DNA of 39,704 bases from Clostridiales bacterium (lineage in GTDB: Bacteria > Bacillota > Clostridia > Lachnospirales > Lachnospiraceae): assembly GCA_012519695.1 (NCBI GenBank), contig JAAYPT010000018.1:1-39704 (forward strand), in the 5' to 3' direction. A program made the position numbers and the translations under genes. Each line of letters starts with the position of its first letter. The stretch's first letter is position 1. This document shows positions 1 through 39,704 of this stretch, piece after piece. Below the pieces are notes generated by a model that made no database searches, was not told where the DNA came from, and saw only the letters and a program-made list of their open reading frames with translations.

Positions 1-20
1 GAGTTTGAATAAGAGCCACA

Positions 21-65
21 AGTCTTGGAACCCGCTAAATAAGCGGCTTCCGAGACTTTTTCTTT
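21..65 (+). terminator. Imperfect hairpin followed by a T tract at the left edge
   Basis: Arms at 21-36 and 42-57 pair at 15 of 16 positions (one C-C mismatch, one G-T pair) around the loop AAATA, and TTTTCTTTT follows. This fits an intrinsic terminator for a plus-strand gene upstream of the window. Because it lies outside the integrase gene and its possible arm-type repeats, an imperfect palindrome here could also be the element's attachment core. No second copy was found near 20.5 kb, so the attachment reading is unproven. Confidence 0.5.
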
Positions 66-74
66 TGCTCTGCT

Positions 75-90
75 ACTAATTTGCTACTAA
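75..90. repeat. Left copy of a 16-bp direct repeat (candidate arm-type or att-related site)
   Basis: ACTAATTTGCTACTAA occurs here and again exactly at 20492-20507. TGCTACTAA itself appears twice in tandem here (71-79 and 82-90). It lies about 85 bp beyond the integrase stop codon, where integrase arm-binding sites or element ends are expected. Confidence 0.5.
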
Positions 91-173
91 TAGCAGCTAC
101 TCTTTTTCTGCCGTTTTCAGTTGATTGTCATTAACTTTAATAGCAAGAAACCCTGATGACTGCGGGATTTCTT

Positions 174-1424
174 CTATATGATCTTTCTTTGTGGCATCTG
201 GATGATTTTCCCTGATGCGGTATTTGGTGGTACTAACGCAGGTCCGAGCTGAGGTCGGATTGTTACATCTGAGCCGTTGTCCTGAGTCTGCGGCACTTCA
301 CATGTGATACCTGTTGCTTCAAGCAGAGGGTTATCAGATGGTGGTTCAGGTGTTGGCGAATCTGTCGCCTGCAATGATTCCAGACTATGCACAAGCTCCT
401 GCTGTTTATGTGGGAACAGATGAGAGTATGTGTTAAGTGTTGTGGATACTTTCTCGTGTCCGAGCCTGTCTGCTAACATCAAGGCATCACAGCCCTGATT
501 AATAAGTAAGCTGGCGTGCGAATGCCTGATATCATGGATTCGTATCTTCTTTACACCTGTAATTTTGCAGCCCCTTATCATCTCGTGTGAGAGATATGAT
601 TTTGTTACCGGGAACAGCCTTTCGTCTGTATCAAGCATATATCTTGACTGGATATAGTCTGATAGCTCCTGGCAGAGAAAATCAGGAATTGGAATCTTTC
701 TCTTGCTTTTTCTTGTCTTAGGTGATGTAAATACATCCTTTCCACCTATCCGCTGATATGTTCTGTTGATGGATATTATCTTGTTATCAAGGTCAATATC
801 AGCAGGTGAGAGAGCAAGCAATTCACCTTCTCGCATACCCGTCCAGTACAGAACTTCAAAGCATATATACGATAGCAGCTTATCTTTTACACCTTCACGG
901 AAAGCAATATATTCATCGTAAGTCCAGTAATCCATTTCCTCAGCCTTCGCTTTTCCAATGGTGCCTGCCTTGCCGCAGGGATTGGTGTTGAGATCATAGA
1001 ACCGCTTGGCATAATTGATGATGCTGTTAAGCTCCGTATTAATCTTTTTCAGATAGGTCTGGGAGTAATTATTCGGCGAACTCATAAGCTTCGCCTGCCA
1101 TCTTCGTACATCAGAGGCTTTGATTTCATTTATCGGTTTGTTACCGAAGAATGGAAGAATATGCGTCTGTAGTACCGTCTTTTTTGTCAGAAGAGTTGAC
1201 TGCTTAAGTCTTGCAGCCATATCCTCCATATAAATTTCATAGAGGTTTTGAAATGTCATGTCAGGATTGGCAGACTGTTTTTCCAGAAAATCCCTTTCAA
1301 ATCCTAAAGCTTCCTTTTTGGTGGTGAAGCCTCTTTTCCACTTCTGTTTCTTGATTCCCTGCCAGTTCGTATAATAGAACTTGGCGAACCATTTACCAGT
1401 TTTTTCATCTTTGTAAGCTGGCAT
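174..1424 (-). CDS. int: Tyrosine site-specific recombinase (integrase) of the mobile element
   Basis: This 416-residue protein should catalyse integration and excision of the element. It has an N-terminal arm-binding-type region (about 1-50), a SAM-like core-binding domain (about 55-135) and a C-terminal catalytic domain. All catalytic residues are visible: R198 in TGMREGELL, K236 in TSPKTRKSK, H297 and R300 in IHDIRHSHAS, H323 in LGHEKVSTT and the nucleophile Y333 in NTYSHLF. The start at 1424 is chosen because a minus-strand AAAGGAG lies a few bases upstream, whereas longer in-frame starts lack such a site. It is the outermost gene on the left, next to short repeats also found at 20.5 kb, as expected for an IME or ICE end. 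The gene appears intact, so the element may still be able to excise. Confidence 0.93.
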   Translation of the reverse strand: MPAYKDEKTGKWFAKFYYTNWQGIKKQKWKRGFTTKKEALGFERDFLEKQSANPDMTFQNLYEIYMEDMAARLKQSTLLTKKTVLQTHILPFFGNKPINEIKASDVRRWQAKLMSSPNNYSQTYLKKINTELNSIINYAKRFYDLNTNPCGKAGTIGKAKAEEMDYWTYDEYIAFREGVKDKLLSYICFEVLYWTGMREGELLALSPADIDLDNKIISINRTYQRIGGKDVFTSPKTRKSKRKIPIPDFLCQELSDYIQSRYMLDTDERLFPVTKSYLSHEMIRGCKITGVKKIRIHDIRHSHASLLINQGCDALMLADRLGHEKVSTTLNTYSHLFPHKQQELVHSLESLQATDSPTPEPPSDNPLLEATGITCEVPQTQDNGSDVTIRPQLGPALVPPNTASGKIIQMPQRKII

Positions 1425-1488
1425 AAATATCATCTCCTTTTTGTAAAATTGTTGTGCAATCATCAAAAGGCTATGATATAATCTACTT

Positions 1489-1577
1489 GTTCAGGGTGAT
1501 TATAAAGCCTTCGGGTCAATCACTTACATAGCTTCGGTCATTCCTTTTGCGAGAAGGAGTGTGCCGGAGCTTTTTCT
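1489..1577 (+). ncRNA. Candidate small structured RNA between integrase and repressor genes
   Basis: On the plus strand a TATAAT box at 1477-1482 is followed by two hairpins. The first pairs 1496-1501 with 1518-1523 and contains a GCC-TTCG-GGT mini-stem. The second is strong: 1531-1537 plus 1539-1546 pair with 1554-1561 plus 1564-1570, and TTTTTCTTT follows. That gives promoter, hairpin and intrinsic terminator in about 90 bases, antisense to the likely integrase 5' region. The -35 box is weak (TTGTGC, 19-bp spacer). It could instead be a plain terminator. Confidence 0.4.
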
Positions 1578-1600
1578 TTACTAAAGGTGTAAGTCTGCAA

Positions 1601-2197
1601 TTATTCAGTTTTTGAATCGGCTTCATTATCCAGTCTGGAATCCTTATAATATGCCAACATATCTGATTTCCATGAATCAAACTTTTCTTTTGAAATTTTT
1701 CCTGTCTGAAGCATATTCTTCTTTGCTATCCAGTTTTCCATAAAGAGACAGAAGTCTGCATCATATTTTCCATTGCCTTTGCCATTAACCTTGATCCCGG
1801 CAGTCCATTCGGGATTTTCAGGAGGTTTGGTGTTGGTCAGCTCAAATGAAAAATCAGTAAGTTCAGTTATGGCAAAGAGAGCATTGATTACATCTGACAT
1901 AGTGTGGAATTCATATGCCGGATATTCAGCGGTCGTATTATCTTTTGGAGTATTAGTATCTTTTGCAAATAAAAGCTCCTGCCATGGAACATTTAATTCA
2001 TTAGCAATCTGCTTTAAAACATCTATCTTTAATAGTATTTCACCAGATTCATATTTCTGGATAGTACGTTCTGATTTCCCCAGACGCTGTGCAAACTCCT
2101 TTTGCGTGATTTTCTGTGCCCTGCGCTGCTTCTGTATTGCCTTTCCGATTTCCTCAGGAGAAGACATAGTAAGTTTAATGGAATCAGAGAAAGCCAT
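1601..2197 (-). CDS. XRE-family transcriptional regulator with a C-terminal extension
   Basis: This is probably the repressor controlling integrase and mobilisation functions. Residues about 15-75 form a classic Cro/CI-type HTH (EIGKAIQKQRRAQKITQKEFAQ, then LGKSERTIQKYESGE). The remaining 120 residues are an uncharacterised sensory or oligomerisation domain. The start at 2197 follows a minus-strand AAAGGAGGG by about 7 bases; the GTG nine bases upstream would overlap that site. The gene is transcribed towards the integrase and away from the HTH gene at 2480. The intergenic region between holds inverted and direct repeats suited to act as its operators. Ligand and targets are unknown. Confidence 0.8.
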   Translation of the reverse strand: MAFSDSIKLTMSSPEEIGKAIQKQRRAQKITQKEFAQRLGKSERTIQKYESGEILLKIDVLKQIANELNVPWQELLFAKDTNTPKDNTTAEYPAYEFHTMSDVINALFAITELTDFSFELTNTKPPENPEWTAGIKVNGKGNGKYDADFCLFMENWIAKKNMLQTGKISKEKFDSWKSDMLAYYKDSRLDNEADSKTE

Positions 2198-2240
2198 TCT
2201 GTTCACCCTCCTTTATATGAAATAGTCCGTTATAAAGATG

Positions 2241-2384
2241 CGTATCAGATTGATGTTAAATGAAATACGTATCAGTAAGTGACTTATTTATGATTGTATG
2301 ATTACTTTATCATAAATAAAAACGAATTGCAAGTGCGTAATTATAAAAAGTTCTATTGACAAATTTTGAAAAGGATATTAAGAT
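2241..2384 (+). promoter_or_regulatory. Divergent control region: operator-like repeats and a promoter
   Basis: CGTATCAG occurs at 2241-2248 and 2268-2275. A perfect 10-bp inverted repeat (TATTTATGAT / ATCATAAATA) lies at 2285-2294 and 2309-2318. A strong plus-strand promoter follows: TTGACA at 2356-2361, 17-bp spacer, TAAGAT at 2379-2384. The layout between the XRE gene and the gene at 2480 suggests XRE operators controlling divergent transcription. Confidence 0.55.
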
Positions 2385-2479
2385 AAACACGAACTAAAAA
2401 TACGGAATAAATAAAGAACAGGATAGTTGCTTTGTGAAAACACGTATTTAAAATAACAATTTATGAAAGGAGGAGCTGC

Positions 2480-2875
2480 ATGAAAGGTATAAAGGAAGCA
2501 TTCATAGATGCAGGAGAGATAAGCCAGATGCTTGGTATCGGGATGACAAAGGCATATGCAATTATAAAGGAATATAATGCAGAGCTTGAGGCAAAAGGCT
2601 ATTTCACCATGCGGGGCAAATGCCCACGGAAGTACTTTGAACAGAAAATCTATGGCTACGAAGATTATTACAATCCGGATTATGAGCCGCAGCGTAACAG
2701 TAGCAAGGTTGCAGAAGAAAAGGATTATGAAACTGCAGTTGGGGATTCTGTGATAAGTGAACAGGATGAAGTGGATATACAGCCTGAAACAAAGGGATTG
2801 CCGGGAGATGGTGCTGAGATAGCAGAAAATGTGATGTCGGATGCAGATGTAATGGTAAAAGAGACAACTAAATAA
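2480..2875 (+). CDS. Small HTH/excisionase-like DNA-binding protein
   Basis: This is a 131-residue protein. Its N-terminal half (DAGEISQMLGIGMTKAYAII, then a basic stretch around MRGKCPRKYFEQ) resembles the HTH of excisionase or AlpA-like proteins common in clostridial mobile elements. The C-terminal 60 residues are acidic and low in complexity. A strong AAGGAGGAG precedes the ATG, and a promoter with good boxes lies 95 bp upstream. The gene runs directly into the palindrome array at 2889. Its role could be directionality factor, replication or transfer accessory, or transcriptional regulator; the sequence does not decide between these. Confidence 0.6.
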   Translation: MKGIKEAFIDAGEISQMLGIGMTKAYAIIKEYNAELEAKGYFTMRGKCPRKYFEQKIYGYEDYYNPDYEPQRNSSKVAEEKDYETAVGDSVISEQDEVDIQPETKGLPGDGAEIAENVMSDADVMVKETTK

Positions 2876-2888
2876 GCGAAACCAGTGT

Positions 2889-3252
2889 GGGGGCAAAAAG
2901 CGCCACCAAAACGTGCAAATGGGGGCAGTAAGCGCCCCCAAAACCACAAAGTGGGGGCAGAAAGCGCCCCCGCACAAATCAGAGCCGAAAAAGTGTGGAG
3001 GCAAAAAGTGCCGTCAAAATGGAAAAGTGGGGGCAAAAAGCGCCGTCAAAACAGCAAAGTGACGGCAAAAAGCGCCACCACTCAGATAAGCGAGAAAAAA
3101 GTTATGGTGGCGGAAAGTGCCGTCAAAATGGAAAAGTGGTGGCGGAAAACGCCACTAAAACAGTAAAGTGATGGCAAAAGGCGCCACCACTTTTAAATCA
3201 GGTGGAACTTTAGCCACCATATCAGTAATTGTGGTGGTACATTAACCACCAC
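2889..3252. repeat. Array of nine 19-bp palindromes in three triplets, plus two trailing hairpins
   Basis: Each unit is a dyad of the form GGNGGC, five bases, then GNGCCNNC. Units begin at 2889, 2921, 2953, 2997, 3029, 3061, 3106, 3138 and 3170. Spacing is 32 bp inside each triplet, with 44 and 45 bp between triplets (super-period 108-109 bp). Two related hairpins follow at 3201-3218 and 3231-3252. Arm changes in several units are matched on the other side (for example GACGGC or GGTGGC arms facing GCCGTC or GCCACC), so the pairing appears to be maintained. It lies just before the candidate oriT and mobC. Possible roles are binding sites for a mobilisation or replication protein, or structured RNA. 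Confidence 0.85.
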
Positions 3253-3299
3253 ATATCATATACAGGGTGCAGGTGCTCCTGCCAAGACGAAAAATTATG

Positions 3300-3357
3300 T
3301 AAACGCTGATGCGTTTATATTTTTTCGGGAAAAGGTCCGACCTTTTCCGCATCTTGC
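3300..3357 (+). other. oriT: Candidate origin of transfer (oriT)
   Basis: A perfect hairpin TAAACGC-TGAT-GCGTTTA (3300-3317) is followed by a 21-bp palindrome with 10-bp arms (3328-3337 and 3339-3348). Directly after it comes CATCTTG/C (3350-3357), which resembles the MOBP/IncP nic consensus ATCCTG/C. An inverted repeat next to a nic-like site, just upstream of mobC and a MOBP-type relaxase gene, is the usual oriT arrangement. The exact nick position is inferred. Confidence 0.55.
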
Positions 3358-3398
3358 AAAACCTATAAGCAGAACTTTTAGAAAGGATGAAAAAAGCA

Positions 3399-3494
3399 AT
3401 GGTACAGATAAAAAGAGATTGGTTTGATACAGAATTTGGAAATTACGAAAGGGGAAAAACGTATGGCAGATGGAAAGAGAAGATACAAGTCTGA
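3399..3494 (+). CDS. Short upstream ORF overlapping the mobC start
   Basis: ATG at 3399 opens a 31-codon frame (peptide beginning MVQIKRDWFD) that overlaps the start of mobC by 32 bases in another frame. A purine-rich AGAAAGG lies about 12 bases upstream. It could be a coupling leader that tunes mobC translation, or chance. No homologue is recognised. Confidence 0.3.
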   Translation: MVQIKRDWFDTEFGNYERGKTYGRWKEKIQV

Positions 3495-3825
3495 CAGGAA
3501 AGATTATAAGATATCGGTGAAGCTGTCAGAGAAAGATATGGATATTCTGAAAGCGGCACTTAAGCGAACAGGAATGACGGCAAGTGCCTATATAAGAGAA
3601 TTAATTCGGACAGGCGGCAACATTGATACAAGTTATCCAGAGGACAGGGCAAAAATAATTCGTGTTATTGCAGGTATTGCAAATAATATTAATCAGGCGG
3701 TAAAGCTTGGCAATTCACAGGGAAGATTGTATTACAGCGATATTGATAAATTGCAGAACAGTCTGGATGATGTAAAGAAAACATTCGGGGAGGTGCTGGA
3801 AGTATGGCGATTACAAAGATCTTAA
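3463..3825 (+). CDS. mobC: MobC-type relaxosome accessory protein
   Basis: This 120-residue protein has an N-terminal ribbon-helix-helix DNA-binding segment (KISVKLSEKDMDILKAALKR, then TGMTASAYIRELIRTGG) and the MobC-type helical region (IIRVIAGIANNINQAVKLGN). MobC proteins bind oriT and help the relaxase open the strands. The start at 3463 is preferred because GAAAGGGG lies about 9 bases upstream; a TTG further upstream would add an unlikely extension. Its 3' end overlaps the relaxase gene by 22 bp, implying translational coupling. Position after a candidate oriT supports the call. Confidence 0.88.
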   Translation: MADGKRRYKSDRKDYKISVKLSEKDMDILKAALKRTGMTASAYIRELIRTGGNIDTSYPEDRAKIIRVIAGIANNINQAVKLGNSQGRLYYSDIDKLQNSLDDVKKTFGEVLEVWRLQRS

Positions 3826-5579
3826 ATATAAAAGAGTCAGAAGGTAGAAATCCAGCATCACACCTAAAGAATGCTTTGGAATATATCCAGAATCCGGATA
3901 AGACAGAAGAATGTGTACTGGTGGGCGGTATTAACTGCCTGCCGGATACGGCATTTGAGCAGATGGAGGAGACAAAGAATATATTTCATAAGACAGGTAA
4001 AAGACAAGGCTATCATGTGATTATATCGTTTTCGCCGGAAGAAAAAGTAACTGCGGAACAGGCAATGTACGTCCTGGAACACTTTGCGAAGGCTGTACTT
4101 GGCGATGATTATGAAGCTGTGTATGCAGTCCATACTGACAGGGAACATATGCATGGGCATCTGATCTGGAACAGTGTCAGCATGACAACCGGCAAGAAAT
4201 ACAATTCACCTAAAAGCAACTGGAAGAACCATCTCCAGCCTATTACAAATAAATATTGTGATGAACTGGGGCTTGCTATCATGCCGGCAGAGTACAGCAG
4301 GAATCCGAAAAATATCAGCAGGGACAAGTGGGAAAGAGAAATGTCAATGAAAGAGATAATTCTCAGGGATGCAAAAATGTGTGCGTATGCAGCCGGAAAT
4401 GTGGAGCATTTTAAATATCTGATGAAAAGACTTGGATATGTATTCAAGAAAGATGCGTGGATGGAAGTGCAGGCACCGGGATTTCGGTATTATCATAAAC
4501 TGGCAAAGCTGGACGAGATGTTTTCAGAAGATATGCTAAGGCATCATGTGGATATGCCCTGGATGGTAAAGCCTTACTTTTATTCGTCGGATATCAGGGG
4601 ATTGCACAGGGCGAAGCTGTCATCATTCCAGAAGAAGTTTTATGCAAAGCTATACAGATTAAGGATTGTAGAGCAGAAGCGTTTTGCAGTCGGTGGAGCA
4701 AAGTATACAGAGGATTTGAAGCGATTTCATCAGTTACAGGACGAATATCTGCTGATTGTAAATAATGACATCAAAAGTGTTGTGGATCTTGTGGATTTCA
4801 TAAATGAGCAGGAAGAAAAGATTCAGCAGATTGAGGACAGACAGCATGAGATATACAGAGAAAGCTCTAGTCGGAAACGCAGTATAAAGAATGAAGAGCA
4901 GTACCGGGAATATCAGATATGGCATGTGGAAGTGCAGGAAGAACTGGACGAACTGAAGCAGGAGAAAAGGGAAATTAAGAGACAGATACAGCTTGCTGAT
5001 GACATTATAAAAGAAGATTTGTATACGGCTTATTATGCGGTGTCGGGGAAGGAGGAGATTGTTGCTGACAGGGATGTTGAGATACCGGGGATGGAAGAGG
5101 ATATGCTGGATGAGATAACAATAGAAGCGGTTGTTGAGCCGTATACAAATGTTGAGGTAATGAATCCTAACAATAATCAGAATGATACGTCTGTAATGCC
5201 AGATATTCGTAATGTGTCTGATGTAAATACGGCAAGAATGGATAAAGATATTACTGACGTAACAGATAAAGGTGAATATGTGGAAATTAGAGAAACTGAA
5301 CCTGTGGACAAAGCTGACTGGATTGTCAGGAGAATATCAGAGCTTGGTGGTTATGAGAATGTCAGTAATTCTGTTAAGGCAGATATATTCGGATTTGATA
5401 TTGCTGATGTAAGTGGAAGTATAAGACTGTTCTCGGATGTAATGAAAAAACTTGGAATGAAGCTGGATGGGGATGAACTTTATGAGGAGTTTCAGAGGAT
5501 TTATGATGAGAGTATCGATAGAGATGCCGGTAAAGATAAGGCGGAAGATAAGATGTGGAATAGGGGCAGAGGAAGATGA
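3804..5579 (+). CDS. MOBP-type relaxase / mobilisation nuclease
   Basis: This 591-residue relaxase should nick oriT and pilot the DNA strand during conjugative mobilisation. The N-terminal relaxase domain shows the metal-binding histidine cluster HTDREHMHGHLI (H110, H115, H117, H119) and a likely catalytic tyrosine in LEYIQNPDKT (Y27). The middle (about 330-400) is charged and predicted coiled coil (QEEKIQQIEDRQHEIYRESS and following). The C-terminal 150 residues are acidic and variable. GGGGAGG lies about 10 bases upstream of the ATG, inside mobC. No type IV coupling protein or secretion genes are visible, so the element is probably mobilised in trans (an IME) rather than self-transmissible. 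Confidence 0.9.
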   Translation: MAITKILNIKESEGRNPASHLKNALEYIQNPDKTEECVLVGGINCLPDTAFEQMEETKNIFHKTGKRQGYHVIISFSPEEKVTAEQAMYVLEHFAKAVLGDDYEAVYAVHTDREHMHGHLIWNSVSMTTGKKYNSPKSNWKNHLQPITNKYCDELGLAIMPAEYSRNPKNISRDKWEREMSMKEIILRDAKMCAYAAGNVEHFKYLMKRLGYVFKKDAWMEVQAPGFRYYHKLAKLDEMFSEDMLRHHVDMPWMVKPYFYSSDIRGLHRAKLSSFQKKFYAKLYRLRIVEQKRFAVGGAKYTEDLKRFHQLQDEYLLIVNNDIKSVVDLVDFINEQEEKIQQIEDRQHEIYRESSSRKRSIKNEEQYREYQIWHVEVQEELDELKQEKREIKRQIQLADDIIKEDLYTAYYAVSGKEEIVADRDVEIPGMEEDMLDEITIEAVVEPYTNVEVMNPNNNQNDTSVMPDIRNVSDVNTARMDKDITDVTDKGEYVEIRETEPVDKADWIVRRISELGGYENVSNSVKADIFGFDIADVSGSIRLFSDVMKKLGMKLDGDELYEEFQRIYDESIDRDAGKDKAEDKMWNRGRGR

Positions 5580-5590
5580 TTCCTCTGCCC
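5564..5590 (+). terminator. Perfect hairpin over the relaxase stop codon
   Basis: GGGCAGAGGA (5564-5573) and TCCTCTGCCC (5581-5590) flank a 7-base loop holding the relaxase TGA. There is no proper T tract, so it may stabilise the transcript end or act as a weak terminator between mobilisation genes and cargo. Confidence 0.45.
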
Positions 5591-5675
5591 AATATTAAAT
5601 TAAGAATGGATGTATAATTGAACACTAAAGATATACTAAATACTAATAAATCATATTTAAACAGTGAAATATCAG

Positions 5676-5704
5676 TTGAGGGAAACAGCTGTTCGTGATA
5701 TAAT
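5676..5704 (+). promoter_or_regulatory. Promoter of the restriction-modification operon
   Basis: TTGAGG (5676-5681) and TATAAT (5699-5704) are separated by exactly 17 bp and lie 41 bp upstream of the HTH gene at 5745. The spacer holds AAACAGCTGTT, a short palindrome (CAGCTG core) that could be an operator. Confidence 0.65.
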
Positions 5705-5744
5705 TACTTTGTTATTTTATACATTTTAGAATCGGAGGGAGAAT

Positions 5745-5930
5745 ATGTCTGAGACTAATGAAAAATGGTCTAATTTAGAAGAAACCGCAGAATATCTAGG
5801 TGTAACGAAAGATACCATAAGAAGTTGGATTAAAAAAACAGATATTCCTGCTCATAAGATAGGCAGACTTTGGAAATTCAAATTTTCAGAAGTGGATGAG
5901 TGGGTGAAAAGCGGAAAAAGTGCATTATAG
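5745..5930 (+). CDS. Small MerR/excisionase-fold HTH protein heading the R-M operon
   Basis: This 61-residue protein is essentially one HTH domain: NLEETAEYLGVTKDTIRSWI, then KIGRLWKFKFSEVDEWVKSG. This is the excisionase/MerR-like fold (helix_turn_helix_17 type) seen in many small regulators. It has a strong GGAGGGA site and lies 20 bp before the first methylase gene, under the promoter at 5676. A controller-type role for the R-M genes is likely from position, but binding targets are unknown. Confidence 0.72.
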   Translation: MSETNEKWSNLEETAEYLGVTKDTIRSWIKKTDIPAHKIGRLWKFKFSEVDEWVKSGKSAL

Positions 5931-5950
5931 AATAGAAAGTAGAAAAGAAA

Positions 5951-6685
5951 ATGATAAATACAGAATTACATAATGGAGATTGTCTTGAGTATATGAAAAA
6001 AATACCAACATCTTCGATTGATTTGATAATAACAGATCCACCATATAATTTAGGAAAGTTTATGGAGGAGAGAGATACTAATTTAGTTAAAATGCGGGAT
6101 AATTTTTTTGGGGCTGCAGGATGGGATGATTTAGATTATAAAGAATGGAAAAAATCTATGAATAAATTTTTTCATCAAGCATCAAGAGTTTTGAAGGATG
6201 GTGGTTCAATAATTGTATTTATGGCGATAATAAAGGTTGAGACAATAATACAATTAGCACAAAAACACGGACTGTATTATAAGACAACTGGTATATGGCA
6301 TAAGTCTAATCCAATGCCAAGAAATATGAATTTGCATTTTGTTAATTCGACAGAATCGTGGATATATTTTACTTATAAAACAAAGACAGGGACATTTAAC
6401 AACAACGGAAAAGTATTGCATGACTTTATTGAAACATCTGTTACATCAAACAGCGAAAAAAAATATGGAAAACATCCAACGCAGAAACCGGAAGCTTTAA
6501 TGGAACATTTTGTTAAGGTGTTGTCAAATGAAAATGATACAATTCTGGATCCTTTTATGGGAAGTGGAAGTGTTGGTGTGTCAGCTGTAAAAAACAATAG
6601 GAATTTCGTAGGAATCGAGTTAGATGAAAATTACTTTAATATAGCTATATCTAGGATTAAAGAGGTAAAGAAAGATGAAATATAA
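5951..6685 (+). CDS. DNA methyltransferase, DPPY type (N6-adenine or N4-cytosine), R-M modification subunit 1
   Basis: This 244-residue beta-class enzyme has the catalytic motif IV TDPPYNLG (29-32) near the N-terminus and the SAM-binding motif I LDPFMGSGSVG (about 200-207) near the C-terminus, with HPTQKP just before it. This order defines the beta class; base specificity (A-N6 or C-N4) cannot be told by eye. The stop codon overlaps the C5 methylase start by 11 bp, so the two are coupled. LlaJI-type systems carry two methylases, one per strand of an asymmetric site, which fits this pair. Confidence 0.88.
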   Translation: MINTELHNGDCLEYMKKIPTSSIDLIITDPPYNLGKFMEERDTNLVKMRDNFFGAAGWDDLDYKEWKKSMNKFFHQASRVLKDGGSIIVFMAIIKVETIIQLAQKHGLYYKTTGIWHKSNPMPRNMNLHFVNSTESWIYFTYKTKTGTFNNNGKVLHDFIETSVTSNSEKKYGKHPTQKPEALMEHFVKVLSNENDTILDPFMGSGSVGVSAVKNNRNFVGIELDENYFNIAISRIKEVKKDEI

Positions 6686-7736
6686 GGTTATAGATTTATT
6701 TGCTGGAGTTGGTGGAATGTCATTAGGTTTTGAAATGGCAGGGTTTGATGTGGTTCTTGCCAATGAATACGATAAAGATATTGCAACTGCATATAAAAAG
6801 AATCATAGTTCTACTAAAATGATAAATGAAGATATAACCAAACTTGATTTGCAATCAGTATTTGAACAATATAAAGGTAATATTGACGTTATAATAGGCG
6901 GTCCGCCATGTCAGGGTTTTTCGCAGAAAGGAAAGAGAAAAACAATACATGATGAACGTAATTTCTTGTTTAAATATTACGTTAAAGTGGTGGATTTAGT
7001 AAAACCTCAATATTTTGTAATGGAAAATGTGCCTAATTTATTAACTGCTGAAAAAGGATATTTTAAGCGAGAAATAGAAGAATTATTTTCAAAAATGGGG
7101 TACATTCTAGATGCTGGTGTATTAAATGCAGCGGATTATGGAGTTCCGCAAAATCGAAGACGTGCCGTCATTATTGGGAAAAAGGCAAATGAAAAAAGGG
7201 TAAACTTGCTGCCTAAACCGGTTAATAAAAAAGTTTCAGTATGGGATGCAATAAGTGATTTAGCATATCTTAATTCTGGTGAGGGTGATGAAATTCAGGA
7301 TTATAAATTCGAAGCCAGAAGTGAATATCAAAAGAAGATGAGAATGAATTCAAATAAATTGCTTAATCATAAAGCAACTAATCATTCGAAGCTTGCATTA
7401 GAACGCTTAGCCCTTGTTCCACCAGAACAGGGAAAGGAATGTTTACCAGAGGAACATTTAACAAAATCAATATATAGTGGTACTTGGTGCAGAATGCAAA
7501 AAGATGATGTTTCTGTAACAATTACAACAAGATTTGATACTCCGTCATCAGGTAGATTTACACATCCATATTTGAACAGGGCAATTACAGTGCGCGAAGC
7601 AGCAAGAATACAGTCATTTCCTGATACTTTTGAGTTTGTTGGACCAAAGGTTTCACAGATGAAACAAGTAGGAAATGCGGTACCACCGCTATTGGCTAAT
7701 AAGATTGCCGATTCAATATTAAATGACATAACATAG
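6675..7736 (+). CDS. DNA (cytosine-5-)-methyltransferase, R-M modification subunit 2
   Basis: This 353-residue Dcm-family enzyme shows the motifs in canonical order: motif I DLFAGVGGMSLGFEMAGF (7-24), motif IV GGPPCQGFSQ with catalytic C79, motif VI MENVPN, motif VIII QNRRRAVIIG, and motifs IX/X (REAARIQSFPDTF, QVGNAVPPLLA). The target-recognition region lies between about 190 and 290. It is co-translated with the upstream methylase (11-bp overlap) and ends 13 bp before the McrB-like gene. It should protect host DNA from the endonuclease encoded downstream. Confidence 0.95.
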   Translation: MKYKVIDLFAGVGGMSLGFEMAGFDVVLANEYDKDIATAYKKNHSSTKMINEDITKLDLQSVFEQYKGNIDVIIGGPPCQGFSQKGKRKTIHDERNFLFKYYVKVVDLVKPQYFVMENVPNLLTAEKGYFKREIEELFSKMGYILDAGVLNAADYGVPQNRRRAVIIGKKANEKRVNLLPKPVNKKVSVWDAISDLAYLNSGEGDEIQDYKFEARSEYQKKMRMNSNKLLNHKATNHSKLALERLALVPPEQGKECLPEEHLTKSIYSGTWCRMQKDDVSVTITTRFDTPSSGRFTHPYLNRAITVREAARIQSFPDTFEFVGPKVSQMKQVGNAVPPLLANKIADSILNDIT

Positions 7737-7749
7737 GAGGAATGTTTAA

Positions 7750-9972
7750 ATGAAAAGACCAAGTAATATACAGAAATTTAAACCTGTTGATCCTAAATTG
7801 GGAATTAAATCATCTTTGCCTAAATCAAAGTCTACAATTGCTCTTGTAATTTTGCTATGGTTGTCAAATGACAAAAAGTATGAAATTGAGTATTCTGAGA
7901 CAGATGGCGATAAAATAACGATATCTGAGAACTGTTATGATAAATTGATACAATATTTGAGAAATAATATAGATATTAAAGGCGATTCTGAAGAAGATAT
8001 CATGAATTATGTAAATGAAAACCAATTATTTCATTCACAGTTAGAGTCGCTTATTGTTGCACTTGAATTAGTGTGGAGAATTGCATCTATTAAATTTAAG
8101 GATAGTAATAAAGCGGATAGTGCAGAAAGAACTGGGAAGAAAAGATTTGAGAAAATATTATCGTATACAAATAATATTGATTTATTTGACGCTTTGATTG
8201 AAAGTAATAAAAAATATTGCCAAGTATTATATGAATGGCTACAAGGAAAGAAGAATGTAGAAGATACACATTTAGAAAAACAATTGGTTAGAGTTATAAA
8301 TTATCTTTCAGATGATGTTGTGTTGAAAATGTTAGACAATAATCAGAACGTATATTTTAATATGACATCCGTGTATGAAGCTATGACACAAAAAACAGAT
8401 GAAATTGATATCAATGGAGATGGAGAAGCAAAGGGTGCATTAAGAATTGTAAAAGGTGCTTTAGGAGAAGGACTAAATTACTATTTGGCATATAATAAGA
8501 ACATTGTTACAATGTCGGATAATGTAGATTATGATGAATTTGTATATTATGAACAAAGGGTAAGAGAGCGACAGAAAATAAGTAATGTGAATATATTGCT
8601 CCACGCTGCGGAAAATGATGATGAAAATACAACTGACATTTCGTGTTCAAAAAATAGGATAATATTTGGTGCTCCGGGAACTGGTAAGAGTCATAAACTA
8701 GAGGAAAATAGCAAATATTTTGCTGATAATATGGAAAGAGTAACATTCCATCCAAACTATTCGTATGCAAATTTTGTAGGTGCATATAAACCTATTATGT
8801 CAAAGTCAGACGTATATGATAATCTTGATACTGAAAAGAGAAGAGTGCTTGCAGTTCTGCAAGACAAATCAATGTCAGCACAAGAAAAATATGATGAATT
8901 GTACGATAAATTCAAGGATGAAAGTTTAACTCGTCTACCATTATTACTAGGTATATATACGGATGAGAATTTTAAAACTAGAAAAGTGGATGGTAGTGAT
9001 GCTGCCGGTGATAATAGTGTGGAGAGAAATCATGGAAGGGCTATTAGACCATATTTAAGTTTAAATCCACAGAATATAAATAAAGAAATCTCGTATGAGT
9101 TCGTTCCGGGTCCATTTATGAGAATTTATGTGCAAGCAATAAACCATCCGGAAGAAGATTACTTATTGTTAATAGAGGAAATTAATAGAGCAAATGTAGC
9201 AGCAGTGTTTGGAGATGTATTTCAATTACTTGATAGAAAGAATGGAGTAAGTGAATATCCAATTGCTACAAGCGAGGATATAAAGACTTATTTATTAGAA
9301 AACTTGGATTGTCTAAAAGGGAAAAATATTGATGATTTAACAGAAGAAGAAAGAGAAAAGTATTTTGAGATGAGAATTCCGGCAAATATGTACATATGGG
9401 CAACGATGAACAGTGCAGATCAGGGCGTATTTCCAATGGACACAGCATTTAAGCGTAGATGGGAATTCGAATATTTAAGTGTCAATGATGATGAGCAGGT
9501 TGCAGCAATAAAAGATTATGTCATACCAATGTGTATTAAGGACAATAAAGCGGATCATTATATTGGCTGGGATAGTTTAAGAACAAGGATAAATAATGTT
9601 TTGACATCTGAAAAGTGTAAGGTTAATGAAGACAAGCTTTTAGGACCATTTTTTATATCTAAAAATATGTTAGACGAGATAAAGAACAATAAAGAGCAAA
9701 TAGACGAATTAGAAGCAAAAGATGAAGCTTCTCTGACTGAGAGAGATAACGAAGCACTTAAAGATATGCATCAAAAAGAGAATAGTTATATAAAAGCATT
9801 TGAAAGTAAAGTAATCATGTATTTGTTTGAAGATGTTATGAAGATGCGTCCGGAGAACATATTTATAGGTCATCATAAAAAGAATGGAAAGATGATTTTT
9901 TCAGAAATATGTAAAGCCTTTGAGCAGGATGGTGAAGGCATATTTGGAATTGAAGATTTGGAAAATATATAA
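7750..9972 (+). CDS. McrB-like AAA+ GTPase, restriction subunit (LlaJI R1 type)
   Basis: This 740-residue motor subunit has an N-terminal 280 residues that are probably the DNA-recognition module and not recognisable by eye. It then shows a Walker A GAPGTGKS (307-314), a Walker B/McrB signature LLLIEEINRANVAAVFGDVF (about 471-490) and the sensor ATMNSADQGVFPMDTAFKRRW (about 551-571). The last resembles the MNTADRS GTP-specificity motif of McrB. In McrBC and LlaJI systems this protein forms a hexameric nucleotide-driven translocase that recruits the nuclease subunit. It starts 13 bp after the C5 methylase gene and is followed after 17 bp by the nuclease subunit. Confidence 0.88.
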   Translation: MKRPSNIQKFKPVDPKLGIKSSLPKSKSTIALVILLWLSNDKKYEIEYSETDGDKITISENCYDKLIQYLRNNIDIKGDSEEDIMNYVNENQLFHSQLESLIVALELVWRIASIKFKDSNKADSAERTGKKRFEKILSYTNNIDLFDALIESNKKYCQVLYEWLQGKKNVEDTHLEKQLVRVINYLSDDVVLKMLDNNQNVYFNMTSVYEAMTQKTDEIDINGDGEAKGALRIVKGALGEGLNYYLAYNKNIVTMSDNVDYDEFVYYEQRVRERQKISNVNILLHAAENDDENTTDISCSKNRIIFGAPGTGKSHKLEENSKYFADNMERVTFHPNYSYANFVGAYKPIMSKSDVYDNLDTEKRRVLAVLQDKSMSAQEKYDELYDKFKDESLTRLPLLLGIYTDENFKTRKVDGSDAAGDNSVERNHGRAIRPYLSLNPQNINKEISYEFVPGPFMRIYVQAINHPEEDYLLLIEEINRANVAAVFGDVFQLLDRKNGVSEYPIATSEDIKTYLLENLDCLKGKNIDDLTEEEREKYFEMRIPANMYIWATMNSADQGVFPMDTAFKRRWEFEYLSVNDDEQVAAIKDYVIPMCIKDNKADHYIGWDSLRTRINNVLTSEKCKVNEDKLLGPFFISKNMLDEIKNNKEQIDELEAKDEASLTERDNEALKDMHQKENSYIKAFESKVIMYLFEDVMKMRPENIFIGHHKKNGKMIFSEICKAFEQDGEGIFGIEDLENI

Positions 9973-9989
9973 AAAGGGGATGAGAGACA

Positions 9990-11972
9990 ATGACGAAAGG
10001 TTTCTTTCGTGAAAGAAAGCATTATTCTTTACAGGAAATAACATACAATTTAATTAACATAAATATGGAAGAAACCAGACGCATTGTCGGGATTCTTAAA
10101 AAATATGGAGTAGTTAAAGCTGTAAAAAAGAATAAGCCGGATTTTGATGATTTATCAAATGAGGATATTGTCTTGACTGATGTAATAGACAGCTCAAGCG
10201 ATATAGAATATATATTTGATTATGTTGGAGTTGTTGTAATCGAGGGACAAGTTTTTAAATGTTATCCTAAATATATCAAATCAACAGAACATTTATTTGA
10301 AAATCTAAAGCAGGTTTTAAAGGTTATAAAAAAATACAATGCATCAGAACAGTTGATTTATCTGTTTAATGGAGAAGATGATAGTAAGATTTTTAATAGA
10401 CTGGCTGTATCTATTCATTTGTTAGAGACATATTATGCTGATGGTTTGTATACGAATCAGAAAGAAATAATTGAAACAAATGGAGAAGGTGAGATTTTAT
10501 GGGATAAGACTATAAATGAAACATTTGCAATTATACAGAATAACAAACCATATTATGTGGAATTACAAACCAAGAATACGATTGACAATGACTATGATTA
10601 TTTTCGGCGGTTACATGAATGCGTTCTTACACAATGTAGCAGAGAATTATCAGATGCAGGACTTTTAGAATTATTTGAATTAACAGAAGTTGAGCTTACA
10701 CAAGAAGAAATGTCTGATTTTGGTGATGCGAGTTATATATTATATCGGTTGCAGTCTGAGATACAAACTCAATATATTACAAGGAAACAGAATCTTCTAA
10801 AAACAATATATACATATATTGCTAACGAGAAAACAGACAAAAATGATGTGAGCTATAGTTTATATGGAACTAATAGTTTTAACTTGGTTTGGGAAAAAGT
10901 ATGTGCTGATAATTTTGGAAGTGTTCTAGATAAGAAAATAGTAGATCTTCCATTAAGTAATCAGGAATGGAATAAAGTTGACTATAAAGATAAAACATTA
11001 AGAAAAGTGATTAAATCACCAAGATGGAGAAAAACAGAGTTTCCGGATGTAGAAGATCCGAAGGTGGAAACATTAAAACCTGATTTGGTATGCATATATC
11101 CTGTTGATGAACAGAAAAAAGATTATTGCTTTGGAATATATGATGCAAAATATTATTGTATAGATTATCAAATACATGGAGATAAAGCTATCATTAGTGG
11201 ACAACCGGGTGTAGGTGATGTCACAAAGCAATATTTATATCAATTAGCATTTGATGATTTTATTATGAAACAGGGATACAGATATGTGCAAAATATGTTT
11301 TTCTGTCCTGATGAAGTTGGAGATAAGCAGTATGGTTGGGTACAGATGGAAATTCTAAATCATATTGGGAATAAAAGATTGGAAAATATAGCGGTTGTAA
11401 AATTATGTGCATCAAAAATGTATCAATTGTATCTTGATAATCAGACAATTAGTGAGCATGAGATTAATCAATATATACCAGATATAGGTAGACAAGAAAT
11501 ATCAGAGCAAAATTTTGCTAATCGAATGATGGCATATCTTATGCGTATTACAAACGCTAGTAAAATGGCTGAGGAAAAGCTTGAGATGAAAGCAGATCAA
11601 GGTAAATTGATATATCCTAGACAGATAAAAAGAGAACTTGGAGCGAAAATTATTTATGATGCTATTTGCCCGGTTGCAAGCAAAGCTTTTTATGGATTTA
11701 ATCCATACGAAAAAGAAAACTATGGCAATATGGTAGCAGAGGATATAGACAACTCTTATGGAAGATGCAATCAGATTGCAGATGCATCCATTGAAATAGA
11801 GAAAAAGATAAAAGAGTTGTCGGAAAAGGAACTTCAGGATGAAAAGATAATTATAGATATTCTCAGGAAGTGCTTTGAGGGTAAAGAAGATATAGCATCT
11901 ATGGTTGAAGGGGATAATTTGGAGCTGCTGGTTGAAAAAGTTATGGAATTGATAAGGGAAGTGTATTTGTAG
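9990..11972 (+). CDS. LlaJI-family restriction endonuclease subunit (R2/McrC-like)
   Basis: This 660-residue protein resembles the LlaJI R2 family. It opens with a winged-helix-like segment (SLQEITYNLININMEETRRI, then VGILKKYGVVK), followed by the family's central region (FDYVGVVVIEGQVFKCYPKYI). A probable nuclease core lies near 365-400 (TLKPDLVCIYP, then YCFGIYDAKYY), fitting a PD-(D/E)xK fold with the D of KPDLV and the D-x-K of YDAKYY. It follows the McrB-like gene by 17 bp. Two methylases plus McrB-like plus this subunit is the LlaJI layout. LlaJI itself is known to recognise GACGC; the site here is not inferable. A 36-bp gap leads to Hachiman HamA. Confidence 0.82.
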   Translation: MTKGFFRERKHYSLQEITYNLININMEETRRIVGILKKYGVVKAVKKNKPDFDDLSNEDIVLTDVIDSSSDIEYIFDYVGVVVIEGQVFKCYPKYIKSTEHLFENLKQVLKVIKKYNASEQLIYLFNGEDDSKIFNRLAVSIHLLETYYADGLYTNQKEIIETNGEGEILWDKTINETFAIIQNNKPYYVELQTKNTIDNDYDYFRRLHECVLTQCSRELSDAGLLELFELTEVELTQEEMSDFGDASYILYRLQSEIQTQYITRKQNLLKTIYTYIANEKTDKNDVSYSLYGTNSFNLVWEKVCADNFGSVLDKKIVDLPLSNQEWNKVDYKDKTLRKVIKSPRWRKTEFPDVEDPKVETLKPDLVCIYPVDEQKKDYCFGIYDAKYYCIDYQIHGDKAIISGQPGVGDVTKQYLYQLAFDDFIMKQGYRYVQNMFFCPDEVGDKQYGWVQMEILNHIGNKRLENIAVVKLCASKMYQLYLDNQTISEHEINQYIPDIGRQEISEQNFANRMMAYLMRITNASKMAEEKLEMKADQGKLIYPRQIKRELGAKIIYDAICPVASKAFYGFNPYEKENYGNMVAEDIDNSYGRCNQIADASIEIEKKIKELSEKELQDEKIIIDILRKCFEGKEDIASMVEGDNLELLVEKVMELIREVYL

Positions 11973-12008
11973 GAACTGATAGGTTATATGTTGGAAGGTG
12001 GTTATTAA

Positions 12009-12884
12009 TTGTTTGAATATATGTATAAGGTGCCGCAGAATGAATATAAAACAACATATGGGGCGTTAAAAGTTAGTAATATTGTTTTTGAACCGGGAGA
12101 AATTGAGAGAGTCTTGCCAGATATAGTATTTACTGATGATAATTTAAAGCATATGTTTGCTGAAGAAAACTTAAACTTAAATAAAAGAAGGAATATATAT
12201 CGAAGATTCATACCTAAAGATGAAATGTTACCAGATATTAATACATTTGTTGCTTCTAATATATTAACAAATAGGTCATTTTATTCTTTTTTGGCAGAAG
12301 GAATTCTTGGACTTGTTTTTAGAGATTTATATGATTTAGATTTAGCAAAAGGAATAATAGATATTACAGAAACATTATCAGACTCACACACAGGAGTAGA
12401 TGCGTGCTTATATAATCTTAATCATAATATTATTGTTTTAGGAGAAGCTAAATTCTATGAAAATTTAAGTAGAGGAATGGATAAAATAATAAAAGACTTT
12501 GTTGAGAAGAGCATAAAAAATAAACTTGAAAGTTTGCAGGCGAATGTGGAAAACTGTGATGAGGCTATTCAGATTGTAATAAAAAATTTAAAGATGGAAG
12601 AATACGATGAATTGACGATTGATCAATTTATGAATCAGAAAATAGTGTTCGCAGGTTTTGTTTTACATTCGGAAAATGATGTTAGCCATTATAATGAACC
12701 TAATTTCTATAGTAGATATTTTGTATCTACCAGTCAATTAAAGGACAATATAAATAAATCACTCAATCATAATGATATAAATGGAGAATATGAAATTATA
12801 TTGGTTCATTTGCCTATAAAAGATAAGAAAAGTCTTATTGTAAAAATGATAGAGACATCAAGAGAAAAACTTAGAAGCTTGTAG
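12009..12884 (+). CDS. hamA: Hachiman HamA, DUF1837 nuclease (first system)
   Basis: This 291-residue protein shows the spaced nuclease residues of DUF1837/HamA: E98 in FLAEGILGL, D131 in HTGVDACLYN and E146-A-K148 in VLGEAKFYENL, forming a PD-(D/E)xK-type centre. Hachiman is a two-gene anti-phage system in which the HamB helicase monitors DNA and HamA degrades DNA upon activation. TTG at 12009 sits 8 bases after GGAAGGTGG; ATG at 12021 is an alternative start. The hamB ribosome-binding site overlaps this gene's stop codon, so the pair is coupled. Fold and residues are read from sequence; the Hachiman call rests on those plus the helicase partner. Confidence 0.85.
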   Translation: MFEYMYKVPQNEYKTTYGALKVSNIVFEPGEIERVLPDIVFTDDNLKHMFAEENLNLNKRRNIYRRFIPKDEMLPDINTFVASNILTNRSFYSFLAEGILGLVFRDLYDLDLAKGIIDITETLSDSHTGVDACLYNLNHNIIVLGEAKFYENLSRGMDKIIKDFVEKSIKNKLESLQANVENCDEAIQIVIKNLKMEEYDELTIDQFMNQKIVFAGFVLHSENDVSHYNEPNFYSRYFVSTSQLKDNINKSLNHNDINGEYEIILVHLPIKDKKSLIVKMIETSREKLRSL

Positions 12885-12898
12885 AGGTGATACAGTGT

Positions 12899-14938
12899 AT
12901 GAACAGTTATAAGTATAATAAAAAACGTAAAAAGATGTTAGAAGAATTGGATGCAGGGAAAGAGGTACCGATTATTGAATTGGGAATGTATGATTTGACA
13001 CCATATTTTAAAATAGATGATTTCGATATTAGCTTATCTGAAAAGATTATGATTAATAAGAATTATGAGAGAAAAATAGAACATGTTCCTAAAGAGTTAT
13101 TTTTTTCACCACCTCAGTATAAAGCATTAGAGTGCTTATTTAGAGAAAATAGGGTTATTCTATCTGCACCAACATCTTTTGGTAAAACATTGATAGTAAA
13201 GGAATACATATATAGAAAGAAACCAAGAAAAATCGTTTATATTGTACCTACAAACGCATTAGCGTATGAATTAGAACGCAGTTTTAAAGAAAATGATAAG
13301 TTCTCAGATTATACTATTTTCGATAAATGTGCTATAGACGAACAGAAAGAAAACATTACAGATGAAAAACTTTTATTCGTTGGAACTCAAGAAAAGTATT
13401 TAGAAATAGATAAAGATATTATGGGAGAAGTAGATTTATTTGTTATTGATGAAGCATATAAATTGCAGGAGACAATTAAAAATCAAAGGGCATATAAATT
13501 GTCAGAAACATTTTTAGATAGTATGTCTATTTGCTCAAAGAAAATATTCTTACTTACACCAAAAGCAATACTTAAAGGATTTGAAAAATATCAATTTGTT
13601 ACATTTAAATCTGATTTTAATGCAGTTGATAAAAATTATATTGTTTTGGATAAAAATAATTTTTATGAAATACTTTTAAACAGAGGGAAAGAAGAAAAAA
13701 CAATACTGTTTTGTAATTCTCCCAAACAAATAAATGACAGTTATGAACAAATAAAAAATTTAACAAATATTAATATGGATACTGAGTTTGTAAGACTATT
13801 GGAAACAGAAATACATCCTGATTGGAGTGTTGTTAAGTTATTAAAAGCAGGAATTCTGACGCATCATGGTCAAATGCCAAAGTTTGTTCAAAATCGAATG
13901 GTTACACTTTTTAATGAATGTAATAATTATAATATTTTATGTGGCACAAACTCTATTTCAGAAGGAATAAATACTGTAACTAAAAATTTATTTATTCATC
14001 CTGAGTATAATAACTTGAATGACATATTGTTGCTGAAGAATACAATAGGAAGAGCTGGAAGACTTGGAAAATATCCAATAGGATACATTTATTCATGTAC
14101 TAAGATTGAAGAGTTGGTTGAAAATGAAATCGTAATCTCATTGGCTATTGCCAATGAGGAAGAATTGTCAGAAATAGAAGATAGCAAGGATGATGAGAAA
14201 ATATCACAATTTAGTATTGAAAATAATCTGGAATTAGAATTTAGTAAACATTTAATAAATGCTTATAAGTTATCATTATCCAAGTTGAAGAATATTCTAG
14301 AAGCCTTTTGTATTGACAGGAAATATCAAAATATTTCAAATTTACCATTTATTGCTAATAGTGCATTTGCTAATGAATATCCAGGTAAATTAAATATTGA
14401 TAAATTATTAATTACAGGTTATTTGCAGACCTATTATAATGAAAACCATCAAAAAATATATTTAAACAACTTTAATGACAGGATTATTTATTTTAAAAGC
14501 AAATATGAAAAATCAATGAGTAATACAGATATAATAAATGCATATATGCAGTTTATATATTCCACTCTAGAATATTACATAATGCCGCTCGTTAATATAG
14601 GCTTAGAAATAAAGGAAAAATATCCAGACTGGCATTTTGGAAAAAATGTAATTGAATCATTGGAGGATTGTAAGAATAAATACTACACAAGAACATATGG
14701 AAGATTAAATATTGATGATTTGTCGGATAGACATAAACTTATTATAAGTGCGATGAAGGATTATGGAATGACTAGTATTATAAAAAACCTCAATGAAGCA
14801 ATATTGCATGAGATAGAAAGTTGTCTTAATGTTAGATATTCTACAATAGATGTATTGCGTGCTATAAATTATTTAGCAAATAATTCTGATAAAAATAGGG
14901 ACTTTTATTTAGAAATAAAGAAAAAATATATGGTATAA
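12899..14938 (+). CDS. hamB: Hachiman HamB, superfamily-2 helicase (first system)
   Basis: This 679-residue SF2 helicase has a Q-like segment FSPPQYKALECLF, motif I APTSFGKT (90-97), motif Ia VYIVPTNALAYE, motif II IDEAY (a DEAH variant, 183-187), motif III LLTPKA, motif V CGTNSISEGINTV and motif VI TIGRAGRLGKY. The C-terminal 280 residues are a HamB-specific helical region. ATG at 12899 is chosen because AGAGGTG precedes it at a normal distance, while GTG at 12887 lies inside that site. No frameshift is visible, so this system is probably functional. It is followed after 30 bp by the COG2865 regulator, perhaps in the same transcript. Confidence 0.87.
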   Translation: MNSYKYNKKRKKMLEELDAGKEVPIIELGMYDLTPYFKIDDFDISLSEKIMINKNYERKIEHVPKELFFSPPQYKALECLFRENRVILSAPTSFGKTLIVKEYIYRKKPRKIVYIVPTNALAYELERSFKENDKFSDYTIFDKCAIDEQKENITDEKLLFVGTQEKYLEIDKDIMGEVDLFVIDEAYKLQETIKNQRAYKLSETFLDSMSICSKKIFLLTPKAILKGFEKYQFVTFKSDFNAVDKNYIVLDKNNFYEILLNRGKEEKTILFCNSPKQINDSYEQIKNLTNINMDTEFVRLLETEIHPDWSVVKLLKAGILTHHGQMPKFVQNRMVTLFNECNNYNILCGTNSISEGINTVTKNLFIHPEYNNLNDILLLKNTIGRAGRLGKYPIGYIYSCTKIEELVENEIVISLAIANEEELSEIEDSKDDEKISQFSIENNLELEFSKHLINAYKLSLSKLKNILEAFCIDRKYQNISNLPFIANSAFANEYPGKLNIDKLLITGYLQTYYNENHQKIYLNNFNDRIIYFKSKYEKSMSNTDIINAYMQFIYSTLEYYIMPLVNIGLEIKEKYPDWHFGKNVIESLEDCKNKYYTRTYGRLNIDDLSDRHKLIISAMKDYGMTSIIKNLNEAILHEIESCLNVRYSTIDVLRAINYLANNSDKNRDFYLEIKKKYMV

Positions 14939-14968
14939 AAATTGTTGATATAGAATGGAGACGATTAA

Positions 14969-16351
14969 ATGACAACTGAATTGATGAGAGATTTGCTCAC
15001 AAATGATGAGAAAATAACAATTGAGTACAAAACCTGTCAGTATGGCATTCAGGAAGATGTGTATGAAACAGTATGCTCTTTTTCTAACAGATATGGTGGG
15101 TATATTATCATGGGTGTAGAGGATGATGGTACCCCAATAGGTATTAATCCGAATATGGTTAAGGATATGAAAAAGATTTTTGTGAATCAGCTAAATAACC
15201 CGGATAAGATGTCACCAACATTATATCTTTCAATAGAGGATATTGTATATGAAGGGATGACGCTGTTATGGGTGTATGTTCCGCCAACATCTACTGTAGA
15301 AAAGTGTGCAAACAGGATCTATGACAGAAATGAAGATGGGGACATGGATATTACGGACTCTCCGATTCAACTACAGAATATGTATAACAGAAAAAGCAAC
15401 ACATATGCGGAGCACAAGATATTCCCATATGTTACAATGGAAGATTTACGCATGGATTTGATGGATAAAGTAAGAAATCTTGCAAAGAGCAAAAATCCGG
15501 ATCATCCTTGGTTGAAAATGTCGGATGAGGAAATATTGAAGAGTGCTGGCTTATGGGAAAAAGATTTTTCATCAGGTATCCAAGGATATAATCTTGCAGG
15601 TGTGTTATTGTTTGGCAAAGATGATGTGATAAGGTCTTGCTGTCCTGGATATATTACCGATGCATTATATAGGGTTGAGAATCTAGATAGGTATGATGAT
15701 AGATTGCAGGTAACAACTAATTTGATAGAGGCATATGATCTTTTAATGGAATTTGTTGCAAAGCATACATCAGATAAATTTTGCTTAATCAACAATATTA
15801 GCACGAGTATTAGAGGTATTATTTCAAGAGAGGTTATTGGTAATATACTTGTGCACAGAGATTATTCAAGTGCATATCCAGCAAAGGTGATTATCGAAAA
15901 GGATTGGCTGAGAACAGAAAATTGGTGTATTCCTAGACGCCATGGAAATATTATGAGTGATGAGTTTACTCCGTATCCAAAGAATCCTTTAATTCAGCAA
16001 TTTTTTGCTAATATTGGTAGAACAGATACTATTGGTTCGGGAGTAAGAAATCTTTACAAATATACACCAATGTATTCAGATGGCGGTAAGCCAGAGCTGA
16101 TTGAAGATGATGTATTTAGAATTAATATACCATTAGACAGAATAGCTGCAGATGAAGCAACAGAACAGAAAACATTATCTGAAAGAGAACAGAAAATTTA
16201 TAATATGATTTGTGAGAATCTGCATTTATCAGTTGAACAGGTAATGGCAGAATTGGATATATCAAGATCAACGGTGTTTAGAGACTATGCGAAAATTAAG
16301 AAAGTAACAGGTGCCGTTTACGATAAAAAGACTTCAACATGGACATTGTAA
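14969..16351 (+). CDS. Schlafen/AlbA_2-domain ATP-binding protein with C-terminal winged helix (COG2865 type)
   Basis: This is a 460-residue putative transcriptional regulator. The N-terminal AlbA_2 domain (about 10-130) carries the hallmark EYKTCQYGIQEDVYETVCSF, then NRYGGYIIMGVEDDGTPIGI. The middle (about 190-385) matches the ATPase-like region of this family (FGKDDVIRSC, REVIGNILVHRDYSS, IGRTDTIGSGVRNLYKY). The last 65 residues form a winged helix (LSVEQVMAELDISRSTVFRD). It directly follows Hachiman on the same strand. Its stop codon abuts an array of TGAGACT motifs with an 11-bp period, which I infer to be its own operators. Proteins of this family often sit in defence islands; the precise role is unknown. 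Confidence 0.82.
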   Translation: MTTELMRDLLTNDEKITIEYKTCQYGIQEDVYETVCSFSNRYGGYIIMGVEDDGTPIGINPNMVKDMKKIFVNQLNNPDKMSPTLYLSIEDIVYEGMTLLWVYVPPTSTVEKCANRIYDRNEDGDMDITDSPIQLQNMYNRKSNTYAEHKIFPYVTMEDLRMDLMDKVRNLAKSKNPDHPWLKMSDEEILKSAGLWEKDFSSGIQGYNLAGVLLFGKDDVIRSCCPGYITDALYRVENLDRYDDRLQVTTNLIEAYDLLMEFVAKHTSDKFCLINNISTSIRGIISREVIGNILVHRDYSSAYPAKVIIEKDWLRTENWCIPRRHGNIMSDEFTPYPKNPLIQQFFANIGRTDTIGSGVRNLYKYTPMYSDGGKPELIEDDVFRINIPLDRIAADEATEQKTLSEREQKIYNMICENLHLSVEQVMAELDISRSTVFRDYAKIKKVTGAVYDKKTSTWTL

Positions 16352-16530
16352 TGAGACAGTCTCAAGTTAGTCTCAACAAAGTCTCATGAATTTTGACACT
16401 TGACGAGACTGAAGCAAAATCTAAAAACGTGATAAAATCGGGACTTTTAGCGTGTTGGAAAAACTTAGTCTCAAATCAGTCTCAACTTAGTCTCATTTTT
16501 AAAGTGAGATTATGAGACTGACTTGAGACT
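16352..16530. promoter_or_regulatory. Operator-like array of AGTCTCA / TGAGACT heptamers with 11-bp period
   Basis: The array begins immediately after the COG2865 stop codon with the palindrome TGAGAC-A-GTCTCA (16352-16364). AGTCTCA repeats at 16358, 16369 and 16380 (exact 11-bp steps), then again at 16467, 16478 and 16489 (11-bp steps). The inverse TGAGACT lies at 16513 and 16524, again 11 bp apart, with a lone GAGACT at 16405. The second and third groups can also fold on each other as a long hairpin (16467-16484 with 16513-16530, one mismatch). A helical-turn period places all sites on one DNA face, as for cooperative protein binding. Confidence 0.75.
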
Positions 16531-16577
16531 AAAAAAGACTAATGAATTTATATGATTTGTCGATTGGAGAAGATAAA

Positions 16578-16868
16578 ATGAATCAATTTCTATCTATAGC
16601 ATTAAAAACACATTTTGAAAGTCTGAGGGTTAGCGGCAAGGGAGAAAATTATTGGCAATGTTATCAAGCTTTTTTAAATTACTGTGATATATATGGAGAT
16701 TGTGATCTTAAGGATTTATTCAATAACAAATTATTAAGGCAGGATATAGTGTGCGCATGTGCGTCATATTATAATTCTAGCGCAAAGGCACATAGAAAAG
16801 AGGCAGTTAATAGATTTTTGTCTGCAATCGATTTGTTCTATAAAAAAGATGGGTGGTATAGAATGTAG
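16578..16868 (+). CDS. N-terminal part of a recombinase-like protein (SAM-like domain)
   Basis: This 96-residue frame is helical (ALKTHFESLRVSGKGENYWQ, then KAHRKEAVNRFLSAIDLFYKK) and resembles the N-terminal core-binding domain of tyrosine recombinases. GGAGAAG precedes the ATG at 16578. It ends a few codons after an A6 run (16842-16847). Past that run the next frame continues with recombinase-like sequence, so this gene and the next are probably two halves of one frameshifted gene, or two subunits. It starts 47 bp beyond the TGAGACT array. Confidence 0.5.
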   Translation: MNQFLSIALKTHFESLRVSGKGENYWQCYQAFLNYCDIYGDCDLKDLFNNKLLRQDIVCACASYYNSSAKAHRKEAVNRFLSAIDLFYKKDGWYRM

Positions 16869-16899
16869 TGCACTTGAAGGTGGATGTAGGAACAATGAA

Positions 16900-17508
16900 A
16901 TGATTGAAGATATTGAAAAATGTCTCAATACAAAATTAAAGCAAGAAATATATTGTCCGATAGATGATAAGATTGAAATTGAGATAATAAAAATTTGTAA
17001 TAATCTAAAAAAGAGTGATTTTTATAAATTCGGTCAGAAGATATTATGCAACCTTCTCTTAAAATATGGATTTAAACTAAACTTATTAGTAAACTTAAAA
17101 GAGGCTGATGTAAATGACATTGATGGAATTATTACAATTAGAAATAAAGATAGTGTAATCAATCTAAGTGTGGATAAGTCAATGGTATCTGATATTAGAC
17201 AATATAATATGGTACATAGATATCCTAATAGAGAATACTTCTTTTTGAATACAAAGGGAAATAAGATTACCTCTAGTTCGGCACTGGCTACGATACAAGA
17301 AAAATTAGAAGAAGTTAATAACATAAATACAACAACACTTGCACTAAAGGGCGTATCAAAACTTATTCAGAAAGGACTTACTCTGAGTGAGATAAAGTAT
17401 CTTACGGGGTTTGAAACTAAGAAGATAGAGGATGTTTCTATGTGGTTGATGAATCAGGAAGATGTAGAAAGCGTTATAAATAATAAGCTTAATTTAATTG
17501 ATATATAA
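16900..17508 (+). CDS. Catalytically dead tyrosine recombinase-like protein (C-terminal half)
   Basis: This is 202 residues from the ATG at 16900; the frame is open from upstream of 16842. The pattern follows a tyrosine recombinase catalytic domain but without its residues. KYGFKLNLLVNLKEADVNDI stands where TGLRxSEL-LxLxxxDID is usual, TTLALKGVSKLIQKGLTLSE replaces the HxLRHTxAT box, and no Tyr nucleophile follows TGFETKKIEDV. It may bind DNA without cutting it, or be a decaying gene. The recombinase resemblance is by eye only. A +1 shift at the A6 run 16842-16847 would fuse it with the upstream half. Confidence 0.45.
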   Translation: MIEDIEKCLNTKLKQEIYCPIDDKIEIEIIKICNNLKKSDFYKFGQKILCNLLLKYGFKLNLLVNLKEADVNDIDGIITIRNKDSVINLSVDKSMVSDIRQYNMVHRYPNREYFFLNTKGNKITSSSALATIQEKLEEVNNINTTTLALKGVSKLIQKGLTLSEIKYLTGFETKKIEDVSMWLMNQEDVESVINNKLNLIDI

Positions 17509-17545
17509 TTGAATGCAAAATCATAGACAAAGAAAATAATAAGTA

Positions 17546-17740
17546 ATGAGAATTAGAAATTCTTTTGAGAGATTATCAGATCGGCAGGGAAATTATATAG
17601 AATGTCTCAGTAGAGTATGTGTAATTTTGGAAGTAGGATACAAGGTCTGCATCAGAGAATTCAGGGAGTTTGAAAAGCAAATAAAAGAAGATAAACGTCA
17701 TTTGGGAGTTTACTGTAGTAATGCCGAACCTGAACTATGA
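17546..17740 (+). CDS. Hypothetical 64-residue reading frame
   Basis: The frame starts MRIRNSFERLSDRQGNYIEC and has no recognisable domain, and no clear ribosome-binding site precedes the ATG. It overlaps the start of the regulator remnant at 17721. It may be debris of a larger gene. Confidence 0.2.
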   Translation: MRIRNSFERLSDRQGNYIECLSRVCVILEVGYKVCIREFREFEKQIKEDKRHLGVYCSNAEPEL

Positions 17741-17930
17741 TGTTTCTCAGGATTTTGAAGAAAATGAGATAATGTCCGAATTGGAAAGAACAAGAATGCA
17801 GATTATTTCGTGATATCTCGATACAAATAATGAAATAAATAGTTCTAATGTAGTAAAATTATTGAAAGTGGAAATAAAGACGGCAAGTCGAAAAAGGATA
17901 AAAGATGAAAGTGAAATTAGAAGACATAAT
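17721..17930 (+). pseudogene. Remnant of a winged-helix regulator C-terminus
   Basis: The frame from ATG 17721 reads MPNLNYDVSQDFEENEIMSE and so on to RMQIIS, then TGA (17811). It resumes as YLDTNNEINSSNVVKLLKVE, then IKTASRKR. The second part looks like the C-terminal winged helix found at the end of AlbA_2/COG2865 ATP-binding proteins. The in-frame stop and missing N-terminus indicate a decayed fragment. Assignment is by resemblance only. Confidence 0.35.
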
Positions 17931-18327
17931 TGAGGCAATGGAATTTGCCAATATGGAAACAGAATATTATTATGATACCCACAATGAAAAAGTTCTGATG
18001 ATTTTTGAAGGAATGGTGGATGGTGAGGTCAATCCGGAACTCTTCGAAGATATTAAAGAGGGATTTGTCGAGGATTATATACCTTTACCGGGACAATACG
18101 ATATCAATGAGTATCGAATAATGGAAGAGTTTATATACGAACTTCCAGAGGAAAAGAATCAAGATGTATTGGCAAGGACAATTCAGGGAAGGGGTGCTTT
18201 TAGAAGATTTAAGGATAAATTGTATGACTTAAATCTGGAGAAACATTGGTACCAATATCGTGATGAAGCTTATGAAAAAATCGCAAGGCAATGGTGTGAA
18301 AGACATAAGATTGATATTGTTGAATAA
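17905..18327 (+). CDS. UPF0158-family protein
   Basis: This 140-residue protein has the full UPF0158 pattern: N-terminal EDIIEAMEFANMETEYYYDT, central YIPLPGQYDINEYRIMEEFI, and C-terminal GRGAFRRFKDKLYDLNLEKH, then WYQYRDEAYEKIARQWCE. The family's function is not established. AAAGGATAAA precedes the ATG. It is followed after 15 bp by the helical-repeat gene at 18343, so they are probably cotranscribed. Confidence 0.85.
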   Translation: MKVKLEDIIEAMEFANMETEYYYDTHNEKVLMIFEGMVDGEVNPELFEDIKEGFVEDYIPLPGQYDINEYRIMEEFIYELPEEKNQDVLARTIQGRGAFRRFKDKLYDLNLEKHWYQYRDEAYEKIARQWCERHKIDIVE

Positions 18328-18342
18328 AAGAAAGGGGCTGCT

Positions 18343-19605
18343 ATGATACCCACAGAAGATATTATACCGATAGTGAAAAACATAATTGCTGCATCAATTA
18401 AATGTAACACCCATGGGGGATACATTGGTTGGAGCAGCTGTGATAATATTTGTATGGATATGCATGACTGCCTTGATATGTGTGCTGAGACCTTAGAAAA
18501 GCGTGGCTATATGGTTGCACTTGAGGCGGCTACATACATTTTGGTATCTGGCGTTAAGTTAGCATCTCATGCGGATAGTAGTTCGGGAATGCTTACAGAT
18601 GTTATCATGTGTACATACGAACTGATAGATAAATGCACAAAAGAAATCGAAAAAAAGGACCAACAAATGCGGGATCAAGCACTTGCATTAATTATAAAAG
18701 AGGCGAAAAAGAGTGTGTTTGACGGTTGGACTGACTGGCGTTATGACCTACTGAAAAGTGGGATTTGTCTGTGTGATGAAAAGAGTGCAAAGAAACTTGA
18801 AAAGGTTTTGGATAACCTGTTGGAAATTTCGCAGGAGGATTATTTCCCAGAATACACGAAAAAAGAAGATTTGATTGTAAGATATCTTTTACATAGACAT
18901 TTATATGGCAAAAAGAATATGCAGAAGGAACTATATCAGAATATTTCGATAAATGAACTCCGCATTATAGCTATTAAGGATGCTATGGAAGAGAAGAATT
19001 ATGATGAAGCAGAGAAGCTTTGCTTAGAGAAAGCAAATGCTGAAAATACATGGCATTATCGTAGTGGTGATTCAGAAGATTGGAATAACATGCTATATGA
19101 TATATACAAGACAGCAAACAACACGGAAAAGCAAATCGCACAAGCAAAAAAGCTGCTATTAATGGGAAATGAGAAGTTCTGGGAGGTTTTGAAACAGATT
19201 TATAAAGAGTGTGGTGCATGGAATGAGAATTACGAGAGCTTATTGGATGAATTAAAGGATAGCAAGCGAACTGTTTGCTATCGCAGTGTTCTTATTTCTG
19301 AAAATGAAAAGAAGAGATTGCTTGAAGATGTAATGGAGAATCCGTATGATTTGTTTTATTATGGGAAGTATTTGATAAAGGAATATCCAGAGCAAGTATA
19401 TGAGTTGTGTTATAAGGAAATAAGTGAGAGTTGTGCTCAGGCAAAGGATAGACGAGAATATAAGAAGATAACGAAGAATATTGCACAGCTTATAAAATGG
19501 AAGGGTAATGATACTGCTAAGTCTTTAATTGAGGAATTGAAGCAGAGGTATCCAAGAAAACCAGCATTGTTGGATGAATTGGAGAAGGTGGAGAAGAAAT
19601 TATAA
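18343..19605 (+). CDS. Helical-repeat (TPR-like) protein of unknown function
   Basis: This 420-residue, almost wholly alpha-helical protein contains repeated helix pairs such as RIIAIKDAMEEKNYDEAEKL, then CLEKANAENT, and LLLMGNEKFWEVLKQIYKEC, then GAWNENYESLLDELKD. These resemble the C-terminal helical region of larger SWIM-zinc-finger proteins, but no zinc finger is present here. AAAGGGG precedes the ATG. The N-terminal 90 residues contain a Cys-rich segment (IKCNTHGGY, CDNICMDMHDCLDMCAETL). It probably forms an operon with the UPF0158 gene and ends 28 bp before a strong TGAGACT inverted repeat. Confidence 0.6.
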   Translation: MIPTEDIIPIVKNIIAASIKCNTHGGYIGWSSCDNICMDMHDCLDMCAETLEKRGYMVALEAATYILVSGVKLASHADSSSGMLTDVIMCTYELIDKCTKEIEKKDQQMRDQALALIIKEAKKSVFDGWTDWRYDLLKSGICLCDEKSAKKLEKVLDNLLEISQEDYFPEYTKKEDLIVRYLLHRHLYGKKNMQKELYQNISINELRIIAIKDAMEEKNYDEAEKLCLEKANAENTWHYRSGDSEDWNNMLYDIYKTANNTEKQIAQAKKLLLMGNEKFWEVLKQIYKECGAWNENYESLLDELKDSKRTVCYRSVLISENEKKRLLEDVMENPYDLFYYGKYLIKEYPEQVYELCYKEISESCAQAKDRREYKKITKNIAQLIKWKGNDTAKSLIEELKQRYPRKPALLDELEKVEKKL

Positions 19606-19633
19606 TTCAAATAAAATACTGGAATTTTAGCGT

Positions 19634-19684
19634 AGTCTCACCAGTCTCAAATCATTATGAGACTGGTGAGACGTAGATGAGACT
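19634..19684. promoter_or_regulatory. 15-bp perfect inverted repeat built from TGAGACT motifs
   Basis: GTCTCACCAGTCTCA (19635-19649) and TGAGACTGGTGAGAC (19658-19672) flank an 8-base loop, and another TGAGACT lies at 19678-19684, 11 bp after the preceding copy. These are the same heptamers as in the array at 16352-16530. The hairpin lies between the convergent genes ending at 19605 (plus) and 19718 (minus), but lacks a T tract, so an operator reading is preferred over a terminator. Confidence 0.65.
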
Positions 19685-19717
19685 AACTCCAATAAAATGC
19701 TCCTTCAATTTGGGAAA

Positions 19718-19984
19718 TCAATTAATTTCATTCATAGCATCCACATATTCCTGTAATCCATTAGGTTTGCAAGCCAATTCAACATACATCAGAGGATTTT
19801 CATGTGCCAGCCGGTATAGATACGCAATATCATCAGGTGTATTGAGCAAGACGGCTGAATTACATTTTTCGCAACTGATAGTAAGAGGTGTGCCGGTATA
19901 TGTATTATTGATGGTATTAACAATAACGGAATCTGTATTAGGTTCATACATACCAAACAGGTAACAATGGTTATTTTGTTTCAT
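19718..19984 (-). CDS. Small conserved-looking hypothetical protein with a CxxC motif
   Basis: This 88-residue protein contains ISCEKCNSAVLLNTPDDIAY and LYRLAHENPLMYVELACKPN; the CEKC pair could bind metal. The start at 19984 follows GAAGGAG on the minus strand. It overlaps the end of the upstream MobC-like gene by 14 bp, implying coupling. Together they form a two-gene minus-strand unit at the right end of the element, so a role in mobilisation or element control is inferred from position only. Confidence 0.6.
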   Translation of the reverse strand: MKQNNHCYLFGMYEPNTDSVIVNTINNTYTGTPLTISCEKCNSAVLLNTPDDIAYLYRLAHENPLMYVELACKPNGLQEYVDAMNEIN

Positions 19985-20354
19985 GGTGTTCTCCTTCCCA
20001 CAGATACTTAGCACCATCAAGCAGATCAATGATGGCTGTAAGCATATTGTTATAGTCGGTCTGTAGTTCTTTGATTTCATCGCTTGTAGGAAGATTGTTT
20101 AAAGTTTGATGTTCACAGCATTCAGTAAATGCTTTCTGCATTTCAAGTGATTGCAGATATAGTGCATTAACAGTCTGTACAAGAGGATATATGGTTTCTT
20201 TCTTGCCAACAACGCAGATGCGGTTATAGATGCAGGAACGGACAAAGTAATCTTTCTTCATCATACCGCTGGCAAGGATGCGGGCTTCAATTTGTCTGCG
20301 CTCAGCATCGCTGATTCTAAAACTTATTGTTGGATGTTTGTGTTGATAGCTCAT
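19971..20354 (-). CDS. MobC-like ribbon-helix-helix mobilisation protein
   Basis: This 127-residue protein has an N-terminal RHH-type segment (PTISFRISDAERRQIEARIL, then ASGMMKKDYFVRSCIYNRIC). It resembles plasmid mobilisation and MobC-like proteins of clostridial elements. The C-terminal half is helical. The start at 20354 is preferred because AAAGGAG lies just upstream; a longer GTG-type start would add a Cys-rich, poorly supported extension. It lies opposite the integrase end and near the right copy of the 16-bp repeat. Confidence 0.7.
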   Translation of the reverse strand: MSYQHKHPTISFRISDAERRQIEARILASGMMKKDYFVRSCIYNRICVVGKKETIYPLVQTVNALYLQSLEMQKAFTECCEHQTLNNLPTSDEIKELQTDYNNMLTAIIDLLDGAKYLWEGEHHETK

Positions 20355-20491
20355 AGAAAAACTCCTTTCATAGTGGGTGTGGCAGCAGGCACAGTTAAGC
20401 ACTCGCAAGCCACATTTGATTATTCGTTTTTAGTAGTAAAGGTAGAGTATATCTGCCATGGACTTCGTAGATGTAATATTGAATAATTGCA

Positions 20492-20507
20492 ACTAATTTG
20501 CTACTAA
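20492..20507. repeat. Right copy of the 16-bp direct repeat (candidate right end of the element)
   Basis: ACTAATTTGCTACTAA is identical to 75-90. The two copies enclose the integrase, mobilisation genes and the R-M/Hachiman cargo (about 20.4 kb). Beyond this point gene content changes to IS remnants and unrelated modules. Confidence 0.5.
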
Positions 20508-20588
20508 AGTTTTTCTCATCTTACTGTCACTTTTATTTTTATTCCCTATTAGCCAAAAACCTTTGATGATAGTAGGATAGAAGTAAAG

Positions 20589-20630
20589 GGTGTTCCATCA
20601 AATTGTAATGTTTGATGGAACACCTTTTTT
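20589..20630 (+). terminator. Strong intrinsic terminator
   Basis: A perfect 14-bp stem (20589-20602 with 20611-20624) has an 8-base loop and is followed by six T. No plus-strand gene immediately precedes it, so it may be the 3' end of a chromosomal gene interrupted or displaced by element insertion. Confidence 0.75.
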
Positions 20631-20639
20631 AGTATAATA

Positions 20640-20760
20640 AATTTTATATTATATCATATAATGTCGAAAACAAACAGGATATTCAATGAAATTACAAAAA
20701 ATAACAAAAAAGTTTAAAAAATATTGAAAAATTTATTGGAATTGATATTATAATAAGTGC
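20640..20760 (+). promoter_or_regulatory. Shared upstream block, copy A
   Basis: It begins with the 20-bp AT tract AATTTTATATTATATCATAT, identical to that at 39400. Next come ATATTCAATGAAA and AGTTTAAAAAATATTGAAAA, then GGAATTGATA. Promoter-like boxes are TTGAAA (20724) and TATAAT (20749). It aligns base for base over about 110 bp with copies at 32421 and 39400. It is now separated from the ATPase gene at 21355 by an IS3 remnant. Confidence 0.6.
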
Positions 20761-20784
20761 GTAATGTTAAATAGATAAATTAGA

Positions 20785-21180
20785 TAGGTGCTTCGGTTTA
20801 CGCCGAGAACTCTGCAAAGGGTTTTAATATCGTGTTGTAAACGAAGTTTATGAACAGCATTTAATCGTTGCATGAGTGTGGCGTGAAGATGGTAATCACT
20901 TTTTTATATAAGCAGTTTTTCTTCGAGTTGAGCATTTCGCTTTTAAAAATCTTTCACTTGTTTAGCGGTTAAAATTTCACCATCATCAGTTTTTACGGTT
21001 GAGTATTGTTTGATACAGTGGTTTAATGACATTGGATCAATGCCGTATTCTTGGCAGAGTGCTTCTTGTGTTTTGCCGTCAACTTGGGAGAACTTGACGA
21101 GAGTTCTTTTGAAATTTTCGTCATATCGAATACCTTTGTTACCTGTGGATATATGTAGATACTTCCTTTTTGTGTCTACT
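20785..21180 (-). pseudogene. IS3-family transposase remnant (orfA and start of orfB)
   Basis: Reading the minus strand from about 21145 gives GNKGIRYDENFKRTLVKFSQ, VDGKTQEALCQEYGIDPMSL, then VKTDDGEILTAKQVKDF, stop, KRNAQLEEKLLI, stop. An orfB-like start follows (LNAVHKLRLQHDIKTLCRVL, then GVNRSTY). This is the HTH and leucine-zipper part of an IS3-family orfA running into orfB. Two in-frame stops and loss of the integrase domain make it non-functional. An IS-end-like sequence (TGTAGATACTTCC) lies near 21150. It separates copy A of the shared block from the ATPase gene. Confidence 0.75.
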
Positions 21181-21354
21181 TTATTGTAATGTATATTTAC
21201 TAAGTGTGTCTACTTAATTAGTATAGCTTCATTGAACAATATAAGAAAGATGCAGGAGAAGTAGTTAAGGGGATGTTTTAGGTAGAGGCAGTGGAAGGGA
21301 TTTATAAATAAGTAAATAAGTTTTTTATATACGAAATAGAAGGAGGACGATAAA

Positions 21355-23592
21355 ATGGATAAACTTAAATTGGAACTTGAAAATTGTTATGGCATTCAGA
21401 AATTGAGTGCCACTATAGATTATTCAAGTAATAATGTGGCTGTTATATATGCACCAAATGGTACTATGAAATCTTCATTAGCTAAAACATTTGAAGCTAT
21501 TCGGGATAATAAGCCTGTTGAGGAGAAGGTGTTTGGTCTTACAAGTAAGTGCAATATTGCTGATGAGAAGGGGATGCAGCTACTTGGGGATAGCATAATT
21601 GTAATAAATCCATTTGACGAAAATGCATTTGAAAATCAGGGGCTGTTAATGGCGAATGATGAATTGCGTAAGAAGTATTTGTTAATTCATAAATCGATTG
21701 AGGATAAGAAGAATAGTTTGTATGAGCAGATAAAGGAAAAATTGAAGTATTCGTCAAGAAGTGGTTTTGATGTTAGAACTATGATGTTAAAAGATTGGAA
21801 CTGTTTACCAAAGGCAGAGTATGAATGCTTGGAAACAATACTTGGTCTTTTGCATGATCCAGCAATGCAATGTGCGTTAAAAGATAATGAGCTTGACTAT
21901 AATGCATTATTTAATGATAAAGTCTATGCATTGATTACTTCAGGAGAAACATCAGAGTTGATTGGTGAGTACGAAAAGAAATACAATGAACTGGTTGATA
22001 AATCTTTGTATATGCAAAGAGGGATAATTGACCATAATAATTATGGGAATATTAGTAAAACATTGGAAAGTAACGGTTTTTTTAGTGCTAATAATGAAGT
22101 GAAACTAAATGCTAAAGATGGAAGTACCAGTATTGTTGTCAAGACTCAAAAAGAATTAGATAATCTTGTAAAAAAAGAAAAAGAACAGGTGCTTAACACA
22201 AAGGAGATTAAAGATTTATTTGAAAAGATTAACAAAGCAATCAGTAAGAATAAGGACACCCAAGCATTTAATGTTTTTTTACAAAATCACCAAGATATTA
22301 TTGGTGAATATAAAAATATAGATAACTTCAAAAGAAAAATATGGGTTAAAGCGTTTTCTGTATATGAGGCTGCACTTTGCAAATTATTAGAAGATTACAA
22401 GAAAGCACAGGATGATTTGGAAAAGTTGCGAAGTGCGGCAAAAGGTGAAACTACTGATTGGAAAAGAGCCTTAGATTTGTTTGAAGAACGTTTTTATGTT
22501 CCGTTTAATATAGAACCGTCAAATCAAGAGGATGTTATTTTGAATAAGGAATTACCTAGTTTCAAATATATTTTTTCGGATAATCGTGGAAATAAGGAAA
22601 TTACAAAAGATAATTTGCTTAACATTCTTAGTATGGGAGAAAAGAGAGCATATTATATTTTGAATATGATTTTTCAAATTTTAGTATCTAAAAAGGATGG
22701 AAAAGAGAGATTTATTATATTAGATGATATTTCAGAGTCTTTTGATTATAAAAATAAATATGCAATAATAGAGTATATTAGTGACATAGCGGAATATACC
22801 GATAAGAATGGAAATAAACTGTTTAAAGTTTTGTTACTAACGCACAATTTTGACTTTTATAGAACTGTAGCATCAAGAGTAACGAAACGTGGAAATTCTT
22901 ATATTGCTTTTTCAAGTGACGGTGAGATTAAGCTTGAAAAAGGTCAGTACACAAAAAATATTTTTTCAAATTATAAAGAACGTTTGGCAAAAAGGTATAG
23001 TGATAATATTATGGTTGCATCTATCCCGTTTGTACGTAATTTAATTGAATATACGGAAGATGGTAATAATACTGATTATTTAGTACTTACGAGTGTTTTG
23101 CATTATAAGACTGATACACAAACAATAACATTAAAACAAATTCAGGATATATTTAATCAATACTGGTGTAAAAATGAAAATGTTACATTTGCTGTAGGTC
23201 GTGAAAATGAATTAATTTATAATGTTATTATAGCAGAGGCAGATAAAATAGTTGATGTTGAAAAACTTGAGATAGAAAATAAGCTTATTCTTTCAATGGC
23301 AATTAGATTAAAAGCCGAGTTGTATATGAAAGATAAAATTTTGGCTAATATTGCGAATGGGAATGATATTATGAGAGATATTTATTCTAAGAAGAATCAA
23401 AGTGCATGGTTAACCAAAGTATATAAGCAATATATTAATGATAACGCAATGAATACATTAGAATTGGTTGCTATGATTACACCAGAAAATATTCATCTAA
23501 ATTCATTTATGTTTGAACCAATTTTAGATATGTCATTAAAGCAATTATATGATTTGTATCAAAATGTCAAGGTATTAAAAGTTGAACTATAA
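21355..23592 (+). CDS. ABC/SMC-like ATPase (AAA_13-type), stand-alone defence candidate
   Basis: This 745-residue protein has a split ATPase: Walker A YAPNGTMKSSLAK (32-44), an ABC signature LSMGEKRAY, Walker B RFIILDDISESFD and an H-loop LLLTHNFDFYR. About 400 helical residues between the halves form a likely coiled-coil hairpin. The C-terminal 190 residues are a separate helical domain (LSMAIRLKAELYMKDKI, ENIHLNSFMFEPILDMSLKQ). Overall it resembles the ATPase part of PrrC/RloC-like or OLD-related defence proteins, but I see no certain nuclease motif. AAGGAGGACG precedes the ATG. It stands alone between two IS3 remnants, with copy A of a defence-associated upstream block nearby. Confidence 0.75.
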   Translation: MDKLKLELENCYGIQKLSATIDYSSNNVAVIYAPNGTMKSSLAKTFEAIRDNKPVEEKVFGLTSKCNIADEKGMQLLGDSIIVINPFDENAFENQGLLMANDELRKKYLLIHKSIEDKKNSLYEQIKEKLKYSSRSGFDVRTMMLKDWNCLPKAEYECLETILGLLHDPAMQCALKDNELDYNALFNDKVYALITSGETSELIGEYEKKYNELVDKSLYMQRGIIDHNNYGNISKTLESNGFFSANNEVKLNAKDGSTSIVVKTQKELDNLVKKEKEQVLNTKEIKDLFEKINKAISKNKDTQAFNVFLQNHQDIIGEYKNIDNFKRKIWVKAFSVYEAALCKLLEDYKKAQDDLEKLRSAAKGETTDWKRALDLFEERFYVPFNIEPSNQEDVILNKELPSFKYIFSDNRGNKEITKDNLLNILSMGEKRAYYILNMIFQILVSKKDGKERFIILDDISESFDYKNKYAIIEYISDIAEYTDKNGNKLFKVLLLTHNFDFYRTVASRVTKRGNSYIAFSSDGEIKLEKGQYTKNIFSNYKERLAKRYSDNIMVASIPFVRNLIEYTEDGNNTDYLVLTSVLHYKTDTQTITLKQIQDIFNQYWCKNENVTFAVGRENELIYNVIIAEADKIVDVEKLEIENKLILSMAIRLKAELYMKDKILANIANGNDIMRDIYSKKNQSAWLTKVYKQYINDNAMNTLELVAMITPENIHLNSFMFEPILDMSLKQLYDLYQNVKVLKVEL

Positions 23593-23732
23593 AATTGCGA
23601 GATGGTTGGTTTACTAATAGAATAATGTATAATAACAGAGTAGCAATACTTTGCAACAAAAAAATCAGTAAGCTAAAATTGTTGTGGTTAATCTTTTTTT
23701 GTAGCACTATGACCTAATTTCTACCACAGGGT

Positions 23733-24502
23733 TTATGTAATCCCATAGCGTGCCGCATAAGGCGTTTTGTAATTATTATAAGAAATGCGTATGTACATGA
23801 TTATATTGTACATACGTAAATTCTTCGATTGCTGTGTAGAGTTTTTTCTCTGTGCGGTAATAATGCTGGTAAATAAGAGCATTTTTAATGTATTAAAATA
23901 TCTTTCCGTAGGGGCATTATCATATGGATGCCTGGCCTTACTCATACTCTGGGTGATGCTGAGATTTTCACAGAATTCTGTGAACTCTTTTGATGTATAC
24001 TGGCTCCCTTGGTCTGAATACACTAGAAGCTTACTTAAGTCAATTCCTAGTTGAGAATGAATTGCTTTTTCCAGCATTTTTTGGCTAAATCAATAGTTAT
24101 GTTTTTATCTGTTATACTTTGCAATAACGCTTCGAACATGTAGGACTATAATCGTGCAATTATAACGCTTACAGCCATCTGTTAGGAAAAGATAAGTAAA
24201 ATTTGTACCCCACTTTTGGTTGATTTTATCTGCTTTAAAATTCTGATTCAGTTTGTTTTTGTATACTTTATGAGTGACGTCATGTTCATACGCCGGTTTC
24301 TTTTCCCTTGAGATTGAGAACAACTGCATTTCAGTATTCGTATATTTGTGAACCGTTAAGTGGCTGATATCGTATTCTTTACGAACAAGATACGCATGTA
24401 CGGTTCTGTAGCCATCAACTCCGCCATGGGAGTGATAGATTTCTAGAATAGAGTTTTTAATTTCATCTTTCTGTTGATGGTAATCAGCTTTTCTATTTTT
24501 AA
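23733..24502 (-). pseudogene. IS3-family orfB transposase remnant, frameshifted
   Basis: Minus-strand frames give, in order, KADYHQQKDEIKNSILEIYH, DGYRTVHAYLVRKEYDISHL, NQKWGTNFTYLFLTDG, VYSDQGSQYTSKEFTEFCE and DNAPTERYFNTLK, ending YKTPYAARYGIT. That covers the HTH_21 part and rve (DDE) integrase core. The frame breaks near 24105 and 24077, and the second DDE aspartate region is damaged, so it is inactive. It cuts away the 5' part of the COG2865 gene whose end starts at 24503. Confidence 0.8.
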
Positions 24503-24976
24503 GAGGATTTCATAAGATTTATTATAAAAGAACAGGATTCGAAGCAGATAAGTTTATCATTATCCCAGTTGATGATATTACGATATATTGTAGAAAATAG
24601 AAAAATTAAACTTGGTGATGTGCAGAAAGCGGCTTGGATATCGACTGAGGATGCAAGAAAATGTTGTACAGAATTACTGAAGTTTGGTTTAATAGAGATT
24701 ACTGGGAAGGGATATATGCTGTCGGCACGGGTATATGGGGCGGTGAAGTCAGATATTGAGTATACCAGAGATAAAACAGTACAGTATATTAAAGCAAAAG
24801 ACATGATTACAGAATACATCAAACTTCAAGGATATATCAATCGTAGCACAGTACAGGAGTTATGTGGATTTACGAATCAGCAGGCAAGACGTACAATTGA
24901 AAAAATCAAAGAAGAAAACATTATTGAAATGAGTAATGGTGGAAGATATGCAAAATATATTTTAAAAGAGATTTAA
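24503..24976 (+). pseudogene. C-terminal stump of a second COG2865-type regulator
   Basis: An open frame from 24503 reads EDFIRFIIKEQDSKQISLSL, then RYIVENRKIKLGDVQKAAWI. It ends with a winged helix (EYIKLQGYINRSTVQELCGF, then TNQQARRTIEKIKEENII). This is the C-terminal two-HTH end of an AlbA_2/ATP-binding regulator. The N-terminal AlbA_2 and ATPase regions are absent because an IS3 remnant adjoins at 24502. An internal TTG at 24569 could start a 135-residue fragment, so a free DNA-binding domain may still be made. The gene is followed by its own repeat array. Confidence 0.6.
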
Positions 24977-24986
24977 TTTGTTATTT

Positions 24987-25115
24987 AACTTGGCAATGCT
25001 GAGTTGGAGATTGAGTTAAAATGGGTATACAGACAAAAAACAGTAAATGCGTAGGTTCATCAAGGTAGTTTAACTCGGAATAATGAATTAGATGCCGAGT
25101 TAAAAGCCGAGTTAG
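24987..25115. promoter_or_regulatory. Operator-like array of CCGAGTTA / TAACTCGG motifs
   Basis: TAACTTGG (24987), TGAGTTGG (25001), TGAGTTAA (25013), TAACTCGG (25072), CCGAGTTA (25096) and CCGAGTTA (25108) lie just after the COG2865 stump. Neighbouring same-direction copies are 12 bp apart (25001/25013, 25096/25108). The layout mirrors the TGAGACT array behind the intact COG2865 gene but with a different core sequence. Confidence 0.6.
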
Positions 25116-25192
25116 ATGTATAATTAAAATAATTCGACGATTTTTCTGACGATTAAGAGGCATCGAAAAAAGTATAGGAAAGTCAGTTTACC

Positions 25193-25234
25193 AGTCTCAA
25201 GCCAGTGGCAACTATCGTGAGATAGCTTGAGACT
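25193..25234. promoter_or_regulatory. TGAGACT inverted repeat upstream of the membrane protein gene
   Basis: AGTCTCAAGC (25193-25202) and GCTTGAGACT (25225-25234) form a perfect 10-bp inverted repeat, with a further TGAGAT at 25218. The motif is that of the array at 16352-16530. It lies about 90 bp upstream of the gene at 25323, so it may control that gene. Confidence 0.5.
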
Positions 25235-25322
25235 ACAGATTTTGATTGTGCACTGTTAAATTGGATGAAAAAATGTAATACCAAGGTGCAATAAATAATT
25301 ATTAGAATGTGAGGCTGTTAAG

Positions 25323-26906
25323 ATGAAATTTAAATTTAGAACAATAATATATATATTAAGTTCTATCATTTCTTTAACGCTGCTGTCAGCAGTTGGTTAT
25401 TTTTTGAAAGTAGGTAATATTTTAGCTGATTTAGGTGATATTAATTATTTTGATTTGTTAACAAGTCAAATTGCAAATACATTGATAGTGCTTTCACTTA
25501 CTTCTGTTTTATCATTAAATTTTGGACAAGTTTATTGGGTTGATATAAAAGAAACGAAATTAATAATTCCGTTTTGGGGGTGTTTTATTGGAATAACATT
25601 GTATTTATTAACAGGTTTAGTATATTCAATTGTTTGCTATTCATTTAAGATAAATATAGGCGTGATTGTTTCAGCATTGTTTTCAACTATTTTGCTAGTG
25701 ATATTAACATTTAAAATGATTAGTATTTATTTCGGTAAAGAAGAATTAAAAAAACAACTGAAGTTTGAATACAAAAAACTATTGATTCTTAATCAAGCAT
25801 CGTATATTGATGATTATATTAGAAAAATGGAAACTTTTGAAAAAAGTGTGAAAGAAGACTTTTCTTACAAAGGTAAATTGATTAGACAATTGCATAAAGA
25901 AATTGTTAAAACTAAGAGTAAGTTAGAGAATAGTGAAATGGTTGATGAAATACATAAAAATCATATAGATAAACATATTGAGGGAATTGAAAAATTAAAG
26001 AATATAGATATAAAGCTTATAGAATATACCAAAAATGCTATAGATAATAATGACAGTGAGGTAGTATATGATAATGTAGATTTATTAATCGAGAGTGAGA
26101 ATTACGATACTTTTTTCAATGTGTTAGAAGAATTATTTGACTGGGATGAAAAATATACTTGTAAAAAATTAAAAGAAATTAGTAAAAAAAATACAGCTTG
26201 GATGGTTAAAGATCGTCTATTATTTTTTAAAAAATATGCATTACAGAATCTTATAACTGAAAGTGGGAAATTAGATGCTATTCAGAATTTATTATTGGTT
26301 TACGATCCAAATAATGATGGTATGCAAAAGATATCCCAAAAGGTAAGAATAGTAACTGATGATATAGATGAATTGAAAAAAGAAATGTTGAAATTAGATA
26401 ATGAACTTAACTCAGATGAGGATTACAGGAAAACTAGAGCACTGCAGGAGGAGGCAAGAAATGAAATTAAAATAAAAAGAGAAGAACTGAAAAACAAATT
26501 AGGAGATATTTTGTCTTCAGCTCAAACTAAAGAGATTAGATCCTTTTACATTCCTATTAAGGAGGCATGTATAGCATATGATGAGGGAAGATATGAAATA
26601 GTAAATAAATATATTACGGTTATTATAACAAATTTCGAACAAGATATAAAAACAATTTATTCGTTGTCTGGAATTTGTGAGATATCAACGTTATTTGATT
26701 TTAATTTTTCATATGTTACAGATGAAGAAAGATTTTTGATAAATCAATTAATTGAGAAAGACAAAGACAGAATGGTGTTATCAGAAAAAGATAAGACCCA
26801 AATAGCAAAGTTAGATAATGTAACTATCAGTAATAATCCTAAATCATATATGGATGCGGATTTTTTTGATGTTATAAAAAGTGTATTGAAAACAGATAAC
26901 GCATAG
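25323..26906 (+). CDS. Four-helix membrane protein with long cytosolic coiled-coil domain
   Basis: This is a 527-residue protein I do not recognise. Hydrophobic segments lie at about 8-28, 48-68, 78-102 and 108-130. A 390-residue, highly charged, helical cytosolic part follows, with an evident coiled coil (IDELKKEMLKLDNELNSDED, then ALQEEARNEIKIKREELKNK). No enzyme motif is visible. GTGAGG lies about 10 bases before the ATG. It stands alone between a COG2865 remnant and a WYL regulator, with a TGAGACT inverted repeat upstream. A membrane-effector role in defence is a guess from context. Confidence 0.6.
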   Translation: MKFKFRTIIYILSSIISLTLLSAVGYFLKVGNILADLGDINYFDLLTSQIANTLIVLSLTSVLSLNFGQVYWVDIKETKLIIPFWGCFIGITLYLLTGLVYSIVCYSFKINIGVIVSALFSTILLVILTFKMISIYFGKEELKKQLKFEYKKLLILNQASYIDDYIRKMETFEKSVKEDFSYKGKLIRQLHKEIVKTKSKLENSEMVDEIHKNHIDKHIEGIEKLKNIDIKLIEYTKNAIDNNDSEVVYDNVDLLIESENYDTFFNVLEELFDWDEKYTCKKLKEISKKNTAWMVKDRLLFFKKYALQNLITESGKLDAIQNLLLVYDPNNDGMQKISQKVRIVTDDIDELKKEMLKLDNELNSDEDYRKTRALQEEARNEIKIKREELKNKLGDILSSAQTKEIRSFYIPIKEACIAYDEGRYEIVNKYITVIITNFEQDIKTIYSLSGICEISTLFDFNFSYVTDEERFLINQLIEKDKDRMVLSEKDKTQIAKLDNVTISNNPKSYMDADFFDVIKSVLKTDNA

Positions 26907-27371
26907 TATATGGAAATTGTAGCTGATTTTGATTGGAATTGAAAAAAACTCAAAGGTTGATTATAAGAAAAATAGAGCAATATAAGCCAGATTTTTATAA
27001 TTATATTTCAAATGAATTTTGCAAATAGAATGTGAATCTATAGAAAGATAGGATTATTACAACAATAATTGATTTTAGGAGAGTAAAAATATCAATTTTA
27101 GAAACGGATGAATGTTATAAGTTTTGCGAGACTTTATGAGAAACTTCAGATTGGCTTGGGATACACAACTAATGCATATGTTTATGGAAATTTTAGCATT
27201 AATATGAAAGATATGCCAAAAAGTACTGCAGAAAAGCATACCAGAATTCATGAGTTTGTATGAGCGCGAAGCAATTAAAACGCTTGCGGACAATATGGAT
27301 GAAATAGAATTGACTACTCTACCTTCAGTATTTTTGGTATAATCAAGATATCAAAATACTGGAGGTGTTTT
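26907..27371. other. Intergenic stretch with only a doubtful small frame
   Basis: AT-rich DNA. A 51-codon frame from ATG 27108 (MNVISFARLYEKLQIGLGYT and on) has no ribosome-binding site at a usable distance and no recognised domain. An extended -10-like TGGTATAAT at 27336-27343 lies about 30 bp before the WYL gene and may be its promoter; the best -35 is too far away (TTGACT at 27310). Confidence 0.4.
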
Positions 27372-28394
27372 ATGTCTGGTGAACAAGTTGAAAAGCAAAG
27401 ACGTGGTCCGAGGAGTAATCAGAAACTTAAGATACTGTATTTAGCAAAGATTTTATTAGATAATACGGATGCTAATCATGATATTACTTTGCAGGAAATT
27501 ATCGACAAATTAGCTGCAAACAATGTGACAGCAGAACGAAAGAGCTTGTATGATGATATTGCCTAATTAGATGATTTTGGAATTAAGATAAAGAAGACAC
27601 AATATGGAAAAACCTATCATTATCAGGTGATTAACCGTGAGTTTGAACTGGCAGAGTTGAAACTTTTGGTGGATTCTGTTGCGTCAGCGAAGTTTATTAC
27701 AGAAGAAAAATCCAACGAACTTATTAAGAAGATAGAACACTTGGCAAGTAAGCAGGAAGCTTCCATGCTACAGCGTCAGGTCTATGTATCGGGTCGTGTA
27801 AAGACAATGAATAAAGATATCATGGAAAACGTAGATGCCATTCATAATGCGATTTCCCAGAATCTTAAAATTTCCTTTCAGTATTTTCAATGGAATAGTA
27901 AGAAGGAGCCGGAACTGCGCAAGAATGGAGAAAGGTATATTATTAGTCCATGGGGATTGTCATGGGACGATGAGAATTATTACCTGGTAGGTTACGATTC
28001 CGGAGCGGATAGAATCAAGCATTACCGCGTGGATAAGATGCTCAAAATCAAAGTGGAATCCACAAGACGTGAGGGCAGAAATAAATTCAAGGAAGTGGAT
28101 ATGGCTGCTTATGCAAAGAAGATGTTCAACATGTTTGATGGAGAAGAGCAGAATGTAGAAATCTTGTGCGTAAATGAATTAGCGGGAGTTATGATTGACC
28201 GCTTTGGTAAAGATGTACGAATGCTCAAAGTAGATGACGAACATTTCAGAGTAGTTGTAAAAGTTGCAGCAAGCAGTCATTTCATTCATTGGATTATGGC
28301 ATTGGGAGATGGTGCAAAGATTATAGGTCCGGAGAGCCTGGTGGAAGAAGTAAAAAAAGAAATACGGAGATTATCCCAACAATATGAGAAATAA
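27372..28394 (+). pseudogene. WYL-domain transcriptional regulator interrupted by an in-frame stop
   Basis: The N-terminal HTH (NQKLKILYLAKILLDNTDAN, then TLQEIIDKLAANNVTAERKS) is followed by YDDIA and TAA at 27564-27566. The same frame then continues without a gap: LDDFGIKIKKTQYGKTYHYQ and a full WYL domain (ISPWGLSWDDENYYLVGYDS, then HYRVDKM). Normally this is one protein of about 340 residues. GGAGGTG precedes the ATG. An ATG-type restart at about 27627 would give a 255-residue protein lacking the HTH. WYL regulators often control defence islands by sensing nucleic-acid ligands; here DNA binding is probably lost unless the stop is suppressed. Confidence 0.8.
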
Positions 28395-28411
28395 CAGAAC
28401 AAAGATTCGAT

Positions 28412-28499
28412 GTACGAGTCAGAATTTATGGACTCGTACTTTGGCATAATAGAGTCATCCTAAGAGGCAACAGAACTTCTTAAGATGGCTCTATTTTTT
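28412..28499 (+). terminator. Inverted repeat and intrinsic terminator after the WYL gene
   Basis: A perfect 9-bp inverted repeat GTACGAGTC / GACTCGTAC occupies 28412-28420 and 28431-28439. A second hairpin pairs 28451-28459 with 28484-28492 (one G-T pair), extended inwards by TAAG/CTTA, and is followed by ATTTTTT. The second is a convincing terminator. Confidence 0.7.
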
Positions 28500-28581
28500 G
28501 AATTTGAAATAATCGATGTAGGATTTTAATCTGGATGATTATAACAGTGGCTAAGTAGTAGTGATAAGGAGGGTGATTTAT

Positions 28582-29055
28582 ATGGAAAAGAATTCAGCAG
28601 GTGAAAAATTTGTATTAGTGCTTGTGGTGATAGGTGTATTTTATTTTATCGGATGGATTTCAGGAGCATTTGAATCAGAACCTAAATGTATCAAGGGTGG
28701 ATGTGATAGAAAGCAGGAATCAGGGAGCAGTTATTGCTACCTCCATAAGCCGTATGAGAGGAAATCTTCCACATATAGCGGAACATTTTCTGAAAGTGAG
28801 ACATCAACGGTTAGTTCACCAAGTAGCAGTTCGTCAGAAACTTTTAGTAGTACGACGAATAGTTATAGTGACACTGCAAAGGAAAATGATTATGGAACAA
28901 GCAATTCCAAGAAAAACAACACATATGATTCTTATGATGATGGATATGATGATATCTATATGGATGGGGACTATGATTATGATAGATACGATAACGACAG
29001 TGATTATGCAGAGGGCGTAGATGATACAATGGATGAATTTGGGGAGGAGTGGTAG
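28582..29055 (+). CDS. Single-pass membrane protein with Cys/His cluster and acidic Tyr/Asp tail
   Basis: This is 157 residues from the ATG at 28582, which follows AAGGAGGG; an upstream GTG would start inside that site. One transmembrane segment (FVLVLVVIGVFYFIGWISGA, about 10-29) is followed by a possible zinc site (CIKGGCDRKQESGSSYCYLH). A 55-residue Ser/Thr-rich linker then leads to a C-terminal tail of D/Y repeats (YDSYDDGYDDIYMDGDYDYD). No function is recognised. It is followed by the HIRAN gene after 75 bp. Confidence 0.65.
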   Translation: MEKNSAGEKFVLVLVVIGVFYFIGWISGAFESEPKCIKGGCDRKQESGSSYCYLHKPYERKSSTYSGTFSESETSTVSSPSSSSSETFSSTTNSYSDTAKENDYGTSNSKKNNTYDSYDDGYDDIYMDGDYDYDRYDNDSDYAEGVDDTMDEFGEEW

Positions 29056-29130
29056 AAAAAAGGGATAAAGAGGATTACGGTGCTATTTATTATGTCATGA
29101 ATTGTTTGATTGAAAAAGGAGGAAGTAATT

Positions 29131-29436
29131 ATGGACGAGATGTATTTTACAATAACAGGATGCAATTATTATTTTGGTAATAGATTTATGGAAAAAGGAA
29201 TGAAGGTGAAATTGGTAAAGGAGCCAGACAATGAGTATGACAAAGAGGCAATACAGGTTAAGATAAAGGGTCTTGGCAAAGTTGGATATGTGGCAAATAG
29301 TCCATATACGGTAAAGGGAGAGTCAATGAGTGCCGGCAGGCTATATGATAGGCTTGGAAACAAAGCCAAGGGAAAGATTGAGTTTGTAATTGGTGGTGGA
29401 GCGATTTGCAAGATTGTTGATAATGGTATAGAATAG
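29131..29436 (+). CDS. HIRAN-domain protein
   Basis: This 101-residue protein consists almost entirely of a HIRAN domain: FTITGCNYYFGNRFMEKGMK, VKLVKEPDNEYDKEAIQVKI and GKVGYVANSPYTV. HIRAN domains bind DNA 3' ends or damaged DNA, mostly as parts of larger helicases; stand-alone copies occur in bacteria with unknown roles. The ATG at 29131 follows AAAGGAGG at ideal spacing, so the TTG 21 bases upstream is rejected. Confidence 0.82.
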   Translation: MDEMYFTITGCNYYFGNRFMEKGMKVKLVKEPDNEYDKEAIQVKIKGLGKVGYVANSPYTVKGESMSAGRLYDRLGNKAKGKIEFVIGGGAICKIVDNGIE

Positions 29437-29528
29437 GTAAGCGTATTGCGGTAGAAGCAACAGTTATAGGACAACCATTATGAGAAGTATGGATTTGTGA
29501 AAATACAAGATGAAATGGAGAGAGTATA

Positions 29529-30239
29529 GTGCGTAGAAAAGTGACAGATTTACAACCATGGGAATGTTTGATGAAAAGAATTGCATGGAGACAATTAGGG
29601 GATATTCATGACAAGAAGATACTTGATTTTGGTAGTGGTATTGGAGTAACAGCAAATTATCTGGCAGAAAATAACGATGTAACAGCTATTGAACCGGATG
29701 AAGAAAGTGTAAAGGAAAGATGGTCAGATAATCAGTATAGGCAAATTGTCGGAAGTACAGATGAATTGCGCAAATTTGCGGATGAGACATTTGACATGAT
29801 TATTTGCCACAATGTTTTAGAGTATGCAAAGGATAGAGAAGATATTGTTAAGGAGTTTGCACGAATCCTGAAGCTAAATGGAAAGATTTCTATTATGAAA
29901 CATAATCGAGCAGGAAGAGTTATGCAGATGGTTGTACTTCTAAATGATTTTGAACATGCGAATAGCTTACTTAATGGTAATGATGGAATGACTTCTAAGT
30001 ATGGAGCGATTCATTACTATGAGGATTCTGATATCGAAAAATGGTGCCCGGAACTTACAATTACAAAGACACTTGGTATGAGAACATTCTGGGATATGCA
30101 GCAGAATCAAGAGATTCACAAGGATGTGGATTGGCAGGATAAAATGGTGGAGATTGAGATGCGTGTGTCTGATATGGATGGATATAAGGATATTGCATTT
30201 TTTCATCATCTGATGGTTGAAAAGATTTCATTGACATGA
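29529..30239 (+). CDS. Class I SAM-dependent methyltransferase
   Basis: This 236-residue protein has motif I ILDFGSGIGVTANYLAENND, an acidic motif II residue in VTAIEPDEESV, and motif IV FDMIICHNVLEYAKDREDIV, typical of small-molecule methyltransferases of the UbiE/Methyltransf_11 type. The start is GTG at 29529 after GGAGAGA. The substrate is unknown. It precedes a leader-peptide attenuator and the nucleoside phosphorylase gene on the same strand. Confidence 0.85.
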   Translation: MRRKVTDLQPWECLMKRIAWRQLGDIHDKKILDFGSGIGVTANYLAENNDVTAIEPDEESVKERWSDNQYRQIVGSTDELRKFADETFDMIICHNVLEYAKDREDIVKEFARILKLNGKISIMKHNRAGRVMQMVVLLNDFEHANSLLNGNDGMTSKYGAIHYYEDSDIEKWCPELTITKTLGMRTFWDMQQNQEIHKDVDWQDKMVEIEMRVSDMDGYKDIAFFHHLMVEKISLT

Positions 30240-30289
30240 GAAATTATAGGTGGTATGCTAATTGACAAAATTATAAGGAGAACATGCAA

Positions 30290-30352
30290 ATGAATCAGAA
30301 CTTACATTTAAGACGTTATATGTACATGTATTATAGACGTACTCAGCTATAA
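30290..30352 (+). CDS. Leader peptide, Arg/Tyr-rich (20 residues)
   Basis: ATG at 30290 lies 9 bases after AAGGAG and opens a 20-codon peptide whose core is RRYMYMYYRR, ending at TAA 30350-30352. It is followed within 150 bp by mutually exclusive RNA pairings and an intrinsic terminator before the phosphorylase gene. Such peptides sense ribosome stalling, either from amino-acid shortage or ribosome-targeting drugs. Clustered Tyr and Arg codons make stalling within the peptide the likely signal. Confidence 0.6.
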   Translation: MNQNLHLRRYMYMYYRRTQL

Positions 30353-30398
30353 ACTTGGCAAGGTTAGTGCATTAGTTTATGGTTGATAGGTCTTTTGG

Positions 30399-30500
30399 TC
30401 TAGTGCATATAACCAGAATGTAAGTGATGTGTTTAATATATATTGCATCTTAATTTGGAATTATCGCACTAGACACTGAATGTTTGGTGCGATTTTTTTT
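30399..30500 (+). promoter_or_regulatory. Transcription attenuator: antiterminator and terminator
   Basis: The terminator is a 13-bp stem (30463-30475 with 30481-30493, two G-T pairs), loop CTGAA, followed by eight T. Its 5' arm contains GCACTAGA (30466-30473), which is exactly complementary to TCTAGTGC at 30399-30406. Pairing of those two would block the terminator. Together with the leader peptide upstream this is the classical attenuation layout, controlling the genes at 30579 and 31368. Confidence 0.6.
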
Positions 30501-30578
30501 CAATAGGAAATTTGATGACAAGATGACATTGGTTGATTATGTAAAAACTGCATTAGAGCAATAAGGAGGTTGATTAAA

Positions 30579-31325
30579 ATGATAACAGATGTATTTGAAA
30601 AATCAGAGGTTTTATTTGGACCAAAAGATTTTTATGGTGAGCAAAAGCATTTATGTGATAAGTGCATTATTGTGTTTTCCGAGAAGATATTTGCATATAT
30701 GATTGAAACATATGTGCATGAGGAAGCAGGATTTATAAGATGTTGCAATGGAATTACCACGGTATATGTTTTTGAAATAGATGGAATGAAAATTGCAGGA
30801 TATTTAAGCCATATTGGTTCGGCATTGGCTGGAAATGACGTGATTGATGTAAATTGGCTTACAGGTGCAAGTAAATTTATTATGTTTGGTTCAGCAGGTT
30901 CTTTGGATAGCAATGCGACAAATGGAAAGTTTGTTATTCCAACAGAAAGTTATCGAGACGAAGGCTTGAGCTATCATTACGCTGCACCGGCAGATTATAT
31001 AAAAATCAAGAATTCAGAAATTGTGAAAACAATATTGAATGAATTAAACCTTCCAAGTGTGGAGGGGAAGGTTTGGACAACGGATGCAATATATCGAGAA
31101 ACAAAAGCCAAGATGGAAGCAAGAAAGGCAGAAGGCTGTATTGCTGTCGAAATGGAACTAGCAGGAGTACAGGCGGTATGTGATTTTTATGGCTGGGATT
31201 TATATGATTTTCTTGTTACGGGTGATATACTTGACCAAGCAGTTTATGATGTTTCAGGGCTTGCAAATGCAAACCATAACATGGATAAATTATATATTGC
31301 AATTGAAATAGCAAAGAGAATTTAA
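30579..31325 (+). CDS. Nucleoside phosphorylase family protein
   Basis: This 248-residue protein of the PNP_UDP_1 fold should cleave a nucleoside with phosphate. Visible family features are ISHIG-like YLSHIGSALAGNDVIDV, the phosphate-site GSAGSLDSNA, TTDAIYRET, and the substrate-binding AVEMELAGVQAVCDF with the conserved E-M-E. The ATG at 30579 follows AAGGAGG. It lies directly behind the attenuator and 42 bp before the phosphatase gene, so both probably depend on read-through. The natural substrate (purine or uridine type) is not determined. Confidence 0.85.
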   Translation: MITDVFEKSEVLFGPKDFYGEQKHLCDKCIIVFSEKIFAYMIETYVHEEAGFIRCCNGITTVYVFEIDGMKIAGYLSHIGSALAGNDVIDVNWLTGASKFIMFGSAGSLDSNATNGKFVIPTESYRDEGLSYHYAAPADYIKIKNSEIVKTILNELNLPSVEGKVWTTDAIYRETKAKMEARKAEGCIAVEMELAGVQAVCDFYGWDLYDFLVTGDILDQAVYDVSGLANANHNMDKLYIAIEIAKRI

Positions 31326-31367
31326 AAAATCAGGTAACATATAATAAAGTGAGATATAGGAGACATT

Positions 31368-31946
31368 ATGACAAAAGTATATTTTGTGCGTCATGCACAG
31401 CCGGAGTATGCATGGGAAGAAGATAGAACACGACCTTTGACACAAGAAGGGAAAAAAGATTCAGCAATTGTATTAGATTTTTTGAAAGATAAGAAAATAG
31501 ATGTGTTTTATTGTAGTCCTTACAAGCGGAGTATAGATACTATCGCAGATACTGCCACATTTTTTGGAAAAGAGATAATTACAGATGAGCGTTTGAGAGA
31601 GCGGGAAAAGGGAACGGAGGGGAATAACCATGGGATGTTTCGAAAACGCTGGACTGACCATAAGTATCATGAAGAGGGTGGAGAATCTATTGCCATGGTT
31701 CAGAGTCGCAACATGGAAGCTTTGAATGAGATTTTATCAAATAATCTTGATAAGAAAATCGTTATAGGAACTCATGGTACTGCTCTTAGTACAATACTGA
31801 ATTATTATGATAACAATTTTGGATGTGAGGATTTTTTGAGAATTATAGACTGGATGCCATATGTTATTGAGCTGGATTTTGAGGGAAGTAAATTGGTCGA
31901 TAAGCATGAGCATTGCCATGTGGAGAAGGAGTTTAAAGGCAATTAG
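31368..31946 (+). CDS. Histidine phosphatase (phosphoglycerate-mutase-like)
   Basis: This 192-residue protein of the histidine phosphatase superfamily has the catalytic RHG-type motif VYFVRHAQPE (H9 as RHA) near the N-terminus, the second arginine in CSPYKRSIDTI, the acid/base E in RLREREKGTEG and the second histidine in IGTHGTALSTIL. GATATAGGAG precedes the ATG. It is likely cotranscribed with the phosphorylase gene. The substrate is unknown; such enzymes act on many phosphometabolites. Confidence 0.88.
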   Translation: MTKVYFVRHAQPEYAWEEDRTRPLTQEGKKDSAIVLDFLKDKKIDVFYCSPYKRSIDTIADTATFFGKEIITDERLREREKGTEGNNHGMFRKRWTDHKYHEEGGESIAMVQSRNMEALNEILSNNLDKKIVIGTHGTALSTILNYYDNNFGCEDFLRIIDWMPYVIELDFEGSKLVDKHEHCHVEKEFKGN

Positions 31947-32275
31947 CGTGCAGATAAGAAGTTGAGAAATGGGGGGGATGCAGAAAGGAGTATATTATGC
32001 AATAAGGAATAACTACTACAAATTTTTCATTTTAAAAATAAAAAATTTGTAAAGTTTATAGTATTTCAAACAATCTTATATTTCTGGGAATTTAGTGATA
32101 TTGAGAATGGGATTATATTATAGTAAAATGGATGAATATTAAATGAGTCTATCAATTGGATAAGGCTATGTATAATATCTATTAAGGTAGAATTTTTTAT
32201 ATTTCAAGATAGGTTTCATTATTTTCTAGGGACAAAGAAAAGTATAAAAAGATAAATAAAATAATGAGAAAATGG
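31947..32275. other. Non-coding stretch after the phosphatase gene
   Basis: AT-rich, with no credible gene. A G7 run lies at about 31971-31977, and CAAATTTTT...AAATTTG (about 32019-32050) forms an imperfect hairpin. Confidence 0.5.
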
Positions 32276-32313
32276 AGACTTTATAGAGAAAAAATTCTAT
32301 AAGGTCTTTTTTT
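32276..32313 (+). terminator. Intrinsic terminator
   Basis: AGACTTTATAGA (32276-32287) pairs with TCTATAAGGTCT (32296-32307) over 12 bp with one G-T pair, and the T run extends to 32313. It isolates the following OLD module. Confidence 0.75.
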
Positions 32314-32420
32314 GAGCAAAAGAGGAAAATCATTAAAAAAAGAAAAAACATAGGAGTGAAAGATTTATTTCTAAAATAGAAAAATACAATAAATTTTGTA
32401 TTATAGCACACAATAATAAA

Positions 32421-32509
32421 AACGAACATGATATTTGATGAAAATTGCGAAAACTCGAAAAAAAGTTTAAAAAGTATTGAAAACTTTATAGGAATTGATA
32501 GTATATTAG
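32421..32509 (+). promoter_or_regulatory. Shared upstream block, copy B, ahead of the OLD nuclease gene
   Basis: ATATTTGATGAAAATTGCG, then AGTTTAAAAAGTATTGAAAA and GGAATTGATA, align with copies A (20640) and C (39400). Promoter-like boxes are TTGAAA (32477) and TATATT (32502), about 110 bp before the gene start. Confidence 0.6.
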
Positions 32510-32616
32510 TTATATAAAAGAAAAGATATAAGATGCTATATTGTAATTATTATATGGCACGGTAATCAAGAGAATGATGAGGATTTTGCTATTATTGAAA
32601 AATTTTAGGAGGAAAA

Positions 32617-34455
32617 ATGAAATTATATTCTTTAACGATCGAGGGATTTCGAAAACATTTAAATACGAAGATTATTTTTTCTGATTCAACATTTTTAATT
32701 GGAGAAAATAATGTGGGAAAAAGTAGTGTATTGTATGCATTAGATTATTTGTTAGGAGCAAGTACAAGTATTTCAATGGATGAATTTTATGCAATAGAGG
32801 ATAATGGGGAGAGAAAAATAGCTGCCGATAATATTATATTTACAGCAGAATTTCGTAATATTCCAAGGGAAGCTAGTACATGGCGTGGATTTAAAGGTAG
32901 ATTATTAAATTATGAATCAGAGAAAAGAGATCCTTTGGATACAGGTATTAAGTTTATTTATCGGAAAACATATCCTAGAGGTGGAAAAGTAAAAATAGAA
33001 ACCTTGGAAAATCCCAAAATATTAAAAGAAGAGTTTAGAGAATGTATTTGTATTCAAGATTATATAGATGCTGGACTACCAGAAGAGGAATTATCAGAAA
33101 ATATAAAGAAAATAAGGTATGATAAGAAATTAACTTCAAAAGAGAAAAGTCTTTTTGATAATATAGAGTATTTGTATGATATTGATGAGAGCCAGGAAAG
33201 TTGGGTTGAAAATCCAGGGGGAATACCACAAAATGTATTGAGTAGATTACCCAAATATTTGTTAATTCCAGCACAAGACAGTGAGGGAGAAATATCTGGA
33301 ACATCAGGTACTTTGCAGAAAACATTAAACGAATTATTTAACGAAGTCCGAGAAAAATCAGAAAATTATAAGCTGGCACAGGAATATCTAAATAAATTAG
33401 CTAAAGAGTTAGACCCATCTGATAAAAGTACTGAAATATCAAAAATGATAGGTGAATTGAATAGCATTATTTCAGACGTGTTTCCGCATACAGGCATTAG
33501 TGCAGCTGCAAATTTAAGTGATGCGGATAAGGTCATAAAGCCGGCATTTGATATTCAGATGAATAGTAATGTTGCAACACCTTCAAATTTGCAAGGAACG
33601 GGATTGATACGTTCTACAGTTTTTGCATTGTTAAGATATAAAGCATTACGTGACAACCAAAAGGATGCTTCAAAGGACAGGCAATTAATTATTGGTTTCG
33701 AAGAACCTGAAATTTATTTACATCCAAATGCTATAAGTAAAATGCGTGATACTATTTATGCCTTAGCGGAAACAGGAAACAATCAGATTATATGTACAAC
33801 GCATTCTCCTTATATGATAGATGTAAGTAAAAAGCCGAAACAGACATTAAATAGCTTATTTTTAAAGAATTGTAAGATAGATAGTTGTGACGCTTTAACG
33901 GTAGGAAGCATACCGTTTAATATTACAAAGGAATTTCTCAAATTGCAAGAAAATGAAAAGGACTATATTAAAATGCTACTGAGAGTGGAGGATGCCATAG
34001 CAAAGTGCTTTTTCGTAAAAAGAGTACTTATTGTTGAGGGTGATACAGAACAGGTAGTTTTGTCAGAAACAATTAGTAAAATGCCATCTAAAATGCAAAG
34101 TGAAATTTTAGCAGAATGGTATATTTTAAGAGCAAGGGGAAAAGCGGCAATAATTCCATTGATTAAATATTTAAGAGCAATGCATATAGATATTTATGTA
34201 ATGCATGATAAGGATGAAAATACTTCAGGTGCTGTTGTTTTTAATAATTCAATACGACAAGCATTAAGTGATGATACACATTTGTTTGTATTGGAAAATT
34301 GTATAGAGGATGTACTGGGATATTCAGTTCCGACATCTGATAAACCCTATAAAGCGTATTGTTACATAAAGGATAATTGGAAACAATGGAAAGATATAAA
34401 TGATAAATGGAAAGAAATAGTAGAAGCTATATTTAATGTATCTATTAAGTCTTAG
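32617..34455 (+). CDS. OLD-family ATP-dependent nuclease (AAA ATPase plus TOPRIM)
   Basis: This 612-residue protein has an N-terminal ABC-type ATPase with Walker A LIGENNVGKSSVLYALDYLL (about 28-47). A helical insertion precedes LQGTGLIRSTVFALL (signature-like), Walker B LIIGFEEPEIYLHPNAISKM and H-loop IICTTHSPYMIDVS. A C-terminal TOPRIM domain shows VLIVEGDTEQVVLSE (the catalytic Glu) and YVMHDKDENTSGA (the DxD). Such OLD nucleases cleave DNA and act in phage defence. No UvrD-like GajB helicase follows, so this is not a standard Gabija pair. AGGAGG precedes the ATG, and copy B of the shared block lies upstream. Confidence 0.88.
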   Translation: MKLYSLTIEGFRKHLNTKIIFSDSTFLIGENNVGKSSVLYALDYLLGASTSISMDEFYAIEDNGERKIAADNIIFTAEFRNIPREASTWRGFKGRLLNYESEKRDPLDTGIKFIYRKTYPRGGKVKIETLENPKILKEEFRECICIQDYIDAGLPEEELSENIKKIRYDKKLTSKEKSLFDNIEYLYDIDESQESWVENPGGIPQNVLSRLPKYLLIPAQDSEGEISGTSGTLQKTLNELFNEVREKSENYKLAQEYLNKLAKELDPSDKSTEISKMIGELNSIISDVFPHTGISAAANLSDADKVIKPAFDIQMNSNVATPSNLQGTGLIRSTVFALLRYKALRDNQKDASKDRQLIIGFEEPEIYLHPNAISKMRDTIYALAETGNNQIICTTHSPYMIDVSKKPKQTLNSLFLKNCKIDSCDALTVGSIPFNITKEFLKLQENEKDYIKMLLRVEDAIAKCFFVKRVLIVEGDTEQVVLSETISKMPSKMQSEILAEWYILRARGKAAIIPLIKYLRAMHIDIYVMHDKDENTSGAVVFNNSIRQALSDDTHLFVLENCIEDVLGYSVPTSDKPYKAYCYIKDNWKQWKDINDKWKEIVEAIFNVSIKS

Positions 34456-34640
34456 TGATACTAGAAAAATTATAGTGGAGAACGGTCGTATGAAATAAAT
34501 ATATGGCAATACTAGTTGGAGTAAGAAGTATAAATAAAAGTAGTTGAGGTTGTAGAAAGAGGTTAGAAAAGAGGAGTTTTTTCAATAGAAATTTGATTGT
34601 ATACTGAGTGAAAGATGGAATTTGATGAAAAGGAGAATAT

Positions 34641-34793
34641 ATGAGAAAAACAAGAAGTGATTGTACAGTAGGAAATTTTGAAAAAAAGCATGGATTACCA
34701 CCGGGAACGATTAGAAATAGAGATGGGCGTGATACTCGGAGTGATAAGAAAATAGGAACCATAAGAAAGGAGAACAGAAAAGACAAAAATTAG
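34641..34793 (+). CDS. Small basic protein (50 residues)
   Basis: ATG at 34641 follows AAAAGGAG at ideal spacing. The peptide is lysine/arginine-rich (central KKHGLPPGTIRNRDGRDTRS). The compact motif around GLPxGTIRNRDG and TRSDKKIGTIRK looks like a small nucleic-acid-binding module, but I cannot name a family. It lies between the OLD gene and the second Hachiman pair and could belong to either. Confidence 0.5.
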   Translation: MRKTRSDCTVGNFEKKHGLPPGTIRNRDGRDTRSDKKIGTIRKENRKDKN

Positions 34794-35085
34794 AAACAGA
34801 TAATAGTAAATCAGTGATATATAAGTAAAATATTAGTAGTTCTCTTGGGAAAATGTATAGTATTAAACGGGGGAGATTTTATTAAAAAAATGAGGGTAAC
34901 TGATTAGCGTTAAGTATATAGTGAGAAATATGTAGATAACAGATATAGAGGGTGATTGAGCAATTTAGGCTTAATAATAATCTTTGTATGGTTTAGCCGA
35001 ATGCTTTATTCATAAAAATTATAATAATAGATATAGGTTTATTTTAAACGTTGTATTATAGTAAACATTTCTATAGGAGAAAAGA
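34794..35085. other. Intergenic region before the second Hachiman pair
   Basis: AT-rich, with no gene seen. TATTAT at about 35053 may be the -10 of the hamA2 promoter; no clear -35. AGGAG at 35075-35079 is the hamA2 ribosome-binding site. Confidence 0.4.
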
Positions 35086-35901
35086 ATGACGGAGTTGAAA
35101 GGAATACGTTATCATAAAGAAACTAAATATTGTTTACTTTGCGTTGAAGAATTTACAGATGATATTAAAGATGCATTGCGAAGTCAATTTGCAGCTATCT
35201 GTCATGGTGAAGATTATGTAAGTAGTGGAAGGTATATGTATAGTTACCATAATACTGTAAGGGAATTTTTGAAAAGATATGAAGGTAAGAGTTCTAAAAC
35301 TAAGGTTGGTATGATTGGAGAATTGTTAATTCATCTCTTATTGGGGTACTATTTTGAGGAGTACAAAGTAGTGACTCCCTTTTTTAATATGGAAGAGAGA
35401 AGTATCAAAAAGGGATATGATGTGGTTTTGGCGGAGGTGGATAACGCTAATATTTGGTTAACAGAGGTTAAGTCAGGTACATTGCATAAAAATCGAAATG
35501 CAAATCAGACAATGCAAGATTTATTAAATACGGCAAAGAATGATTTGAAAACGAGATTGAATGAAGAAAATGAAACTCTTTGGCATGAGGCAATAAATGG
35601 GGCAAAAATTGCATTTGATACGAAGAATACAATGAAAGATGCGGTTATGGACATCTTGATGTCTTGGGGGGATGATGCATATAAGGGAAATAATATTAGT
35701 AAAGACAAAAATGTAATTCTTTCAGGTGTAGTATTTTCTGATATTGCAGATACAGTTATTAAAGATATACCCAAGAACAAGCAAAACAACGTTGAAAAAG
35801 AGGAGTTGTTTAAGGCTGTGTATGTAATTGCATTGCAAAAAGGAACATATGATAAAGTTTATCAGTTTTTAAAAAAAGAGGCTATGGATGAAAAAAAATG
35901 A
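35086..35901 (+). CDS. hamA: Second HamA-like DUF1837 nuclease
   Basis: This 271-residue protein has the same residue pattern as the first HamA: E79 in GMIGELLIHLLL, D112 in KKGYDVVLAE and E127-V-K129 in WLTEVKSGTLHK. Overall sequence is otherwise clearly different from the protein at 12009, so it is a separate lineage rather than a recent duplicate. ATAGGAG precedes the ATG. The gene overlaps the helicase start by 14 bp. With the helicase broken, this nuclease may be inactive, or unregulated. Confidence 0.75.
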   Translation: MTELKGIRYHKETKYCLLCVEEFTDDIKDALRSQFAAICHGEDYVSSGRYMYSYHNTVREFLKRYEGKSSKTKVGMIGELLIHLLLGYYFEEYKVVTPFFNMEERSIKKGYDVVLAEVDNANIWLTEVKSGTLHKNRNANQTMQDLLNTAKNDLKTRLNEENETLWHEAINGAKIAFDTKNTMKDAVMDILMSWGDDAYKGNNISKDKNVILSGVVFSDIADTVIKDIPKNKQNNVEKEELFKAVYVIALQKGTYDKVYQFLKKEAMDEKK

Positions 35902-38329
35902 TTTGACATTAAGAAAATTGAATAATACTGGATTTCCGTTGGTTTATGAAAGTTTTTTATTGGAGAAAAATATGAATAGAGGCAGGTATGGGCAGATGCT
36001 TGCACTTGCTACATTATTTATCAATAGTCAGGATGAGAGTATAAAAAGACTGGGATATCGTATAGTTGTAATTTATTGTAATAGAACAAAGGATTACAAA
36101 CCATTATATGATATTGCAGTAAATAGTGGATTAATTCCGGTTGCACACTTTATAGAAGAAAAAATTATGAATGAGCAAGCTGGAAATGTTTTTACAGAAA
36201 TCAATGCTGCATTCAGTGAGCATTTTGTTATAAAAAATATATATTGTAGTTTACAGCAAAAAAAGCTTATTGATTTTTATGATAAAAATATTGATAGTTC
36301 ATTATCGATAGTTGCACCAACTTCTTATGGAAAAACAGATTTAATAGTGTCTACTGTTAGAGAAACCTTGGATAGAAATGTTTGTGTTATTACACCGACA
36401 AAGTCCTTATTAGCTCAGACTAAGATGAGAATTTTAAAAGATGGAGTAAGTCGATATGAAAAAATAATTACGCATCCTGAAATGTATGGGGGTAATGAAA
36501 AACGTATTATTGCTATTATGACTCAAGAAAGACTTTTGCGATTATTAAGGCAGGTAAGTAATTTAAAGTTCGATTATGTAATTATTGATGAGGCGCATGG
36601 TTTATTGCGTGACGATGGTAGAAATACGTTGTTGGCAAGTGTAATACTTGTATTAGAAAAACGAAATCCTAATACGGTATTTAAGTTTTTAACCCCATTT
36701 TTGTGTGATGCAGAAAGTATAAAAGTGCGTTATGCCGGTTATACATTGAAAACGTATAAAGTTGATGAATATATAAAAACAGAAAAATTTTACATAGCTG
36801 AATTGAGAGATAGTTATAATAAACGATTGACATTATATGATCAGTTTATGAACAATTTTTATAATATTAAGTATCTAGAAGGAGTGAATTCAGAATGGGA
36901 ATTTATAAAAAAATATGCAGATAGAAAAAATATAATTTATCTTAATAAACCTAAAGACATAGAAGATTTCATTGATATTATTAATAAGGAATTTGTAGGC
37001 GATAATGGAAAAAGAATTAAGGAAGCATGTAAAAATATGGCAGAATATGTACATCCAAAATATCGAATGATACAAGCTATACAGCGAGGTGCTATTTATC
37101 ATCATGGGGCAGTTCCAGAACCAATAAGAATGTATGTGGAAAAATTATATGCAGAAGTTGAAACTATAAATTACGTTGTTACAAGTTCGACTTTACTAGA
37201 AGGAGTAAATCTTCCAGCGGATAAAATGTTTATATTGGATAATAAGAAGGGAAGGGGGGAAATTAAATTCATCTGATTTTAAGAATTTAATCGGGCGAGT
37301 ATGCAGATTTAGTCAGATTTTTGATACGAAGACAGGAAATTTAAGTAAGCTGGAACCAGCTATTTATTTGGTTGCAGGAAAGTATTTTTCTTCTAATGCA
37401 AATGTTGAAAATTTCATTTCAGAATCCATGTATATAGAGAAAAAAGTACAGGATAAAGTTGAAAATGTATTATTGGAGAAGACAAGTATTACGGATAAAA
37501 ATAAATTGCAATATGATTCTGCAAAGGAGTTTGTAGAAAATTATGAAGAAGGAATTATTGATAACTACCATCTGCGAAAAGTAAAAACAGAAGTTGGAAA
37601 AGCTTGTTTTTTGAACAATATTACAGAATTAGATATATTTGAAAATGAAGATTATTTAGACACATGTGTTAGGGAAATTAAGTCTGCTGGTAAAATAGTA
37701 GATAATACTAAAAAACTTTTTCTTGTGCTTTATAATATGTTTTTTCTAGGATTCAAGATGATAGAATTAAACGTTTTGAGTATGAAGAGACTAGAAATTT
37801 TTATAAGATGTTTATGGATTGGAGAATAACTAATACATCATTAAATCAGATGATTAGTTCTTTTATACGGTATTGGAAAGGCTTGATAGAGAATGGTAGG
37901 AAAGAGACGTTAATTTTTGTTGGAAGATGGGGAGATATAACTCGCAACGGTCAGGTACCTTTATGGACAGATATTGCAGATAAAACAGAAACGCAGATGG
38001 TAAATCTTGCGATTGTACGTATAAAAGAAGAACAGGACTTTCTTGATAATGTTGTTATTAAGTATGTTGAAGTTTTGAATGATATGGGACTAATTGACGA
38101 AAATCTATATCTTAGCATTAAGTATGGAACAAATGACCGTAGGATAATTACTTGTACAAAAAATGGCATAAGTTTAAGTCTGGCTAAAATTATTGTAGAA
38201 AAATATATGAATTATATACAGATAGATGTTGAAAATGATACATTACAATTCAAAGATGGAATAATTAATGCTATGAATAACCAAAAAGAGAACGAAATAT
38301 TAATATGTGAGCTTCAGTATTTCATATAA
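35888..38329 (+). pseudogene. hamB: Second HamB-like helicase, broken by two homopolymer frameshifts
   Basis: Three consecutive frames together encode one SF2 helicase of about 813 residues. Frame 1 (35888-37276) has motif I APTSYGKT, motif II IDEAHGLL and motif V SSTLLEGVNLPADKMF. At the G6 run 37254-37259 the frame must skip one base to reach KLNSSDFKNLIGRVCRFSQI (motif VI). That second frame runs to 37829. At the T6 run 37740-37745 one base is missing; restoring it gives MFFSRIQDDRIKRFEYEETR, then NFYKMFMDW, which continues to 38329. The shifts cancel, and only about 160 codons lie between them. Sequencing errors, phase variation or true decay are all possible. Confidence 0.78.
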
Positions 38330-38498
38330 ATAAAATCAAAAATAGGGATAGAAGATATAGGTATTATGAAAAAAGAGAAAGGCACTTGTATTGAAAAGTT
38401 AAAATGTAGAAAGTTGACTTTTTTGCGTATTTATTTTAGAAATGAATTTTATAATTTTTACATATATGCTTATCTAATTTCCCGGAAAGGATATATCA

Positions 38499-39020
38499 TT
38501 GAGGTTTCAAAATACAAACATAGAATTTTTTGATGAGTATAAAAGATTAGATAAGTTGTGTTCAGAGATGTATGGTAAAAGTAGTGGTGGTGTCACAAGT
38601 TACATAAATGATATGGAATTAGTACCAGCTTTTCAAGCACATGCGATTCCTGAATGGTACAGTACATATGACAGGCTAAAAGCCTTGAGACACATAAGAA
38701 ATCAGATGGCGCATGGAGAAGGATCATTTGATGATTATCAATGTAGTTATGAAGATATTGAGTGGCTTAGAGCATTTCGGAATAGGATAATGAATGTTTC
38801 TGATCCATTGGCACTATATAGGAGAAATATAAAAAATAGAACGCAATTACAACATAAGCAACAGAGCAAACAGTCAGAATGGACAGGGAAGGTTGAAAAT
38901 AGAAATATTTATTCCGGTTCTGATAATATGCCACCGAGTTTAATGCCGGGTACCACAATCGTCATTTTTGTAGCAATAATATTGATGATAGTTTATTTTT
39001 TTCTTTCATTAATGGTGTAA
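38499..39020 (+). CDS. Tail-anchored HEPN-like protein
   Basis: This 173-residue protein has a helical N-terminal domain containing KALRHIRNQMAHGEGSF, matching the R-N-x3-H motif of HEPN-type RNases. A hydrophilic linker (about 105-145) then leads to a single C-terminal transmembrane helix (TTIVIFVAIILMIVYFFLSL). The start is probably TTG at 38499 after GAAAGGA. HEPN domains often act as toxins or abortive-infection RNases. Anchoring at the membrane is unusual for a small one. The family name and activity are not certain; the motif alone can occur in inactive HEPN proteins. Confidence 0.6.
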   Translation: MRFQNTNIEFFDEYKRLDKLCSEMYGKSSGGVTSYINDMELVPAFQAHAIPEWYSTYDRLKALRHIRNQMAHGEGSFDDYQCSYEDIEWLRAFRNRIMNVSDPLALYRRNIKNRTQLQHKQQSKQSEWTGKVENRNIYSGSDNMPPSLMPGTTIVIFVAIILMIVYFFLSLMV

Positions 39021-39077
39021 TAACTTACAAACTTAAAATAGAAAGAAATTATATATAAAAATATAACTAGAACAAGA

Positions 39078-39211
39078 ATGCAAAACTGTGCCCTTACCAA
39101 AGATGAACTTATCAAAGAGATAATGAGGACTATGGGATACGCAAGAATTGGAGTGCTTCTGTTAAATCAGTAGAGTGTGGTTTGGAATCCGGGTGTAAAA
39201 CAGGTAGGTAG
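39078..39211 (+). pseudogene. C-terminal remnant of a DUF3320-type helicase
   Basis: The frame from 39078 gives ALTKDELIKEIMRTMGYARI and stops at 39171. The next frame continues SVKSVECGLESGCKTGR. This matches the closing segment of large DUF4011/DUF3320 superfamily-1 helicases (LxKxDLxxExxRxxGFxRxG). Only the last 45 codons remain and they carry a frameshift. It is a scar of a former defence-type gene. Confidence 0.4.
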
Positions 39212-39399
39212 TTAAGACTACAAATAAGAAGTTTGAATCGAAAAAATAATAAATTACGTTTAGATAAAACAGAAGATTTATGTTATTGAAATGAAAATCC
39301 AAGATATATCGAATAGGGGGGCTTGGATTTTTGTTATGTACTATAGTATGTTGAGTATTATAAAATTTTTTTGAGAAAATGGAACTTATAAAAATAATT

Positions 39400-39512
39400 A
39401 ATTTTATATTATATCATATGAAAATGAAAATAAACATAATATTTAATGAAAATTGTACAAATCGAGAAAAATATTAAAAATATATTGAAAAAATTGTCAA
39501 AATTGCTACAAT
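39400..39512 (+). promoter_or_regulatory. Shared upstream block, copy C
   Basis: It starts with AATTTTATATTATATCATAT (identical to 20640-20659), followed by ATATTTAATGAAAATTGTA and ATATTAAAAATATATTGAAA. Promoter-like boxes are TTGAAA (39485) and TACAAT (39507). The gene it serves should begin just after the window, since GATGAGGAG at the very end looks like a ribosome-binding site. Confidence 0.55.
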
Positions 39513-39704
39513 AGGAATGTAAAGTTACAGAAAAATGAAAAAGACATTATTAAAAAATGTAGACATAATAAATGTTAGATAATAAAGAGTTATCCGTTGT
39601 ATTCGTCATGAGGTAATTGCACATTATCACTAAAAAACAACTATGAATAATCAAATAAACTATATTGAAAATTAACAAAAGAAAAATTATGATGAGGAGT
39701 AAAC

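Follow-up and report, generated by a model that had tools for sequence, protein, structure and literature searches.

C.Kpn2I, a controller protein, was described to bind within its own coding region and to block the elongating RNA polymerase, and its authors suggest that own-gene binding may be widespread among C.Kpn2I-like proteins (PMC6237814, consulted in part, as are all the papers cited here). BldC is a 68-residue MerR-like protein that acts at the promoters of a regulon (PMC5859096). A 2026 survey describes Schlafen RNases that are fused to a minimal histidine kinase and a wHTH and are linked to BREX and related systems, a fusion that is given there for at least 1017 taxa (PMC12839542). 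In this paper we looked at a gene with AlbA_2 and winged-helix domains and at the array of short repeats at its 3' end, in a stretch of 39,704 nucleotides from a Clostridiales bacterium of the Lachnospiraceae (the window). Across the relatives of this gene the words of the array change along with the DNA-reading domain, as if the gene carried binding sites for its own product. The explanation that we propose, with a probability of roughly 0.68, is that the sites of the array are bound by the protein encoded in the array's own gene, through its winged helix.

The gene (14969..16351, + strand) is an open reading frame for a Schlafen/AlbA_2-GHKL-winged-helix protein of 460 amino acids, the presumed reader of the array. 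Its SLFN_AlbA_2 domain (15008..15343, + strand; residues 14-125) matches Pfam PF04326 with an E-value of 9.7e-16 and 58.8 bits, which passes the curated cut-off of 25.3. The GHKL-type ATPase core (15806..16138, + strand) carries a conserved E288-N292-H296 box and a D353..GSG box, which we take to be the boxes of GHKL ATPases. No Pfam ATPase domain was found in the protein, and histidine-kinase ATPase domains are weak Foldseek matches to its structure model. The C-terminal winged helix (16178..16348, + strand; residues 404-460) is given by Pfam and by the model, with HTH_DeoR at residues 406-444 (E 6.4e-5). In the order AlbA_2-GHKL-wHTH, for which the earlier note used the label COG2865, the outer domains are assigned by Pfam, and the ATPase only by the conserved boxes and the 3lmm fold. 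The model has a mean pLDDT of 84.9 and a pTM of 0.56; it matches DIP2311 (3lmm) with an E-value of 6.4e-19 over 511 alignment columns and a TM-score of only about 0.4, indicating that the domains are placed differently, and it also matches the SAMD9 tRNase domain and SLFN13. E14 and E19 are invariant in the 23 aligned relatives, and at position 52, 20 of them have D, 2 have E and 1 has N (counted by hand in the alignment). In a profile alignment, again counted by hand, E14, E19 and D52 fall with one constant offset on the three catalytic residues of SLFN13; in the rat protein E205 and E210 are the most needed, with D248 (PMC5862951). Judged by these three acidic residues the window protein would be a Schlafen RNase, and RNA cleavage itself is predicted.

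The region 3804-14938, where a relaxase, two methyltransferases, restriction genes of the AAA/LlaJI type and a divergent pair of Hachiman genes lie, is a defence island on what seems to be an integrative element. In front of the relaxase gene, 2884-3190 holds a tandem array of units that resemble hairpins (about 32 bp, within 108 bp). Behind the array, 16542-17508 contains a small ORF and a tyrosine-recombinase-like ORF, and at one other locus (L070) relatives of both ORFs stand before the homologous gene. Farther along the window there are a WYL regulator (27627-28394) and an OLD-like ATPase with a TOPRIM domain (32617-34455). The link to Hachiman that was drawn in the earlier note is not supported: HamA and HamB of the window are unmatched (tblastn, E up to 1e-6) in the flanks of 88 other loci, 85 of them distinct, the flanks being at most 3 kb long and some of them cut.

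The stop codon of the gene, TAA (16349-16351, read from the sequence), is adjoined with no gap by the palindrome TGAGACAGTCTCA (16352-16364, no strand assigned). The array is built of two blocks, each with forward sites and then reverse sites. Block A (16358..16410, no strand assigned) has AGTCTCA at 16358, 16369 and 16380, in 11-bp steps, and a degenerate opposite site, CGAGACT, at 16404. Block B (16467..16530, likewise without strand) has forward AGTCTCA sites at 16467, 16478 and 16489, followed by opposite sites, which are a degenerate TGAGATT at 16505 and TGAGACT at 16513 and 16524. On direct reading all the coordinates of the earlier note proved correct, with every heptamer step that it listed exactly 11, and Tandem Repeats Finder gives a period of 11 for both forward blocks. 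The heptamers occur 15 times in the window against 3.9 expected from mononucleotide shuffles. Both blocks recur in close relatives of the window gene; within this group the two-block layout is found again, the spacers and the DNA beyond vary, and one member (L064) has no site at all.

When exact matches were counted in a search that allowed up to 2 mismatches, the pair AGTCTCA-N4-AGTCTCA was found five times in the 3.16-Mb genome, all five within the window array. A pattern search found the exact tandem pair in 9 of 200 genomes of the host's family, compared with 2 of 200, one match each, for the pattern written backwards. In eight of the nine genomes a homologue (G000, G131, G052, which is cut by the contig end, and G135, which is interrupted) or a C-terminal homologue fragment (G103, G120, G068, with a tblastn E of 0.04 only, and G188, seen by eye with no tblastn match) stands directly before the pair, four of each; in the ninth (G160) the pair lies within a coding sequence that by eye seems unrelated. 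Three homologues (L046, L052 and L053) are cut down to the last winged-helix codons and their arrays are still well-formed. In the window itself there is a cluster of five sites of the array's heptamer type, 3 kb past the array and behind an unrelated gene (19634..19684, no strand assigned), with AGTCTCA at 19634 and 19643, TGAGACT at 19658 and 19678, and TGAGACG at 19667. No remnant of the window protein was found beside this orphan cluster (L007; tblastn, E up to 1), which may be a relic or may serve as a target in trans.

We collected relatives from 30 loci of one homologue search and from the best 80 of at least 564 relatives. Eight were removed, namely one locus cut at a contig end (L038), four genes that run off (L069, L111, L113 and L125) and three duplicates (L061, L065 and L074, of L017, L018 and L021), which left 102. 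A strict test asked for three or more copies of an exact 6-mer, with steps of 8-13, within the final 420 nt of the gene and the 200 nt that follow. It found an array in 69 of the 102 relatives, compared with 6 of 2040 sequences after dinucleotide shuffling and 4 of 198 windows placed inside the same genes. The 69 include two interrupted or frame-shifted genes (L019 and L102), which were left out of the core, upstream and position tests. A relaxed test (a 7-mer with one mismatch, one or two turns, at least four copies) gave 73 of 102, with 2 of 204 shuffles and 1 of 101 controls. One test or the other was passed by 83 relatives, a figure for which controls exist per test and none combined; 33 of the 102 fail the strict test and 19 fail both. 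Three relatives with a KSRTSVQR-type winged helix (L085, L086 and L091) have no array near the gene end by either test. A more distant set (22-30% identity) consisted of 60 loci picked by hand from lower-scoring search rows by E-value and a long open frame; of the 59 that were testable (L158 runs off), 21 have an array, against 3 of 1180 shuffles and 1 of 59 controls. The hosts of arrays include both bacteria and archaea, among them Lachnospiraceae, spirochaetes, Desulfuromonas, Gelidibacter and Methanosarcina. In viral contigs, which were searched with the window protein alone, there were 4 pattern matches and no relative. That the array goes with the AlbA_2/winged-helix gene, as had been claimed, is borne out by the 69 relatives with arrays at the 3' end.

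One of the questions that arise is where in these genes the array lies. By the strict test it is coding in 54 of 98 genes, behind the stop codon in 13, in both places in 0 and in neither in 31, so the two positions are mutually exclusive; L019, L102 and two genes under 900 nt were left out of this count. The coding arrays end at a median of 209 nt before the stop codon, just ahead of the winged-helix codons. The distance from the ATPase core to the C-terminus has a median of 71 residues in genes with a downstream array and of 95.5 in genes with a coding one (12 of the 13 and 46 of the 54 genes, respectively). From this placement and the shorter linker of the downstream group it follows that the array adjoins the winged-helix segment in both positions, and where it is written into the linker codons before the winged helix, array and reader would travel as one module. 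The earlier note had proposed to look for repeats downstream of homologues and to count their lack as a refutation. Repeats were indeed found, but they are more often coding than downstream, so that a test of the downstream DNA alone would mislead.

The core word of the array covaries with the winged helix, and related winged helices come with related cores. CGATAA cores are found with most NRNRKY winged helices, CAAG[TC]TACC with TIPDKP and GTCCCTC with VGSGNxGHW. When only the residues behind the array are scored, in 58 of 67 genes (nine redundant winged helices were left out), core and winged-helix similarity correlate with r = 0.425 (0/3000), and with 0.401 (0/3000) after N-terminal similarity is removed; the core and the N-terminus, given the winged helix, give 0.039 (379/3000). 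A wider C-terminal segment, the last 72 codons or residues, gives r = 0.450 (0/5000) and a partial value of 0.426. This segment overlaps the array in 59 of 71 coding arrays, and 0.450 is slightly inflated because the scored segment includes array-coded residues; the same script gives 0.447 with the overlap and 0.425 without it. For the opposite-strand core there is no such correlation (r -0.07). With the distant set added, 79 genes in all, r is 0.375 and the partial value 0.366 (0/3000), and the value for the N-terminus given the winged helix is 0.033 (616/3000). The predicted covariation across homologues is therefore found, with the 21 genes of the distant set as an exception. In these alone the N-terminus is the better guide to the core: with array-coded residues removed, the partial correlation is 0.414 (0/3000) for the N-terminus, given the winged helix, and 0.153 (253/3000) for the winged helix, given the N-terminus; with array-coded residues kept, the two values are 0.392 (0/3000) and 0.189 (133/3000). 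A single case is L138, which shares its body with L025 (N-terminal similarity 0.79, winged helix -0.06, core 4.2 of 8) but has the winged helix and the core in common with L034 and L129 (N-terminus 0.42, winged helix 0.48 and 0.43, core 7.0 of 8); it reads as a domain swap, which fits the module view.

Could the repeats be neutral tandem repeats that ride with the C-terminal segment, so that the agreement of core and winged helix is only shared descent? As a linkage control, 24 nt of the array correlate with the winged helix at r = 0.367 (0/2000), and neighbouring stretches of 24 nt at 0.054 in front (46/2000), 0.107 beyond (1/2000) and 0.010 after the stop codon (691/2000); the winged-helix codons themselves give 0.173 (0/2000). 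The weak correlation of nearby DNA (0.054-0.173) means that part of the signal is shared descent, and the N-terminus being the best predictor of the core in the distant set speaks for the same. Against it, the value of the array exceeds that of the winged-helix codons, the heptamers are conserved between variable spacers, and the downstream group has them on both strands. In addition, coding and downstream genes with related winged helices have a mean core similarity of 5.55 (22 pairs) vs 4.77 (418 pairs), but the 22 pairs involve no more than three downstream genes, among which L170 is doubtful, its "downstream" chain looking like a chance match that was left in. In these alignments the covariation is not mere linkage, and we consider a neutral origin improbable.

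Another possibility is that the array acts as RNA and that DNA binding is irrelevant, the opposed sites forming an mRNA hairpin that serves as a terminator or as a Schlafen-domain substrate. Folding suggests a possible long RNA hairpin from the opposed sites of block B (16465..16532, + strand); the region 16455-16545 folds with -38.1 kcal/mol (z -8.5) and 0 of 200 shuffles are as stable, and an inverted copy is likewise seen at the end of L020/L021-type arrays. Block A, however, is not more stable than its shuffles (z -1.2). The block B hairpin has no T run behind it, and a terminator scan lists no site there, its only one lying elsewhere and on the other strand. The coding arrays, moreover, were found by words in the same direction, and the opposite-strand core does not follow the winged helix. 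We regard an RNA role as quite improbable.

The DNA in front of the gene was also compared. In the 300 bp before the matched start there is no excess of sites, with 13 core matches against 12.0 expected from mononucleotide shuffles (58 of 67 genes, those with enough flank); the gene body has 38 against 47.4 and the DNA farther downstream 37 against 28.2. The 358 matches against 31.8 in the array region are there by construction, as the core was derived from it. With no excess in front of the gene, the array does not look like a promoter operator, and the protein does not match a classical autorepressor, which has its operator at its own promoter. Between the two blocks, TTGACA-N16-CAAAAT was considered as a promoter and rejected, since the scan gave 13 promoter-like sites with 13.3 expected, and it counts as no evidence. 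That no excess is seen in front also bears on another idea, in which the integrative element uses the repeats as iterons for partition or replication and the protein is a centromere binder. This idea draws on the integrase and relaxase in the window and on the winged-helix protein TubR, which loads on direct-repeat blocks (PMC5016525). There, however, tubC lies before the operon, and the arrays described here are at 3' ends and follow a single protein family, whose members have AlbA_2 and ATPase-like domains. This is not the placement of a partition centromere, which lies in front of a par operon, and we consider an iteron role very unlikely.

The spacing of the sites is less uniform than the window suggests. 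Among genes with at least four clustered copies in the 102, the steps are 12 bp (174), 11 (46), 9 (26), 21 (25), 13 (23), 10 (20) and 18 (19), and steps of 14-17 occur 3-6 times each. The spacing of about 11 bp that was expected is seen in the window group (11 or 10-11), but elsewhere steps of 12, 13, 9+12, 10+11 and 21 are found, and a constant 11 bp was rejected given steps that span 9-13 bp and also 21. The idea of one helical turn per step along one DNA face survives in the same way: it suits the 11-bp step of the window group and is not general, because steps of 12, 13 and some of 18 do not keep one face. Single arrays are irregular as well; steps of 11 and 10 bp take turns in L042, L097 has the series 11-9-13, and units of 13 bp are found in L150, L160, L165, L166, L167 and L175. 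Of 71 coding arrays, 16 carry their word in more than one frame (the 13-bp unit of L150 is translated successively as NKRK, QAEK and TSGK), from which it appears that the DNA and not the peptide is conserved. The view that slippage has expanded flexible linker peptides, for example TPQ-type tetrapeptides, and that the downstream case is a coincidence, would suit the coding steps, mostly multiples of 3 with 12 by far the commonest (169), and the single frame kept in the other 55 of the 71 arrays, but frame-independent units such as those of L150 led us to reject it as the sole account, and non-coding arrays in 13 of 98 genes, exclusive of coding ones, and a core that tracks the winged helix even without array-coded residues make it extremely unlikely.

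Returning to the array as a row of binding sites, its parts are held with different confidence. Based on the comparisons above, the winged helix very probably binds the array. Copies of the protein would load side by side at their own gene's 3' end, where close-packed sites take up 9-13 bp each, and we lean towards this loading being cooperative and head-to-tail. Steps of 12 and 13 bp would wind round the helix, and the 11-bp step of the window group would fit loading on one face. In coding arrays the bound protein may block RNA polymerase within its own gene, and/or it may be parked on its own DNA, so that the Schlafen-type RNase would never rise above what the gene can hold. The window array lies behind the stop codon, so a roadblock could not stop translation of this gene and cannot be the whole story; self-limitation by parking on the own gene would be one purpose that suits both array positions. 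We rate self-limitation as the most likely purpose of the array, at a little less than even odds. A bolder form of this idea, a DNA safety catch, has an outside chance: the RNase would be inactive as an oligomer on its own gene, and destruction or loss of that DNA, by phage attack on the host DNA or by loss of the mobile element, would free the protein for tRNA cleavage, with the gene's own DNA acting as the antitoxin. Such a catch would explain sites that lie in the gene, in any frame, and are not enriched at the promoter.

Repetitive linkers in the Schlafen/AlbA_2-winged-helix family look like low-complexity sequence, and our data suggest that many of them are DNA elements embedded in coding sequence. 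If the binding is true, each gene yields a winged helix together with its word, which would amount to a code table for winged-helix specificity and would offer a way into the control of Schlafen-type defence proteins. A gene that holds its own binding sites would be an unusual form of self-control for a mobile defence gene, and a portable one, as it would need no promoter site and would move with the gene in horizontal transfer.

In the literature that was searched, to a limited depth, we found no description of such self-embedded arrays. COG2865 is named in five papers, and in the one of them that was consulted it stands in a figure legend only. The nearest precedent for the coding arrays is C.Kpn2I, from a mobile defence gene with a site in its own gene. 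Among the relatives, 54 of 98 have the array inside the coding region, and in the window it comes after the stop codon. C.Kpn2I belongs to another protein family and, as far as the consulted part of that paper goes, has a binding site and not an iterated array, whereas the array here covaries across a family, stands near the 3' end or behind the stop codon, and goes with Schlafen and ATPase-like domains. BldC resembles the proposed loading as a winged helix-turn-helix that binds head-to-tail and cooperatively on variable numbers of direct repeats, which at smeA-sffA are one turn apart, comparable to the 11-bp steps of the window array; it differs in that the part consulted describes no self-embedded array (PMC5859096). 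TubR/tubC and other centromere binders share the winged helix and the direct-repeat blocks, on which a filament is formed there, and differ in having sites before the par operon, a motor partner and, in the sections consulted, no Schlafen or GHKL domain (PMC5016525). RdfS is an oligomerising wHTH on an integrative element and binds near its own gene too, as is proposed for the window protein; it differs in having no consensus motif, sites at promoter and attP, and a role in recombination (PMC11963761, for the portion consulted). The Schlafen-histidine kinase-wHTH fusions have apparently the same domain order and a defence context, and in the text of the survey that was available no DNA array is described and the term "direct repeats" is absent (PMC12839542). 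Taken together, roadblocks at a self-site and loading on direct repeats are of kinds already known, and what appears to be new, as judged from sequence, is a self-embedded array that recurs across a protein family.
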